Assembly: GCF_038039215.1 (NCBI RefSeq)
Contig: NZ_JBBPCL010000001.1
Location: 1,922,001 to 1,986,000, forward strand
Origin: Pseudonocardia sp. T1-2H
GTDB lineage: Bacteria; Actinomycetota; Actinomycetes; Mycobacteriales; Pseudonocardiaceae
Direction: 5' to 3'
Length of the DNA stretch: 64,000 nucleotides
Below the pieces are notes generated by a model. It was not told the DNA's origin. It saw nothing but the letters and a program-made list of their open reading frames with translations, and searched no databases. This document shows, one piece after another, positions 1-64,000 of the stretch. Both the position numbers and the translations under genes were made by a program. Every line of letters starts with the position of its first letter. Positions within the stretch are counted from its first letter, which is position 1.

Positions 1-2
1 TC

Positions 3-1256
3 TGGATCATGGGATTGATCGTGGCCGGCTTGGGAACCATCCTCGGTGGCGTCAACTTCATCACCACGATCATCTGCCTGCGCGCCCCGGGTATGACGAT
101 GTTCCGGATGCCGATCTTCTGCTGGAACATCTTCATCACCGCGCTGCTGATCCTGATCGCGTTCCCGGTGCTCACCGCCGCCCTCTTCGGGCTCATCGTG
201 GACCGTCACTTCGGCGCCCACGTGTTCGACCCCGCCAACGGCGGTGCGATCCTGTGGCAGCACCTGTTCTGGTTCTTCGGCCACCCCGAGGTCTACATCG
301 TCGCCCTGCCGTTCTTCGGCATCGTCACCGAGATCATCCCGGTGTTCAGCCGCAAACCCCTGTTCGGCTACAAGGGCATGGTGTTTGCCACGATCTCGAT
401 CGGGTTCCTCTCCGCCGCGGTGTGGGCACACCACATGTTCGCCACCGGCGCGGTCCTGCTGGCGTTCTTCTCCTTCACCACGTTCCTGATCGCGATCCCG
501 ACCGGTGTCAAGTTCGTCAACTGGATCGGCACGATGTGGAAGGGCAAGCTCACGTTCGAGACGCCGATGCTGTTCTCGGTAGGTTTCCTGGCCACGTTCC
601 TGCTCGGCGGCCTGACCGGGGTGCTGCTGGCCTCCCCGCCGATCGACTTCCACGTCTCGGACACGTACTTCGTGGTCGCGCACTTCCACTACGTGCTCTT
701 CGGCACGATCGTGTTCGCCACCTACGCCGGCATCTACTTCTGGTTCCCGAAGATGACCGGCCGGATGCTGGACGAGACGCTCGGCAAGTTCCACTTCTGG
801 ACCACGTTCATCGGGTTCCACCTGACGTTCCTGGTGCAGCACTGGCTGGGCAACGAGGGCATGCCGCGCCGCTACGTGGACTACCTGCCCACCGACGGGT
901 TCACCACGCTGAACATGATCTCCTCGATCGGCGCGTTCGTGCTCGGGGCGTCAATCCTGCCGTTCATCTGGAACGTGTTCAAGAGCTACCGCTACGGCCG
1001 GGTGGTCACCGTGGACGACCCGTGGGGCCACGGCAACTCCCTGGAGTGGGCCACCTCGTGTCCGCCGCCGCGGCACAACTTCACCGAGCTGCCCCGGATC
1101 CGCTCCGAGCGCCCCGCGTTCGAGCTGCACTATCCGCACCTCGTCGAGCGCATCCGCGAGGAGGCGCACGTCGGGCACCGGGCGGCACCCTCCGAGGCCG
1201 TCGCCCAGGGCGTCAGCCACGAGACCCAGCCGGACGAGGACCCACGTTCACGCTGA
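3..1256 (+). CDS. ctaD: cytochrome c oxidase subunit I, 5' end outside window
   Basis: C-terminal three quarters of subunit I of an aa3-type cytochrome c oxidase, the membrane terminal oxidase that reduces oxygen to water and pumps protons; the true start lies before base 1. About 417 residues remain. Counted from the first visible residue, GHPEVY (His94, Tyr98) gives a CuB ligand and the cross-linked tyrosine, His143-His144 the other CuB ligands, and HFH (His227, His229) the heme a3 and heme a ligands. Hydrophobic segments run to about residue 325, followed by a hydrophilic tail containing [15 protein letters not shown], usual for actinobacterial CtaD. Family identity is secure. No other oxidase gene follows within the window. 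Confidence 0.97.
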
Positions 1257-2193
1257 CGTCGGGTGAGGGGGCGTCGGAGGATCTGTCGCGCCGCCTGCAG
1301 CTTCCGCGGCCACGCAGCTGCAGCGCATGCGCGCGCCGCTGTGGTCAGGAGGCGGAGCGCGAGGTCGTGCCCCCGGACAGAACAACGCGCACCGCGCGTC
1401 GCGATCGCATCTGACAACTGACTACCCCTGGATCAACGCGTGCGGAACGGCCTTTCGGCGATTGCCGCATGAGGTCGTGGGACCCGGTGATCGGGAGAAG
1501 ACGGATCTAATCCGCAGCGGTTGAGGACAGAATTCAGATCATCGCCTCACAGCCGCGGCCGTGGAAACCGCTCTCCCGGGGGGTGGTGCCCGGCATCACT
1601 CCGAAGATCACCAGGACCACGACGAAACAGGCGATGACGACGTGTGCCCCTTCTGAACAACGTGAGGCAGCGGCATTGCCGGTGCGACGAGCTTGTCGGA
1701 CCAGAGCTGGTGTTCGAGGCGGGTTTTAGGCAGTAGTCGGCGATGTCGTCAACAATCGTCGGCGGTCTTGACCCACGTAGGGCTTGGGGATGTCGTTCTG
1801 CGTCATGATCCAGTCGCGGACGGCGTGGGTCAGGGGCCGGCGGGTGAGCAACCGCCGGGCAAACGACCATGACACCCGCAGCAGTCAGGTCGAGAAGCAG
1901 TGCCGCAGGGTCTTTCGGTCCCGACTACCCCGACCGGATCACCCGTCGGGCCCCGGCACGGCGCGGGTGGCGGAACAACGTGGTGCGTTCTCGTGACGTG
2001 GGCTCGCCGGCCTTGTGTCAGGCCAGCCGCGTCGTACGGTCGATGCGGGTGGACGCTGCTGGCCACGATCCGTGGGCTTGTCGCCCGATGCGGCGAGTCA
2101 GACGGGCCGCGCTGTCGGAGCTGAGCCGGCCTCGGTCCGGGAGCGACAGAGATCCGCCCGTGACGCACAAGGTCAGGAAGTTGGGAGTCATCC
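1257..2193. other. gene-poor stretch, possible decayed membrane protein
   Basis: No convincing gene in 937 bases. Base composition is less GC-rich than the flanks around 1530-1800. On the minus strand a 26-codon frame opens at 1806 (MTQNDIPKPYVG) and a separate frame near 1590-1650 encodes one hydrophobic segment (VIACFVVVLVIFGVMPG). These could be pieces of one decayed small membrane protein, but stops and frame changes separate them and I cannot name a family. Confidence 0.35.
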
Positions 2194-2577
2194 ATGACTG
2201 CTTCGACGACCCAGGAGCACATCACCCGTGCCGCCCGAACCGGCCAGGAAGCGATTTCGACGGCGCTCCGAGGCTGGGGTGAGACCGCGCAGACCGTTCT
2301 GGGGTTGGGGGCGACCCGCGAGGGCGACGTTCCGAGCCCGGACCGACTCATCGACACCTGGTTCGACATCGCCGATGAGGCGCTCAATGCGCAGCGCGAA
2401 TTCGCCAAGGCCCTGCTCACCATCGGCACACCGCTCGTTGACGCCGTGAGCCGCACCGCGACGCGCACGATCGAAGCCACCCAGCAGGCAACAAACGGCG
2501 CTACGGAGGCGACCACGGAAACGCCCCAGGAATCGTCCCGGGCGGCCCGTAGCAGCGCCTCGCGCAAGGACGGCTGA
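2194..2577 (+). CDS. small helical phasin-like hypothetical protein
   Basis: A 127-residue protein I do not recognise with certainty. GGGAG lies a few bases before the ATG. The first 90 residues look like amphipathic helices (GWGETAQTVLGL, DEALNAQREFAKALL); the last 35 are Ala/Thr/Ser-rich with a basic end (SSASRKDG). There is no signal peptide and no membrane span. Length, the AQREFAKALL-type helix and the Ala/Thr-rich tail resemble phasins, which coat polyhydroxyalkanoate granules, but that is only a resemblance. It stands alone between two intergenic gaps. Confidence 0.6.
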   Translation: MTASTTQEHITRAARTGQEAISTALRGWGETAQTVLGLGATREGDVPSPDRLIDTWFDIADEALNAQREFAKALLTIGTPLVDAVSRTATRTIEATQQATNGATEATTETPQESSRAARSSASRKDG

Positions 2578-2713
2578 GCCGGGACGCGCCCCGGCGGGGC
2601 CGGCCCCACCCGCATCGGGCGCTGGCGCGGGTTCATTGCCGCCGGCACGCACGACCGATGCTGGTCTCACGTCGAGTCCACCCCCGTCTGTCACGCCCGG
2701 CGTCAGGAGGCCG

Positions 2714-3469
2714 TCACGACCCGGGCAGTTCGCCGGGCGGGGCCAGGTCTCGAAGCCGGGCCACGCAAAGCTCGTCGGGCGGCAGCGACCAATCCGATGC
2801 CCACCACGGCGGTGGCTGACGGTTTCGGCGACCATCGCAGCGCAGCGACGACCATGCTGGGAGGTGCGCTGCGCTGCGCTGCGGATCGGACTCGCGACCC
2901 GGCGCTGTCGTGCGCTCCGGCGAGGTCTCGGCGAAGGTGTCGAGCATTGCGGGGACGAAGGCCACCATGTCCTGGGGCCCTTTGCTCGTGGTGAGGTTCC
3001 CGTCCCGGACGATCTCCTGATCGAGCCAGGTGGCACCGGCGTTCACCAAATCGTCTCGGATGCCGGGCCAGGAGGTGAGGGTCCGTCCGGTGAGGAGTTC
3101 CGCCGATGCGAGTACCCACGGTCCGTGGCACAGGGTGACGATGGGCTTGTCACTCGAGGCGAACGCGCGAACGAATTCCCGTGCCCGGGCGGACTGCCGG
3201 AGCAGGTCAGGATTGATGAACCCGCCGGGTAGCAGCAGGCCGCCGTAGTCGCCAGGATCGGCTTCGGCGACCGTCTTGTCCACGCCGACCCGGCTGGCCG
3301 GCATGTGCAGGTTCACCCCGCGGATACGTCCGTGCCGGAGGGACACCACGTCAACCTTCGCACCGGCCAGTTTCAGGGCTCGCAGCGGAATGGTCAGCTC
3401 AACCTTCTCGAAACCGTCGGCCGCCAGGGCGGCAATCTTGCGGCCCTTGAGTCGGCGTCTGGTGGCCAT
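2714..3469 (-). CDS. DJ-1/PfpI family protein
   Basis: A 251-residue member of the DJ-1/PfpI superfamily (glutamine amidotransferase-like fold; proteases, deglycases or stress proteins). The start at 3469 is chosen because GGAGG sits just upstream and family homology begins directly after it (KIAALAADGFEKVE); the frame is open further upstream without homology. Cys114 in VTLCHGPW is the nucleophile-elbow cysteine and Glu22 the usual partner. The conserved domain ends near residue 180 (DMVAFVPAMLDTF). The last 70 residues are Arg/Pro-rich and unlike the family, so the original stop was probably lost by a frame change. The exact reaction cannot be told from sequence. Confidence 0.85.
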   Translation of the reverse strand: MATRRRLKGRKIAALAADGFEKVELTIPLRALKLAGAKVDVVSLRHGRIRGVNLHMPASRVGVDKTVAEADPGDYGGLLLPGGFINPDLLRQSARAREFVRAFASSDKPIVTLCHGPWVLASAELLTGRTLTSWPGIRDDLVNAGATWLDQEIVRDGNLTTSKGPQDMVAFVPAMLDTFAETSPERTTAPGRESDPQRSAAHLPAWSSLRCDGRRNRQPPPWWASDWSLPPDELCVARLRDLAPPGELPGS

Positions 3470-3823
3470 GTCGTCCTCCGGTCGCTCGATGGCGCCGCAG
3501 AGATGGCGTAACTCCCCGTGGCGGCGGAAGCCTCGGCCAGGGCGCCAAGAGCTGTTCGTCACTGGCCGGCTGCTGAACCGTGAGCGGATACCCCCACCCG
3601 ACCGCCCGACACGTTGATGGGCGAACGCGCGCGATCGGACCGACCCTGTCGTTCGGCTGTTGTTCAACGTGTGCCTACGGGTTTTACCTGCGGGTACGTA
3701 TCCGGCTCGATCGAGCTCTAGGCGCAGGCACCCCGGCTGTCCTCAGGACCCGATGAGTTCTGCCTGTGCCCGTGGTCGGTCCTTACTGCGACCACGCCGC
3801 ATCGCCCGAACGGAGCCCTTCCG
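3470..3823. other. intergenic region with no recognised gene
   Basis: 354 bases between two divergently oriented genes, the PfpI-type gene on the minus strand and the DoxX gene on the plus strand. It must carry both promoters. Short frames here have no recognisable homology and I see no strong operator or hairpin. Confidence 0.4.
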
Positions 3824-4228
3824 ATGACCTCGACCACCGCTGTCCCCGTCACCTCCCGCGCTGTGAACGTCGGTCTCTGGGCGCTGCAGGTGCTCCTCAC
3901 GGCCGTCTACGCGTTCTCGGCGTTCGGCAAGCTCACCGCGGAGGCGCAGAACGTGGCCGGGTTCGAGGCCATGGGCCTGGGCACTACCGGTATGTATGTG
4001 ATCGGTGCGCTGGAGCTGGCCGGGGCGATCGCGATGTTCGTCCCGCGCCTGACCGGGCTGGCTGCGCTGTGCTTCGTCGCGTTGATGATCGGCGCGGTGG
4101 CGATGACGTGGGCCGTCGGCGGGGGTGTGCTCGTCGCGGTCCCGGCGGCCGTCGGTGTCCTGGCCGCGGTGCTGGCCTGGGGTCGGCGTGACAGCACGCG
4201 TCGCCTGGTCGCGCCGCTGCGCGGCTGA
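3824..4228 (+). CDS. DoxX family membrane protein
   Basis: A 134-residue integral membrane protein with four hydrophobic helices, beginning about residues 14, 58, 78 and 100. The FSAFGKL segment after helix 1 and the ALELAGAIAMF helix match the DoxX/DoxD-like family of small quinone- or thiol-linked membrane proteins. No catalytic residues are defined for most members, so the role is open. The gene is monocistronic, followed by a truncated gene on the other strand. Confidence 0.82.
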   Translation: MTSTTAVPVTSRAVNVGLWALQVLLTAVYAFSAFGKLTAEAQNVAGFEAMGLGTTGMYVIGALELAGAIAMFVPRLTGLAALCFVALMIGAVAMTWAVGGGVLVAVPAAVGVLAAVLAWGRRDSTRRLVAPLRG

Positions 4229-4305
4229 TGCCCCGCGCTCCTGGGCCCGCACGGCGGCTCGTGCCCCCGGACACGAGCCGCCCTGCCATCGCCTGGGGCC
4301 TCGGG

Positions 4306-4611
4306 TTACGCGGCCCGGATGAGGCCGAGTTGCTGCAGGACGGTGACCCCGTCGTCGAGGCCCACCTCCTCGGTGATCAGGCCGTTCTCGACCTCGAGGA
4401 CGGCGATGCGGGTGAAGCGCATCGACTTGCCGGTCCTCGCCGGCAGCGCACCGACGGGCATGTCGTCGAACGCGGTACCGGTCTGGGTGCCGCCGCCTTC
4501 CCACTGGCCGACCACGTAGTCGCCCTCGGCGAGAAGGTCGGCGGTGCCCCAGAAGTTCAGGTCGGGGAACGCCGCCCGGAACGTCGTGGGGAGCGCGAAC
4601 GCTGTGGTGAT
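4306..4611 (-). pseudogene. truncated SnoaL-like / ester cyclase fragment
   Basis: C-terminal two thirds of a SnoaL-like (NTF2-fold) polyketide cyclase or ester cyclase type protein. The visible frame reads FRAAFPDLNFW, then DLLAEGDYVVGQWEGGGTQTG and ends DDGVTVLQQLGLIRAA, which matches the second half of the family. The N-terminal half with its usual first helices is missing and upstream codons in this frame have no family similarity. A transposase scrap lies just upstream at 4724-4825, which may explain the loss. A 69-residue product from an internal GTG is formally possible but would not fold as the family does. Confidence 0.6.
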
Positions 4612-4723
4612 CCACCCCCGGGCCGTGCGCCGGCTCGAAGCGGGCCTGCAGAGAGCTGAACCCGCGTCGAGGCGTTTCGGTTGCAGCCGCCCGGTGTTCG
4701 GTGGGCGGTACGCGCTCCGAGCA

Positions 4724-4825
4724 GGGTTCGGCCCAGGTCAGATCCGCCACCCATGACCGGTTCGGGCCCGGTGTCCGGAACCGGCGCTGCACCAACGCAG
4801 ACCGGGCCGGCCTTGGACGCATGGA
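4724..4825 (-). mobile_element. IS3-family transposase orfB scrap
   Basis: About 34 codons on the minus strand encode LVQRRFRTPGPNRSWVADLTW, matching the block before the first catalytic Asp of IS3-type integrase-core transposases (family form: F-x-x-x-x-PN-x-x-W-V-x-D-x-T-Y). Nothing else of the element is visible, neither the rest of the DDE domain nor terminal repeats. It lies between two truncated genes, so it is probably a relic of an insertion followed by deletion. Confidence 0.6.
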
Positions 4826-4970
4826 CGCGCCAGGGGCGATCGGCACGCCGGGAGCCGACCCGGGCCACCTCAGAGCCTCCACCAATCCCGCGGCGGTTCA
4901 CGAAACAGGTGACCAGACCGATCAGGAATCGAGAAGCGCCGATCACCGAGCCGCGCCTAGCGTGACCGCC

Positions 4971-5228
4971 ATGAACATCACCATTCAGTCGAACTTCCTC
5001 CCGCACGACGACCCGGACGCCTCCCTGGGCTTCTATCGCGACACCCTCAGCTTCGAGGTCCGCCACGACGTCGGACACGACGGGATGCGCTGGATCACGA
5101 TCGGCCCCGCCGACCAACCGATGAGCGCCGACCCCGGCTCCCGCGCTCGGCGTCGCGACACCGAGATCGGCTCAGCACGACAAAGACGTCCTCCTCGAGA
5201 TCGACGCGCTGCCGCAGGAGCGGGTTGA
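4971..5228 (+). pseudogene. truncated VOC / glyoxalase-like protein
   Basis: The first 54 codons match the N-terminal half of a vicinal-oxygen-chelate (glyoxalase/bleomycin resistance type) protein: NFLPHDDPDASLGFYRDTL, then FEVRHDV, GMRWITIGPADQP. After that the frame turns Arg-rich (SRARRRDTEIG) and loses all similarity, so the second beta-alpha-beta-beta-beta half with the second metal-ligand set is gone. A similar VOC gene next to a UvrA-like ATPase is a familiar neighbourhood in actinobacteria; here only the ATPase survives. A product is unlikely to be functional. Confidence 0.65.
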
Positions 5229-5550
5229 CCGGTTCGTCGCGCCCACCAGCTCATGCACGACGGCCGCCGGTCGGTCTGACGCCTCGGCCGGGCGGCGCGG
5301 AGCGTGGCCGGGGGCTCCAAGAGGCCCCGCGGGCCGAAGCGGCGTGGATGGCTTGGCTCGTGCGCCGAGCGCGACCCCGGTCGGCGTCACCCGGACGGGC
5401 GTCGCGCAACACTCCGGCCGACACCGTCGATCAGGTAGAGAGCGACCGCGCCGACGAAGGAGATCCGGACGTACTGCTAGCTGGTCGGATCGAGCCAGGC
5501 GACGCCGACGGAGACCGCGATGGCGGCCCCGCCCGACAGATGGAGAAGCT
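5229..5550. other. intergenic region with no recognised gene
   Basis: About 320 bases between the VOC relic and the UvrA-like gene. The UvrA-like frame is open back to 5344 but its upstream extension is Arg-rich and unrelated to the family. On the minus strand near 5430-5530 one short hydrophobic segment (VGAVALYLIDGV) is interrupted by a stop and may be another relic. Confidence 0.4.
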
Positions 5551-7941
<2,391 letters not shown>

Positions 7942-7994
7942 CCGAGGCCCTCGCGGGCACCATTCGATCCCGGTCTCGCCCACGCAGCCGGAAA

Positions 7995-8019
7995 GCCCCT
8001 GACCAGCAGGTTCAGGGGC
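7995..8019 (+). terminator. hairpin after the UvrA-like gene
   Basis: Perfect 8-base stem GCCCCTGA / TCAGGGGC with a 9-base loop, followed by CTTCGGTCTT. It lies 54 bases after the UvrA-like stop and just before the convergent gene ending at 8074, so it probably terminates one or both transcripts. Confidence 0.6.
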
Positions 8020-8073
8020 CTTCGGTCTTACCCGGGGTCTCTCGGACACCCTCCCTCAGGAGGTGTCGTGAAG

Positions 8074-8565
8074 CTATGGCGCGGTGACGTCCCCGACCGG
8101 CGGTCGAACCTGCAGCGCCTTGAGATCTTCAGCGGCCGTCAGCGTGCCGTCGACGTCGATCGCAGGAACCGGTCGCATGGTGCCGTCGGTGTCGACCATC
8201 CATGCCACTACCGGCAGCGTCGTCCCGGCTCCGTCGTCCATCTCCACGGTCCACCCCGGGTCGGCACGGAGGACGCTCTGCAGTCGCCCGGTCTGCACCA
8301 GGCGGACGTAGCCGGGCTCGGTCGTGGCGTCCACGAGAGCGCCCTTCAGCGGCTCCACGACGAGTGCTTCGCCGTCCCTGCCCCAGGCTTCAACCGCTCG
8401 GCCGTAGACGTTCCCGCTGATCGGGTCGTAGTCGGGTGTCCACGGTTCGGGGCCGTCGTGCACCTTGCTGACGTACATGGCCTGCCATCCCGTCGGCGAC
8501 CACTGGCGATCCGGACGAAGGGAGGCCTCACGCGCCAGAGCAACGGTCTCGTGCAACTCGATCAT
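8074..8565 (-). CDS. conserved-looking hypothetical protein, 163 residues
   Basis: I do not recognise a family. GGAGCG precedes the ATG by 7 bases. The protein is acidic, soluble and free of signal or membrane segments. It contains regular beta-rich stretches (LVQTGRLQSVL, GWTVEMDDGAG, PVVAWMVDTDG) and ends with VDGTLTAAEDLKALQV. Codon use is typical of the neighbourhood, supporting a real gene. It faces the UvrA-like gene tail to tail across a terminator-like hairpin. Confidence 0.65.
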   Translation of the reverse strand: MIELHETVALAREASLRPDRQWSPTGWQAMYVSKVHDGPEPWTPDYDPISGNVYGRAVEAWGRDGEALVVEPLKGALVDATTEPGYVRLVQTGRLQSVLRADPGWTVEMDDGAGTTLPVVAWMVDTDGTMRPVPAIDVDGTLTAAEDLKALQVRPPVGDVTAP

Positions 8566-8685
8566 GACGTTCGCTCCTTGATCAGGTGCTGCTCGATATC
8601 GGTCGAGGCCGAGTCGTCTCCGCGGCTGGTGCTGCTCGCCACGACTTGGCCTTCCCGAGGCCTCGCGCCGCTCCCTGCCGAGGCG

Positions 8686-9387
8686 TTACCGCGCGGTCAC
8701 GGTGGACGCGGCCTGCTCGATGAGAGCGGCCACCGCGGCCGGCTGCGATACGTAGATGGCGTGGCTGCCCGCCGCCTCGACCACGGTCGAGCCGGCCCGC
8801 TCCGACATGACGCGCTGCGCAGGCGGGGGGATCATCCTGTCCTCGGTCGCAACCAGGTACCAGCTCGGCTTGACCCGCCAGGCGGGTTCGGTGATCGATC
8901 CGCCGAGGGCGGCCACGCCCCACGGCACCTGTGAGTCGGCCATGAACGCTGCCTGTGCGGCGGGCAGGTCGCCGGCGAACGAATCGTGGAACTTCTCCCG
9001 GTCCAGGAACAGGAATCCGTCCTTCGGCGGGAGGATCGGTGGTACGGGTGCGCCGGGCGGCGGGTCGGCGATGAGCGTGTTCACCGACTCGCCGGCGTCC
9101 GGGGCGAACGCCGCGATGTACACCAGCGCCGCCACGTTCGGGTCCGTGCCCGCCTCGGTGATGACCGCGCCGCCGTAGGAGTGGCCGACGAGAACGACCG
9201 GCCCGTCCTGTGCCTCGATGACCTGCCGCGTCGCTGCGACGTCACCCTCGAGCGACAGCGTCGGGTTCTGCACGACGGCGATGTTGTAGCCGTCCTGCTT
9301 GAGCAGGTCGTAGACCCCTTGCCAGCCGGACCCGTCCACGAAACCGCCGTGCACGAGGACGGCGTTTCTCGCTGATCCTGCATTCAT
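8686..9387 (-). CDS. alpha/beta hydrolase
   Basis: A 233-residue alpha/beta-hydrolase fold protein. Ser70 in the nucleophile elbow GHSYGG, the oxyanion strand VLVHGGFVDGSGW at the N-terminus, Asp in the ATEDRMIPP loop and His near 211 in AAGSHAIYVS give the catalytic set. The size and the HGGFVDGSGW start match the esterase/salicylate-esterase-like group common in actinobacteria. Start at 9387 is chosen for GAGGAG about 5 bases upstream; an earlier in-frame ATG at 9441 lacks a site. Substrate unknown. Confidence 0.88.
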   Translation of the reverse strand: MNAGSARNAVLVHGGFVDGSGWQGVYDLLKQDGYNIAVVQNPTLSLEGDVAATRQVIEAQDGPVVLVGHSYGGAVITEAGTDPNVAALVYIAAFAPDAGESVNTLIADPPPGAPVPPILPPKDGFLFLDREKFHDSFAGDLPAAQAAFMADSQVPWGVAALGGSITEPAWRVKPSWYLVATEDRMIPPPAQRVMSERAGSTVVEAAGSHAIYVSQPAAVAALIEQAASTVTAR

Positions 9388-9535
9388 GCTGATCTCCTCT
9401 ACCGAGATACGTCGACGGGCCGCATCGCCCTGGCCGGCCAATCACAATGAGCCCTCACCTGGGGGCCGGAAAGGTCCGGGGGCGGCCGGTCGCCGAGCTG
9501 CGGAGAGTTCGTCCGGCCGGTCTAACAGCTCTGTT

Positions 9536-9667
9536 TCAGGACGAGGTCTCGAGTCGGCGGCGGCAGATCAGGGCGCAGGCGAGTCGGAGTAGGCCGAGGT
9601 GGATGTCTGCGCGTCGCCCGTAACGGGTGCGCAGGCGTGTGAACGCGGTGCCTGATCGGTCAGTTCC
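9536..9667 (-). mobile_element. IS5-type transposase C-terminal scrap
   Basis: About 43 codons read FTRLRTRYGRRADIHLGLLR and LACALICRRRL before a stop. This matches the extreme C-terminus of IS5/IS1182-like transposases, the arginine-rich helix after the catalytic Glu. The rest of the transposase and any inverted repeats are absent. The frame is open upstream only because it lies antisense-overlapping the GntR gene region. It is a dead relic. Confidence 0.7.
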
Positions 9668-9732
9668 TGGGACTCGACCGGCGGGTAGTCGCCGGCGTCG
9701 AGGAAGCGGACTTCGGCGCCGGGCGCTCCCCG

Positions 9733-10491
9733 TCAGGCGGACTCGCCGCGCGCGGCCCAGGTCTGCTCGCCGAAGCCGCCGATGCGGCTCATCCGGTCGA
9801 GCATGGTCTGACGGTTGGAGCCGAGATGCTCGCGCACCTGCGCCCGGACACGCTCCGGGTCTCGAGAACGCGCGGCGTCGACCAGTTCCTCGTGCACGTG
9901 CCCGCGATGGGCGGCGAAGCTCTCCGGCTCGCCGACCGGGTCGAACACCAGCCGGGTGTAGCGCTCGGAGGCGTCCCAGAGCGGGCGCAGCAGCCGGAGG
10001 TCCCACTCGCTGGCCGCCGGGCGGATCAGCGCGGCGTGGAACTCGCGGTGTGGCTCCCAGAAGTCCTCGGACGGCACCTTGTCGAAGGCCTCGCGGACCA
10101 GCCGGGCGAGGTCGTCGATGTCGGCGTCGGTGCGGTCACGGGCGGAGAGGGCGGCGAGCTCGGGCTCGACCGTCAGCCGCAGCCGGTAGATCGCGCGCAG
10201 ATCGTCGGGATCGAGCGAGGTGACGATCGCGCTGCGCGACGGGCTGAGCACGACCAGACCCTGGGCCTCGAGCTGGCGCAGCGCCTCGCGGACCGGCACG
10301 TGGCTGACCCCGAGCTGTTCGGTCAGCGCGGGCACGGTGAACGGCCGGCCCGGCGGGAGGTCGCCGTTCAGGATGGAGCGGCGGATCTCGTGCAGCACGA
10401 GATCGACGGCCGAGGCCTTGCGTTCGGCCACGGACCGCATCCCGCGGCGATCCTCGAGCGGCACGGCTCCCCTCCCAGCGTCGGTCTGCAT
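9733..10491 (-). CDS. GntR family regulator, FadR/FCD subgroup
   Basis: A 252-residue regulator with an N-terminal winged helix-turn-helix (about residues 25-95; LTEQLGVSHVPVREALRQLEA is the recognition region) and a C-terminal all-helical FCD effector domain (about 105-235) with the metal-binding-type histidines expected (EFHAALI, HVHEELV). FCD regulators usually repress a neighbouring catabolic operon and release on binding an organic acid. It is divergent from the VOC/flavoprotein/FAH genes, with a candidate operator between them. The start could also be the ATG at 10440, which has GAGGA upstream. Confidence 0.92.
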   Translation of the reverse strand: MQTDAGRGAVPLEDRRGMRSVAERKASAVDLVLHEIRRSILNGDLPPGRPFTVPALTEQLGVSHVPVREALRQLEAQGLVVLSPSRSAIVTSLDPDDLRAIYRLRLTVEPELAALSARDRTDADIDDLARLVREAFDKVPSEDFWEPHREFHAALIRPAASEWDLRLLRPLWDASERYTRLVFDPVGEPESFAAHRGHVHEELVDAARSRDPERVRAQVREHLGSNRQTMLDRMSRIGGFGEQTWAARGESA

Positions 10492-10525
10492 CCGGCGTCG
10501 TCGACCGGGGGCATGCTAGCGCACA

Positions 10526-10554
10526 TTGACATCTTATAAGTTAGTGCCTACCGT
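10526..10554 (+). promoter_or_regulatory. promoter and candidate GntR operator
   Basis: TTGACA at 10526-10531 and TACCGT at 10549-10554 with 17-base spacing make a sigma70-type promoter for the rightward operon. The perfect palindrome CTTATAAG (10533-10540) lies between them, so a bound repressor would block polymerase. The AT-rich island stands out in this GC-rich DNA. That the neighbouring GntR protein binds here is inference. Confidence 0.6.
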
Positions 10555-10609
10555 TCCGGCCCGTGCTCGAGGTCACGTCGACGTGACCCGGGCCCGAGAG
10601 GAGACAGCC

Positions 10610-11204
10610 ATGGGAGCCACGCCGAAGCTCGTCCACGTCGTCCTCCAGACCGCGCAGCCCGAAGCGGTGCGCGACTGGTACTGCACGGTCCTGAAGGCCC
10701 ACGTCGTGCACGCGGGCCACGGGCTGACCTTCATGACCTTCGACGACGAGCACCACCGGATCGCCCTGCTCGAGGTCCCTGCCGAGGTTGCCCGGCCGAA
10801 GGAGCCGGGCACCGTCGGGATGCACCACACCGCGTTCACCTTCGACTCGCTCGACGATCTGCTGCAGCGCTACCGCGAGCTTCTCCGAGGCGGGCGTCGA
10901 GCCCGCCGTGCCGATCCAGCACGGCATCACCACCTCGCTGTACTACCGCGACCCCGACGGCAACTTCGTGGAGATGCAGGTCGACAACTTCGCCACCGCC
11001 GACGAGGCCACGGCCTACATGAAGGGCCCGGAGTACGACGGCGACCCGGTCGGCCCGGCGTTCGACGTGGACCGGATGGTCGCCGCGCGTCGTGACGGCG
11101 CCTCGGCCGCGGAGCTGTGCACACGGGCCTGGGCGCTGTCCGGTCCCGAGCTGCCCGATCCCATGCGCGTGCTGACCGGCGTCGTTGCCTCGCTCACCGC
11201 CTGA
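10610..11204 (+). pseudogene. VOC family ring-cleavage-type dioxygenase, frameshifted
   Basis: A vicinal-oxygen-chelate protein of about 197 residues, like one-domain extradiol dioxygenases. GAGAGGAG precedes ATG 10610. The first half (VHVVLQTAQPEAVRDWY, MHHTAFTFDSLDDLL) is in one frame and the second half (GVEPAVPIQHGITTSLYYRD, NFVEMQVDNF) in the +1 frame. Metal ligands are expected to be the His in KLVHVVL, the His in MHHTAF and the Glu in FVEMQ. One extra base within 10880-10883 restores RYREL-SEAGVEP if removed. It starts a three-gene set with a flavin monooxygenase and an FAH-type hydrolase, consistent with aromatic or related catabolism. Genuine decay or a sequencing error. Confidence 0.8.
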
Positions 11205-11221
11205 GACCAGGAGAGACCGCG

Positions 11222-12450
11222 ATGTCAGCGCTGATGTCCGACTACCTGCTCGACCGCCCCGGCACCTCCGACGAGGCCCGCGCGCTGCGCGCGGACCTGG
11301 TGGGCCGGGCCCGTGAGATCGTCCCCGTCCTGGCGCGCAACGCCGCGAGGACCGAACAGGACCGCCGCGTCGTCGAGGAGAACATCTCCCTGATCGACGA
11401 CGCCGGCCTCTTCCGGATCATGAAGCCGAAGCGGTTCGGTGGCTATGAAACCGACTTCCGTACGAAGTTGGAGGTTTCCCGGGAGCTGGCCCGCGGCTGC
11501 GGGTCGACCGCGTGGGCCTCCACCCTGATGAACGTGTGCGCGTGGTTCGGGGGACTGTTTCCGGACCGGGCTCAGCGCGACGTGTGGGGGAGAACCCGGG
11601 CTGCCGGATCGCGGGCGTGCTGGCCCCGTCCGCGGAGGCGGTGCGGGTTGACGGCGGCTACCGCGTGACCGGCTCGTGGGGGTGGGCGTCGGGGTGCCTG
11701 CACTCCCAGTGGGCGGTCGTCGGCTTCCCCGTCCCGGACGAGCGCGGCGAGGTCGTCGACCAGGGACTGGCCCTGGTCCCGATGTTGGACCTGTCGATCG
11801 AGGACACGTGGTTCGTGGCCGGGATGCGCGGCACCGGTTCGAACACCCTGGTCGCCCAGGACGTGTTCGTCCCCGAACACCGGGTGATCTCCGTGCCGGC
11901 GGCGATCGGGGGCCGCTACGGCACCGAGCACACCGACGAGGCCCTCTACCGCAGCGCGTTCATCCCGGTTGCCGCGCTGGTGCTCGCCGGACCGCAGCTC
12001 GGGCTGGCCCAGGCGGCCCTGGAGCTGGTGCTGGAGAAGGCGCCGAAGCGGTCGATCTCCTACACCTTCTACGACGTCCAGACCGAGGCCCCGACCGTGC
12101 AGCTGGCCGTGGCGAAGGCCGCGGCACTCGTCGACTCCGCACACCTGCACGCCTACCGGGCGGCCGCGGACATCGACCAGGCCGCGGCGGACGGGGTGTA
12201 CCCGGACTACGCCGCCCGCGCCCGCGTCCGCATGGACACCGGCTGGGCGATCGAGCAGGCCCGCGAGGCGGTCCGGGTGCTCGTCTCCGCGCACGGGGCC
12301 TCGAGCTTCGCCGAGTCCAGCCCCCTGCAGCGAATCTGGCGCGACTCCGAGGTCGCCAGCCGGCACGCGGTGATCAACCCGGCGATCTCGTCGGAGGTCT
12401 ACGGCCGGGCGCTGCTAGGCATCACCGACGGCGTCACCGCGCTCGTCTGA
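11222..12450 (+). pseudogene. acyl-CoA dehydrogenase-like flavin monooxygenase, frameshifted
   Basis: A protein of about 409 residues in the acyl-CoA-dehydrogenase fold subgroup used by two-component flavin monooxygenases (HsaA/HpaB-like hydroxylases). The N-terminal half (ENISLIDDAGLFRIMKPKRF, STAWASTLMN) and C-terminal half (VTGSWGWASG, DVFVPEHRVIS, ISSEVYGRALLGITDGV) are in different frames. The break is at the five-G run 11586-11590, where one more G would give DVWGENPGCRIAGVLAP. ATG 11222 follows CAGGAGAG. It lies 17 bases after the VOC gene and 35 before the FAH-type hydrolase, so the three are one operon. A flavin reductase partner is not visible nearby. Confidence 0.82.
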
Positions 12451-12485
12451 TCCGATCCGTTTCCCGACCCCTGGGAGGAATACCC

Positions 12486-13352
12486 GTGCGTATCGCCAAC
12501 GCCGCCGGCCGGCTGGTCCTGCTCGACCCCGAGGCCGGCTCCGGCCTCCGGGCCCTCGACGTCGAGCAGGCCAGCGGCGGCCGGTTCCCGGCCGACCCGC
12601 AGGCGGTCTACCCCCGGTGGGCGGAGTTCCGCGACTGGGCCACCTCCGCGTCGTTCTCGGCCGCCGTCCCGATCCCCGACGAGGAGCTCGACGCCGTGGC
12701 GCCCCGACCGCCGCAGATCTTCGCGGTCGGGCTCAACTACCGCGACCACGCCGACGAGGCCGGCTTCGCGCTGCCCGCCGAGCCTGTCGTGTTCACCAAG
12801 TACGCCTCCAGCCTCACCGGCCCGCGCGGTGACATCACACTCTCCCCGGGCAACGTGGACTGGGAGGTCGAGCTGGTCGCGGTGATCGGGACCGGCGGGC
12901 GCGACATCGCCGAGGCCGACGGCTGGGAGCACGTCGCGGGGCTCAGCCTCGGCCAGGACATCTCCGACCGGGTCACCCAGTTCGCCGCACCCCCCGCCCA
13001 GTTCGGACTGGGCAAGTCCTACCCCGGGTTCTCACCGGTCGGACCGAGCCTCGTCACGCTCGACGAGTTGCGGGCGGCCGGCCTGGACCCGGCGGACCTG
13101 GAGCTGGGCTGCCTGGTCAACGGGGAGAGCATGCAGAAGGGCCGCACCGGCGACATGATCTTCCCGATCCCGGTGATCGTCGCGAAGCTGTCCGCGATCG
13201 TCACGCTGATGCCCGGCGACGTGATCTTCACCGGGACGCCGTCCGGCGTCGGGGTGGGCATGACCCCGCCGCGGTTCCTGCAGGCCGGCGACGAGCTCGT
13301 CACCTGGTGCACCGGGATCGGCGAGATGCGCCATCGCCTCGTGGGGTCCTGA
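12486..13352 (+). CDS. fumarylacetoacetate hydrolase family protein
   Basis: A 288-residue FAH-superfamily hydrolase or isomerase, the type that acts after ring cleavage on 2-hydroxymuconate-like or acylpyruvate products. It shows GLNYRDHADEAG (about residue 82), the metal-binding E-x-E pattern in VDWEVELVAVIG, LGKSYPGFSPVGP, and the C-terminal IFTGTPSGVGVG loop. The GTG at 12486 has GGGAGGAA 6 bases upstream. It is the last gene of the GntR-flanked operon and the only one of the three enzymes with an intact frame. Confidence 0.92.
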   Translation: MRIANAAGRLVLLDPEAGSGLRALDVEQASGGRFPADPQAVYPRWAEFRDWATSASFSAAVPIPDEELDAVAPRPPQIFAVGLNYRDHADEAGFALPAEPVVFTKYASSLTGPRGDITLSPGNVDWEVELVAVIGTGGRDIAEADGWEHVAGLSLGQDISDRVTQFAAPPAQFGLGKSYPGFSPVGPSLVTLDELRAAGLDPADLELGCLVNGESMQKGRTGDMIFPIPVIVAKLSAIVTLMPGDVIFTGTPSGVGVGMTPPRFLQAGDELVTWCTGIGEMRHRLVGS

Positions 13353-13473
13353 CGCGGGTGGGTCGGGCCGGAGAACGTCCTGCTGCGCTCGGAGAACACG
13401 CGCCGCACTACGCCGACATGAACGTCGCGCTGACGCGCCGGATCAGCGGGAGAGTGCCGCCCCGTGGCCGCCC

Positions 13474-14280
13474 TCAGGTGCGCAGTGCCAGCCGGTGGAC
13501 GAGCTCCCGCTCGTCGGGTCCGAACCAGGGCGGCTCCCCCGCGGCGACGTTCTCGTCGATCCGTGTCGGGTTCGCCGTCGCCGGGATCGCGACGGTGCAC
13601 CTCGGATCGCTCAGTCCCCACTTGAGCAGCGCCTGCGCCCAGGTGCGGACCCCGAACGGGTACAGCGGCGCGAGCTGGGCCTCGCCGATGTCGAGGCCCA
13701 GCAGCTCACCCTCGCCGAAGGGACGCATGACGACCACGCCGAGCCCGAGGTCGGCGGCCAGCGGCAGGATGCGCTGCTCGACCTGGCGCTGCCGCGGGTT
13801 GTACGGGACCTGAACGGCGTCGATCCGGCCGGTGCGCATCACCGTCTCCAGCTCGCCGACCACCGCGTAGTGCGTCGCCCCGATCCGGTCGATCCGGCCC
13901 TCCTCCCGCGCCGCCAGCAGCAGCGGTAGGTGCTCGCGCCAGGCCACCAGGTTGTGGATCTGCATCAGCTCGACGTGTCCGCCGTAGAGGCGAAGCGCCC
14001 GGTCGAGCTGCTGCCGCCCCTCCGCCGGCGAGACCGTCCAGATCTTGGTGGCCACGACCGCCTCGTCCCGGCGGCCGCTCAGGGCCTCGGCGAGCAGCTC
14101 CTCGGCGCGGCCGTACATCGGCGAGGAGTCGAAGAACCGCACCCCGGCGTCGAGGGCCCGGGTCACGACCGCGACGTGTCGGCCGCCGGCGGCTGCCGCC
14201 TCCAGCCGGCGCCAGGTCCCCAGGCCGATGACCGGCACCTCCGTGCCGTCCGCGCCGAGCCGCCGTCGCTCCACTCGCAC
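13474..14280 (-). CDS. aldo/keto reductase
   Basis: A 268-residue aldo/keto reductase with the TIM-barrel catalytic tetrad Asp51, Tyr56 (DSSPMYG), Lys79 (VATKIW) and His109 (LMQIHN). The C-terminal NADPH-binding loop is marked by IPATANPTRIDEN. The protein is somewhat shorter than 300-330-residue members and lacks the long C-terminal extension. It is convergent with the FAH operon, so a shared pathway is possible but not shown. Substrate unknown. Confidence 0.9.
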   Translation of the reverse strand: MRVERRRLGADGTEVPVIGLGTWRRLEAAAAGGRHVAVVTRALDAGVRFFDSSPMYGRAEELLAEALSGRRDEAVVATKIWTVSPAEGRQQLDRALRLYGGHVELMQIHNLVAWREHLPLLLAAREEGRIDRIGATHYAVVGELETVMRTGRIDAVQVPYNPRQRQVEQRILPLAADLGLGVVVMRPFGEGELLGLDIGEAQLAPLYPFGVRTWAQALLKWGLSDPRCTVAIPATANPTRIDENVAAGEPPWFGPDERELVHRLALRT

Positions 14281-14512
14281 AGGGTCCCGTACCGCCCCGC
14301 CCTCAAACCTCGCCGCCGCGGAGGCAACCGGTTACGTCACCCGATGGGTGAGGGCGACGGCGGCCGCGTCCCGGATCCCGCTCGGCCCGATCGGGCAGGT
14401 GCTTCCCGAGTGGAGCCACCGCGGCGGCCCCGACCTCCTGCCCACAACCGCGCGGCCGCGCGGGACGCTGCGGGAGGACGCGGGCGATACGGTCGAAAAA
14501 CCTGATCGCCCG

Positions 14513-14539
14513 TGTCGATCCTGGCAGCTCCCGTTCGAC
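14513..14539 (+). promoter_or_regulatory. candidate ECF42-type promoter, module 1
   Basis: TGTCGA at 14513-14518 and CGAC at 14536-14539 are separated by 17 bases and lie 49 bases before the DGPF gene. The same elements, spacing and distance occur before the second module (56630-56656). ECF42 sigma factors are known to read a TGTCGA-type -35 element, so this fits autoregulation. The rest of the 308-base gap between the aldo/keto reductase and the DGPF gene shows no gene. Confidence 0.7.
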
Positions 14540-14588
14540 GCGGGAGTAGAAAGGCGCGAGCCGCGCCCCGGACCCGAGGGAGAACCCC

Positions 14589-15011
14589 GTGAAGTACATG
14601 CTGATCATGCGCGCCACCGCCGAGGCCGTCGAGGCGTCGAAGAACGTCGACTTCGAGAAGATCATCACCGCGATGGGCGAGTACAACGAGGCGCTCATGA
14701 AGGCCGGCGTGCTGCTCGCAGGGGAAGGCCTCTCCGACGCGGAGGAGGGATTCGTCGTCGACTTCGGCGACCAGCCCCCGATCGTCAGCGACGGTCCCTA
14801 CGGGGAGACCCACGAGCTGTTCAACGGCTTCTGGATCATCCGGACCTCCTCGAAGGAGGAGGCCGTCGAATGGGCCTCCCGCTGCCCGCTCGGCCCCGGT
14901 TCGAAGCTCGAGGTGCGGCGCGTCACCGAGGCGAGCGACTTCGCGGACTTCGCCGACAACGAGTACGTCCAGAAGGAGGCCGGGTGGCGCGAGGAACTCG
15001 GGACGGAGTGA
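14589..15011 (+). CDS. YCII-related DGPF protein, module 1
   Basis: A 140-residue soluble protein of the YCII-like DGPF family, a dimeric ferredoxin-like fold. It begins with MKYMLIMRA and carries the signature SDGPYGETHELFNGF (about residues 62-76) and the EAVEWASRCP helix. GAGGGAGAA precedes the ATG. DGPF genes are the constant partners of ECF42 sigma factors; their biochemical job is unsettled. The sigma gene follows after 27 bases and a paralogous pair sits at 56.7-58.4 kb. Confidence 0.92.
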   Translation: MKYMLIMRATAEAVEASKNVDFEKIITAMGEYNEALMKAGVLLAGEGLSDAEEGFVVDFGDQPPIVSDGPYGETHELFNGFWIIRTSSKEEAVEWASRCPLGPGSKLEVRRVTEASDFADFADNEYVQKEAGWREELGTE

Positions 15012-15038
15012 GACAAGCGCGCTGAGGGACTACTGACG

Positions 15039-16265
15039 ATGTCCGACATCCGACGCACCGTCGACGCCGTCTGGCGGATCGAAGGCGGACGCATCGTCGC
15101 GACGCTCGCCAAGATGGTCGGCGACGTCGGCCTCGCCGAGGACCTGGCGCAGGAGGCCGTCGCCGACGCGCTCGCGCAGTGGCCGGAGTCCGGCGTCCCG
15201 CGCAACGCGGGCGCCTGGCTCACCGCCGTCGCGAAGCGGAAAGCCATCGACGGCTGGCGCCGCCGGGAGCGGCTCGACGAGCGCTACCACGCCATCGCCC
15301 ACGAACTCGACGAGCAGATCGTCGAGGAGTGGCAGCCGATCGACGACGACCTCCTGCGCCTCGTGTTCACGGCATGCCATCCCGTCCTCGGGCGCGAGGC
15401 CCAGGTCGCGATGACGCTCCGCGTCGTCGGCGGCCTCACCAGCGAGGAGATCGCCCGGATGTTCCTTGTGCCGGTCGCGACGATGCAGCAGCGCATCGTG
15501 CGAGCCAAGAAGACGTTGTCGGCGGCGCGCGTACCGTTCGAGGTGCCGGAGCCGCACGCATGGGCCGTGCGGCTCGGGGGCGTGCTCGGCGTCGTCTACC
15601 TGATCTTCACCGAGGGCTACGCCGCCACCTCGGGCGACCGATGGATCCGAACCGAGCTGGCCGACGAGGCGCTGCGGATCGGCCGGGTGCTCGCCGGCCT
15701 GGTGCCCCGTGAGCCGGAGGCGCACGGCCTCGTCGCGCTCATGGAGTTCCAGGCGTCGCGCTTCGCCGCACGGGAGGCGCCGGACGGCAGCCCGATCCTC
15801 CTCGCCGAGCAGGACCGGCGACGCTGGGACCACGCCCAGATCGGGCGGGGGAGTGCGGCGCTCGACCGATCGGACACGCTCGGTCGCGGGCGCGGCAACT
15901 ACGCGCTGCAGGCGGCGATCGCCCAGTGCCACGCGCTCGCGCCGAGCGTCGACCAGACCGACTGGGAGCGCATCGCCCTGCTCTACGAGGCGCTCGGCCG
16001 CATCGCGCCGAGCCCGGTCGTCGAACTCAACCGGGCGGTCGCAGTGTCGATGGCCACCGGTCCCGCATCGGCCTTGCCCATCGTCGACCGGCTCGCCGCG
16101 GCGGGCTCACTCCGCGGCTCGCACCTGCTCCCGAGCGTGCGCGGCGAGCTGCTCGCGCGCCTCGGCCGCATCGACGAGGCCCGGTCCGAGCTCACGACCG
16201 CCGCCGGGCTGGCCGCGAACCGGCGCCAGCGAGAAGTGCTGCTCGCCAAGGCCGCCGCGCTCTGA
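15039..16265 (+). CDS. ECF42-type RNA polymerase sigma factor, module 1
   Basis: A 408-residue ECF sigma factor of the ECF42 group. Region 2 is at about residues 8-75 (VWRIEGGRIVATLAKM, DLAQEAVADALAQWP), region 4 at about 110-160 (GLTSEEIARMFLVPVATMQQ), and a long C-terminal extension follows (YLIFTEGYAATSGD, LYEALGRIAPSPVVELNRAV) with TPR-like helical pairs, characteristic of the group. There is no anti-sigma gene; control is thought to run through the extension. It directs transcription probably from promoters like 14513-14539. The product is about 55% alike in the conserved blocks to the second copy at 57125-58429. Confidence 0.93.
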   Translation: MSDIRRTVDAVWRIEGGRIVATLAKMVGDVGLAEDLAQEAVADALAQWPESGVPRNAGAWLTAVAKRKAIDGWRRRERLDERYHAIAHELDEQIVEEWQPIDDDLLRLVFTACHPVLGREAQVAMTLRVVGGLTSEEIARMFLVPVATMQQRIVRAKKTLSAARVPFEVPEPHAWAVRLGGVLGVVYLIFTEGYAATSGDRWIRTELADEALRIGRVLAGLVPREPEAHGLVALMEFQASRFAAREAPDGSPILLAEQDRRRWDHAQIGRGSAALDRSDTLGRGRGNYALQAAIAQCHALAPSVDQTDWERIALLYEALGRIAPSPVVELNRAVAVSMATGPASALPIVDRLAAAGSLRGSHLLPSVRGELLARLGRIDEARSELTTAAGLAANRRQREVLLAKAAAL

Positions 16266-16292
16266 TCCTGCCGGACGCTGCACAGGTAGGCG

Positions 16293-16315
16293 GCCTCGTC
16301 TCACGGCGACGAGGC
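16293..16315. terminator. hairpin between convergent genes
   Basis: Perfect 8-base stem GCCTCGTC / GACGAGGC with a 7-base loop, 27 bases after the sigma factor stop and before the end of the convergent metallo-hydrolase gene. It is symmetric, so it may serve both strands. No T-run follows, as usual in actinobacteria. Confidence 0.55.
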
Positions 16316-16406
16316 GGCGTCTGTGAAGGGCCCTGTCGCCCGCTCAACGAGCTGCGGGCCGTCGAGGTGCTCGACGTCGCGGAAGATCGCCCGGATCGGC
16401 CGGCGG

Positions 16407-17225
16407 TCAGGAGAAGGTGGGAACGATCCACCTGCCCGGGTCAGCCATTCGTAGGACCTGGGACAGCCCGGCGTCGTCGAACGCGTCGACGATGCGGTCG
16501 GGGCCTTCGCTGAAATGCGCCCAGCTGTCGTAGTGCGCGGGCACGACCAGCGGTGCCCCCAGGAGAGCGGCCGCGGCTGCGGCCCGTTCGCTGGTCAGGG
16601 TCAGCGCGCGGCCGCGTTCCTTGGCCGGCACGCGCGCAGCCCCGGCGAACAGCACGGCCACCTCGATCGGGCCGACACGCCGGGCCACCTCGGCCACCAC
16701 GGCGATCGAGGCGTTGTCACCGCTGATGTACACCGTCGGAACACCGTCGGCGGACAGAACGAAACCTGTGACCTCGCAGTTGACGTGACCGTCCTCGTCA
16801 CGGGCACCGTCGGCGGGCCCGTGCATCGCCGGCACGGCGCGGATCGTGAGGTCACCGGCCTGGCCGCCGCGCGGCAGCCTCACTGTCTCCCAGGCTCTGA
16901 GCGGGGTGGCCGTCGGTCCGAGGCGCCCGGCGGTGCGCGGACCGGTCACGAGCAACGGTGCGGCGAGCGCGAATGCCCGGCCGCGATCGTCGAGGTTGTC
17001 GGGATGCAGGTCGTGGCTGACCAGGACGGCGTCGACCTGCCCCAGTTCGGCCTCGGACACCGCCGGCCCACGCAGCTTGGTCAGGTAGCCCTTGTCGCCG
17101 GGCGGGTCGAAGGTCGGGTCCACGACCAGCCTCGATCCCGCGACGTCGACCACGGTCGTGGGCCCACCGAGGACGCCGATCGCGAACCCGAGGCGCTCGG
17201 CGCCGACTCGCTCCGCCACCGTCAT
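16407..17225 (-). CDS. MBL-fold metallo-hydrolase (UlaG-like)
   Basis: A 272-residue metallo-beta-lactamase fold protein. The metal motif is VSHDLHPDNLDD (about residue 70), of the SHDxHxDNLD type found in actinobacterial UlaG-like hydrolases; further ligands are His in AMHGPAD, Asp in YISGDNAS and His in VVPAHYDSW. There is no signal peptide. The family includes lactonases and phosphodiesterases and the substrate cannot be assigned. It is convergent with the sigma gene, and a short noncoding tail of 171 bases separates it from the lipoprotein gene. Confidence 0.88.
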   Translation of the reverse strand: MTVAERVGAERLGFAIGVLGGPTTVVDVAGSRLVVDPTFDPPGDKGYLTKLRGPAVSEAELGQVDAVLVSHDLHPDNLDDRGRAFALAAPLLVTGPRTAGRLGPTATPLRAWETVRLPRGGQAGDLTIRAVPAMHGPADGARDEDGHVNCEVTGFVLSADGVPTVYISGDNASIAVVAEVARRVGPIEVAVLFAGAARVPAKERGRALTLTSERAAAAAALLGAPLVVPAHYDSWAHFSEGPDRIVDAFDDAGLSQVLRMADPGRWIVPTFS

Positions 17226-17396
17226 AACCCTACCCAGCCCCGGCCGCCACCGGTAGAACGCTCACGTCTCCTGTGATCGGCAGGCCGAGGACGAGCCCGT
17301 CGTTGCCTAGCCCCCTGACAATCTTCCCCGTCTTCGGCGTCGTTGCGTAGCTCCCGGCCGAGGACGGACGGGCCTCAGCCGTCGGATCAGCTGGCG

Positions 17397-18032
17397 CTAG
17401 GCCTTCATCGTCTGGATCGACAGCTGCGGGGAGGGCGTGGTGCCTGCGCAGCCGTTGGTCTCCAGCGGGACGAAGGCCGAGGCCGTCTCCCCCGGCGGGT
17501 AGACGCGCAGGCCGCGGACGGGCGTCGGCCGGCAGGCCGCGGGGTCGAAGTTCGCGGCCTGGGGCATCTGCAGCACCGCCCCCGCGGCGGCACCCGGCCG
17601 GAGCCGGACCTGGTCCCCGCGCGGCCCGGTCATCTCGGCAGCCGCGCCGACCTGTTGGCCGTCGTCGCCGGTCACATACGAGACGCCCGGGAAGCCCCGG
17701 AGCTGGCACGTGTCCGGCCCGACGTTCAGGAAGCTGATCGTCGAGTACACCGAGCCGGCGGCCGCGTCGCGGTCGGTGAGGGTGATCCTCAGGTTGCGCG
17801 TGGCGCAGTTCGGCGGGTACAGCGCGTCGCCGGCGGAGGCCGGCGCCGAGGTGCCCGGTTGGTTCGTCGGCGCGGCGGTCGTCGTGGGCGTCGCAGCCGC
17901 CGTCGTGTTCGCCAGCGGGACCCCGCCGTTGACCTCGCTCCGGCCACCGCCGGAACAGCCGGCCGCCAGGATCCCGATGGTGGCGACCGCCACCGCGCCG
18001 AGCCGCGTCCTGTTCATGCTGGTCATGCTCAT
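17397..18032 (-). CDS. DUF4232 secreted lipoprotein
   Basis: A 211-residue predicted lipoprotein. A short signal peptide with lipobox ILAAGC puts the modified cysteine at 26, followed by a Thr/Ala/Pro-rich linker (about 40-68) and a DUF4232 beta-sandwich domain (about 75-211) with paired cysteines (NCATRNLRITL, CQLRGFPGVSYV, ACRPTPVRGLRVYPP). The GGGAGGGAGAG immediately upstream supports the ATG at 18032. It sits on the outer face of the membrane; function unknown. It is monocistronic on the minus strand. Confidence 0.88.
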   Translation of the reverse strand: MSMTSMNRTRLGAVAVATIGILAAGCSGGGRSEVNGGVPLANTTAAATPTTTAAPTNQPGTSAPASAGDALYPPNCATRNLRITLTDRDAAAGSVYSTISFLNVGPDTCQLRGFPGVSYVTGDDGQQVGAAAEMTGPRGDQVRLRPGAAAGAVLQMPQAANFDPAACRPTPVRGLRVYPPGETASAFVPLETNGCAGTTPSPQLSIQTMKA

Positions 18033-18258
18033 CTCTCTCCCTCCCCGACACCGGGCCCCCGCCCGGTGGGCGCCGGCCGGGACACCGCCGGCACCTGAAC
18101 AGAGGACGGCCGGAAGGCCGCGTGGGTTGCGTCGGCCGACGATCGCACCGCGTTCGGGTGACCCGCATCGGCCCGCGTCGCCTTCCTCACCCTCGGCGAG
18201 AGAGGTCGCTGACAGCCTGCCACGACCCGGGTCTCCCGGAGGGTCGCCGGGCCAGGCC

Positions 18259-18383
18259 CGCCGCCGGTGGCGGGACGGACGGCCTGCTGGTGATCTACGG
18301 CGCCGTGATCGTCGCCGGGCTGGTCAAGAGCCGGTACGTCGTGGCCGCGGCCGGCGTGTTCATGATCCTCATCGGGCTGGTGG
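18259..18383 (+). pseudogene. internally deleted scrap of the purine permease gene
   Basis: 125 bases nearly identical to two separate parts of the permease gene at 33.8-35.7 kb joined together. The left part (GGGTDGLLVIYGAVIVAGLV) matches about 34137-34202 and the right part (KSRYVVAAAGVFMILIGLV) matches 34789-34853. Only about four base differences are visible. The join lies at GGTCA, present at both donor ends, and removes 591 bases, exactly 197 codons. The flanks are unrelated to the permease. No start codon or product is likely. Confidence 0.85.
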
Positions 18384-18421
18384 AGCTGACCGGCGCCACC
18401 CGGGCTCGGCCGACCCTCGAC

Positions 18422-19045
18422 TCACACCGGCGGGATCGGCCGGACGGTCCCCTCGGGAGCCCCGGCCGCCCCCACGATCTGCAGCGCGAAGCGGCTGTAC
18501 TGCGCCGCCACCTCCTCGGCGGTGGCGGGCCCGTCGTCGTGGAACCAGCGGGCGATGCTCACGCACATCTCGCGGATCGCGAACGAGGCCAGCGCGGGGG
18601 AGTCGACCGTGAACACGCCCGCCTCGACACCCTCGACGATCACGGAACGGAGCGCATGTTCGTGCGCGCGGCGTAGCTCCTGAACGGTCGTGCGGTGTGG
18701 CTCGTCGAGGCTGGCGGTGTCGCGGTTGACGACCAGGGCCTCACGTCTGTGGGTGGCGTGCCGCCGGGCGTAGACGAACGTGGCCTGCTGCAGGCGGCGG
18801 ACCGGGTCGTCGAGGCCCGCGGTGGCCGCCCGGAAGTCCTCCAGCACCCCGGTCGCGGTGCGTTCGGTGATGGTGTGCAGCAGTTCCTGCTTCGACCGCA
18901 TGTGGTTGTAGAGACTCGGGGTTCGCACGCCGAGGACCTCGGCGATCTCGCTCAGGGCGGTCCCGTGGTACCCCCGCTGGGCGAACAGTGTGAGTGCCGC
19001 GTCGACGACGGCCTCGGCAGTCACCGTCGTGCGGGTGCCGGACAT
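18422..19045 (-). CDS. TetR family regulator, downstream tandem copy
   Basis: A 207-residue TetR-type repressor. The N-terminal helix-turn-helix (about residues 8-55) contains FAQRGYHGTALSEIAEVLGV and SLYNHMRSKQELL; the C-terminal ligand domain includes RRHATHRREALVVNRDTASL and FAIREMCVSIARWFHDD. It is about 60% identical to the TetR encoded directly upstream (19107-19718), so they arose by tandem duplication. The ATG at 19045 is preferred because GGGGGAA lies 8 bases before it; an ATG at 19075 is possible. Likely cotranscribed with the upstream copy. Confidence 0.9.
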   Translation of the reverse strand: MSGTRTTVTAEAVVDAALTLFAQRGYHGTALSEIAEVLGVRTPSLYNHMRSKQELLHTITERTATGVLEDFRAATAGLDDPVRRLQQATFVYARRHATHRREALVVNRDTASLDEPHRTTVQELRRAHEHALRSVIVEGVEAGVFTVDSPALASFAIREMCVSIARWFHDDGPATAEEVAAQYSRFALQIVGAAGAPEGTVRPIPPV

Positions 19046-19106
19046 CCGCAGATTCCCCCGTTTCGTGGCCGTCATCGCCGATGAACCGTATACAGGGCGC
19101 CGTCGA

Positions 19107-19718
19107 TCACGCGTACCCGACGATGCGCAGCGCGAACTCGGCGTACTCGTTTGCGACCTGCTCCGCTGTGCGGTCGCCGTCCTCCCGGAACCAGCGGGCG
19201 ATGCTGACGCACATCTCGAGGATGGCGAACGAGGCGAGCGCGGGGGAGTCGACGGCGAACACACCCGCTTCGGCGCCCTCCAGGATCAGCCCACGGACCG
19301 CGCGCTCGTGATCCCGGCGTCGCTCCCGCAGCCGGGTCAGGGCCGGCTCGTCGAGGCTGCTCGTGTCCCGGTTGACCAGCAGCGCCTCTCGGCGGTGCGT
19401 CGCGTGGCGCAGCGCGTAGACGTGGACGGCCCGCCGTAGGCGCTCGGCGGGCTCCGGCACGTCCCGCACCGCGTCGTCGAAGTCCGTCAGCACGTCGTCG
19501 AGGGTCCGGGCCACCAGCGTCTCGAGCAGCTGCTGCTTCGAGGTCATGTGGTTGTAGAGGCTCGGCGTGCGGATCCCGAGGGCCTCGGCGATCTCGCTGA
19601 GCGCCGTGCCGTGGTAGCCGCGGGCGGCGAAGACCGTCAGGGCCGCGTCGAGCACGGTGTCACCGGTGACCGGCGGCCGCGCCATCGGGGAGGCGGGCTC
19701 GGTCCTCGTCCTGGCCAT
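19107..19718 (-). CDS. TetR family regulator, operator-proximal copy
   Basis: A 203-residue TetR-type repressor with helix-turn-helix FAARGYHGTALSEIAEALGI and SLYNHMTSKQQLL, and a ligand domain with RHATHRREALLVNRDTSSL and EMCVSIARWFREDG. These features place it with TetR proteins that control acyl-CoA and fatty or aromatic acid catabolism in actinobacteria. It is divergent from the DUF485/symporter/acyl-CoA ligase genes, and two direct repeats lie in the shared promoter region, the expected operators. The downstream paralogue at 18422-19045 may form a heterodimer or sense a second ligand. Confidence 0.92.
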   Translation of the reverse strand: MARTRTEPASPMARPPVTGDTVLDAALTVFAARGYHGTALSEIAEALGIRTPSLYNHMTSKQQLLETLVARTLDDVLTDFDDAVRDVPEPAERLRRAVHVYALRHATHRREALLVNRDTSSLDEPALTRLRERRRDHERAVRGLILEGAEAGVFAVDSPALASFAILEMCVSIARWFREDGDRTAEQVANEYAEFALRIVGYA

Positions 19719-19741
19719 GGGTGAAACCCTACCGTTGCCTT

Positions 19742-19789
19742 ACGAATGAGCGTTAGCTAGTGTCCCGTCACGAATGAGCGTTAGCTAGT
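19742..19789. promoter_or_regulatory. two direct repeats, candidate TetR operators
   Basis: ACGAATGAGCGTTAGCTAGT occurs perfectly at 19742-19761 and 19770-19789, a 28-base period. Within the first copy CTTACG...CGTTAG forms an imperfect dyad, the shape expected for TetR sites (a CTAACG half-site). They lie between the TetR start at 19718 and the DUF485 start at 19816. A related site, with the AACGCTAGTTAG core, stands before the CO-dehydrogenase-like operon at 23438-23455. Confidence 0.75.
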
Positions 19790-19815
19790 TTCGCTCCAGG
19801 CCGGGAGGACACTCG

Positions 19816-20218
19816 ATGACGAGTCAGCAGCAAGACCCGACCAGGCCCGCGGGCGGGAGCCGCCGGCGGACACTCGATCGACGGAAACCCGGTCGACTGG
19901 GAGGCGATCCAGCGGTCGGAGCCGTTCCGCGAGCTCGTCGCCCGCAGAGGCCGGTTCGTCCGGGTTGCCGCCGTGGCGATCCTCGGCTGGTTCGCCGTGT
20001 TCCTCGCGGTGGTCGGCGCTGCGCCGGCGCTTGCCGGGACGGTCGTCCTGGCGGGGATGACGGTCGGGTTCCTGCTCGGGCTCAGCCAGTTCGTCCTCGC
20101 CTGGTTCCTGACCTGGCGCTACCTGCGCCTGGCGACCACGGTGTTCTCCGGGCTGGAGGAGCGGGTCGTCCGGCTCGCGACCCCGGCGACCGCCGCCCAG
20201 GACGGGGCCGGGCGGTGA
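19816..20218 (+). pseudogene. DUF485 membrane protein, apparent N-terminal frameshift
   Basis: A small DUF485 protein (YjcH-like) with two membrane helices (AILGWFAVFLAVVGA and VVLAGMTVGFLLGLSQFVLAWF), the usual partner of ActP-type symporters. The domain begins at DWEAIQRSEPFRELVARR, upstream of the only start in its own frame (GTG 19973). ATG 19816, with a perfect GGGAGGAC site, is in the frame one base different. One extra base around 19850-19865 would join them. Its end overlaps the symporter start by four bases. The break is in a low-complexity Gly/Arg region, so the exact point is uncertain. Confidence 0.7.
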
Positions 20219-21789
20219 ACGCCACCCGCCTGATCGCGTTCGCCCTGCTCGTGGGGGTGACCATCGCCATCACCGTCTGGGCCTCGCGCCGGACGAGCTC
20301 GGCCACCGACTTCTTCGCCGCCGGCCGGGGGATCTCGGGCCCGCAGAACGGCCTGGCGATCGCGGGGGACCTGATGTCCGCCGCGACGTTCCTCGGCTTC
20401 ACCGGTCTGATGTACCTGTCCGGCTTCGACGGCTGGATCATGCCCTCGGTCACGCTCGTCGCGTTCGTGCTGATCCTGCTGCTGTTCGCCGAGCGGATGC
20501 GCAACGCCGGCCGGTTCACCGTCGCGGACGTGCTGTCCTTCAGGCTCAGGGAGCGCCCGGTGCGGGCTGCCACCGCCGCCTCGACGGTGCTCGTCGCCGT
20601 GATCTACCTGGTCGCCCAGCTCGTCGGGGCCGGGGTGCTGATCCGGGCGTTGACCGGGCTGGACTTCGTACCCGCGGTGATCCTGACCGGCGCGGCGATG
20701 CTCGTCTACGTCGTGTTCGGCGGCATGCTCGCCACCACCTGGGTGCAGATCATCAAGGCGGTCCTGCTGCTGGTCGCGGGTCTCGCGCTCACCCTCGGCG
20801 TGCTGATCAAGATGGGGTTCAGCTTGTCGGTGCTGTTCACCACCGCCGCGGCGAACCACCCGGCGGGCGACGCCTATCTCGCCCCCGGCGGGTCCGGCCG
20901 TTCGTTCCTCGACACCGTCTCGGTGGCCCTGGCCTTCGCGATCGGCACCGCCGCACTGCCGCACATCCTGATCCGCTTCTTCACCGTCCCGGACGCGAAG
21001 CAGGCCCGCTCTTCGGCGGGCTGGGCCACCGCGCTGATCGGGGCGTTCTTCGTGATGACCGCGGTCATCGGGTTCGGCGCCCGGGCGATTCTGCCGCCGG
21101 AGTCCGCGACGGCGGTCGGCAAGAGCGGCAACCTGGCCGCGCCGCTGCTCGCCGAGTTCCTCGGCGGGGGAGCGGGCACGGTCGGCGGCGACCTGTTCAC
21201 CGCGTTCGTCTCGGCGGTCGCGTTCGCCACGATCCTCGCCGTCGTCTCCGGGCTGGTGCTGTCGGCGTCCGGTGCGGTGGCCCACGACCTGTGGACGAAC
21301 GTCGTGCGCCGCGGCCGCGAGACCGGCGGCGAGACGAACGTCGCCCGGTGGGCGGCGGCCGGGATCGGTGCCGTCGCCATCGTGATCACATTGGCCGCGG
21401 GGCCGAACTTCAACGTCGCATTCCTCGTCGGCCTCGCGCTCTCGGTCGCCGCGGGCGCGAACTTCCCGGCCCTGCTGCTGGCCCTGACCTGGCGCCGTTT
21501 CACCACCACCGGCGCGATCGCCGGCATCACGGCGGGCCTGCTGACCTCGGTCCTGTTCATCGTCCTCGGGCCGTCGGTGTGGCCCGGCGGCGTGGCGGCC
21601 GCGCCGTACCCGATCGAGTATCCGACGCTCGTCGCCATCCCCGTGGGCTTCCTCGCCTGCTGGCTCGGCTCGGTGCTGTCCCGCGCACCCGAGGACGGCG
21701 AGCGCGGTGCGACCCGGTCCTTCGACGAGCTGCAGGTCCGGTCGCAGACCGGCCTGGGCTCGGAAGAGGCCCCGATCTCCACCCATTGA
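20215..21789 (+). CDS. sodium:solute symporter, ActP/MctC-like
   Basis: A 524-residue solute:sodium symporter with about 13 transmembrane helices, close to acetate/monocarboxylate permeases. Family marks are TDFFAAGRGISGPQNGLAIAGD (residues about 24-45, first helix with the sodium-site residues), ATFLGFTGL, GGMLATTWVQIIKA, and the DALPH-like segment GTAALPHILIRFFTV. The GTG at 20215 overlaps the DUF485 stop. With DUF485 before it and an acyl-CoA ligase after it, it probably imports an organic acid that is then CoA-activated. The regulation by the divergent TetR is inferred. Confidence 0.9.
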   Translation: MNATRLIAFALLVGVTIAITVWASRRTSSATDFFAAGRGISGPQNGLAIAGDLMSAATFLGFTGLMYLSGFDGWIMPSVTLVAFVLILLLFAERMRNAGRFTVADVLSFRLRERPVRAATAASTVLVAVIYLVAQLVGAGVLIRALTGLDFVPAVILTGAAMLVYVVFGGMLATTWVQIIKAVLLLVAGLALTLGVLIKMGFSLSVLFTTAAANHPAGDAYLAPGGSGRSFLDTVSVALAFAIGTAALPHILIRFFTVPDAKQARSSAGWATALIGAFFVMTAVIGFGARAILPPESATAVGKSGNLAAPLLAEFLGGGAGTVGGDLFTAFVSAVAFATILAVVSGLVLSASGAVAHDLWTNVVRRGRETGGETNVARWAAAGIGAVAIVITLAAGPNFNVAFLVGLALSVAAGANFPALLLALTWRRFTTTGAIAGITAGLLTSVLFIVLGPSVWPGGVAAAPYPIEYPTLVAIPVGFLACWLGSVLSRAPEDGERGATRSFDELQVRSQTGLGSEEAPISTH

Positions 21790-21806
21790 GCACGAGAGGA
21801 ACAACG

Positions 21807-23387
21807 GTGCTGCACACGGAACTCATCAGGACGGTTCCCGAGATCCTGGACGGGCACGCCCGGGTGCGAGCGGACGCCGTCGCGTTCGTCGACGACGTCC
21901 GCGCGGTCACCTACGGCGAGCTCGCCGGCACGACGGCCCGGCTGGCCGGGCACCTGCAGGACCTCGGCGTCGGGCGCGGGGACCGGGTGCTGCTCTACCT
22001 GGACAACCGGGTCGAGGTGGCCGAGTCCTATCTGGGGATCCCGCGGGCCGGGGCGATCGCGGTCTGCGCGAACCCGCAGGCCGCGACGGCCGAGGTCACG
22101 CACATCCTCGACGACAGCGGCTCGCGGGTCGTCGTCACCGACGCCGCCCACCTGGACCTGGTCCGTGCGCTCGCCGCGGACCGCCCGGACCTGCTCGCCG
22201 TCGTCGTCGTGGGCACGGGGGCAGAGGACGGCCACGCGGTCCGGGAGGTCGGCTACGCGGACCTGATGGCGATCCCGGCCTCGCCGCCGAGGGACTGCCT
22301 CGACCTCGACGACACGGCCTGGATGCTCTACACCTCGGGCACGACCGGGCGGCCCAAGGGCGTGTACCTGACCCAGCGCGGCTGCTTCTGGGTGGTCGCC
22401 GCGTGCTGGGCGCCGATCGTCGGCCTCGGTCCGGACGACGTGCTGCTCAGCGCCCTGCCGCTGTTCCACTCCTACGCGCTCGTCCTGTGCGTGCTCGGCG
22501 TCGCCGCGGTGGGTGCGAGCGAGCGGATCCTGCCCCGGTTCTCCGTGCAGGAGGTGCGGGAGCGGTTGCGGCACGGTGGTCCGGAGGGGGACGTGACCGT
22601 CTTCCCCGGGGTGCCGACGATGTTCCACTACCTGCTCGACCGCCTGGGGTCCGACGGGCTCGAGGCTCCCGCCCTGCGGATGTGCATCTCGGCGGGCGCG
22701 ATCATGCCCGCAGCGGTGAACGAGGGCTTCGAGAAGGCGTTCGGGGTGCCGTTGCTCGACGGGTACGGCATCACCGAGACCTCCACGATGGTCACGATGA
22801 ATTGGCCCACGGGATCCCGGGTGATGGGCTCGTGCGGGCTGCCCCTGCCGGGCCTCTCGGTGCGCCTGGTCGACCCGGTCAGCGGGCGGGACGTCCTGCC
22901 GGGCGAGGAGGGCGAGCTCTGGGTGCAGGGTCCGAACGTGACTCCCGGCTACCACGACCTGCCCGAGGCGAGTGCCGCCGTGCTCGTCGACGGCTGGTAC
23001 CGCACCGGTGACCTGGCGCGCCGCGACGAGGACGGCTACCTGCGGATCAGTGGCCGCACCAAGGAACTGATCATCCGCGGTGGGGAGAACATCTACCCGG
23101 CCGAGGTGGAGGACGCGCTGCTGGCGTCCGAGCAGGTCAAGGATGCCGCGGTGGTCGGTGCTCCGCACGAGCACCTCGGCGAGGTCGCGATCGCGTTCGT
23201 CGTGCCGCGCACGCCGGACGGCCTGGACCACGAGGCCGTGCTGGCCACGGCCCGGGAGCGGCTGTCGTCGTTCAAGATGCCGGAGCGGCTGATCGAGGTC
23301 GAGCAGATCCCGCGCACGGGCTCCGGGAAGATCCTCCGCTTCCAGCTCCAGCAGACGGTGTCGGGCACTGTGACGAACGCCCGCTGA
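21807..23387 (+). CDS. acyl-CoA synthetase (AMP-forming)
   Basis: A 526-residue ANL-superfamily ligase. The ATP-binding P-loop YTSGTTGRPKG lies near residue 173, the adenylate motif GYGITETS near 318, YRTGDLARRDEDGY near 400 and the C-terminal hinge and lysine motif RTGSGKILR near 508. It activates a carboxylic acid to its CoA thioester through an acyl-adenylate. GAGAGGAA precedes the GTG at 21807. It follows the symporter by 17 bases, suggesting uptake and activation of the same acid. A strong hairpin ends this transcription unit. Acid identity unknown. Confidence 0.92.
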   Translation: MLHTELIRTVPEILDGHARVRADAVAFVDDVRAVTYGELAGTTARLAGHLQDLGVGRGDRVLLYLDNRVEVAESYLGIPRAGAIAVCANPQAATAEVTHILDDSGSRVVVTDAAHLDLVRALAADRPDLLAVVVVGTGAEDGHAVREVGYADLMAIPASPPRDCLDLDDTAWMLYTSGTTGRPKGVYLTQRGCFWVVAACWAPIVGLGPDDVLLSALPLFHSYALVLCVLGVAAVGASERILPRFSVQEVRERLRHGGPEGDVTVFPGVPTMFHYLLDRLGSDGLEAPALRMCISAGAIMPAAVNEGFEKAFGVPLLDGYGITETSTMVTMNWPTGSRVMGSCGLPLPGLSVRLVDPVSGRDVLPGEEGELWVQGPNVTPGYHDLPEASAAVLVDGWYRTGDLARRDEDGYLRISGRTKELIIRGGENIYPAEVEDALLASEQVKDAAVVGAPHEHLGEVAIAFVVPRTPDGLDHEAVLATARERLSSFKMPERLIEVEQIPRTGSGKILRFQLQQTVSGTVTNAR

Positions 23388-23392
23388 CCCCC

Positions 23393-23421
23393 GTCGGGCC
23401 CCGCACTGGCGGGGTGCCGAC
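23393..23421 (+). terminator. strong hairpin after the acyl-CoA ligase gene
   Basis: Two-part stem: outer GTCGG/CCGAC (23393-23397 with 23417-23421) and inner CCCCGC/GCGGGG around a four-base ACTG loop. It starts five bases after the stop and separates the ligase from the next operon, which has its own operator. Confidence 0.7.
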
Positions 23422-23437
23422 GCATGGCCTACGGTGA

Positions 23438-23455
23438 CTAAAGAACGCTAGTTAG
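23438..23455 (+). promoter_or_regulatory. candidate TetR operator before the coxG-like gene
   Basis: CTAAAGAACGCTAGTTAG has CTAA/TTAG ends and shares the R-CG-Y-TAG-Y-TAG core with the repeats at 19742-19789 (GCGTTAGCTAG there, ACGCTAGTTAG here). It lies 14 bases before the first gene of the nine-gene operon, so one TetR protein could control both units. Confidence 0.65.
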
Positions 23456-23469
23456 TAGAGGAGCGGGCA

Positions 23470-24216
23470 ATGGAGCTGATCAACACGTTCAGCGTCTCCC
23501 AGCCGGTGGACCGGGCCTGGGAGGTCATCACCGATCTCGAACGGGTCGCGCCCTGTCTGCCCGGGGCGGCCCTGCTCGGCGTCGAGGGCGAGGACTACCG
23601 CGGCGCAGTGAAGATCAAGGTCGGCCCGGTGACCGCCCAGTACGAGGGGGTCGCCCGCTTCATCGAGCGCGACGACGCGGCCCACCGCGCGGTGCTGAGG
23701 GCCGAGGGCCGCGACGTCCGGGGCCAGGGCAACGCGGCGGCGACGATCGACCTGTCGCTGACCGCCCAGGGCGCCGGCACGCAGGTCTCCATCGCCACCG
23801 ATCTCGAGCTGGCCGGCCGGGTCGCCCAGTTCGGCCGAGGCGTGATCTCGGACGTCAGCGGCAAGCTGATCGGCCAGTTCGCGACCCGCCTGGAGGAGGA
23901 GATGGCGGGGTCCGGCTCGCCCGCGCCCACCCCGGGATCGGCCGCGAAGAGCCAGGCCCCGACCGTGTCGGCCGCGCCCGCCCGTCGAAGCATCGACGAC
24001 GTCGAGCCGCTCGACCTCATGTCCGCGGGCGGCACAGCCGCCCTGAAGCAGGCCGTCCCGGCGGCCGCGGCGGTGCTGGGTCTGCTGTTCGGCTGGCTGC
24101 TGGGCCGCCGCCGCGGCTCCGGGGGACGAGCCCCGGTCCCGGCGCAGATCGTGCTGAACCTGATGCTGCCCGGCCACGACACGCCCGGCACCACGATCAC
24201 GGAGGGAAACCGATGA
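23470..24216 (+). CDS. CoxG-like SRPBCC protein with C-terminal membrane anchor
   Basis: A 248-residue protein. Residues 1-145 form an SRPBCC/CoxG domain (FSVSQPVDRAWEVITDLER, CLPGAALLGVEGEDYRGAV, GRVAQFGRGVISDVSGKLI). A Pro/Ala linker leads to one hydrophobic segment at about 194-212 ending in GRRRG, so it is anchored with the domain in the cytoplasm. In carboxydotrophs CoxG ties CO dehydrogenase to the membrane, and here it would dock the CoxLMS-like hydroxylase of the same operon. First gene of the unit, after a candidate TetR operator and GAGGAGCG. It overlaps the next gene by four bases. Confidence 0.9.
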   Translation: MELINTFSVSQPVDRAWEVITDLERVAPCLPGAALLGVEGEDYRGAVKIKVGPVTAQYEGVARFIERDDAAHRAVLRAEGRDVRGQGNAAATIDLSLTAQGAGTQVSIATDLELAGRVAQFGRGVISDVSGKLIGQFATRLEEEMAGSGSPAPTPGSAAKSQAPTVSAAPARRSIDDVEPLDLMSAGGTAALKQAVPAAAAVLGLLFGWLLGRRRGSGGRAPVPAQIVLNLMLPGHDTPGTTITEGNR

Positions 24217-25622
24217 CCGATGTCCAGCGGGAGACCGCGCTCTACATCGACGGCCGCTGGGTACCCGGCGGCGGTGCCGACCTGGAGGTCGTGGACCCGG
24301 CGACCGAAGAGGTCACCGGGGTGATCACCCAGGCCTCCACCGACGACGTCGAGACCGCCGTCGCCGCCGCCCGCGCCGCGTTCCCGGGCTGGGCCGCCAC
24401 GTCCGTCGCCGAGCGCGCTGCCGTGCTCCGCCGCGTGCGCGACGTGATCGCCGAGCGCGCCGAGGTCTTCGCCGGCCTGATCCAGCGCGAGCTGGGCGCA
24501 CCGCCCAAGGTGGCCCGCGCCCTGCACGTCGACACCCCGGTCGCCGTCATCGACGCCACGATCGACGCGCTGGAGCGCTTCGCGTTCACCAGCGAGATCG
24601 GCAACTCGCTGATCCGCCACGAGCCGGTCGGCGTGGTCGCCGCGATCACGCCGTGGAACCTGCCGCTGCACCAGGTGGTCGTGAAGGTGATCCCGGCGCT
24701 GGCCGCGGGCGCCACCGTCGTGCTCAAGCCCGCCGGGCTCACCCCGCTGGCCGCGTTCGAGCTGGCCCGGGCGTTCGACTCGGCGGGGCTGCCGGCGGGC
24801 GTGTTCAACCTCGTGCCGGGCAGCGGCCGGGTCGTGGGAGACCTGCTCACCCGCCACCCGGGCGTCGACCAGGTGTCCTTCACCGGCTCCACCCCGGTCG
24901 GCCGGCAGATCGCCGGCGTCGCGGCCGAGACGCTCAAGCGCGTCACCCTGGAGCTGGGCGGCAAGTCCGCCAGCGTCGTGCTCGCGGACGCCGACGACGA
25001 GCTGTTCGCCAAGGCCGTCAAGATCACCGTGGCGAACTGCTTCCTCAACGGTGGCCAGACCTGCACGGCGCTGTCGCGGCTCATCGTCCCGGAGAGCCGG
25101 ATCGCGCAGGCGGAGGAGCTGGCCGCCGCGGCCGCGGCGAAGTACGCGCCCGGCGCCCGGCTGGGCCCGCTGGTCTCCGCGGAGCAGCGCAAGGAGGTCG
25201 AGTCCTACCTCGACCCTGCGTCCGGCGGATCCGACGCGGTCACGGTGTACGGCGGGGCCGAGCTGCCCGAGCGCGGCTACTACGTCTCCCCGACGGTGAT
25301 CTCCCGCGTCGACCCGGACTCCCGGCTCGCTCAGGAGGAGGTGTTCGGGCCGGTGCTCGCCATCCTCGCGGCCGGCTCCGACGACGAGGCCGTCGCGATC
25401 GCGAACAACAGCATCTACGGCCTGGGCGGTGCGGTCTGGGGTGCCGACGACGACGCGGCGCTCGCCGTGGCGGCCCGGTTGCAGACCGGTCAGGTCGACG
25501 TCAACGGCGGTGCGTTCAACCCGGGCGCCCCGTTCGGCGGTTTCAAGCAGTCCGGGACGGGACGCGAGATCGGCGCGTACGGCATCGCCGACGTCTGCGA
25601 GATCAAGGCGGTGCAGCGATGA
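24213..25622 (+). CDS. NAD(P)-dependent aldehyde dehydrogenase
   Basis: A 469-residue aldehyde dehydrogenase. The catalytic Cys284 is in GGQTCTALS and the general base Glu247 in LELGGKSA; the cofactor segment TPWNLPLHQ and FTGSTPVGRQIA are also present. It oxidises an aldehyde to a carboxylic acid. The ATGA overlap on both sides couples it to the CoxG-like gene and to the zinc alcohol dehydrogenase, so alcohol to aldehyde to acid is the likely sequence. Its substrate is not defined. Confidence 0.94.
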   Translation: MTDVQRETALYIDGRWVPGGGADLEVVDPATEEVTGVITQASTDDVETAVAAARAAFPGWAATSVAERAAVLRRVRDVIAERAEVFAGLIQRELGAPPKVARALHVDTPVAVIDATIDALERFAFTSEIGNSLIRHEPVGVVAAITPWNLPLHQVVVKVIPALAAGATVVLKPAGLTPLAAFELARAFDSAGLPAGVFNLVPGSGRVVGDLLTRHPGVDQVSFTGSTPVGRQIAGVAAETLKRVTLELGGKSASVVLADADDELFAKAVKITVANCFLNGGQTCTALSRLIVPESRIAQAEELAAAAAAKYAPGARLGPLVSAEQRKEVESYLDPASGGSDAVTVYGGAELPERGYYVSPTVISRVDPDSRLAQEEVFGPVLAILAAGSDDEAVAIANNSIYGLGGAVWGADDDAALAVAARLQTGQVDVNGGAFNPGAPFGGFKQSGTGREIGAYGIADVCEIKAVQR

Positions 25623-26764
25623 CGGCCGGTACCGAGGTGTCCACCGTGGACACGCAGGCGTATCCGCACGAGGTGCGGGCGGCCGTGCTTCGCGCGGTCG
25701 GCGAGCCGATGGCCGTCGAGACCATCCGGCTCAGGGCGGTCGGCCCCGGCGACGTCCGGGTCCGGATCGAGCAGACCGGCGTCTGCCACTCGGACCTGTC
25801 GCTCGCCCGCGGTGTGCTCGCCCAGCCGCTGCCCGCCGTGCTCGGCCACGAGGCCTGCGGCACGGTTGTCGAGGTGGGCGAGCAGGTCTCGGACGTGGCG
25901 CCCGGGCAGCGGGTGATCCTGTTGTGGATCACCGCGTGTGGGGAGTGCTTCCACTGCACCCACGACGAGCCGCACCTGTGCGCCACCGGCTCGTCGCGGG
26001 CCGGTGAGCCCTACGCGGTCACCGGCGCCGGCGAGCCCGTCTACCCGGGCCTGACGGTCGGCTCGTTCGCCGAGCAGACCGTCGTGCCGCGCGGGGCCGT
26101 CGTGCCGGTGCCCGACGACATCGAGACCGCCGACGCCGCCCTGCTCGGCTGCGCGGTCACCACCGGGGTCGGTGCGGTGACCAGCACCGCGCACGTCACC
26201 GCGGACTCGTCGGTGCTGGTCATCGGCCTCGGCGGGGTCGGCCTGTCGGTGATCCAGGGCGCCCGGCTCGCCGGCGCGTCGACGATCATCGCGGTGGACC
26301 GCAACACGGACAAGGCCGCCATGGCGACCGCCGCCGGCGCCACCCACTTCCTCCCCGCCGACGACGACACCAGGAAGGCCGTCCGCGGTCTCACCGGGAA
26401 GCGCGGCGCGGACTTCGCGTTCGACTGCGTCGGCTCGGCGCGCACGATCCGCGACATGTGGGGGATGACCCGGCGCGGCGGATCGGCCACCGTGGTCGGC
26501 ATCGGCGGCAAGGACGACACGGTGTCCTTCAGCGCCCTGGAGCTGTTCCACTTCGCCCGCACCCTGCGCGGCTGTGTCGCCGGCTCGCTCGACGCCGCCG
26601 CGGACATGCCGCGCTTCTTCGACTGGGTCCGCTCCGGCGACCTCGATCTCCGGCAGCTCGTCACCGGCTCGGGTTCGCTGACCGACGTCGACGCCGCGCT
26701 CGACGAGCTCGCCGCCGGCCGAGGCATCCGCACGATCCTGCGACCGGCCGGAGGCGCCCGATGA
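25619..26764 (+). CDS. zinc-dependent alcohol dehydrogenase
   Basis: A 381-residue class III-like medium-chain dehydrogenase. The catalytic zinc ligands are in GVCHSDL and GHEACG, the structural zinc cysteines in CGECFHCTHDEPHLC, and the Rossmann motif in VIGLGGVGLSVIQGA. The first 18 residues are an extra N-terminal stretch. It oxidises an alcohol with NAD. It overlaps the genes before and after by four bases (ATGA), fixing its place in the operon. The pairing with the upstream aldehyde dehydrogenase suggests growth on an alcohol or degradation of an alcohol intermediate. Confidence 0.94.
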   Translation: MTAGTEVSTVDTQAYPHEVRAAVLRAVGEPMAVETIRLRAVGPGDVRVRIEQTGVCHSDLSLARGVLAQPLPAVLGHEACGTVVEVGEQVSDVAPGQRVILLWITACGECFHCTHDEPHLCATGSSRAGEPYAVTGAGEPVYPGLTVGSFAEQTVVPRGAVVPVPDDIETADAALLGCAVTTGVGAVTSTAHVTADSSVLVIGLGGVGLSVIQGARLAGASTIIAVDRNTDKAAMATAAGATHFLPADDDTRKAVRGLTGKRGADFAFDCVGSARTIRDMWGMTRRGGSATVVGIGGKDDTVSFSALELFHFARTLRGCVAGSLDAAADMPRFFDWVRSGDLDLRQLVTGSGSLTDVDAALDELAAGRGIRTILRPAGGAR

Positions 26765-27555
26765 AGATCGGCGACATCGAGATCCTGCCCGTCCTCGACG
26801 GCACGGGCCGCGAGGTGGCCACCGAGGTCCTCACCCGGCCCGGGGTGCCCGACGCGTGGTCCTGCCACGCCGAGCACCTCGACGCCGACGGCGTCCTGAG
26901 CATGCCGCTCGGCGGGTTCCTGGTCCGCACCGGGGACCGCACCGTGCTCGTCGACGCCGGGGTCGGGACGATCGACAACGGGAAGTACGCGGGCGGCGGT
27001 TTCCTGGACTCGTTGCGCGAGTACGGGATCGGGCCGGAGGACGTCACCGACGTCGTCTTCACGCACCTGCACTTCGACCACGTCGGCTGGGCCACGAAGA
27101 AGGGCCAGGTCGTGTTCCCGAACGCGACCTATCGGGTGCACGCCGCGGACTGGGCGCACTTCGTCGAGTCCGCCGACGCCGAGCCGGGCGCCGTGCGCAA
27201 GCTCAGCCCGCTGGTCCCGCAGCTGGAGACCTTCGACGCCGAGGTCACCCTCGCGCCGGGCCTGACCGCCCGTCCCGCCCCCGGGCACACCCCGGGGTCC
27301 ACGGTCTACGTGGTCTCCGACGGCGACGAGCGCGCGCTGCTGCTCGGCGACGTCGTGCACTCCGTGGTCGAGCTGGCCGAGCGGGACTGGGAGGCGGTGT
27401 TCGACGTCGACCCGGTCGCGGCGAGTGCCGTGCGCAACGCGCTGGCCGACGAGGTCGCGGACTCGGCCGACCTCGTGGTCGGCGCCCACTTCCCCGGCCT
27501 GCGTTTCGGCCGCGTCGTCACCGCGTCCGGCAACCGCACCTTCCGAGCCGTCTGA
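26761..27555 (+). CDS. MBL-fold metallo-hydrolase
   Basis: A 264-residue metallo-beta-lactamase fold protein with the classic motif THLHFDHVGW (about residue 100), a later metal histidine in PGHTPGST, an Asp in LLGDVVHS and His in GAHFPGL. This set is typical of lactonases and related hydrolases (quorum-quenching AHL-lactonase-like group). Start at 26761 overlaps the alcohol dehydrogenase stop. In this operon it could open a lactone or hydrolyse a thioester produced by the neighbouring oxidoreductases, but the substrate is unknown. Confidence 0.9.
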   Translation: MKIGDIEILPVLDGTGREVATEVLTRPGVPDAWSCHAEHLDADGVLSMPLGGFLVRTGDRTVLVDAGVGTIDNGKYAGGGFLDSLREYGIGPEDVTDVVFTHLHFDHVGWATKKGQVVFPNATYRVHAADWAHFVESADAEPGAVRKLSPLVPQLETFDAEVTLAPGLTARPAPGHTPGSTVYVVSDGDERALLLGDVVHSVVELAERDWEAVFDVDPVAASAVRNALADEVADSADLVVGAHFPGLRFGRVVTASGNRTFRAV

Positions 27556-27567
27556 GAGGCACGAACA

Positions 27568-28332
27568 ATGGATCTTCAGCTGTCGGGCAAGAACGTTCTG
27601 GTGACCGGGTCGGGCCAAGGCCTCGGCCAGGCGCTGGGGCTGGGCTTCGCCCGTGAGGGCGCGAACGTCGCGTTCCACTACAACTCCTCCGCCGAGGGGG
27701 CCCAGAAGGCGGCCGCCGAGGCCTCCGAGCTGGGCGTCAAGGCGATCGCGGTGGGTGGCGACCTGCGGGACGCGGCCGCCGTCGCGTCCATCGTGGAGCG
27801 CACCGAGACCGAGCTCGGGCCGATCGACGTCCTGGTCAACAACTCCGCGGTCACCAAGAAGCAGCGCTTCCTGGAGTCCACGCCCGAGGACTGGGCGCCG
27901 CAGGTCGACGTCACCGTCACCGGCACCCTGCAGATCACCCACGCCGTCGCGAAGCTGATGGCCGAGCGCAAGTCCGGCTCGATCGTCAACCTGATGGGCG
28001 ACTCGGGCCGGGTCGGCGAGTCCGGCCTGCTGGTCACCGCCACCGCGCGCTCGACGACGGTGGGCCTGACCCGCTCGCTGGCCAAGGAGCTCGCCCGGTT
28101 CGGCATCCGCGCCAACGCCGTGTCCCTCGCCCTGGTGCGCACGGACAACTTCGACGCGCACGCCGGGACGCCCGAGGCGGAGCAGATGAAGAAGATCCTC
28201 GCCCAGTACCCGCTGCGCCGGGTCGGGCACCCGGACGACATCACCCCGATGGTGCTGCTGCTGGCCTCCCCGCTGTCGGCCTGGACCACCGGTCAGGTGG
28301 TCTCGGTCAACGGCGGGTACGCGATGCCATGA
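27568..28332 (+). CDS. short-chain dehydrogenase-fold protein lacking the catalytic Tyr/Lys
   Basis: A 254-residue SDR-fold protein. The nucleotide-binding motif TGSGQGLGQA (about residue 13), DLRDAAAV, NNSAV and the C-terminal GQVVSVNGGYAMP are canonical. At the active site, where classical members have Y-x-x-x-K, this protein reads TATAR: Thr157 and Arg161 replace Tyr and Lys, and the usual Ser position also appears lost. It can probably bind NAD(P), but a normal SDR redox reaction is doubtful. It may be a divergent enzyme subfamily or a structural partner. It is tightly coupled to the CoxL-like gene (ATGA). Confidence 0.88.
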   Translation: MDLQLSGKNVLVTGSGQGLGQALGLGFAREGANVAFHYNSSAEGAQKAAAEASELGVKAIAVGGDLRDAAAVASIVERTETELGPIDVLVNNSAVTKKQRFLESTPEDWAPQVDVTVTGTLQITHAVAKLMAERKSGSIVNLMGDSGRVGESGLLVTATARSTTVGLTRSLAKELARFGIRANAVSLALVRTDNFDAHAGTPEAEQMKKILAQYPLRRVGHPDDITPMVLLLASPLSAWTTGQVVSVNGGYAMP

Positions 28333-30653
28333 GCGGCGACGCGAACGGCACCGGCAGCCTCGGCCGCAGCGTGCGGCGCAAGGAGGACCGCCGCCTCGTC
28401 ACCGGGCACGGGCGCTACGTGACCGACCTGGAGCTGCCGCGGATGCGGCACGTCGCGTTCCTGCGCAGCCCCTACGGGCACGCGCGGATCACCGGCGTGA
28501 ACGTCGCCGCGGCCCGCGAGGCCGGGTACCGGGTCTTCACCGGCGCGGACTTCGCCGACGTGGTGCTGCGCGCGCAGTCCGCGCTGCCGTCCTACGTCGA
28601 GACCGACCAGCCGGTGCTGGCGCACGGGAAGGTCCGCTTCGCGGGGGAGACGGTCGCGGCCGTCGTCGCTGCGGACCGCTACCGCGCGGAGGACGGCCTG
28701 GAGCTCGTCGAGGTCGACTACGAGCCGCTGCCGCCGACGGTCTGCGCGTGGGAGGCCCCGCGCGAGCCCGTCCACGCGGAGGCGCCGGACAACGTGCTGC
28801 TGGAGCGCACGTTCGACGCCGGCTCGGTGGAGGACGCGTTCGCGACCGCCGCGCTCGTCGTCGAGCGGGAGCTGATCACCAACCGGCACGCGGGCAACCC
28901 GATGGAGTGCCGCGCCGGGGTCGCCCTGTGGGACGCCTCGGACCGGAAGCTGACGTTCTGGAACGGCACGCAGGTACCCCACATCGTCCGGAACATGATC
29001 GCCGAGCTGATGGACCTGCCCGAGGGCAACGTCCGCGTGATCGCCCCGGACGTGGGCGGCGGGTTCGGTGTCAAGGCCGTGCTCTACCCGGAGGACGTCG
29101 CGCTGTGCCTGATGGCGCGGGCGATGCCGGGCGTCCCACTCAAGTGGGTGGAGGACCGGGCGGAGCACCTGCTGGCGGCCACCCACGCGCGCGACCACCG
29201 GTACCTGATGAAGGCCGGGTTCGCCGAGGACGGCACGCTGCTCGCCGTCGAGGCGGACGTGAGCTGCAACGTCGGGGCCTACTCGGTCTACCCCTGGACG
29301 GCGGGCATCGAGCCGCTGATGGCGGGCGGGCTGCTGTCCGGGCCCTACCGGCTCGACAACTACCGCTGCACGGTCCGGGGCGTCGCCACCAACACGGCGC
29401 CGTCCGGCCCGTACCGCGGGGTCGCCCGCCCGGCCAGCGTCTTCGCGATGGAGACGGTCCTCGACGACGCCGCCGCGCGGCTGGGCATCTCGGGCGTGGC
29501 CATCCGCCGGAAGAACCTGATCCGCCCCGAGGACATCCCCTACAAGATGCCGTCGCGGCTGGTCGACGACTCCGGCCACTACGACGAGTGCCTGACCAAG
29601 GCCCTCGACGCACTCGGCTACGACGAGTTCCGCGCCGAGCAGGAGCGCCGCCTGGGCACCGACGAACCGCCCATCGGCATCGGGTTCGCCTGCTACAACG
29701 AGCTCACCGGGCTCGGCCGCGCGGCGAGCGCCGGGCCGCGGATGCCGTTCCGCACCGGCCACGACGCGTGCACCGTGCGGATGAACCCGGACGGGCGGGT
29801 CACCGTGTTCTCCGGCGTCACGTCCCAGGGCCAGGGCCTGGAGACGACGATCGCGCAGATCGTCGCGGACGGGATCGGTGTCGCCTACGACGACGTCGAC
29901 GTCCGCATCGGCGACACCGACGAGTCGCTCTGGGGTTTCGGGGCGTTCTCCTCGCGCCAGGCCGTGATCGGCGGCGGTGCCGCGCACCGCACCGCGGAGG
30001 CGGTGAAGGAGAAGGTGCTGCTGCTCGCGGCGGGGCTGCTCGAGGCGAACGTCGCCGACCTGCGCATCGAGGCCGGCCAGATCTCCGTCGTCGGCGAGCT
30101 CAAGCCCCGCATCTCCGTGGCCGAGGTGGCCCGGGTCGCCTACCTGCAGTCCAACCGGCTGCCGGAGGGCATCGAGCCGGGCCTGGAGGCCACGAAGTTC
30201 TACGACCCGATCCGCGGTGCGTTCGCCGCCGGGGCACAGGTCGCCGCGATCGAGGTCGACCGGGTCACCGGCGAGCTGCGGATCCTGAAGTACGTCTGCG
30301 TCGAGGACGCCGGACGGGCGATGCACCCGCAGATCGTCGACGGGCAGATCGCCGGGTCGATCGCGCAGGGTCTCGGCGGCGCGATGTACGAGCACCTCGT
30401 CTACGACGAGGCAGGGAACCTCTCCACGGGGACCCTGCTCGACTACCTGATGCCCACCAGCGCCGAGGTGCCCGACATGGTCATCGGGCATGTCTCGCAG
30501 CCCGCGAACAACCCGCTCGGGGTCCGCGGGGTGGGGGAGGGCGGCACGCTCGGCCCCAACGCCGTGCTGGCCGGCGCGCTGTCCGACGCGCTCGGCATCC
30601 GGATCGACACCCTGCCGATCACCCCGGCGAGCGTCTGGAAGGAGCTGCAGTGA
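28329..30653 (+). CDS. xanthine-oxidase-family molybdopterin subunit (CoxL-like, form II type)
   Basis: A 774-residue large subunit of a molybdenum hydroxylase, which binds the molybdenum-cytosine-dinucleotide cofactor. The active-site loop is SGPYRGVARP (about residue 361), not the CSFR loop of true CO dehydrogenase, so it is not expected to oxidise CO. The catalytic Glu is in GVGEGGT (about 736) and Mo-cofactor contacts lie in PDVGGGFGVKA and GQGLETTIAQI. With the FAD and iron-sulfur subunits later in the operon it would hydroxylate a carbon next to a heteroatom, or a related position, using water. Substrate unknown. Confidence 0.92.
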   Translation: MSGDANGTGSLGRSVRRKEDRRLVTGHGRYVTDLELPRMRHVAFLRSPYGHARITGVNVAAAREAGYRVFTGADFADVVLRAQSALPSYVETDQPVLAHGKVRFAGETVAAVVAADRYRAEDGLELVEVDYEPLPPTVCAWEAPREPVHAEAPDNVLLERTFDAGSVEDAFATAALVVERELITNRHAGNPMECRAGVALWDASDRKLTFWNGTQVPHIVRNMIAELMDLPEGNVRVIAPDVGGGFGVKAVLYPEDVALCLMARAMPGVPLKWVEDRAEHLLAATHARDHRYLMKAGFAEDGTLLAVEADVSCNVGAYSVYPWTAGIEPLMAGGLLSGPYRLDNYRCTVRGVATNTAPSGPYRGVARPASVFAMETVLDDAAARLGISGVAIRRKNLIRPEDIPYKMPSRLVDDSGHYDECLTKALDALGYDEFRAEQERRLGTDEPPIGIGFACYNELTGLGRAASAGPRMPFRTGHDACTVRMNPDGRVTVFSGVTSQGQGLETTIAQIVADGIGVAYDDVDVRIGDTDESLWGFGAFSSRQAVIGGGAAHRTAEAVKEKVLLLAAGLLEANVADLRIEAGQISVVGELKPRISVAEVARVAYLQSNRLPEGIEPGLEATKFYDPIRGAFAAGAQVAAIEVDRVTGELRILKYVCVEDAGRAMHPQIVDGQIAGSIAQGLGGAMYEHLVYDEAGNLSTGTLLDYLMPTSAEVPDMVIGHVSQPANNPLGVRGVGEGGTLGPNAVLAGALSDALGIRIDTLPITPASVWKELQ

Positions 30654-31378
30654 TCGAGACCAGTGCGCACGGCCGCGTCACGGTGATCACCCTCGACCGG
30701 CCGGAGAAGCGCAACGCGCTGAACGTGGCGCTGTGCCACCGGCTCCGTGAGGCCGTCACCGGCGCGGTCGACGGCGGGACCCGGGCGATCGTGCTCACCG
30801 GCGCCGGCACCAGCTTCTGCTCCGGCGCCGACCTCGGCGAGGTCTACACCGCGGACTTCCGCGACGCCCTCTACGCGATGCTGCACGCCGTCACCGACGC
30901 GCCGGTCCCGGTGGTCGCGGCCGTCAACGGGCCGGCGATCGGCGCGGGCACCCAGCTCGCGATCGCCGCGGATCTGCGGGTCGCCGCACCCGGAGCCGTC
31001 TTCGGCGTGCCCACCGCGAAGATCGGCCTGGCGGTGGACCCGTGGACGATCCGACGGCTGGCGTTGCTCGCCGGCAACGGCGTCGCCCGTGCGGTCCTGC
31101 TCGCCTGCGACCAGCTCGACGCCGACGCGGCGCGGAGCTGCGGGCTCGTCGAGCGCACCGGTTCGCTCGACGACGCGATCGAGTGGGCGGGCGGGATGTC
31201 GGCGCTCGCGCCGCTTACCGTCGCCTACTCCAAGCAGGTGCTCAACGAGGTGTTCGAGCCCGAGCTCGACGAGAAGGCGCTCGACACGGCGTTCGAGGCC
31301 TGCTGGGCCAGCGACGACTTCGCCGAGGGCCGCCGCGCCCGCACCGAGAAGCGCCCACCCGTGTTCGAGGGGAGATGA
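30650..31378 (+). CDS. enoyl-CoA hydratase/isomerase family protein
   Basis: A 242-residue crotonase-fold protein. N-terminal VITLDRPEKRNALNVAL, oxyanion-hole segments SGADLGE (about residue 62) and VNGPAIGAGTQLAIAAD (about 89-105) are clear. Glutamates expected for hydratase activity are not all at standard positions, so isomerase, hydrolase or ring-opening activity is possible. It starts at GTG 30650 overlapping the CoxL-like stop, and lies between the large and medium hydroxylase genes, an unusual placement that ties CoA-linked chemistry to the hydroxylase. Confidence 0.9.
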   Translation: MIETSAHGRVTVITLDRPEKRNALNVALCHRLREAVTGAVDGGTRAIVLTGAGTSFCSGADLGEVYTADFRDALYAMLHAVTDAPVPVVAAVNGPAIGAGTQLAIAADLRVAAPGAVFGVPTAKIGLAVDPWTIRRLALLAGNGVARAVLLACDQLDADAARSCGLVERTGSLDDAIEWAGGMSALAPLTVAYSKQVLNEVFEPELDEKALDTAFEACWASDDFAEGRRARTEKRPPVFEGR

Positions 31379-31382
31379 CCCG

Positions 31383-32192
31383 ATGAAGTGCGCCCCGTTC
31401 GACTACGTCCGCGCGAGCAGCGTGGAGGAGGTCGTGAAGACCCTGGCCGAGGCCGACGGCGACGGCAAGATCCTCGCCGGCGGGCAGAGCCTGGTGCCCG
31501 TGTTGGCGCTGCGGATGGCCCGGCCGTCGGTGCTCGTCGACGTGAACCGGATCCCCGGGCTGGGTTCGGTCCGCCCGGTGGACGGCGCCGTCGAGGTCGG
31601 AGCGCTCACCCGCCACAGCAGGCTGGCCGCGCAGACCCACCACCCGCTGCTCGCCGAGACCGCCAAGTGGATCGGACACACCGCGATCCGCACCCGCGGC
31701 ACGGCGGGTGGCAGCATCGCGCACGCCGACCCGGCGGCCGAGCTGCCCGTCGTCGCGGTCGCGACCGGCGCGACGGTGAGCATCGCCGGGTCCGGCGGGG
31801 TCCGCACCGTCACAGCTGACGAGCTGTTCGTGAGCGCGCTGGTCACCTCCCTCGACGACGACGAGATGATCACCGGTATCCGCTTCCCGCAGCCCACCCG
31901 CTGGGGCTTCGCCGAGTTCGCCCGCAGACACGGCGACTTCGCGCTGGTCACGGCCGTGGTCACGGAGATCGACGACGCCGTGCGGATCACCGTCGGCGGC
32001 GTCGGGGCCGTCCCCGTCCGGGCGGAGGCCGGGGAGCGGGTACTCGCCGACGGCGGCACGGCCCGCGAGGCCGCGGCCGCCGCCTCCGCCGAGATCGACC
32101 CCACCGCAGACCTTCACGGGTCGGCGCCGTTCCGCAGGGCGATCGCCGCGGAGATGATCCGCCGCGCCCTCGCGCAAGCGGGAATCCAGTAG
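31383..32192 (+). CDS. FAD-binding subunit of the molybdenum hydroxylase (CoxM-like)
   Basis: A 269-residue CoxM/xanthine-dehydrogenase FAD subunit. FAD motifs are AGGQSLVPVLALR (about residue 32) and TAGGSIAHADPAAE (about 107), matching the AGGQSL and T-x-GG pattern. It moves electrons from the iron-sulfur subunit to an acceptor. It lies four bases after the enoyl-CoA hydratase stop and 12 before the small subunit gene; all three hydroxylase subunits are therefore made in one unit. Confidence 0.93.
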   Translation: MKCAPFDYVRASSVEEVVKTLAEADGDGKILAGGQSLVPVLALRMARPSVLVDVNRIPGLGSVRPVDGAVEVGALTRHSRLAAQTHHPLLAETAKWIGHTAIRTRGTAGGSIAHADPAAELPVVAVATGATVSIAGSGGVRTVTADELFVSALVTSLDDDEMITGIRFPQPTRWGFAEFARRHGDFALVTAVVTEIDDAVRITVGGVGAVPVRAEAGERVLADGGTAREAAAAASAEIDPTADLHGSAPFRRAIAAEMIRRALAQAGIQ

Positions 32193-32204
32193 GAGAGGAC
32201 CGAC

Positions 32205-32702
32205 ATGGACGTCACCTTCACCGTCAACGGCGACCGCATGCGGCTCGACGTCGAGCCCCGGCGCACCCTCGCCGACGCGCTCCGCGAGGACTGCGGGCTC
32301 ACCGGCACCCATCTCGGCTGTGAGCACGGGGTGTGCGGCGCCTGCACGGTGCTCGTCGACGGCGAGCCCGCCCGGGCCTGCCTGATGTTCGCCGTGCAGG
32401 CCGACGGGTCGTCGCTCACCACCGTCGAAGGGCTGGAGGGACAGGACAGCGAGCTGCACCCGCTGCAGGAGGCCTTCGTCACCCACCACGGCCTGCAGTG
32501 CGGCTTCTGCACCCCGGGCATGCTGATGAGCGCGCTGCACCTGCTCGACAACGACCCCGAGCCGGGCCGGGAGAAGATCCGCGAGGAGATGTCCGGCAAC
32601 ATCTGCCGGTGCACCGGCTATCAGGGCATCGTCGACGCGATCGAGGCCGCGGGGGAGTCCCTGCGAGAGGTCGACGCGGAGCCGGCCGAGGCCTCCCCGT
32701 AG
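32205..32702 (+). CDS. [2Fe-2S] subunit of the molybdenum hydroxylase (CoxS-like)
   Basis: A 165-residue small subunit with two [2Fe-2S] clusters. The plant-ferredoxin type cluster uses Cys39, Cys44, Cys47 and Cys59; the second uses Cys99, Cys102, Cys134 and Cys136 (CGFCTPGM and NICRCTGY). It carries electrons between the molybdenum centre and FAD. GGAGAGG precedes the ATG. Last gene of the nine-gene operon; an acetyltransferase relic faces it on the other strand. Confidence 0.94.
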   Translation: MDVTFTVNGDRMRLDVEPRRTLADALREDCGLTGTHLGCEHGVCGACTVLVDGEPARACLMFAVQADGSSLTTVEGLEGQDSELHPLQEAFVTHHGLQCGFCTPGMLMSALHLLDNDPEPGREKIREEMSGNICRCTGYQGIVDAIEAAGESLREVDAEPAEASP

Positions 32703-33534
32703 CCGGCCCGGGCGGTCCCTCGGTCACAGCCCTGCTGTCGGGGCGGCCATCCGATCGGTGAAGGCGATTGCGTGCGGTAGTGGTAGCCGCACACCTCGGT
32801 GAAGCCCGTGTTGTCGTACAGGCGGAGTGCCGGGTCGTTGTCGCTCTCGACCTGAAGGTAGATACCGTCCGCTCCTCGGGCGGTCGCCCAGCCGGCCAGC
32901 GATGCCAGGATGCTGCGGGCCGCGCCCCTCCCCGCACCTGGGGGAGGGTCGCCATCCCGAAGACCCCTGCCCAGCCGGCGTCGACCACTGCGCGGCCCAC
33001 CGCAACGACCTCGTCCCCTTCCAGGGCACTGGCGTACGCGCTCGGCCGAGACACCCGGCCGAGCATCTTCCACTCGCGCTCCGGGTCGATGCCACTGCCG
33101 TGGACCGCGTACCAGACGTCGAACCACGCGGTCGTCGGGCTCTCGTCCAGCCGGATCCTCAGCCCGTCCGGCCGTGCCTGCGCCCGGACGTCCGCGGTCG
33201 AGGCGGTCCGCAACGACATAGGGCTGTCCCGGCGGTAGCCGCGCCGTGCGAGGGTTGCGTCGAGGTCGGCGGGGCATGCGCCCGGGCTGACCTGGAACCT
33301 CGTCGTCACCCCGAAACCCGCGTAGAAGCTCTCGGCTGCCGAGATCATGCGCGGCAGGTCGTCCCGACCGGCGTCCCCGTGCGGCAGCACCGTTCCCATC
33401 CACCAGGACGAGCTCGCGGAGTGGCGCAGCCACCAGCCGCCGATGTGCTGGACGTGCTCTGCAGGGAGGGCCCTGGCCACTCTCTCCTGCAGGCCCCGCA
33501 CCGTCTCCGGACTACGGACGGACGACACCGACAC
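32621..33534 (-). pseudogene. GNAT acetyltransferase, frameshifted
   Basis: A GNAT-type N-acetyltransferase split over two minus-strand frames. The N-terminal part (SVRSPETVRGLQERVARALP, HSASSSWWMGTV) and the middle (EGDEVVAVGRAVVDAGWAGV, FGMATLPQVRG) join to GAARSILASLAGWATARGAD and SDNDPALRLYDNTGFTEV only if one base is added to the four-C run at 32930-32933. That restores the acetyl-CoA loop VRGRGAA. GTG 33534 or 33528 is the likely start. The domain ends near 32765 (GYHYRTQ); the open frame running to 32621 overlaps the CoxS-like gene and is probably not native. Confidence 0.78.
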
Positions 33535-33787
33535 CCGCCACCCCCAAACCTTCGATCCTTCGCACACGGAAAGTAGTCCGATAGCACGAGCCGGCCGGTC
33601 GCGACCAACCGCCGGCCTCGCCGTGACGCGGGCATCGGCGCGTTCCCTGTCGATCACCGGGCTCTGTCGGATCCCACAAAAGCGCGCGGGGCCCGTCCGT
33701 TCGCTTCGTGCGCGCGGTGCCTGGCCCGGCGACCGTGGTGCGGGTCACCCTGGGCGGCGATCCCACCCCACCCCTCAAGAGGTGCCC

Positions 33788-35749
33788 GTGCGCGCTACCG
33801 CCCGAACCCGAACACGCACGTCCTGGTCCCGACGCGGCCAGGAGGGCCGCCGGCCCCACCCCGTCGACGAGGTCCTCCCCGCCGGCAAGCTCGCCGTCTA
33901 CGGCGTCCAGCACGTGCTGGCCTTCTACGCGGGTGCGGTCATCGTGCCGATCCTGCTGGCCGGTGCGATCGGGCTGTCCGAGCGCGAGCTCATCCACCTG
34001 ATCAACGCCGACCTGTTCACCTGCGGCATCGCCTCGATCATCCAGTCCGTCGGGTTCTGGAAGGTCGGGGTGCGGCTGCCGCTGCTGCAGGGCGTCACGT
34101 TCACCGCGGTGTCCCCGATGATCGCGATCGGTCTCGCCGCCGGCGGCGGGACGGACGGCCTACTGGTCATCTACGGCGCCGTGATCGTCGCCGGGCTGGT
34201 CACGTTCCTGATCGCCCCGTGGTTCAGCAGGTTGATCCGGTTCTTCCCGCCGGTCGTCACCGGCACGGTGATCACGATCATCGGCCTGGCCCTGCTACCC
34301 GTCGCCGCGCTCGACGCGGTTGGCGGCGGCACCGCCACCGACCCGACGAGCGGGCGGAACCTGGCCTACGCGCTCGGCACCTTGGCCGTCATCGTGGTGA
34401 TCCAGCGGGTCTTCCGCGGGTTCACGGCCACCGTGGCGGTGCTGATCGGCCTGGTCCTGGGGACGGCGGTGGCGTGGACGCTCGGCGACGCGACCTTCTC
34501 CGCCGTCGGCGAGTCGGCCTGGCTGGGGGTGACGACGCCGTTCTACTTCGGCTGGCCCAAGTTCGGCGCGGCCGCGATCGTCTCGATGATCGTGGTCATG
34601 CTGATCACCGCGGTGGAGACCACCGGCGACGTGTTCGCGACCGGCGAGATCGTGGACAAGCGCGTCGGCAAGGAGGACGTCGCCCGCGCCCTGCGCGCCG
34701 ACGGCCTGGCCACCACGATCGGCGGCGTCCTGAACTCCTTCCCGTACACCTGTTTCGCCGAGAACGTCGGCCTGGTCCGGCTGACCCGGGTCAAGAGTCG
34801 GTACGTGGTGGCCGCGGCCGGCGTGTTCATGATCCTCATCGGGCTGGTGCCGAAGGCGGGCGCGGTCGTCGCAGGCATCCCGCACCCGGTGCTCGGAGGT
34901 GCGGCGCTGGCCATGTTCGCGACCGTGGCGGTCGTCGGCTTCCAGACGCTCTCCCGGGTCGACTTCCACGACCACCGCAACGTCGTGATCGTCGGGACCA
35001 GCGTCGGGCTCGCCATGTTCGTGACCGCGCAGCCCGACGTCGCGAAGGCCCTGCCCGGCTGGGCGCAGATCATCTTCGGCTCCGGGATCACCCTGGGCAG
35101 CATCACCGCGATCGTGCTCAACATCGTGTTCCACCACGTGGGCCGGGACTTCGGACCGGCCGTCGCGGGCGCCCCCGGTACACCGACGGTGCGGCTCGAC
35201 CAGGTCAACCGGATGAGCCGGGAGGAGTTCGTCGCCGCCTTCGGACGCCTGTTCCAGGGCCCGACGGACGTGGTCGCCGGGGCGTACGACCGCAAGCCCT
35301 TCGCCGACACCGGGGCGCTGCGGGCCGCGTTCCAGGAGGCCCTGTTCGCCGCGCCCCGCGAGGAGCAGCGCGCGCTGATGGCGGCCTACCCGGACCTCGG
35401 CGGCGACCTCGTGGCCGACGGCGACGCGGGCGAGGACTCCCGCCACGACCAGGCGTCGGCGGGCCTGACCAGGCTCTCCGACGACGACCGCACCGACTTC
35501 GCCGACCTCGCCGCGGCCTACCGCGAGCGGTTCGGGATCCCGCTGATCGTGTGCGTCCGGGACGCCCCGGCGCGCGAGGCGATCCTGCACGAGGGCAGAC
35601 GGCGGCTGGGGAACTCGCCGGCGCAGGAGCACGCTGCCGCACTGATCGAGATCGCGAAGGTGGCCAACCGGCGCTTCGCCGACCTGGTCGCCGAGGCCAA
35701 CCCGATCAGCACCGCGCGTGCGGGCGCGTTCGGGGCGGGGCAGCGGTGA
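33788..35749 (+). CDS. purine permease (NCS2/UraA type) fused to an OHCU-decarboxylase-like domain
   Basis: A 653-residue two-domain protein. Residues about 30-455 are a nucleobase:cation symporter-2 permease with about 13-14 helices (AVYGVQHVLAFYAGAVIVP, VGVRLPLLQGVTF, AVETTGDVFATGE, NSFPYTCFAENVGLV), fitting urate, xanthine or uracil uptake. Residues about 470-645 form an OHCU-decarboxylase (UraD) domain of the longer subfamily (VNRMSREEFVAAFG, ASAGLTRLSDDDRTDFADLA, AYRERFGIPLIVCVRD). The catalytic His is replaced by Tyr534 and the catalytic Glu by Asp554. The frame is continuous with no stop between. GTG 33788 follows AAGAGG. It leads the urate operon. Confidence 0.9.
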   Translation: MRATARTRTRTSWSRRGQEGRRPHPVDEVLPAGKLAVYGVQHVLAFYAGAVIVPILLAGAIGLSERELIHLINADLFTCGIASIIQSVGFWKVGVRLPLLQGVTFTAVSPMIAIGLAAGGGTDGLLVIYGAVIVAGLVTFLIAPWFSRLIRFFPPVVTGTVITIIGLALLPVAALDAVGGGTATDPTSGRNLAYALGTLAVIVVIQRVFRGFTATVAVLIGLVLGTAVAWTLGDATFSAVGESAWLGVTTPFYFGWPKFGAAAIVSMIVVMLITAVETTGDVFATGEIVDKRVGKEDVARALRADGLATTIGGVLNSFPYTCFAENVGLVRLTRVKSRYVVAAAGVFMILIGLVPKAGAVVAGIPHPVLGGAALAMFATVAVVGFQTLSRVDFHDHRNVVIVGTSVGLAMFVTAQPDVAKALPGWAQIIFGSGITLGSITAIVLNIVFHHVGRDFGPAVAGAPGTPTVRLDQVNRMSREEFVAAFGRLFQGPTDVVAGAYDRKPFADTGALRAAFQEALFAAPREEQRALMAAYPDLGGDLVADGDAGEDSRHDQASAGLTRLSDDDRTDFADLAAAYRERFGIPLIVCVRDAPAREAILHEGRRRLGNSPAQEHAAALIEIAKVANRRFADLVAEANPISTARAGAFGAGQR

Positions 35750-36240
35750 CGGGGGTCCCGATCTTCGACGCCCTTCCCGCGGCGGAGGCGGAACGGGAGC
35801 TGCTGGCCTGCTGCTCGGCGCCCCGGTGGGCTCGGGAGGTCGTCGCGGGGCGGCCCTACCGGACCGCGGCGGCGCTGCAGGCCGCGGCGGCCGCCGCCCT
35901 CGCCGACGCCGATCTCGACGCGGCGCTGGAAGGCCACCCGCGGATCGGCGACCGGACCGCCGAGGGGACGGCCCGCCGGGAACAGCGCGGCGTGGCCGAC
36001 GCGCCGGTCGGGGTCCTCGCCGCCCTCGCCGAGGGCAACCGCGCCTACGAGGAACGATTCGGGCACGTCTACCTGGTCTGTGCGAGCGGCCGCAGCGCCG
36101 AGGACCTGCTCGCCACCCTCCGGTCGCGGCTCGGCAACGACCCCGCCGAGGAGCGGGCCGTCGCGCTCGCCGAGCTGGCCGCGATCAACCGGCTGCGGCT
36201 GGGCAGGCTGCTGGACCGGTTGCGGGAGGAGGCGGCATGA
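35746..36240 (+). CDS. OHCU decarboxylase (stand-alone)
   Basis: A 164-residue 2-oxo-4-hydroxy-4-carboxy-5-ureidoimidazoline decarboxylase of the shorter subfamily. It performs the last step from urate to (S)-allantoin. Catalytic His64 lies in GHPRIGDR and Glu79 in RREQRGV; AYEERFGHVYLVCASG is the substrate-pocket strand. N-terminal FDALPAAEAERELLACCSAP matches the subfamily start. GTG 35746 overlaps the fusion-permease stop and its own stop overlaps the next gene, so it is translated in step with both. It is probably the active decarboxylase of the pair. Confidence 0.92.
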   Translation: MTGVPIFDALPAAEAERELLACCSAPRWAREVVAGRPYRTAAALQAAAAAALADADLDAALEGHPRIGDRTAEGTARREQRGVADAPVGVLAALAEGNRAYEERFGHVYLVCASGRSAEDLLATLRSRLGNDPAEERAVALAELAAINRLRLGRLLDRLREEAA

Positions 36241-36548
36241 GCCTCTCGACCCACGTCCTCGACGCCACGTCGGGCGGCCCGGCCGTCGGCGTCCCCGTCG
36301 TGCTGACCAGCGGGGACACCGAGATCGCCCGGGCGATCACCGACGCCGACGGCCGCGCCCGGCTCGGGGAGACGGGCCCCGGCGTCCACACGCTGACCTT
36401 CGCCACCGGCGACTGGTTCGCGGCCACCGGCCGGCAGGGGTTCTACCCCGAGGTGGCCGTGACCTTCACCGTGTTCGACCCCGGGCGTCACCAGCACGTG
36501 CCGCTGCTGCTGTCACCCTTCGCCTACTCGACCTACCGCGGGAGCTGA
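36237..36548 (+). CDS. pucM: 5-hydroxyisourate hydrolase
   Basis: A 103-residue transthyretin-like protein that hydrolyses 5-hydroxyisourate to OHCU. The N-terminal LSTHVLDATSGGPA contains a catalytic His and the C-terminal signature YRGS closes the protein; Arg and His of RHQHVPLLLSPF complete the site. It is cytoplasmic, as there is no signal peptide. It overlaps the decarboxylase gene by four bases and is followed after three bases by urate oxidase, matching the pathway order in reverse. Confidence 0.96.
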   Translation: MSLSTHVLDATSGGPAVGVPVVLTSGDTEIARAITDADGRARLGETGPGVHTLTFATGDWFAATGRQGFYPEVAVTFTVFDPGRHQHVPLLLSPFAYSTYRGS

Positions 36549-36551
36549 GAA

Positions 36552-37397
36552 ATGGGAATCGTGCTGGGGGACAACAGCTACGGGAAGGCGGAGAACCGCG
36601 TCGTGCGGATCTACCGCGACACCCCGCGCCACGAGATCCGCGACGTCACCGTCTCGACGGCGCTGCGCGGGGACTTCTCCGCGGCCCACCTCGAGGGCGA
36701 CCAGGCCCGGGTGCTGCCGACCGACACGCAGAAGAACACCTGCTACGCGTACGCCAAGGAGAAGGGCCTGCGCGAGATCGAGACCTACGCCCTGGACCTG
36801 GGCCGGCACTTCGTCGACGACGTCGAGCCGGTCACGGGTGCGCGGATCGCGGTCGACGAGCACACGTGGGAGCGGGTGCCGGTGGACGGGAGGGGCCACG
36901 ACCACACCTGGGTCCGCCGCGAGTCGGAGATCCGCACGACGGTCGTGGAGGTCGACGCCACGGGTGCGACCGTGGTGTCCGGGCTGAAGGACCTGGTCCT
37001 GCTCAAATCGACCGGCTCGGAGTTCGCCGGGTTCCTGGTCGACGGGTACACCACGCTCGCCGAGACCCACGACCGGATCATGTCGACCTCGCTCGTCGCG
37101 ACCTGGCGCTACACCGGCACCGAGGTGGAATGGGACAAGACCTGGTCCGACGTCCGGCGGATCCTCCTGGAGCGCTTCGCGACCGTGCACTCGCTCGCCC
37201 TGCAGCAGACGCTGTGGGAGATGGGGAAGGCGGTCCTGCAGGCGTATCCGGAGATCGCGGAGGTCTCGCTGTCGGCGCCGAACAAGCACCACTTCGTCGT
37301 CGACCTGAGCCCGTTCGGCCTGGAGAACTCGGGCGAGGTCTTCCACGCCGCCGACCGCCCCTACGGCCTGATCGAGGCCACCGTCACCCGGGACTGA
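36552..37397 (+). CDS. pucL: urate oxidase
   Basis: A 281-residue cofactor-independent urate oxidase that turns urate to 5-hydroxyisourate with oxygen. Family signatures are NSYGKAENRVVRIYR at the N-terminus, VLPTDTQKNTCYAYA (the catalytic Thr in the T-D-T-Q-K-N motif), VLLKSTGSEFAGF, and SLSAPNKHHFVVDL. It closes the four-gene unit with the permease fusion, decarboxylase and hydrolase. An inverted repeat (37420-37485) lies 22 bases after the stop. Confidence 0.97.
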   Translation: MGIVLGDNSYGKAENRVVRIYRDTPRHEIRDVTVSTALRGDFSAAHLEGDQARVLPTDTQKNTCYAYAKEKGLREIETYALDLGRHFVDDVEPVTGARIAVDEHTWERVPVDGRGHDHTWVRRESEIRTTVVEVDATGATVVSGLKDLVLLKSTGSEFAGFLVDGYTTLAETHDRIMSTSLVATWRYTGTEVEWDKTWSDVRRILLERFATVHSLALQQTLWEMGKAVLQAYPEIAEVSLSAPNKHHFVVDLSPFGLENSGEVFHAADRPYGLIEATVTRD

Positions 37398-37419
37398 CAG
37401 CCGCCCCACCGCCCAGAAT

Positions 37420-37485
37420 GTGCATTATGGCCCCATAGCTGCCATTTTCGAGTCGATGCGCGTGTGTTATGGGGCCATAATGCAC
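37420..37485. repeat. inverted repeat A of the TATGG..CCATA family
   Basis: Perfect 18-base arms: GTGCATTATGGCCCCATA at 37420-37437 and its complement at 37468-37485, with a 30-base loop. Each arm itself contains the small palindrome TATGG-NN-CCATA. It is strikingly AT-rich for this DNA. It lies between urate oxidase and the DUF559 gene; related copies are at 38488-38549 and 47831-47892. Confidence 0.9.
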
Positions 37486-37605
37486 TCCGGCGGCGGCCGC
37501 AAGAGGGGCGGTTGATTGTGGACAGCTGCCGGGTGGGTCTGCCGGGTTGTGGACAGATCGGCCTTTCCGCGGATTCGGCGGCGGAGTGCGGCGCAGGATG
37601 CGTCC

Positions 37606-38504
37606 ATGGTCGACCGTACGAGCCCGCAGCTCCGGGAGCATGTGCTCTTCCGCGGGTCCGAGGCCCTCGCGGCGGGAATGGTCAGCCGGCGCGCCCTACG
37701 GAGCGATCGGTTCCGGCGCCTCTTCCGGGACGTCTACACCTGGAGCACGGTCCCGGTCACCCACGAGTTGCGGGCCCGGGCCGCGGCGATGGCCCTTCCC
37801 GGGGAGTGGTGATCACCGGTCGGTCCGCCGCGGCAGTGCGGGGCGCCGCGATCTGCTGGCCGGAGGACCCCGTTCACGTCGCCGTACCGCTCGGCATGCG
37901 GGTGGACCGGCGTACCGGGTTGCTGGTTCGGCGCAGCGATCTGACTCGTGACGAGTTCGCGCCGTGGAAGGCGGGACTGCTCGCCTCACCGTTGCGGATG
38001 TGCCTGGACCTACTGGTCGGGCGCCCTCTACCCGACGCCGTCGCCGACCTCGACCAGGTGCTCAGGCGGCGGTTGGTGGACCGGCAGGCCCTGACCGCGA
38101 TGCTCCGGAACCGGTCGGACAACGGCATCGTGGTCGCCCGGCAGGCGGAGGCCCTCGCGATCGGCTGCTCCGACTCCGTGCCCGAGTCGCAGATGCGGGT
38201 GCACCTCGTCCTCGCCGGTCTGGAGCCGGTCCCCCAACACTGGATCGAGGTCGGCGGCGAGCGGATCGCCCTGGTCGACCTGGCGTTCCCGGAGCGGAAG
38301 CTCGCCGTCGAGTACGACGGCGCGTGGCGGAACAACGAGATGTGGGCGTTGAACCACGACCGCACCCGGTTGAACCAGGTGCAGGCCGCCGGCTGGCGCG
38401 TCGTCTTTGTCACCGCACAATTACTTCGCACCCCCGCAGAAATGACCAACCAAATCCGGTCAGCCCTAGCCGGCCGCCCCGCGACGCGCATTATGGAGCC
38501 ATAA
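37606..38504 (+). pseudogene. AbiEi-like HTH / DUF559 nuclease-fold protein, frameshifted
   Basis: A protein of about 298 residues. The N-terminal part resembles the AbiEi-like winged-helix segment (FRGSEALAAGMVSRRALRSD, RLFRDVYTW) and the C-terminal DUF559 domain has the PD-(D/E)XK/Vsr-like core (ALVDLAFPERKLAVEYDG: Asp, then Glu-x-Asp; then DRTRLNQVQAAGWRVVFVT). The two parts are in different frames; one G added to the four-G run at 37801-37804 gives ALPGGVVITGRSAAAVRGA. The stop TAA lies inside the left arm of inverted repeat B. It sits between two such repeats, inserted in the urate/pucR region. Nuclease activity is unproven. Confidence 0.8.
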
Positions 38505-38549
38505 CTCACCTTTTCGCGGCTCTAGACGTGAGCTATGGCTCCATAATGC
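38488..38549. repeat. inverted repeat B of the TATGG..CCATA family
   Basis: 22-base arms with one mismatch (GCATTATGGAGCCATA core at 38488-38503, complement core at 38534-38549) around an 18-base loop. The left arm contains the DUF559 stop codon; the right arm ends eight bases before the end of the convergent pucR gene. It may also act as a two-way terminator. Confidence 0.9.
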
Positions 38550-38556
38550 CGGTCGG

Positions 38557-40095
38557 TCAGCGGGAGCGGAGGGCGAGGAAGACGTCGACGCGGTCGGCGG
38601 AGGCGCCCAGGTCCCGGCCCGTCAGCTCCTCCACCCGGCCGATCCGGTACCGCACGGTGTTGACGTGCAGGTGCAGCCGCTCGGCCGTCCGGCTCCACGA
38701 CCCCGAGCAGTCCAGGAACGCCTCGAGCGTCTCCAGCAGCCCGGCATCGTTGCGCTCGTCGTAGGCGAGCACCGGGCGCAGCACGCGCTCGGCGAAGGTC
38801 CGCCGCACGTCGTCCGGCACCATCGCGAGCAGCGCGACGTGCGAGGTCACCTCCGCCGCTGTGACGACGTGCAGCGACCCCGGCCGCCGCTCGGCCAGCG
38901 TCCGCGCGTGCGTGGCCTCGTGCAGGGCCCCCGTCAGCGCCGCGAGCGCGGCGGGCCTGCTCACCCCCACCGTCAGCCGGTCGCCCGAGCGGCCCGGCTC
39001 CCCGATCCCGGGCCTCAGCCGGCCCAGCGCCGCGTCGAGCACCGCCGTGTCGCCGGGGACCAGCGCCACCGCCAGCCCCTCGTGGGTCCCGACGACCGGT
39101 GGCCCGAGGTGCGCGGCCGCGTCGACCAGCACGGAGCGCGCCGTCTCCGCCCGGCCCGGCCCGGTGAACCCCGCGACCGCGACGGCGAGCGGGTGCGCCG
39201 GGTCCAGGCCCGCCTGCCGCAGCCGGACCGGCAGCTCCGGGCGCTCGCCCGCCCCCTCCGCGACCAGCGCGATCGCGTCGTCGGCGATGTCCCGCGCGAC
39301 CCGCAGGCCCTCGCTGCGCCGGGCCCGGTCCAGGGCCGCGACCGCCACCAGCTCCCCGACGGTCTCGGTCGTCTCCTGGTCCCACTCCGGCCGCGCCCCG
39401 TCGACCACGACGAACCACGACGTCGGGCGCAGCTCGGACGCCGGGCCGACCGGGAACACCGACCGCACCGGCCCCGGACCCGGCACCACCGCGGGCAGCC
39501 GCTCGGCGGTCAGGAACGCCGCGACCACCCGGTCGATCTCGCTCTCCGGCAACGGTTCCGGGCCGGCCGCCAGCGCCCGGCCGGTGGCCGTGAAGACCCG
39601 GCACGTCAGCCCGATCGCGGCGCCGACCTGGGCCGTCACCGCGTCGAGCCCCATCCCGCCGGCGACGGCGGCGAGCAACTGCCGCTGCCGGCCGACCGTG
39701 ACCGCGAGCCGGTCCCCGCGCGCCGCGGTCACCGACCCGACGACGAACTCGGTGACGGCGGCGAAGGACACCTCCTCCGGCACCGCGACCAGCGGGACGC
39801 CGTGCCGCCGGCAGGCCTGAACGACGTCGTCCGGGATGCCGTGGAAGACCGCGGCCCCGGCGGCCAGCGCCGCCACCCCGGCCTTCGCGAGCGCGCCGAC
39901 GAAGCGCTCGGTGTCCGCCTCCGACGTCCGCCACACCAGGCCGCTGATCACCAGCTCGCCCCCGGAGAGGTAGCGGCCGGGGTCGATCAGGTCGGTCGTG
40001 TACACCCAACGCACCGGGCGGTCGAGCGCGGCCTCGTCCCCGTGGAGCATCCGGAGCCCGAGGTCGGCGCGCCCGACCAGGTCCCGCAGCAGCAT
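38557..40095 (-). CDS. pucR: PucR family purine-catabolism regulator
   Basis: A 512-residue transcription regulator. The N-terminal PucR/PurC-like domain (about residues 1-125, DLVGRADLGLRMLHGD and WVYTTDLIDPGRYLSGGELV) probably senses a purine degradation product such as allantoin; a GGDEF-like middle part follows; the C-terminal PucR helix-turn-helix (about 455-500) contains LHLHVNTVRYRIGRVEELTG. ATG 40095 is the first start with homology and has no Shine-Dalgarno site, so it may be leaderless. It is divergent from the xanthine dehydrogenase operon across 93 bases and convergent with the DUF559 gene. It likely activates the island. Confidence 0.93.
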   Translation of the reverse strand: MLLRDLVGRADLGLRMLHGDEAALDRPVRWVYTTDLIDPGRYLSGGELVISGLVWRTSEADTERFVGALAKAGVAALAAGAAVFHGIPDDVVQACRRHGVPLVAVPEEVSFAAVTEFVVGSVTAARGDRLAVTVGRQRQLLAAVAGGMGLDAVTAQVGAAIGLTCRVFTATGRALAAGPEPLPESEIDRVVAAFLTAERLPAVVPGPGPVRSVFPVGPASELRPTSWFVVVDGARPEWDQETTETVGELVAVAALDRARRSEGLRVARDIADDAIALVAEGAGERPELPVRLRQAGLDPAHPLAVAVAGFTGPGRAETARSVLVDAAAHLGPPVVGTHEGLAVALVPGDTAVLDAALGRLRPGIGEPGRSGDRLTVGVSRPAALAALTGALHEATHARTLAERRPGSLHVVTAAEVTSHVALLAMVPDDVRRTFAERVLRPVLAYDERNDAGLLETLEAFLDCSGSWSRTAERLHLHVNTVRYRIGRVEELTGRDLGASADRVDVFLALRSR

Positions 40096-40188
40096 TGGAG
40101 GAACGTACAACCGCGGGACCCGGGACCGCCACGGGTTCGTCGCGGCGGCGACTACTGGCGCGGACCGCGCGGGGCTGTACTCGTTCCC

Positions 40189-41070
40189 ATGGACTTCCTG
40201 GCGCCGACCTCCTGGGCAGAGGCCCTCGAGACCAAGGCCGCGCACCCCGACGCCCTGCCCGTGGCGGGCGGCACGGACGTCATGGTCGAGCTCAACTTCG
40301 ACCACCGCCGCCCCGCCGCCCTGCTGGACCTGAACCGGGTCCCCGAGCTGCGCGACTGGTCCCTGGCCGAGGGCCGGATCCGGCTGGGCGCGGGCGTCAC
40401 CTACGCCCGCGTGATCACCGAGCTGGGCGCGACGCTGCCGGGCCTGGCGATGGCCGCCCGTACCGTCGGCTCCCCGCAGATCCGCAACCGCGGCACGGTC
40501 GGCGGCAACCTCGGCGCAGCCTCGCCCGCCGGCGACAGCCACCCCGCGCTGCTGGCCGCGTTCGCCGACGTGGAGATCGCGTCGGTGCGCGGGACGCGGG
40601 TCGTACCCGTCGCAGACTTCTTCACCGGGGTCAAGCGCTCCGTGCTCGAGCCCGACGAGCTGATCGCGGCCGTGCTGGTCACCCCGCCCGCGGGCCCGCA
40701 GCAGTTCAGCAAGATCGGCACCCGCAACGCCATGGTGATCGCGGTGTCCGCCTTCGGGTTCGCGCTGCACCCGCACCGGCGGGCCGTCGGCACCGGGATC
40801 GGGTCCGCCGCCCCCACGCCCCGGCCCGCCCCCGAGGCCGCGGAGTTCCTGGCCGGCGAGCTCGAGGCCGCCGGGCTGTGGGACTCCCGCGGCCCGCTGC
40901 CCGAGGGCCTGGCAGGAGAGTTCGGCCGCCGCGTGCGCGACGCCGCGGCCCCCATCGACGACGTGCGCGGCAGCGCCGCGTACCGCCTGCACGCCCTGTC
41001 GGTGATGGCGCGCCGCACCGCCACCTGGGCGTGGGACCAGTACCGCACCGACATCAGGAGCACCGCGTGA
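40189..41070 (+). CDS. xanthine dehydrogenase FAD-binding subunit
   Basis: A 293-residue FAD subunit of a xanthine-dehydrogenase-type enzyme. FAD motifs: VAGGTDVMVELNF (about residue 25) and NRGTVGGNLGAASPAGD (about 103). It passes electrons to NAD or another acceptor. The ATG at 40189 has no clear Shine-Dalgarno, like the divergent pucR, suggesting leaderless transcripts from the shared 93-base promoter region. The stop overlaps the iron-sulfur subunit start. Confidence 0.93.
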   Translation: MDFLAPTSWAEALETKAAHPDALPVAGGTDVMVELNFDHRRPAALLDLNRVPELRDWSLAEGRIRLGAGVTYARVITELGATLPGLAMAARTVGSPQIRNRGTVGGNLGAASPAGDSHPALLAAFADVEIASVRGTRVVPVADFFTGVKRSVLEPDELIAAVLVTPPAGPQQFSKIGTRNAMVIAVSAFGFALHPHRRAVGTGIGSAAPTPRPAPEAAEFLAGELEAAGLWDSRGPLPEGLAGEFGRRVRDAAAPIDDVRGSAAYRLHALSVMARRTATWAWDQYRTDIRSTA

Positions 41071-41531
41071 GGATCGAGCTGACGGTCAACGGCACCCGCC
41101 GCGAGGCCGACGACGTCTGGGAGGGCGAGAGCCTGCTGTACGCGCTGCGCGAGCGGCTCGGCCTGCCCGGCTCCAAGAACGCCTGCGAGCAGGGCGAGTG
41201 CGGCTCCTGCACCGTCTACCTCGACGGGCTGCCCGTGTGCTCCTGTCTGGTCGCGGCCGGCCAGGCGCAGGGCCGCGAGGTCACCACCGTGGAGGGCCTG
41301 GGCGGGGCCGAGCTGGACCCGGTCCAGCAGGCGTTCGTCTCCAACGGTGCGGTGCAGTGCGGCTTCTGCACCCCGGGCTTCCTGGTGAGCACGCACGACC
41401 TGCTGGAGCGCAACCCCGCGCCGTCCGACCCGGAGATCCGGGAGGCGCTGGCCGGGAACCTCTGCCGCTGCACCGGCTACGAGAAGATCCTGGACGCCGT
41501 CCGGGCGGCCGCCGCGGAGCGTGCGTCGTGA
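41067..41531 (+). CDS. xanthine dehydrogenase [2Fe-2S] subunit
   Basis: A 154-residue small subunit with cysteine set Cys40, Cys45, Cys48, Cys60 for one [2Fe-2S] cluster and Cys98, Cys101, Cys133, Cys135 for the other ([16 protein letters not shown]). GTG 41067 overlaps the preceding stop and its own end overlaps the deaminase start. It shares the family with the CoxS-like gene at 32.2 kb but is a distinct paralogue serving purine oxidation. Confidence 0.95.
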
Positions 41532-42868
41532 TCATCGAGGGCGCCCACGTCGTCACCGTGACCGGCGAGGAGTACCCCGACGGGCACGTCGTGGTCGAGG
41601 GCAACCGCATCACCGCGGTCGGCGCCGGGCCCGCCCCGGCCCGCGACGGTCACGAGGTCGTCGACGCCCGCGGGTGCCTGCTCACCCCCGGCTTCGTCAA
41701 CACGCACAACCACCTCTACCAGTGGGTCACCCGCGGGCTCGCGGTCGACGCGACGCTCTTCGAGTGGCTCACCACGCTGTATCCGGTGTGGGCGGGCATC
41801 GACGAGCACGCGGTCCACACCGGGGCGAGCGGCGCGCTCGCTCGGCTGGCGCTGACCGGCTGCACCACCAGCACCGACCACCACTACGTGTTCCCCCGTG
41901 AGGGCGGCGACGTGTTCGCCGCGGAGATCCGCGCCGCGCAGGAGGTCGGGCTGCGGTTCCACCCCTGCCGCGGGTCGATGGACCTGGGTCGCAAGGACGG
42001 CGGGCTGCCGCCCGACCACGTCGTCGAGGACCGCGAGGCCGTCCTGCTGGCGTCGGAGGCCGCGATCGACCGCTGGCACGACCCGTCGCCGGAGGCGATG
42101 CTGCAGGTCGCGCTGGCCCCGTGCTCGCCCTTCTCGGTGACCGGCGACCTCATGCGCGAGTCGGCCGAGCTGGCCCGCCGCCGGGGCGTACGGCTGCACA
42201 CCCACCTCGCCGAGACCCTCGACGAGGAGGACTTCTGTCGGGAGCGGTTCGGCTGCTCCCCGCTGGACTACGTGGAGGGGCTCGGCTGGACCGGCGCCGA
42301 CGTCTGGTTCGCCCACTCCGTCCACCTCGACGACCCGGCCGTGAAGCGGGTCGGCGCGACCCGGACCGGGGTGGCGCACTGCCCGTCGTCGAACGCACGG
42401 CTCGGGGCCGGCATCGCCCGCACCCGGGACCTGCGCGACGCCGGCGCCCGCGTCGGCCTCGGCGTCGACGGCGCCGCGAGCAACGAGGCCGGGAGCCTGC
42501 TGGAGGAGGTGCGGCACGCGGTGCTCTTCGCCCGCGCCGTCGGCGGGCCCACCGCACTGACCGTCCGCGACGGGCTGGAGCTGGCCACGATGGGCGGCGC
42601 CCGGGTGCTCGGCCGCGAGACCGACCTGGGCTCGATCGAGGTGGGCAAGCTGGCCGACCTCGCCGTCTGGCGGCTCGACGGGCTCGGCCACGCCGACGTC
42701 GCCGACCCGGTGGCGGCGCTGGTCCTGGGCTCGCCACCGCCGCTGGACCTGCTGCTCGTGAACGGGCGCCCGGTCGTCGAGCACGACCGCGTCGTCAGCG
42801 TCGACACGGATTCGATCGCGCGCGAGTGTGCCCGCGTCCACCGCACCCTGCTGGAGAAGGCGTCATGA
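41528..42868 (+). CDS. 8-oxoguanine deaminase-like amidohydrolase
   Basis: A 446-residue amidohydrolase of the TrzA/AtzB/8-oxoguanine deaminase group. Metal and catalytic residues: NTHNHLYQW (about residue 58), HTHLAETLDEE, a His in WFAHSVHLDD and Asp in GVDGAASNEAG. Members with the HTHLAETLDEE and GVDGAASNE motifs deaminate 8-oxoguanine or isocytosine; a purine substrate fits its place between xanthine dehydrogenase subunit genes. It would feed oxidised or ordinary purine bases toward urate. GTG 41528 overlaps the previous stop. Exact substrate unproven. Confidence 0.87.
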   Translation: MIIEGAHVVTVTGEEYPDGHVVVEGNRITAVGAGPAPARDGHEVVDARGCLLTPGFVNTHNHLYQWVTRGLAVDATLFEWLTTLYPVWAGIDEHAVHTGASGALARLALTGCTTSTDHHYVFPREGGDVFAAEIRAAQEVGLRFHPCRGSMDLGRKDGGLPPDHVVEDREAVLLASEAAIDRWHDPSPEAMLQVALAPCSPFSVTGDLMRESAELARRRGVRLHTHLAETLDEEDFCRERFGCSPLDYVEGLGWTGADVWFAHSVHLDDPAVKRVGATRTGVAHCPSSNARLGAGIARTRDLRDAGARVGLGVDGAASNEAGSLLEEVRHAVLFARAVGGPTALTVRDGLELATMGGARVLGRETDLGSIEVGKLADLAVWRLDGLGHADVADPVAALVLGSPPPLDLLLVNGRPVVEHDRVVSVDTDSIARECARVHRTLLEKAS

Positions 42869-45144
42869 CGAGCACCGAGACGAAGAGCGCCGGCGTGATC
42901 GGCGACTCCCCGCTCCGCCCCGACGGCACGCTGAAGGTCACCGGCGAGTTCGCGTACGCCTCCGACCTCTGGCACGACGACATGGTCTGGGGCGTCACGC
43001 TCCGCAGCCCGCACCCGCACGCCCGGATCCGCGGCATCGACCTCACCGAGGCGCTGGCGCTGCCCGGCGTCTCCGCGCTGCTCACCGCCGCCGACGTCCC
43101 CGGCGAGAACGCCGTGGGTCTCGAGCACCTCGACACCCCGGCCCTCGCCGACGGCGTGGTCCGCTACCAGGGGGAACCCGTCGCGCTTGTCGCCGCCGAC
43201 CACCCGGAGACGGCCCGCCGCGCGGCGAAGCGGATCCGTGTCGACTACGAGGAGCTGCCCGCGGTCACCGACCCGCGCCGGGCGCTCGACGACGACGCGC
43301 CGCTGGTTCACCGGACGCGGGACGACAACCTGGTGCGCGCCATGCAGATCCGGCGCGGCGACCCGGAGCCCACCGCGCCGGTCGTGGTGGCGCTGGACTT
43401 CGAGGTCGGCATGCAGGACCAGGCCTTCCTCGGGCCCGAGGCCGGCCTGGCGGTGCCCGACGGCGAGGGCGGCGTCGACCTCTACGTCGCCACCCAGTGG
43501 CTGCACGTCGACCAGCGCCAGATCTGCCGGGTTCTCGGGCTGCCGCCGGAGCAGGTCCGGCTGAGCCTGGCCGGGGTCGGCGGCGCGTTCGGCGGCCGCG
43601 AGGACCTGTCCATGCACGTCCACGCCTGCCTGCTCGCGCTGCACACCGGCAAGCCCGTGAAGATGAGCTACGCCCGCGACGAGTCCTTCTTCGGGCACGT
43701 GCACCGGCACCCGGCCTGGCTGCGCTACGAGTTCGGCGCCGAGCCCGACGGCACGCTGGTCTACGCCAAGGCCGACATCCTGTTCGACGGCGGCGCCTAC
43801 GCCTCGTCGACGGGTGCGGTCGTCGGCAACGGCGGCACGCTGGGCCTGGGCCCGTACCGGATCCCGAGCGTGCGGGTCGACGCCCGCGGCGTCTACACGA
43901 ATAACCCGCCCTGCGGCGCGATGCGCGGTTTCGGCTGCGTGCAGGCCGCGTTCGCGCACGAGGCCCTGATGGACGAGCTGGCCGACACCGTCGGCGTCGA
44001 CCGGGTGGAGATCCGGGCACGCAACGGGATGCGCGAGGGCGACCACAACATCACCGGGCAGCTGATCGACTCCGCGGCGCCGGTCGCCGAGCTCATCGAG
44101 ACGGTGCGGGACATGCCGCTGCCGCCCGAACGCCCCGAGAGCGACGTCGACATCCGGGATCTGCCCGGCGGCGTCTCCAACACCACGCACGGCGAGGGCG
44201 TCGTCCGCGGGATCGGGTACGCCGTGACCTACAAGAACGTCGGCTTCTCGGAGGGCTTCGACGACTACTCCACGGCCCGGGTCCGGCTGGAGCTGACCGC
44301 GGGCGAGCCGGTGGTCACCGTGCACACCGCGGCCGCCGAGGTCGGGCAGGGCCTGATCACCGTGGAGCAGCAGATCTGCCGCACCGAGCTCGGCGTCGAA
44401 CGGGTCGTGGTGCACCCCAAGGACACAGGAGTCGGCTCCGGCGGCTCGACGTCGGCCTCCCGCCAGACGTACGTCACCGGTGGCGCGGTCAAGGCCGCGT
44501 GCGAGGCCGTGCGGGCGTCCGTGCTGGTCAGGGCAGCTGCAGTGCTGGGCCGCTCCGACCTCCGGCTCGACGGGGAGAAGATCGTCGCGGCCACGGGCGA
44601 GGTGCTCGCCGGCCTCGCCGACGTGCTCGACGAGGCGGTCGAGGAGACCGTCGAGTGGCGGCACCGGCCCACCTACGAGATCGACCCGGTCACCGGTCAG
44701 GGCGACGCGCACGTCCAGTACGCCTTCTCGGCCCACCGCGCCGTCGTCGACGTCGACGTCGAGCTCGGGCTGGTCAAGGTCGTCGCGCTGGACACCGCCC
44801 AGGACGTCGGCAAGGCGATCAACCCCGACGCCGTGATCGGCCAGATCCACGGCGGGAGCGCCCAGGGGATGGGGCTGGCGCTGATGGAGGAGGTGGTCGT
44901 GACCGACGGCCGGGTCCGCAACCCGTCCTTCACCGACTACCTCATCCCGACGATCCTCGACATGCCGCCGATGCAGGTGAAGGTCCTGGAGTACGCCGAC
45001 CCGCACGCGCCGTACGGCGTCCGTGGGGTGGGGGAGCCGCCCACGATCTCCAGCGGGCCCGCGGTGGCCGCGGCGATCCGGGCGGCCACCGGGAAGGCGC
45101 TGCGCCGCGTCCCGGTCCGTCCGGAACACATCACCGGCACCTGA
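42865..45144 (+). CDS. xanthine dehydrogenase molybdopterin-binding subunit
   Basis: A 759-residue large subunit. The substrate-pocket arginine is in CGAMRGFGCVQ (about residue 351), typical for xanthine dehydrogenase and unlike the PYRGVAR loop of the enzyme at 28.3 kb. Catalytic Glu in GVGEPPT (about 721), Mo-cofactor contacts in GVGGAFGGRED and AEVGQGLITV. It hydroxylates hypoxanthine and xanthine to urate. ATGA overlap with the deaminase gene puts all four genes of this unit under one promoter. Confidence 0.94.
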   Translation: MTSTETKSAGVIGDSPLRPDGTLKVTGEFAYASDLWHDDMVWGVTLRSPHPHARIRGIDLTEALALPGVSALLTAADVPGENAVGLEHLDTPALADGVVRYQGEPVALVAADHPETARRAAKRIRVDYEELPAVTDPRRALDDDAPLVHRTRDDNLVRAMQIRRGDPEPTAPVVVALDFEVGMQDQAFLGPEAGLAVPDGEGGVDLYVATQWLHVDQRQICRVLGLPPEQVRLSLAGVGGAFGGREDLSMHVHACLLALHTGKPVKMSYARDESFFGHVHRHPAWLRYEFGAEPDGTLVYAKADILFDGGAYASSTGAVVGNGGTLGLGPYRIPSVRVDARGVYTNNPPCGAMRGFGCVQAAFAHEALMDELADTVGVDRVEIRARNGMREGDHNITGQLIDSAAPVAELIETVRDMPLPPERPESDVDIRDLPGGVSNTTHGEGVVRGIGYAVTYKNVGFSEGFDDYSTARVRLELTAGEPVVTVHTAAAEVGQGLITVEQQICRTELGVERVVVHPKDTGVGSGGSTSASRQTYVTGGAVKAACEAVRASVLVRAAAVLGRSDLRLDGEKIVAATGEVLAGLADVLDEAVEETVEWRHRPTYEIDPVTGQGDAHVQYAFSAHRAVVDVDVELGLVKVVALDTAQDVGKAINPDAVIGQIHGGSAQGMGLALMEEVVVTDGRVRNPSFTDYLIPTILDMPPMQVKVLEYADPHAPYGVRGVGEPPTISSGPAVAAAIRAATGKALRRVPVRPEHITGT

Positions 45145-45175
45145 CCCGCACTCGATCTTCAGCAGGGAGAACACC

Positions 45176-45547
45176 GTGCCCCGCATGTTCCTCAACGGCA
45201 CCGCCATGTCCGGCGGCGCCGACCACCACCTCGTCGGCGACGCACCCCTGGTCGCCCGCACCACCACCGCGCCCCGCTACCGGTTCCACGCCGTCGACGG
45301 CCGCTACCCCGCGCTGGAGGAGGTCGGCGAGGGGGTGGCGGTCGAGGGCGAGGTCTACGACATGACGTACGCGCAGCTCCGCGAGGTGCTGCTGCCGGGC
45401 GAGCCCGACGGCCTGGAGCTCGGCGTGGTCGAGCTGGCCGACGGCTCCGGGTCGCTCGCCATGGTCCTGCGGACCGGGCACGAGGCCCCGCGCACGGACA
45501 TCTCCGCGCTCGGCGGCTGGCGGGCCTACCAGGAAGGACGCACATGA
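45176..45547 (+). CDS. gamma-glutamylcyclotransferase-like small protein
   Basis: A 123-residue protein resembling the GGCT-like C-terminal domain of allophanate hydrolase. It has [11 protein letters not shown] at the start (the nucleotide-free Y/F-x-x-G-T-x-x-x-G loop), [39 protein letters not shown] and [12 protein letters not shown] at the end. In allophanate hydrolase (AtzF) this domain hydrolyses a ureido amide. GTG 45176 has AGGGAGA upstream. It lies between xanthine dehydrogenase and allantoinase, so a ureide-related role is likely, but the reaction is unknown. Confidence 0.75.
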
Positions 45548-46843
45548 GGACGGTGTTCCGCGCGGCGCGGGCGATCGTCGACGGAGCCGAGCGACCGGCC
45601 GCTGTCCTCGTCGAGGACGGCCGGATCGAGGCGGTGCTGCCCCTCGACGCCCCGGTGGACGCGGCCGAGATCAGGCCGGCCGCCGACGAGGTGCTGATCC
45701 CCGGCCTGGTCGACACCCACGTGCACGTCAACGAGCCCGGCCGCACCGAGTGGGAGGGCTTCGCCTCCGCCACCCGCGCCGCCGCGGCCGGCGCCGTCAC
45801 GACGATCGTCGACATGCCCCTGAACGCGTTGCCGCCCACCGTCGACGTGGCCGCGCTCGAGGTGAAGCGCAAGGCCGCGGACGGGCAGTGCGCGGTCGAC
45901 GTCGCCTTCTGGGGCGGCGCGATCCCGGGCAACGAGGGCGAGCTGCGCGCGCTGCACGAGGCCGGGGTGCTCGGCGTCAAGTGCTTCCTGCTCGACAGCG
46001 GGGTCCCGGAGTTCCCGGCCCTGCCGGACCCACGGGTGGCGATGCGCGAGCTGGCGACCTTCGACGGCCTGCTGCTCGTCCACGCCGAGGACGGCGGCCT
46101 CGTCGGGCGCGCCGCCGGCCGCCGGTACGCGGACTTCCTGGCCTCCCGGCCCGGCGCCGCCGAGGACTCGGCGATCGCGGCCGTGCTCCGGATGGCCCGC
46201 GAGACCGGGGTGCGGGTGCACGTGGTGCACCTGTCCTCGGCCGGCGCGCTGCCGCTCCTCGCGGAGGCCCGCGCCGACGGCGTCCGGGTCACCGTCGAGA
46301 CCTGCCCGCACTACCTCGCGCTGACGGCCGAGGAGGTGGCCGACGGGGACACCCGGTTCAAGTGCTGCCCGCCGGTCCGGGAGGAGGCCAACCGCGCGGC
46401 GCTCTGGCAGGGCCTCGCCGACGGCGTGATCGACATGGTGGTCAGCGACCACTCGCCCGCGACCCCGGAGCTCGAAGGGCACGGGTGACTTCGGCTCCGC
46501 GTGGGGCGGCATCGCCTCCCTGCAGATCGGGCTCCCGGTCGTGTGGACCGAGGCCCGACGGCGCGGCTGGTCGCTCGCCGACGTCGTCGCGCGGATGGCG
46601 ACCGCGCCGGCCGACGTGGCCGGGCTGCGGACCAAGGGCCGCATCGCCCCCGGCGCCGACGCCGACCTGGCGGTGCTGGCCCCCGACGAGACCGTCACGG
46701 TGGGCGCACTCGCCCACCGGCACCCGACCACCCCCTACGCCGGCCGCACCCTGCGCGGTGCGGTGCGCGGCACCTGGCTGCGCGGCGAACGGGTGGACCC
46801 CGACCGGCCCCGCGGCCGGCTGATCAGCGGAGGAAGCGCGTGA
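45544..46843 (+). pseudogene. allB: allantoinase, frameshifted
   Basis: A cyclic-amidohydrolase of about 432 residues, hydrolysing allantoin to allantoate. Metal ligands: [11 protein letters not shown] (about residue 59), the lysine in GVKCFLL, His in [20 protein letters not shown] and DMVVSDHSP. The first 310 codons are in one frame and the last 115 ([38 protein letters not shown]) in another. Removing one G from 46477-46479 gives [13 protein letters not shown], the family sequence. It overlaps the GGCT-like gene by four bases. Function is probably intact in the real organism. Confidence 0.87.
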
Positions 46844-47820
46844 TGGACGTCCGGGGCGACTTCCGCGAACTGCCCGACCTCGCCCTGCGGACCCTCGGCG
46901 GCAGCGTCGTGTCCGCCAACGACGAGGCGTTCGCCGCGCGGGAGAACCTGATCATGCCCGCGCCGCCGGCGTTCGACCCGGCGAGCTTCGGGCACAAGGG
47001 CAAGGTCTACGACGGCTGGGAGACCCGCCGCCGCCGCAGCCCCGGGCACGACGAGGCCGTGGTCCGCCTCGGTGCGCCCGGCCTCGTACGCGGGATCGTG
47101 GTCGACACGACCTGGTTCACGGGCAACTACCCGCCCGAGGCCGCGGTCGACGGCTGCGCCGGGGAGGTGCCGGGGGACTGGTTCCCGCTGGTCCCGCGCA
47201 CGGCGCTGAAGGGGGACAGCGAGAACGCGTTCGACGTCCGCTGCGACCGCCGGGTCACCCACGTGCGGCTGCGGATCCTGCCCGACGGCGGTGTGGCCCG
47301 GCTGCGCGTGCACGGCGAGGCCCTGCCCGACCCGGCGCTGTGGGCGGCGCTCGGCACCGTGGACCTTGCGGCGACCGAGAACGGCGGTGTCGTGCGCGAC
47401 TGCTCGAACCGCTTCTACAGCTCGCCGCAGAACCTGCTGCTGCCCGGCCCCGCCCGCTCGATGGGGGAGGGCTGGGAGACGGCCCGCCGGCGCGGCGCCG
47501 GGAACGACTGGGTGGAGATCGGACTCGGCGTCGAGGGCCGGATCGCCGTCGCCGAGCTCGACACGGGGTACTTCCTGCACAACGCGCCCAGCACCGCGAC
47601 GCTCCGCGGCCGGGTCGACGGCGGGCCCTGGCAGGACCTGCTCGACACCCCGTTGGAGCCCGACACCCGGCACCGGTTCGTGCTCGCCGGGCCGCCGCCG
47701 GTGAGCGAGGTACGCCTGGACATCCACCCCGACGGCGGCCTCTCCCGGCTCCGCCTCTGGGGCGCCCCGACCGAGACCGGCCGCGAAGCCCTGCACTCCC
47801 GCTGGCAGGCCGCACTCTGA
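46843..47820 (+). CDS. alc: allantoicase
   Basis: A 325-residue allantoicase, a two-repeat jelly-roll enzyme that cleaves allantoate to ureidoglycolate and urea. First repeat (about 1-155) and second repeat (about 170-320) each show the family phrase GWETRRRR (KVYDGWETRRRRSPGHD) or GWETARRR, and FTGNYPPEAAVDG and LDTGYFLHNAPSTATLRG. ATG 46843 has GGAGG 9 bases upstream; GTG 46840 is an alternative. It overlaps the allantoinase stop and is followed by inverted repeat C. Confidence 0.95.
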   Translation: MDVRGDFRELPDLALRTLGGSVVSANDEAFAARENLIMPAPPAFDPASFGHKGKVYDGWETRRRRSPGHDEAVVRLGAPGLVRGIVVDTTWFTGNYPPEAAVDGCAGEVPGDWFPLVPRTALKGDSENAFDVRCDRRVTHVRLRILPDGGVARLRVHGEALPDPALWAALGTVDLAATENGGVVRDCSNRFYSSPQNLLLPGPARSMGEGWETARRRGAGNDWVEIGLGVEGRIAVAELDTGYFLHNAPSTATLRGRVDGGPWQDLLDTPLEPDTRHRFVLAGPPPVSEVRLDIHPDGGLSRLRLWGAPTETGREALHSRWQAAL

Positions 47821-47830
47821 CCTGGCTCCC

Positions 47831-47892
47831 GCATTATGGAGCCGTAACGCACCGAATCCCGGGCGGATTTGTGCCGTATGGCCCCATAATGC
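47831..47892. repeat. inverted repeat C of the TATGG..CCATA family
   Basis: 22-base arms with four mismatches: left core GCATTATGGAGCCGTA at 47831-47846, right core TATGGCCCCATAATGC at 47877-47892, around an 18-base loop, the same loop length as repeat B. It lies 10 bases after the allantoicase stop and ends 19 bases before the next gene. There is no DUF559 gene near this copy. Confidence 0.85.
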
Positions 47893-47911
47893 CCAAGTAA
47901 TGGAGGTCGTC

Positions 47912-48691
47912 ATGGCGTTTCGCCATGCGCTCAACTGTTCGATCGTTCTTGCCGATCTGCCGCTGCTCGACCGGCCCGCGGCGGCCGCCGCGGCCGGCTT
48001 CGACGCCGTCGAGTTCTGGTGGCCCTTCGCCACCGCCGCGCCCGCCGAGGCCGAGGTCGACGCCTTCGTCGCCGCCGTCGAGAACGCGGGGGTGCGGCTG
48101 GTCGGCCTCAACTTCTACGCCGGCGACATGCCCGCCGGCGACCGCGGCCTCGTCTCCTGGCCCGGCCGCGAGCGCGAGTTCCGCGACTCCGTGGCCGTGG
48201 CCGTGGGCATCGGCGACCGCCTCGGCACCGGCATCTTCAACGCGCTCTACGGCAACCGCATCGAGGGCGCGCCCGGCCAGGACGACCTCGCCGTCGAGAA
48301 CCTCGCCCACGCCGCGAAGGAGGCGGAGCGGATCGGCGCCACCGTGGTCCTCGAGCCGCTGAGCGGGGCGGAGCGCTACCCGCTGCGCACCGCGGCCGAC
48401 GCCGTGGCCGCGCTCGACCGGGTCGGCGCGCCCAGCCTCGGCCTGCTCGCCGACCTCTACCACCTGGCCGTCAACGGCGAGGACCTCGACGCCGTGATCG
48501 CCCGATATGTGGGCCGGATCGCCCACGTCCAGCTCGCCGACACCCCGGGCCGCCACGAGCCCGGCACCGGCGACCTCGATTTCCCCCACCTGCTCGCCGC
48601 GCTGGACGCCGCCGGGTACCGCGGCCGCACCGCGCTCGAGTACGTCCCCACGCGGCCCGGCTTCGGCTGGCTCGAAAAGGAGTCCGCATGA
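47912..48691 (+). CDS. hyi: hydroxypyruvate isomerase
   Basis: A 259-residue TIM-barrel sugar-phosphate-isomerase-like protein. It interconverts hydroxypyruvate and tartronate semialdehyde in glyoxylate use. Markers: GFDAVEFWWPF, LNFYAGDMPAGDRGLVSWPG (about residue 65-84), catalytic Glu in VVLEPLSG and in TALEYVPTRPG, HVQLADTPGRHEPGTG. ATG 47912 is chosen because GGAGG stands 6 bases before it; an ATG at 47900 has no site. It couples by ATGA to the reductase gene. Confidence 0.93.
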   Translation: MAFRHALNCSIVLADLPLLDRPAAAAAAGFDAVEFWWPFATAAPAEAEVDAFVAAVENAGVRLVGLNFYAGDMPAGDRGLVSWPGREREFRDSVAVAVGIGDRLGTGIFNALYGNRIEGAPGQDDLAVENLAHAAKEAERIGATVVLEPLSGAERYPLRTAADAVAALDRVGAPSLGLLADLYHLAVNGEDLDAVIARYVGRIAHVQLADTPGRHEPGTGDLDFPHLLAALDAAGYRGRTALEYVPTRPGFGWLEKESA

Positions 48692-49582
48692 GCACCCCGA
48701 ACCGCACGATCGCCTTCATCGGCCTCGGCATCATGGGCGCCCCGATGGCCGCGCACCTCGTCGACGCCGGCTACGACGTCGTCGGGCACAACCGCTCCCG
48801 GCTCGCCGTCGACGTGCTCGTCGAGCGCGGCGGACGCGCCGCCACCGACACGGCCGACGCCGTCCGCGAGGCCGACGTCGTGATCACCATGGTCCCGGAC
48901 AGCCCGGACGTCGAGGACCTCGTCTTCGCCGAGGACGGCATCCTCGCGAACGCCAAGCCCGGCGCCCTGCACATCGACTGCTCGACCATCCGGCCCGACG
49001 TCACCCGCCGGATCGCCGAGGCCGAGGTGGAGCGCGGGATCCGGCCGGTCGACGCCCCGGTGAGCGGGGAGAGGCCGGCGCCGTCGAGGCGGTGCTGTCC
49101 ATCATGGTCGGTGGCGACACCGCCGACGTCGAGGCCGCCAGACCGATCCTGGACGTCGTCGGGAAGACGGTCGTGCACGTCGGGCCGGCCGGCGCCGGGC
49201 AGACCGTGAAGGCCGCGAACCAGCTGATCGTCGCCGGGAACATCCAGCTCGTCGCCGAGGCGCTGGTCTTCCTGGAGGCGCACGGCGTCGACACCGAGTC
49301 CGCGCTCGCGGTCCTCGGCGGCGGGCTCGCCGGCAGCACCGTCCTCGACCGCAAGGGCGCGACGATGCGCGCCCGTACGTTCGCGCCGGGCTTCCGGATC
49401 GACCTGCACCACAAGGACCTCGGCATCGTCACCGCCGCCGCCCGCGCGGCCGGCGTCGCGATCCCGCTAGGTGCGCACGTCGCCCAGCTCGTCGGGTCGC
49501 TGCGCGCGCAGGGCCACGGCGGGCTCGACCACAGCGCCCTGCTGATGCAGGTCGACCAGCTGTCCGGGAAGGAACCCACGAC

Positions 49583-49586
<4 letters not shown>
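48688..49586 (+). pseudogene. glxR: tartronate semialdehyde reductase, frameshifted
   Basis: A beta-hydroxyacid dehydrogenase of about 300 residues reducing tartronate semialdehyde to glycerate with NAD(P)H. Rossmann motif GLGIMGAPMAAHLVDAGYDV at the start, DCSTIRPDVTRR, VDAPVSGG, then the catalytic Lys in [17 protein letters not shown] text ([14 protein letters not shown]) and [13 protein letters not shown]. One G is missing in the four-G run 49066-49069, splitting the frame at [15 protein letters not shown]. Overlaps with both neighbours are intact. Probably functional in the real organism. Confidence 0.88.
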
Positions 49587-51357
<1,771 letters not shown>

Positions 51358-51361
<4 letters not shown>

Positions 51362-52446
51362 GTGGCCACGTGCTGGTCGCGCCGGACAAGTTCAAGGGCT
51401 CGCTCACTGCGCCCGAGGTCGCGGCCCACCTGGCCGCCGGGCTGCGGGAAGCGGGCCACCGGGCCGTCGAGCTGCCGGTTGCCGACGGCGGCGAGGGCAC
51501 CCTCGACGCGGCCCTCGCCGCCGGGTTCCGGCGCCGCCCGGTCACGGTGACCGGGCCGACCGGGAAGCCGGTCGACGCCGCGATCGCGCTCCGCGACGGC
51601 ACGGCGGTGGTCGAGCTGGCGGCGGCGTCGGGCCTGGCGCTGCTGCCGGACGGCCCGGAGCCGATGCGGGCGAGCAGCCGCGGCACCGGCGAGCTCGTGG
51701 CGGCCGCGCTCGACGCGGGGGCCCGCCAGATCGTGCTCGGCGTCGGTGGCAGCGCGGGCACGGACGGCGGTGCCGGCCTGCTGAGCGCGCTCGGCGCGCG
51801 GATCACCGACGCGTCGGGCCACGAGCTGCCCGACGGCGGCGCGGCCCTGGCCCACGCGGACGCGGTGGACCTCGGCGGCCTGGACCCACGGCTCGGCGAC
51901 GTCGGGATCGTGCTGGCCTCCGATGTGGACAACCCGCTGCTCGGGCCGGCCGGGGCCGCGGCGGTCTACGGCCCGCAGAAGGGGGCGAGACCCGAGGACG
52001 TCGTCCTGCTCGACGCCGCGCTGGCCCGGTTCGCCGGGCTCGTCGCACCGGACGGAGCCACCCTGCCCGGTGCGGGAGCGGCGGGCGGCGTCGGCTTCGC
52101 CGCGCTCACGGTCCTCGGCGCGCGACGCCGCCGGGGGATCGAGGTGGTCCTGGAGCTGACCGGCTTCGCGGAGCGGCTCGCCGGCGCCGCGCTCGTCGTG
52201 ACGGGGGAGGGGGCGCTCGACGCGCAGACCCTGCGCGGCAAGGCGCCCGCGGGCGTCGCCGCGGCGGCGCGGCAGTCGGGCGTGCCGGTGGTGGCGGTGT
52301 GCGGCCGGTGCGAGCTCGGCCCGGCCGAGCTGGCGGGCGCCGGGATCCGGGAGGTGCATGCCCTCGTCGAGCGGGAACCCGATCCCGCCCGGTGCCTCGC
52401 CGAGGCGGGCCCGCTCCTGCGGGAGGTCGGGCGGTCCCTGCTCTGA
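51358..52446 (+). CDS. glxK: glycerate kinase
   Basis: A 362-residue GlxK/GckA type glycerate kinase making a phosphoglycerate with ATP. Typical blocks: [15 protein letters not shown] (about residue 8), [14 protein letters not shown] (about 42), [31 protein letters not shown] [13 protein letters not shown], and [16 protein letters not shown]. The ATG overlaps the carboligase stop. It closes the purine-to-glycerate unit; a GC-rich inverted sequence about 52452-52473 after it may end transcription. Confidence 0.93.
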
Positions 52447-52608
52447 CCGAGCCGGCCGGGCGCCGGCGGCCGGGGAGTGCCGGGCGCTGTTGCTCACCGC
52501 TCCCGTGGCCGTGAGCGCTACCCGTCGGATGCCCCTTGTCGGTCGACGCCGTGGGTGTTTGTCTCGGGGCAGGGCCGCGTTGGTCCGGCCCCCGGCTCGC
52601 AGGAGGTC

Positions 52609-54066
52609 ATGGTGGCGACGACGCACGAGATCGGCCGGATGGACGCGGTCACGATCGCCCGGCACGTGGCGGCGAAGGAGCTCTCGCCCGTCGAGGTGGT
52701 CGACGCGGTCCTCGATCGGCTGGATCGGCTCGATCCCGTCCTCAACGCTTTCACCACGGTCGTCCCCGAGGAGGCCCGGCAGCGCGCGAAGCGGCTCGAG
52801 GCGGAGATCGCGGCCGGGCACGACGTCGGACCGTTGGCCGGGGTCCCGACCGGGGTCAAGGATCTGATCTGCACCAAGGGGGTGCGCACGGCGTCCGGGT
52901 CGTTCGCCTACGCCGACTTCGTCCCCGACGAGGACGACGTCGTGGTCGAGCGGATCGAGGCCGCCGGCGCGATCGTCATCGGGAAGACGCAGGTGCCCGA
53001 GTTCGGCTACTCGGGCACCGGGCAGACCCCGCTGGCCGAGCCGACCCGCAACCCGTGGAACCTCGACCGCACGTCCGGCGGCTCCTCGGCCGGCAGCGGG
53101 GCCGCGGTCGCCACCGGGATCGGCCCGTTCTCCCTCGGCAGCGACGGCGGCGGCTCGGTGCGCATCCCGGCCAGCTTCTGCGGGCTCTACGGGCTGAAGG
53201 CGACGATGGGCCGGGTGCCGCTGTACCCGGGGACCAAGGACGAGCGCTATCCGGGCGTGTCCAGCTGGGAGTCCTTGGAGCACATCGGCCCGCTGACCCG
53301 CACCGTCGCCGACGCCGCGCTGGTGATGTCCGTGATCGCCGGGCACGACGACCGTGACCGTCTGAGCATCCCGTCCGACGGCGTCGACTGGCGGCGCGCC
53401 GTCGACGGCGATCTGCGCGGCCTGCGCGTGGCCTACAGCCCCGATCTCGGGTACGCGGCAGTGGACCCGCAGGTCCGCGCGGTCGTGGACCGGGCCGCCG
53501 AGGTGTTCGAGCGCGACCTCGGCTGTGTCGTCGAGCGTGCCGATCCCGGCTGGGCCGACCCGTACGAGTCCTTCTGGGGCGTGGTCATGAACGAGAGCGA
53601 CCTGGTAGGGCTGCGCCGCCTCGCCGACTCCCTCGGCGACCGGATGAGCCCACATCTGGTCGAGGTGCTGCGCGCGGACTGGACCGCGGAACAGTTCACG
53701 ACCGCGCTCATGGGGCGCAAGGCGGTCTACAACGCGTCGTGGCGGTTCTTCCGGGACTACGACCTGCTGCTCACCCCGACGCTGGCCGTGCCCGCCTTCG
53801 AGCACGGCATCCAGGGGCCGACCGTGATCGACGGGCGGGAGGTCGAGCAGTTCTACTGGCTGTCGTTCACGTTCCCGTACAACCTGACCGGCCAGCCCGC
53901 CGCGACCGTGCCCGCCGGTTTCACCCCCGACGGGTTGCCGGTCGGGCTCCAGATCGTCGGCCGCCGCCTCGACGACGCCCTCGTGCTCCGCGCCTCCGCA
54001 GCGTTCGAGGCCGCCGCGCCATGGGCCGACCGGTGGCCGCCGCTGCTCGACGAGAGGGGGTTGTGA
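52609..54066 (+). CDS. amidase signature enzyme
   Basis: A 485-residue amidase-signature hydrolase. The Ser-cisSer-Lys triad is Lys84 (GVKDLICTKG), Ser159/160 in SGGSSAGSGAAVA and Ser183 in GGGSVRIPAS. It cleaves C-N amide bonds. AGGAGG ends two bases before ATG 52609 and five before GTG 52612, so the GTG may be the true start. It is convergent, five bases tail to tail, with a TPP enzyme gene. Amidases of this type occur next to ureide and amide pathways, but its substrate is unknown. Confidence 0.92.
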   Translation: MVATTHEIGRMDAVTIARHVAAKELSPVEVVDAVLDRLDRLDPVLNAFTTVVPEEARQRAKRLEAEIAAGHDVGPLAGVPTGVKDLICTKGVRTASGSFAYADFVPDEDDVVVERIEAAGAIVIGKTQVPEFGYSGTGQTPLAEPTRNPWNLDRTSGGSSAGSGAAVATGIGPFSLGSDGGGSVRIPASFCGLYGLKATMGRVPLYPGTKDERYPGVSSWESLEHIGPLTRTVADAALVMSVIAGHDDRDRLSIPSDGVDWRRAVDGDLRGLRVAYSPDLGYAAVDPQVRAVVDRAAEVFERDLGCVVERADPGWADPYESFWGVVMNESDLVGLRRLADSLGDRMSPHLVEVLRADWTAEQFTTALMGRKAVYNASWRFFRDYDLLLTPTLAVPAFEHGIQGPTVIDGREVEQFYWLSFTFPYNLTGQPAATVPAGFTPDGLPVGLQIVGRRLDDALVLRASAAFEAAAPWADRWPPLLDERGL

Positions 54067-54070
54067 GCGG

Positions 54071-55721
54071 TCAGTGCCCGCGGAACGCCTCCACCAGCCA
54101 CCAGGCCGCCTCGTCCGTGCGGACCTTCGCGTCGACGAGCATCGGCCGGTCCCGTGGCCCTTCCAGCCACTTGCGGACAGCGTCGAGGTCGTCCTCGGAG
54201 CGGACGGTGGCCGCTGCGCAGCCATATCCCTGCGCGATCGCGGCGAGGTCTGCGTCCGGGAAGCGGACGGTGCCGTGGTCGGCGCCCTCGAAGTGGTGGA
54301 ACTCGGCGCCGTAGCCGGCGTCGTCGTAGACCACGACCAGCAGGCCGATGCCCAGACGCACCGCGGTCTCGAGCTTCCGAGATGCCCATGAGGAACCCGC
54401 CGTCGCCCGACGCGGCGACGGTCAGCCGGTCCGGACGGGCGATCGCGGCGCCCAGCGCGGTGGCCAGCCCGAGTCCGATCGACTGGAAGCCCTGCGTGAA
54501 GCAGAACCCCGCCGCATCGGGCACGGTCAGGTAGGCGCTGGGGTAGCCCATGAAGTTGCCGGAGTCGACGGCCACCGTGCGCTCGGCGGGCAGCAGGGCG
54601 TCGAGGGCGGTGGAGAGCGTCCGGGGGTCGATGTGGTCGGGGTCGGCGGGCTGGGCGGGCACCGGGATCTGCGTCCACCGGCCCTCGGCCGCGATGCGCT
54701 CACCGATCTCGGCGGTGCGGTAGCCCGGGCCACCCGCGACGACGCCGGCGACGTCGTGCGCGGTCCCGGCCACGTCGCCGAGCACCCCGAGGTCGACGGG
54801 TCGCTGCGCGCCGAGGGCCGAGGGCGTGTCGTCGACCTGGACCACCGTGGCGTCGTCGCCGATGAGGGCGCCGTGGCGGGTGGTCCACATCGTCAGCGAC
54901 GCGCCCCAGGCCACCACCAGGTCCGCCCCGGTGATCAGCTCCGCGGCCAGGTCGGTGGCGAACCCGCCGGAGATGCCGAGGTTCCAGGCATGGCCCGTGA
55001 ACAGCCCGTTCGCGACGGCGGACGTGGCCAGCAGGGCCCCGCAGGTGTCGGCGAGCGCGGCCAGTTCGGGGCCGGTGTGCCGGGCGCCGCGGCCCGCGAT
55101 GAACACGGGTCGCTCGGCGCGGTCGATCAGCGCCGCCAGCGCGGCCACCGCGGCGGCGTTCGGCCGGGCCGGGAGCACCTCGACGAACCGGGGCGGCGGT
55201 GACGGCGCCGAGCAGGGCTGTTCCTGCACGTCGAGGGGCAGGTTCAGGACCACCGTCCGGCGCTGGTTGCGGCACGTGTCGTAGGCGCGCAGCACGTCGG
55301 CCACCGCGGAGGCGGCCGAGTGCACCCGCTCGGGCACCGCGCCGACCGACGCCACCAGGGCGTCCTGGTCGATGCGGAAGTTGGACCGCACGGCGGCGCC
55401 GCCCGTGTCGGCGGCCAGCACGAGCAGCGGGGTGCGGCTCTTGGCGGCCTCGGTGATGCCGGTCAGCGCGTTGGTCAACCCGCAGCCCTGGTGCAGCGAG
55501 AGCACCGCGACGTCGCCGGACGTGCGCGCGAAGGCGTCGGCCATGGTGGCCGCACCGCCCTCGTGGCGTCCGGCGGTGAACGGCACGCCGTGCTCGCGCA
55601 GGGCGTTGGTGACGTGGAAGTTGCCGCTCCCCACCACCCCGAACGCGTGCCCGACGCCGAGGTCCGCGAGCAGCGCGCCGACGACGTCGGCGACCGTGCT
55701 CGTGGTGACGGGACCGCTCAC
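54071..55721 (-). pseudogene. TPP-dependent decarboxylase-like enzyme, frameshifted
   Basis: A protein of about 549 residues in the acetolactate synthase/benzoylformate decarboxylase fold. N-terminal pyrimidine domain (GVGHAFGVVGSGNFHVTNAL, with HEGGAATMADAF), middle domain, and C-terminal PP domain with AASGDGGFLMGISE and VYDDAGYGAEFHHFEG (GDG...NN-like motif). The C-terminal 97 residues are in another frame: one extra base in the TT at 54375-54376 (AA on the coding strand) breaks ISELETAVRLGIG. GTG 55721 overlaps the cyclase stop. Paired with the cyclase it may cleave a 2-oxo acid; substrate unknown. Confidence 0.8.
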
Positions 55722-56491
55722 CGCTCGACCAGCGCGAGCACGCGGGCCGGGCTGCCCGAGCCGCCGACGATCGGCAGCGGCGACACGATCAACATCGCAC
55801 CCGTGAGCGGGAGCGCGTCGAGGTTGCGCAGGCTCGTGAGGCCCCACTTGTTCGCGCCCATGAGGTAGTTGTGGCAGGCGAAGGGCGGATCGAAGCTGTG
55901 CGCCGCGCCGGCGTCCGTGCCGACCGTCTCCGTGCCGAAGCCGGTGATCGGCGACTCCTGCGCGAGCCAGCGCGCGCACTCCGGCGAGACGCCCGGGGTG
56001 TGCGGGCCGTTCTCGTCGGCGTTCGCGAACGCCACGGCGTCCTCGCCCCGGGAGGACCATCCGGTGCGGTAGAGCAGCCAGCCGCCGTCGGGCAGCGGGC
56101 CGTTCTCGGCCTCCCAGGCCTTCACGTGGTCGATCTCCAGCAGGAAGTCGGGGTCCTTCTCCACCTCGGCGGTCATGTCGATCACCGCGGCCGCGGCCAC
56201 CAGCGTGCTCAGCGGGGCCTGCGAGACGTCGAGCCCGTCCCGGCCCGACACCCAGTGCACCGGCGCGTCGAGGTGGGTGCCGGTGTGCTCGCCGGTGTGG
56301 ATGTCGTTCCAGTACCAGGCCGGGCCGCGGTCGTCGTAGCGGCTGAGCTCCTCGAGCCGGAACCGGCTCGTGTTCGCCAACGGCGGCGGGAGTTCCAGGA
56401 TCGGCGTCGACTCCTGCAGCGGGGTGGTCAGGTCGACGACCTGCACCGCGCCGGAGCGGGCCGCGTCGAGCACGGTGGAGAGAACGGACAT
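55718..56491 (-). CDS. cyclase family protein (kynurenine formamidase-like metal hydrolase)
   Basis: A 257-residue putative cyclase/KynB-fold protein. The zinc-type motif HTGTHLDAPVHW (about residue 69) and a catalytic His in CHNYLMG support metal-dependent hydrolysis, such as of an N-formyl amide, an isatin-like ring or a lactone. GAGGAG stands five bases before the ATG. It precedes and overlaps the TPP enzyme gene. The combination of ring-opening hydrolase, TPP decarboxylase and a convergent amidase hints at degradation of a cyclic amide, but this is inference. Confidence 0.88.
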   Translation of the reverse strand: MSVLSTVLDAARSGAVQVVDLTTPLQESTPILELPPPLANTSRFRLEELSRYDDRGPAWYWNDIHTGEHTGTHLDAPVHWVSGRDGLDVSQAPLSTLVAAAAVIDMTAEVEKDPDFLLEIDHVKAWEAENGPLPDGGWLLYRTGWSSRGEDAVAFANADENGPHTPGVSPECARWLAQESPITGFGTETVGTDAGAAHSFDPPFACHNYLMGANKWGLTSLRNLDALPLTGAMLIVSPLPIVGGSGSPARVLALVER

Positions 56492-56629
56492 GACGACTCC
56501 TCGACGGCGGGGGCGTGGAACGCATCATGTTCTCCCTCGAGCCGCACCGCGTTCAACCACCGCCCTCGCGGGCATCGACGAGAGGACGACGGGCCGGACC
56601 CTCGTCGGGGTGCAGAGCCCGCGTCACCG

Positions 56630-56656
56630 TGTCGATTCGCAGCTGCCCCGTTCGAC
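56630..56656 (+). promoter_or_regulatory. candidate ECF42-type promoter, module 2
   Basis: TGTCGA at 56630-56635 and CGAC at 56653-56656 with a 17-base spacer, ending 49 bases before the DGPF gene. The spacer shares GCAGCT and CCCGTT with module 1, and the spacing and distance to the ATG are identical to 14513-14539. The likely reader is the ECF42 factor of the same module, or of either. Confidence 0.72.
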
Positions 56657-56705
56657 CTGGGGGTGAGAGGGTCGAGCGGCGACCCCGAGATCGAGGAGAT
56701 CGACG

Positions 56706-57125
56706 ATGGCGAAGTACATGCTGATCATGCGAGGCACGGACGAGTCCGTGGCGAAGATGATGGAGACGCCCTTCGAGCAGATGCTGGAGACGGTGGGTCG
56801 TTTCAATGAGGAGATGATCCGGGCCGGCGTGCTCGTCGCCGCCGAGGGCCTGGACGACCCGGCCCAGGGCGTGGTGGTCGACTTCAGCGGTGAGACGCCG
56901 GTGGTCACCGACGGTCCGTACGGCGAGACGAAGGAGCTGTTCGGCGGCTTCTACGTGATCGAGGTGGCTTCGAAGGAGGAGGCGGTCGAGTGGGCCAAGC
57001 GACTGCCGGCGGTCGCCGGCGCGAAGTGCGAGGTCCGCCGCGTGCCGGGCATCGACGAGTTCCCGCAGGACAACGAATGGATCACCAAGGAGCGGGCGTG
57101 GCGCGAGCGGACCGGCCAGCTCTGA
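56706..57125 (+). CDS. YCII-related DGPF protein, module 2
   Basis: A 139-residue DGPF-family protein (MAKYMLIMRGTDESV at the start, VTDGPYGETKELFGGFYVI at about residues 62-80, EEAVEWAKRLP). GAGGAGAT precedes the ATG. It is about 55% identical to the module 1 protein. Its stop overlaps the sigma gene start by one base (TGATG), tighter than the 27-base gap in module 1. Confidence 0.92.
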   Translation: MAKYMLIMRGTDESVAKMMETPFEQMLETVGRFNEEMIRAGVLVAAEGLDDPAQGVVVDFSGETPVVTDGPYGETKELFGGFYVIEVASKEEAVEWAKRLPAVAGAKCEVRRVPGIDEFPQDNEWITKERAWRERTGQL

Positions 57126-58429
57126 TGCCGGCGGTCACCGGCGGCCCGCCGAGCACCGAGTCGGCGCGGCGGGCCGTCGAGGCCGTCTGGCGGATCGAGT
57201 CCGCACGGATCGTCGGTGCGCTGGCCCGCTACACCGGGGACTTCGCGCTCGGCGAGGACGTCGCGCAGGAGGCGGTGGCCGAGGCGCTCGTCACCTGGTC
57301 GCGGGACGGCGCGCCGACGAACCCGGTGGGCTGGCTGCTCGCGACCGCGCGGCGGCGCGCCATCGACGGCTTCCGCCGCCGGTCGGCGCTCGACGAGCGG
57401 TACACCATGCTCGCCGGCCAGCTCGCCGAGGGGGAGGCGAGCTCGGGCGCGGTGGCCCCGCGGGACCGGTCGGACGACCTGCCGTGGGATCCCGACCGGG
57501 TCGACGACGACGTCCTCGCGCTGATGTTCGTGTCCTGTCATCCCGTGCTCTCGCCCGAAGCCCGCGTGGCCCTGACGCTGCGCGCGGTCGGCGGCCTGGC
57601 GAGCGAGGAGATCGCCCGGGCGTTCCTCGTGCCCGTGCCGACGGTCCAGGCACGGATCACGCGGGCGAAGAAGACGATCGCCGCGGCGGGAGTGCCGTTC
57701 GAGCAACCACCGTCCGAGGAACGGCGCGAGCGGCTCGGGGGTGTCCTGAGCGTGCTGTATGTGATCTTCACGGAGGGCTCGACGGCGACGACCGGCGACC
57801 GCCTGCTGCGCCCCGATCTCGCGTACGAGGCGATCCGGCTGGCCCGGATGCTGGCCGCATTGCTGGCCGACGAGCCGGAGGTGTTCGGGCTGCTCGCCCT
57901 GTTCGAGCTCACGGCCGCGCGCTTTCCCGCACGCACCGGGCCCGATGGCGAGGCCGTACTCCTGGAGGATCAGGACAGACGCCTCTGGGACCGGTCGGCG
58001 ATCCGTCGCGGTCTGGCCGCGCTCGGCCGGGCCTCGGCCGTCCGGCGCGGCCTCGGACCGTACGGGCTGCAGGCCGCGATCGCTGCCTGCCACGCGTCGG
58101 CGTCCTCCGTGGCGGAGACCGACTGGGAGCGTGTCGTGCTCCTCTACGAGGCGCTCGGCCGCGTGGCTCCGTCACCCGTCGTCGAGCTCAACCGGGCCGT
58201 GGCCGTCGCGATGGCGAGCGGACCCCGGCAGGCACTGTCCATCGTGGACGAGCTGGTGGCCTCCGATCGCCTGTCGGGGTCGTACCTGCTCGCGAGCGTT
58301 CGCGGCGAGTTGCTCGTCCGGCTCGGCCGCACCGCGGAGGCGCGAGCCGAGCTGGAGCTGGCCGCCCGACTGTGCCGCAACGTCCGCGAGCGGTCGGTGC
58401 TGCTGCGCAAGGCGGCTGCGCTGGCGTGA
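57125..58429 (+). CDS. ECF42-type RNA polymerase sigma factor, module 2
   Basis: A 434-residue ECF42 sigma factor: region 2 (VWRIESARIVGALARY, DVAQEAVAEALVTWSRD), region 4 (GLASEEIARAFLVPVPTVQARI) and the long TPR-like extension (YVIFTEGSTATTGD, LYEALGRVAPSPVVELNRAV). Compared with module 1 it has an extra loop of about 20 residues after ERYTMLAGQL (EGEASSGAVAPRDRSDDL). No anti-sigma gene is next to it. The start ATG overlaps the DGPF stop. Targets are probably promoters of the TGTCGA type. Confidence 0.93.
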   Translation: MPAVTGGPPSTESARRAVEAVWRIESARIVGALARYTGDFALGEDVAQEAVAEALVTWSRDGAPTNPVGWLLATARRRAIDGFRRRSALDERYTMLAGQLAEGEASSGAVAPRDRSDDLPWDPDRVDDDVLALMFVSCHPVLSPEARVALTLRAVGGLASEEIARAFLVPVPTVQARITRAKKTIAAAGVPFEQPPSEERRERLGGVLSVLYVIFTEGSTATTGDRLLRPDLAYEAIRLARMLAALLADEPEVFGLLALFELTAARFPARTGPDGEAVLLEDQDRRLWDRSAIRRGLAALGRASAVRRGLGPYGLQAAIAACHASASSVAETDWERVVLLYEALGRVAPSPVVELNRAVAVAMASGPRQALSIVDELVASDRLSGSYLLASVRGELLVRLGRTAEARAELELAARLCRNVRERSVLLRKAAALA

Positions 58430-58559
58430 CGGACGAGCAGCGTCGGTGCGGCATCGCCCCTGTCAACCCGGCGGTCTCACACGAGGGGCGCCGTTTCACC
58501 GACGGGGTGTTCGGTCGCTCGGACACGGGCCGCGATCGTGCCGTGGTGACCGGGTCGGG

Positions 58560-58815
58560 GCCGCCGCGCCCGACTTCGAGGCTGGTCATCATGTCGTGGT
58601 CCTCGTGGACGACGTTGTGGCAGTGCATCATGTACTTCCCGCACCGTGGGCCGAACTTCGCGATGACCCGCACGACTTCGTTCTCCCCGACGTAGGCCAC
58701 GTCCTTCGGTCCCACCTCGTGGGGCTCCGGCGGCTTCCCGTCGCGGTCGAGGATCTCGAAGTCCACGAGGTGCACGTGGATGGGGTGGAACCAGCCTCCG
58801 GAGTGGTTGGCCAGA
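58560..58815 (-). pseudogene. C-terminal scrap of a multicopper oxidase
   Basis: About 85 codons on the minus strand match the end of a multicopper oxidase (laccase/bilirubin-oxidase/CotA type). HPIHVHLVDFEIL holds type 1/2/3 copper histidines and HCHNVVHEDHDMM holds the H-C-H and axial Met. Homology begins abruptly at NHSGGWFHP and ends at SLEVG; everything before, including cupredoxin domains 1 and 2, is missing. A Rieske protein gene lies directly upstream on the same strand. No start codon of its own is credible. Confidence 0.8.
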
Positions 58816-58863
58816 GGCCGTGAGCCGGGGTGTGTCCCCACGGGTTCACGCCGAAGAGTCGTT

Positions 58864-59337
58864 CTACGAGCCGAGAATGATCGAGTCCCCCTCGACCGTG
58901 ATCCCACGGGGGGTCAGTGCCCGCTTCGCGGGGCCCGTCACCACTGCGCCGTCGGTGATCGTGAACCGGCTCCCGTGGCACGGGCAGCGGATCGTCACTT
59001 CGGCCACCTCGGTGAGCGTGCACCCGTCGTGGGTGCAGATGGCGTCGAAGGCCGCGAAACCTTCTGCCGAAGGCCGGGTGACGACGACGTTGTGCTCGGG
59101 GAAGACTCTCCCGCCTCCGACGGGCAGGTCGTGGGCCCCGGCCAGCACCGCCGTGGCGCCTGCCGGAGCGGTGCCGAAGCCTGAAGGCGTCGGGCTTCCC
59201 GGTGCAGGAGGGGCGCCCGGACCCCCGGTACCGCATCCCGTGAGGGCCCCGCACGCCGCGGCGCAGGTTCCGACCACCATCGTTCGGCGCGTGACGCCCG
59301 GGCAGTGGGCAGCCGCCTCGACACCAGTGCGCATCAT
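58864..59337 (-). CDS. exported Rieske [2Fe-2S] lipoprotein
   Basis: A 157-residue Rieske protein. A twin-arginine signal (Arg17-Arg18 in VTRRTMVVG) is followed by a lipobox-like LTGC (Cys35), then a Gly/Pro linker and a Rieske domain: cluster ligands Cys101, His103 (CTHDGC), Cys118 and His121 (CPCHGS), with Cys106 and Cys120 able to form the disulfide. The folded cluster protein would be exported by Tat and tethered outside the membrane. It may once have donated to the multicopper oxidase whose end remains downstream. Electron partner unknown. Confidence 0.9.
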   Translation of the reverse strand: MMRTGVEAAAHCPGVTRRTMVVGTCAAACGALTGCGTGGPGAPPAPGSPTPSGFGTAPAGATAVLAGAHDLPVGGGRVFPEHNVVVTRPSAEGFAAFDAICTHDGCTLTEVAEVTIRCPCHGSRFTITDGAVVTGPAKRALTPRGITVEGDSIILGS

Positions 59338-59826
59338 CAGCTGACCCCCGGCCCGGCGGCGATGCTTTGCGGCATGGTCGCCCGCTTCGCGCCTCGGCCG
59401 CCGCGGTGGAGGTCGGTATCGCGACCCCGGGGGCGTGGAGCACGCGGCCGAGCAGGGCGGCGATGACGAGGCATGCGAGCAGGATGGCCGATGACCGGCT
59501 GCAGCGGGAGGGGCACCGACCGACGTATTCGTGCCCTACGCCCGTGAGGACCGCACGTCGGCCCTCGGCCGCCGCGACGGCACCGGTCGCGGGCGACGTG
59601 CCCGCGCTGATGCAGCGTCGCCGTCGCGTAGGCGTCGGGCGGCCACGAAGGCGGCGCCGAGTGGGTCGCGGCGGGTGGTCCCGGAATCCTGGGGTACCTG
59701 TCCCGGAGGTGCCGGAGTGCCGGCTCGGCGTCACCCGGTTCGAGGACAGCAGTCCCTCCGGGAGTAATGAGCCGGCGGCGTCCGCCGGCCTCGAGGAGGG
59801 CCGGGGCCGAGGTCGAGGAGGAGCTC
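59338..59826. other. intergenic region with no recognised gene
   Basis: 489 bases between the divergent Rieske and glutamine amidotransferase genes. Minus-strand frames include one hydrophobic segment near 59440-59500 (SSAILLACLVIAALLGRVL) without a supported start or family. I see no clear regulatory dyad. Confidence 0.4.
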
Positions 59827-60660
59827 ATGTGCAGGTGGCTGGGGTACTACGGCAAGCCGATCGAGCCCAAGGAACTGGTCTACGACACCGAGCACTCCCT
59901 GATCGAGCAGAGCAGGCGCGCCCAGCCCGACATGGCGACCGCCAACGGCGACGGCTTCGGCCTCGGCTGGTACGGGTTCGGCCCGGAGCCGGCGCTGTTC
60001 CGCAGCGCGTCGCCCGCCTGGGGTGACGCCAACCTTCGCGAGATCGCCGGCGAGGTCCGCTCCGGCCTGTTCCTGGCGCACGTGCGCGCGGCCACCGGCA
60101 CCCCGGTGCAGCAGACCAACTGTCACCCCTTCCGATACCGGAACTGGATCTTCGTCCACAACGGCTACATCGCCGACTTCGGCCGCCTCCGCCGCGACCT
60201 GGTGCTCGCCGTGCGCCCCGACCTCTTCCCGCACATCCAGGGCAGTACGGACTCCGAGGTGATGTTCTTCCTGGCGCTGACGTTCGGGCTCGAGCACGAC
60301 CCGGTCGCCGCCCTCGAACGGATGGCCGGATTCGTGGAGTCCGTTGGGCGGGCCGCGGGCGTCGAGAACCCGCTGCAGATGACGGTCGGAGCGGCCGACG
60401 GCGAGCGGCTGTACGCGGCGCGCTACGCCAGCGGGCCAGTGGTCAACAGCCTGTTCGTGAGCGCGGAGGTCGACGCGCTACGCCTGCTCTACCCGGAGGA
60501 CGAGCGGTGGAAGCACTTCTCGGAGGACTCCCGCGCGGTCGTCTCCCAGCCGCTGACGGACCTGCCGGGCCTGTGGCACGAGGTCCCGGTCTCGACGGCG
60601 CTCGTCGTGCAGAAGGGGCCGGACGTGGAGTGCCCCTTCCGGCCGCGGCCGCCGGACTGA
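59827..60660 (+). CDS. class II glutamine amidotransferase
   Basis: A 277-residue Ntn-type class II glutamine amidotransferase, YafJ/EgtC-like. The catalytic Cys2 follows the initiator Met (MCRWLGYYG). Other marks: NGDGFGLGWYGFG (about residue 41), AHVRAATGTPVQQTNCHPF (about 85-103), FVHNGYIAD. It hydrolyses a gamma-glutamyl amide or transfers its ammonia; no synthetase partner is adjacent. GAGGAGGAGCTC precedes ATG 59827, so the longer open frame upstream is not used. Confidence 0.9.
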   Translation: MCRWLGYYGKPIEPKELVYDTEHSLIEQSRRAQPDMATANGDGFGLGWYGFGPEPALFRSASPAWGDANLREIAGEVRSGLFLAHVRAATGTPVQQTNCHPFRYRNWIFVHNGYIADFGRLRRDLVLAVRPDLFPHIQGSTDSEVMFFLALTFGLEHDPVAALERMAGFVESVGRAAGVENPLQMTVGAADGERLYAARYASGPVVNSLFVSAEVDALRLLYPEDERWKHFSEDSRAVVSQPLTDLPGLWHEVPVSTALVVQKGPDVECPFRPRPPD

Positions 60661-60670
60661 CCGTCGCGGT

Positions 60671-60751
60671 TCAGCCGCGCCGGACCCCTGGGCAGGTTCG
60701 AGCCTCTTCGCGAAGGAACACGAACTCGTGCTCCCGCAGGTCGGCGGTCAT
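60671..60751 (-). CDS. tiny ORF overlapping the symporter stop
   Basis: A 26-codon frame (MTADLREHEFVFLREEART...) whose ATG overlaps the symporter stop by four bases (ATGA), the same coupling style used throughout the window. It has no family match that I know. It could be a real small subunit or an accident of the GC-rich code. Confidence 0.3.
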   Translation of the reverse strand: MTADLREHEFVFLREEARTCPGVRRG

Positions 60752-62211
60752 CGGGCGGGCTCCTCGCGGGGTCGGGTGGCGTCGTCGGGGGACGGCGGGG
60801 TACCGGCGACCCCCGTTCCGTCGGCGGGGATGCGGCCGGGCCGGTGGCTCCACAGGTGGGTCGCGGTCATGACCAGCAGCGGCATCGCGACCGCGATGTA
60901 GGCGTTGTCGACGCCGAACGGGTCGCCGGCGAGGAACCAGCCGATGGTCGCCACCAGCGCGGCGATGATGCTCCAGAACGCGCCGGCGCGGGTTCCGAAC
61001 CGTGGCCCGTAGAACATCAGGAGCACCAGGACGGCCAGCGCCGCGCGCAGCGACTTGGCCAGGAACGACACGGTCAGCACGTCCGAGGCGAACAGGGCCA
61101 GCACGATGGGCAGCAGCCCGGTGACCACGGTGGCGAGCCGTAGGAAGCGCAGGTCGCCGGCGGGTTCCGCGCCGTGGCCCCGGCGGTCGCGCCACGGGCG
61201 GTGGAAGTCCTTGAGCAGCAGGGTGGACGCCCCGAGGGTCAGCGCCGCGATCGTCCCGAACATGGCGCCGGACAGGCCGCACACCACCAGGCCCGCGGCC
61301 CACGGGTTCAGCTCGAGGACGAACGCGGGCAGGGCCTGGATGGAGCGGATGCCCGGGTGCACCAGGGCGCTGCACAGCCCGATCACCGCGGAGCACAGTC
61401 CGAAGGGGACGAGCACGGCGGCCGACCACAACCCGGACTGTCGGGCGGAGCGTCCGTCGGCGGTCGTGGTGACCGCCTGGACGACGTACTGGGTGGCGAA
61501 GATGGCGCCGACGCCGGCGATCAGCCACGCCCCGATCTGGGCCCACCCGATCCCGTCCCACGCGAGCATCCGCGGGGGCAGCTCGGTCTGCAGCCGGCCC
61601 GGCCCGCCGGCGGCGCGCAGGGCGACGACGGCCAGCAGTACGACGCCGATCAGCTTCACGCTCGCGTGGAGCACGTTGGTGTAGACCACCGAACGCATCC
61701 CTCCGATGCTCACCCAGGCCACGGCGAGGACGCCGGTGACCACGATGGCCGGCGCGGTGCCGATGCCGAGCAGCCCGGACAGGATCGCGCCGCCGCTGGC
61801 GTAGATCGAGACGGCGACGATCAGCAGCGCGCAGATCATGATCGACGAGGTGGCGAGGCGGACCCGCTCGCCGTACGCCCGCGCGAGCGCACCGGAGATC
61901 GTGTTCTCGCCGAGCTCGCGGAAGCGCCGCGCCAGGAGCACCGAGAACAGCACGAAGCCCAGCGCCAGCGAGACGACGTTCCAGGCCGCGGAGATGCCGT
62001 GCTCGTGCGCCGACTGGGCGGTACCGACACTCGCGGTGCTGCCGAGGAACTCCGAGGCCAGCAGGAACCCGACGAGCACCGCGGGGAACGCCCGGCCGCC
62101 CGTGGCGAAGCCCTCGGCGCTGTTCGAGGACCGCCGGGCCCACCAGCTGATCAGCCCGAGCACGCCCATGTAGAGCACCAGGACCAGCCCGACGATCCAC
62201 AGTGATCCCAT
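60748..62211 (-). CDS. sodium:solute symporter family protein
   Basis: A 487-residue solute:sodium symporter with about 13 membrane helices. Markers: SLWIVGLVLVLYMGVLGLIS (first helix), SEGFATGGRAF-like AEGFATGGRAFPAVLVG, FLGSTASVGTAQSAHEHG, GGMRSVVYTN, ATQYVVQAV. GAGGAGGTGCC stands before ATG 62211; longer upstream frame lacks homology. It is divergent from the DUF1537 kinase and PdxA genes over a GntR-type operator, so it likely imports the four-carbon sugar acid these enzymes use. Confidence 0.88.
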   Translation of the reverse strand: MGSLWIVGLVLVLYMGVLGLISWWARRSSNSAEGFATGGRAFPAVLVGFLLASEFLGSTASVGTAQSAHEHGISAAWNVVSLALGFVLFSVLLARRFRELGENTISGALARAYGERVRLATSSIMICALLIVAVSIYASGGAILSGLLGIGTAPAIVVTGVLAVAWVSIGGMRSVVYTNVLHASVKLIGVVLLAVVALRAAGGPGRLQTELPPRMLAWDGIGWAQIGAWLIAGVGAIFATQYVVQAVTTTADGRSARQSGLWSAAVLVPFGLCSAVIGLCSALVHPGIRSIQALPAFVLELNPWAAGLVVCGLSGAMFGTIAALTLGASTLLLKDFHRPWRDRRGHGAEPAGDLRFLRLATVVTGLLPIVLALFASDVLTVSFLAKSLRAALAVLVLLMFYGPRFGTRAGAFWSIIAALVATIGWFLAGDPFGVDNAYIAVAMPLLVMTATHLWSHRPGRIPADGTGVAGTPPSPDDATRPREEPAR

Positions 62212-62773
62212 GGCACCTCCTCGTGTGGCGGCCGTCATGTGAGGCGACCATCCGAAACATATGGTCGGGCGGGACGGGCGTCCATGAGGTCCTGGCGATG
62301 GGAGCGATACGCGGACGGCCATGAGCCGAGCCCGAGGAGACGCTTGAGGTCGAGCATCTGAGATGTTGGTATGCCAAGATACCGCCGGCAATGAGGCAGG
62401 AGCGGCTCATGACGTCTGGGACACCCGTCGCCGGGTTCGGAGCGATCGACTGCGACGTGCACAGCGCGGTCGACACCGACCCCCGGCACCCCTCGGTAGC
62501 GGCTCGGTCGTTCGGTCGGTCCCGAGCCTCACGTGCCGCGATCCGCCCGGCGGCACGCAGGCGCTACCCGAAGGAGCGGGGGTACGCGGCGGAGTCGCGC
62601 TGCCCCGGACCGGCCCCACGGTCGAGGGCGAGGGGCACCCGGTGCGGATCGGGTACGGGCCGTGGGGCGCGCTCCGCTCCGCCGCTGTCGGAGGGCCGTT
62701 GACACCGGGAAGCGGCCACACCTAGTTTCGGCCAGGCAGGGTTGCATCCGTCGGACGGAGGTCATCGGTCGCA
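62212..62773. other. divergent promoter region with a broken amidohydrolase start
   Basis: 562 bases between the symporter and the kinase. From 62409 a frame reads MTSGTPVAGFGAIDCDVHSAV, like the metal-binding N-terminus (D-x-H) of an ACMSD-type amidohydrolase, then loses similarity within 25 codons. It looks like a decayed gene start. The operator-like palindrome at 62366-62377 lies just upstream. No other gene is seen. Confidence 0.5.
62366..62377. promoter_or_regulatory. candidate GntR/FCD operator
   Basis: TTGGTATGCCAA, a near-perfect palindrome of the TTGG-N4-CCAA type bound by many FCD-group GntR regulators of organic-acid genes. It lies in the region shared by the symporter and the kinase/PdxA genes. 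No GntR gene is adjacent in the window; it may lie past base 64000. Confidence 0.55.
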
Positions 62774-63847
62774 GTGGCTTCCGCCGGCGCCGTTCGCCGC
62801 TTGGCCGTCGTGGCCGACGACCTGACCGGCGCGGCCGACGCCGCCGCACCCTTCGCGGCCCGCGGCCTCGCCGTCTCCGTCGCGTTGTCGCCGGCTGATC
62901 CGGCGGGCGTCGAGGTGCTCGCGCTGCTCACCGACAACCGCTGGCGGCCCGCCGCCGAAGCCGCCGAACGCATGCGCGCCGCGGTCACCCGCGTCCGGGA
63001 CTGGGCGCCCGAGACCCTTTTCGTCAAGATCGATTCGACGCTGCGCGGCCAGGTGCACGCGGACGTCTCCGGCGCGCTGGACGCCTGGGGCGGCGCAGGC
63101 GCGGTGGCCACTCCCGCCTTCCCCGCTCAGGGCCGCACGGTTCGCGGCGGCGCGCTGGTCGTCCACGGCGAGACGACCGTGCTACGGATCGAGGAGCACT
63201 TCCCGGCGGGCGCCCGGGTCGTCGACGCCGAGACCCACGACGACCTCGTCGCGCTCGCGCGCCGGATCCTCGACGGTGGCTGTGTGGCCGTCGGCTCGGG
63301 CGGGCTGTCCCGTGCCCTCGCGGCCGTGCTGGTGGATCCGCCCCGGCCGGCACTCCGGCCGCGGACCGGCGTCACCGGCGTGCTCGTCGTCGTCGGGACG
63401 CCGCACGCCGCCACCCGTGCGCAGGTGGCGGCGCTGCGCGAGGCCGGAGCCGCGCTCGTCGTGGCAGGTCCGCACGCGGCCGAGGCCGCCGGCGCCGCGC
63501 TGCGGGCCGGGCGCCGGGCCGTGCTGACCTGCGAGGTCGACGGCGAGGTCGAGCCCGAGAGCCCGGCAGCGGCGGCACTCGCCGAGAAGCTGGCCGCGGT
63601 GGTGTCCGCCGTGCTCGAGGCCGTCCCGGCGGTGGGCCTGGTCCTCACCGGCGGCGCCACGGCGCTCGCCGTCGCCACGGCTCTGGGTGCGACCGAGATG
63701 CGCCTGCTCGCGGAGGTGGCCGAGGGCCTGCCGCTGGGCGAGCTGGTGAGGGGCGACCGGCGGGTGCCGGTGGTGACGAAGTCCGGCGGCTTCGGCGCGC
63801 GCGACGCGCTGCGGCGGGCCGCGGAGGCACTGGAGGCATGCGTATGA
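62774..63847 (+). CDS. four-carbon acid sugar kinase (DUF1537 family)
   Basis: A 357-residue DUF1537 kinase, the DtnK/OtnK-like family that phosphorylates D-threonate or related four-carbon sugar acids. ADDLTGAADAAAPF near residue 15, KIDSTLRGQVHADV (about 84) and GLVLTGGATALAVA (about 288) are characteristic. It is shorter than typical 400-430 residue members. GTG 62774 is used; GGAGG is 12 bases upstream, farther than ideal. It overlaps the PdxA gene by four bases, the known pairing for D-threonate or D-erythronate breakdown. Confidence 0.88.
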   Translation: MASAGAVRRLAVVADDLTGAADAAAPFAARGLAVSVALSPADPAGVEVLALLTDNRWRPAAEAAERMRAAVTRVRDWAPETLFVKIDSTLRGQVHADVSGALDAWGGAGAVATPAFPAQGRTVRGGALVVHGETTVLRIEEHFPAGARVVDAETHDDLVALARRILDGGCVAVGSGGLSRALAAVLVDPPRPALRPRTGVTGVLVVVGTPHAATRAQVAALREAGAALVVAGPHAAEAAGAALRAGRRAVLTCEVDGEVEPESPAAAALAEKLAAVVSAVLEAVPAVGLVLTGGATALAVATALGATEMRLLAEVAEGLPLGELVRGDRRVPVVTKSGGFGARDALRRAAEALEACV

Positions 63848-64000
63848 CACCCCTGCTCGGCCTGACCGTCGGCGACCCGGCCGGCATCGGACCCGAGGTC
63901 GTCCTCACGGCGTCCCGCGACCCCCGGGCGGAGGTCGCCCGGCTCGTCGCGATCGGCAGCCTGGCCGCGCTGCGCTCCGCCGCCGCGGTGGTGCCCGACG
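63844..64000 (+). CDS. PdxA-family dehydrogenase, 3' end outside window
   Basis: The first 52 codons of a 4-hydroxythreonine-4-phosphate dehydrogenase family protein (GDPAGIGPEVVLTA at residues about 10-23). Beside a DUF1537 kinase the usual member is PdxA2, which oxidises and decarboxylates the 4-phosphate of the sugar acid to dihydroxyacetone phosphate. ATG 63844 has GGAGG 7 bases upstream and overlaps the kinase stop. An ATG at 63838 is too close to that site. Confidence 0.9.
   Translation, partial: MTPLLGLTVGDPAGIGPEVVLTASRDPRAEVARLVAIGSLAALRSAAAVVPD

Follow-up and report, generated by a model that had tools for sequence, protein, structure and literature searches.

NCS2 (NAT) carriers are homodimers with cytoplasmic C-termini, and to our knowledge the known permeases of the PbuX/PucJ/PucK/UacT group (PF00860, TIGR03173) end past the membrane part. 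The OHCU decarboxylase UraD (PF09349; TIGR03164; zebrafish 2o70, Agrobacterium Atu2327) has a catalytic histidine and a catalytic glutamate, which we take, from structural papers of 2007-2010, to be the essential His67 and Glu87 of the zebrafish enzyme. The consulted part of PMC5445154 describes zebrafish Urad as a homodimer with (S)-allantoin in its active site as an inhibitor, and the homodimeric state of NCS2 carriers agrees with the title of one work cited in PMC6070649. UraD also occurs fused to enzymes of its own pathway. In plants it is joined to HIU hydrolase (PMC3646786 and PMC2834698, both consulted in part). In PuuE the partner is allantoinase, and the UraD domain keeps its His and Glu. 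A membrane transporter with a C-terminal soluble domain is known from SLC26 proteins, whose membrane fold is related to that of NCS2 permeases by Foldseek and which carry a cytosolic STAS domain; this comparison concerns the way of working only. The STAS domain of SLC26 is not known to descend from any enzyme that acts in the pathway of the transported substrate.

The present study concerns a gene of Pseudonocardia sp. T1-2H located in a window of 64,000 nucleotides, the whole stretch of DNA that was analysed. Its product resembles the PbuX/PucJ/PucK/UacT group by a whole permease part, a UraA/UapA-like model and the setting in a urate operon, but it continues into a UraD-like tail. The tail shares the fold, the length and many invariant residues with UraD; unlike the enzymes, it has replacements at both catalytic positions and a transporter attached. 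As in PuuE and the plant proteins, UraD is fused to a partner of the same pathway, whereas the partner here is a transporter and not an enzyme. This fusion of a purine transporter of soil actinobacteria with a putative pseudoenzyme is real, conserved and little described, although the architecture itself is already present in databases.

No description of a permease-UraD fusion was found in the consulted parts of PMC4562309, PMC4617892, PMC3646786, PMC4991794, PMC4016543 and PMC6362181, and the literature searched for this architecture yielded no paper on such a fusion by title. Chains with both PF00860 and PF09349 stand in databases as OHCU decarboxylase, uric acid transporter or solute carrier family 23 protein, the first of these names being probably wrong. 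Because several sources use it, pathway reconstructions may take the fused domain for an enzyme, though a separate UraD is present in nearly every genome checked.

Architecture of the fused gene

The frame is open from a GTG at 33788 to a TGA at 35747-35749. This GTG, preceded by AAGAGG, is the sole start codon within codons 1-40. Residues 34-417 match PF00860 (348.8 bits) and residues 474-630 match PF09349 (138.9 bits), which bears out the view of the first-pass annotation that a single frame, here of 653 residues, holds an NCS2 permease and a whole UraD-like domain. The annotation had also considered a stop or frame change between the two parts; the frame 33788-35749 is unbroken. Against NCBIfam, the permease part scores 516.8 bits with TIGR03173 pbuX (cut-off 414.15; model positions 1-407 of 407), and the tail scores 116 bits with the OHCU decarboxylase model TIGR03164 (cut-off 96). 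The features are listed in Table 1.

Table 1. Features of the fused gene and of the adjoining purine genes (positions in the window)
Feature	Position	Strand	Basis
Fused gene, NCS2 permease and UraD-like tail, 653 aa	33788..35749	+	Open frame, Pfam, NCBIfam
Permease part, residues 38-449, TIGR03173 pbuX	33899..35134	+	NCBIfam, UraA-like model
Linker with GPAVAG motif, residues 450-473	35135..35206	+	Motif count, model confidence
UraD-like domain, residues 474-630, PF09349, TIGR03164 type	35207..35677	+	Pfam, NCBIfam, structure match
Tyr534 at the UraD histidine position (zebrafish His67)	35387..35389	+	Alignment; fits Cys66 of PMC5445154 (consulted part)
Asp554 at the UraD glutamate position (zebrafish Glu87)	35447..35449	+	Alignment
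ANPI motif, conserved, 3' of the domain, residues 637-640	35696..35707	+	Motif count
Separate UraD, TIGR03180 type, His and Glu present	35746..36240	+	Pfam, NCBIfam, alignment
5-Hydroxyisourate hydrolase (HIUase)	36237..36548	+	Pfam, NCBIfam
Urate oxidase (uricase)	36552..37397	+	Pfam, NCBIfam
PucR-type purine catabolism regulator	38557..40095	-	Profile match

An AlphaFold model of the protein, built on 41 fused sequences, has a mean pLDDT of 79.2 and a pTM of 0.64, with low confidence around residues 451-470; as this pTM is modest, the model is no guide to the relative placement of permease and tail. The modelled permease part matches UraA (8omz, TM 0.83 by target, Foldseek) and is UapA-like too, and the modelled tail is all-helical and superposes on zebrafish OHCU decarboxylase 2o70 (TM 0.89 by target, 2.2 Å). 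None of the solved chains listed spans both parts. Judging from the permease family and the operon setting, this NCS2 (NAT) purine permease most likely carries urate or xanthine, a type of assignment on which PMC6070649, in the part consulted, warns that NCS2 substrates cannot be deduced from sequence.

Three motifs recur in the fused proteins. The permease motif ENVGLVRLTR/G, searched for as a simple pattern, is present in 71 of 81 loci; the GPAVAG linker and the ANPI tail motif are present in 65 and 73 of 81 fused frames, respectively, and characterise the majority of the close members. ANPI is missing in the distant fused copies examined, with the exception of L166 and L167, and in all 130 rows of separate UraDs, which are a weak control, being trimmed a few residues past the domain.

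The fused gene comes first in an operon and is followed by a separate UraD, HIUase and uricase. It overlaps the separate UraD by 4 bases (GTGA), the UraD and HIUase genes overlap by ATGA, and the uricase starts 3 bases past the HIUase stop. Even with the fused tail left aside, the operon thus encodes every enzyme needed to convert urate to allantoin. The earlier claim that the gene heads an operon with the remaining urate enzymes stands as to its leading position; the set behind it, however, is already complete, UraD included. The two UraD-fold proteins belong to different subfamilies: the tail falls into TIGR03164, with Agrobacterium Atu2327 and the zebrafish enzyme as nearest solved relatives, and the separate UraD into TIGR03180, with those of Klebsiella and Arabidopsis. 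These two are the only PF09349 domains of the genome, so its two further PF00860 permeases are not UraD fusions.

Replacement of the catalytic residues

The tail has Tyr534 in place of the H-P-D/R-L/I histidine and Asp554 in place of the S-x-x-E-Q glutamate. The Tyr534 column aligns to zebrafish position 67, consistent with Cys66 named in the consulted part of PMC5445154. Among 325 distinct fused domains, His is absent from the histidine column, which has Tyr in 318 and Phe in 7, and the glutamate column contains 315 Asp, 7 Glu, 1 Arg, 1 Gly and 1 His. The separate UraDs, 123 of them distinct, retain the histidine in 120 cases; of the other three, one is split across frames (L020), one is partial (L155) and one is diverged, with Glu in this place (L170). 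"Distinct" refers to distinct aligned domain sequences, many of them from close relatives, drawn from 349 fused, 130 separate and 120 PuuE-type rows. The 325 include P0315, an oxidoreductase-like start with a permease tail that is possibly misassembled; P0320, which has only the last stretch of the permease, was excluded here and included in the tree.

A loss of histidine peculiar to the window was ruled out by its absence from every one of these fused domains. An explanation by which every fusion of UraD would entail this loss was ruled out as well: in the mostly PuuE-type (allantoinase-UraD) set, His is kept in 113 of 113 distinct domains and both residues in 120 of 120 rows, and fusion as such therefore does not cost the residues. 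The lists of fused proteins comprised 120 of 571 matches and, for a search from L168, 120 of 544; in the latter, a permease match was present in 119, of which 116 carry Tyr and 3 carry Phe. A chimeric query for a His-bearing permease fusion gave no PF00860 among the 120 of 6103 matches listed, nearly all of which were PF01522-UraD (PuuE-type), so that this result has little weight either way. Judging from these residues, the tail very likely does not decarboxylate OHCU by the known mechanism.

L170 comes from a genome of the group f5 g8, and no permease is joined to its UraD, in which Glu replaces the histidine. Nine other genomes of this group (G023, G107, G128, G161, G182, G193, G334, G352 and G369) have an extra weak PF09349 match in two stretches, and the group may possess another type of altered UraD.

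Distribution and origin

In each of the 80 loci kept, the best among 164 relatives, both matches share one open frame. The absence from all relatives for which the first-pass annotation had allowed thus did not occur, and the other PF00860 and PF09349 chains that it proposed to seek were found in many Actinomycetota. A frameshift or assembly artefact was ruled out by the shared frame in all these loci and in many protein clusters. Two of the 80 loci are irregular, the permease start lying in a different frame in L020 and the domain breaking off in L069.

The fused domains form one clade of 34 sequences (SH-aLRT 99) in a tree calculated with the two catalytic columns removed. In this quick tree, the clade is nested among actinobacterial UraDs with the HPD/ELA motif, the nesting branches having support of 83-90; the TIGR03164-type separate rows were chosen by the motif HPDLA/HPELA and not by the profile model. 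The fused tail domain has a single origin.

Fused genes were found in Pseudonocardia, the window's nearest named relatives, and in Actinomycetospora, Geodermatophilus, Kribbella, Nocardioides, Mycolicibacterium, Rhodococcus, Intrasporangium and others, and they reach genomes that share only the phylum, Actinomycetota, with the window. In a phylum sample, PF09349 was present in 72 of 396 genomes, and the fusion was verified in at least 11 of the 72, the window's own genome being extra. In the window's family, PF09349 was present in 102 of 120 genomes and the fusion was verified in at least 11, the window included (10 among the places fetched). These verified counts cover the places fetched only, which in the phylum sample were picked by long frames. 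The fusion is widespread across the phylum yet patchy.

In the distant fused members L158-L161 and L165, an insertion of about 25 residues lies between Tyr-Pro and the S-x-x-D/E loop. In L033, L062 and L080, and also in L009 and L010, the fused gene is preceded within a few kb by another gene for an NCS2-type permease, which hints at a division of labour.

Selection and co-occurrence with ordinary UraD

The dN/dS ratios (Nei-Gojobori) of 13 pairs show the tail to be under purifying selection, with values of 0.06-0.25; those of the permease are 0.02-0.16 and those of the separate UraD 0.07-0.45. The values are indicative, since the genomes are rich in GC and some pairs come close to saturation. 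Compared with the separate UraD, the tail has the lower ratio in 10 pairs and the higher one in 3, and its faster evolution in these three counts against a module in the service of the transporter. Tyr111, Phe115, Arg138, Glu146 and Arg161 are invariant in 34 of 34 diverse fused rows, in which the histidine column has 28 Tyr and 6 Phe and the glutamate column 29 Asp. On the pocket side, Gln88 is kept in 20 and Asn108 in 13 of the 34, and such drift among the more remote fused proteins makes binding of the same ligand less plausible. The fold is retained, the catalytic pair has given way to a nearly fixed new pair, and part of the old site is drifting in distant members.

An ordinary UraD accompanies the fused gene almost throughout. 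It lies near it, at up to about 6 kb within the stretch fetched, in 37 of 80 loci. For the other 43 loci, 41 genomes were searched, and a further PF09349 gene was found in all 41, at up to 16 kb in 22 of them, at 25-158 kb in 3 and on a different contig in 16. Separate copies read from each of the 41 have His and Glu in 42 of 43 rows, the remaining row being partial. In the phylum and family samples, too, no genome in which the fusion was verified lacks a further PF09349 match. A second UraD was thus found in every fusion genome checked, with one exception: in the metagenome assembly of L070, the fused domain is the lone UraD found, and a uricase was not detectable.

Possible role of the tail domain

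The first-pass annotation had suggested substrate channelling or sensing of a pathway intermediate at the point of import. Channelling through decarboxylation is not supported, given the absence of His in 325 of 325 fused domains and the adjoining separate UraD with His and Glu; since, in addition, a second UraD is encoded nearly everywhere, catalytic channelling is unlikely. A working decarboxylase in which Tyr and Asp replace His and Glu, coupling uptake to the last step of the pathway, would be in keeping with the retained UraD fold and several invariant residues, with the TIGR03164 score above the cut-off and with the lone UraD of L070; the latter two, and the conservative exchange of Glu for Asp, tell against a pseudoenzyme. 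This explanation is nonetheless quite improbable, given that no fused domain has His and that the 41 further genomes all encode a separate UraD with His and Glu. Phe in 7 natural members argues against Tyr as a new acid/base, and OHCU is formed two enzyme steps past import, so the transporter does not pass its own substrate to the tail. Decay of a passenger without function is hardly credible. The patchy occurrence in the window's family (at least 11 verified fusions in 120 genomes, against UraD in 102) and the erosion of L072, L188 and L189 around the S-x-x-E-Q loop would agree with it; the low dN/dS of the tail and the retention of a domain of single origin in numerous genera and far-apart groups of Actinomycetota would not.

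Because the key residues are lost and the domain is nevertheless kept by evolution, regulation or organisation of the transporter is more likely than chemistry, and it is rather probable that the tail is a non-catalytic module in the service of the transporter. By analogy with STAS on SLC26, its best reading is that of a regulatory, sensing or dimer-organising module, the balance between ligand-responsive regulation and pure scaffolding being about even. Tentatively, the altered UraD pocket may be a built-in sensor that binds a compound of the urate pathway and gates the uptake of urate or xanthine. In a single event early in Actinomycetota, an NCS2 nucleobase transporter would have acquired an enzyme from further down its own pathway, leaving the decarboxylation of OHCU to the separate UraD encoded alongside. 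The tail would sit on the cytoplasmic end of the permease, the C-terminus being presumably cytoplasmic from NCS2 topology, and the UraD-fold tails would pair beside the permease dimer and alter transport, a change perhaps triggered by the binding of OHCU, (S)-allantoin or urate. Such sensing would fit a conserved domain deprived of its catalytic residues. No feedback device of the sensor type on an NCS2 transporter was found in the literature searched for the permease-UraD architecture. If the tail does sense such a compound, it would clearly exemplify the conversion of an enzyme into a regulator of the very transporter that feeds its pathway and would provide a soluble handle on the control of NCS2 carriers.

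The main rivals of sensing are dimer support and docking. A structural clamp that only stabilises the permease, without a ligand, would suit the homodimeric NCS2 carriers. UraD is likewise homodimeric according to the consulted part of PMC5445154, and the partial drift of pocket residues in distant members would be expected of such a clamp; the near fixation of Tyr in the histidine column (318 of 325) goes beyond the needs of a free position, however, and makes a mere clamp rather doubtful. Docking, whereby the tail would keep UraD, HIUase or uricase at the membrane beside the importer, seems a little less probable still. All three enzymes are encoded in the operon, and the linker and the ANPI motif are conserved outside the fold. 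Yet the adjoining UraD is of another subfamily (TIGR03180 versus TIGR03164), so mixed UraD pairs are not obvious, and the separate UraD lies on a different contig in 16 of 41 genomes and at 25-158 kb in 3.

Purine neighbourhood of the window

Similar gene neighbourhoods have been described. In Rubrobacter xylanophilus, the uracil/xanthine permease Rxyl_2840 adjoins OHCU decarboxylase, CMP/dCMP deaminase, uricase and HIU hydrolase (PMC4016543, consulted in part), and in M. smegmatis, msmeg_1293 to msmeg_1296 (permease, OHCU decarboxylase, transthyretin, uricase) are induced under nitrogen limitation (PMC4617892, consulted in part).

Beyond the operon, the window encodes the PucR-type regulator, two xanthine-dehydrogenase-like subunits, an 8-oxoguanine deaminase and a PucD-type subunit. 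The xanthine-dehydrogenase-type subunits flank the deaminase (40189-41531, 41507-42868 and 42865-45144; NF006055, 666 bits versus 532), and the PucD-type subunit of this set scores barely above the cut-off. Together, the purine genes form an island leading from 8-oxoguanine to allantoin. A search for an RNA regulator in 32600-37600 gave a sub-threshold match only (25 bits versus 42.5). The gene 3' of the uricase (37464-38504) has a sub-threshold match to the restriction-endonuclease-like PF18741 only (21.1 bits versus 38.2). On the other side of the fused gene, a molybdenum-hydroxylase set comprises large, FAD and iron-sulphur subunits (28329-30653, 31386-32192 and 32205-32702), the large and iron-sulphur subunits being below every NCBIfam cut-off, and includes an enoyl-CoA hydratase-like gene at 30653-31378.
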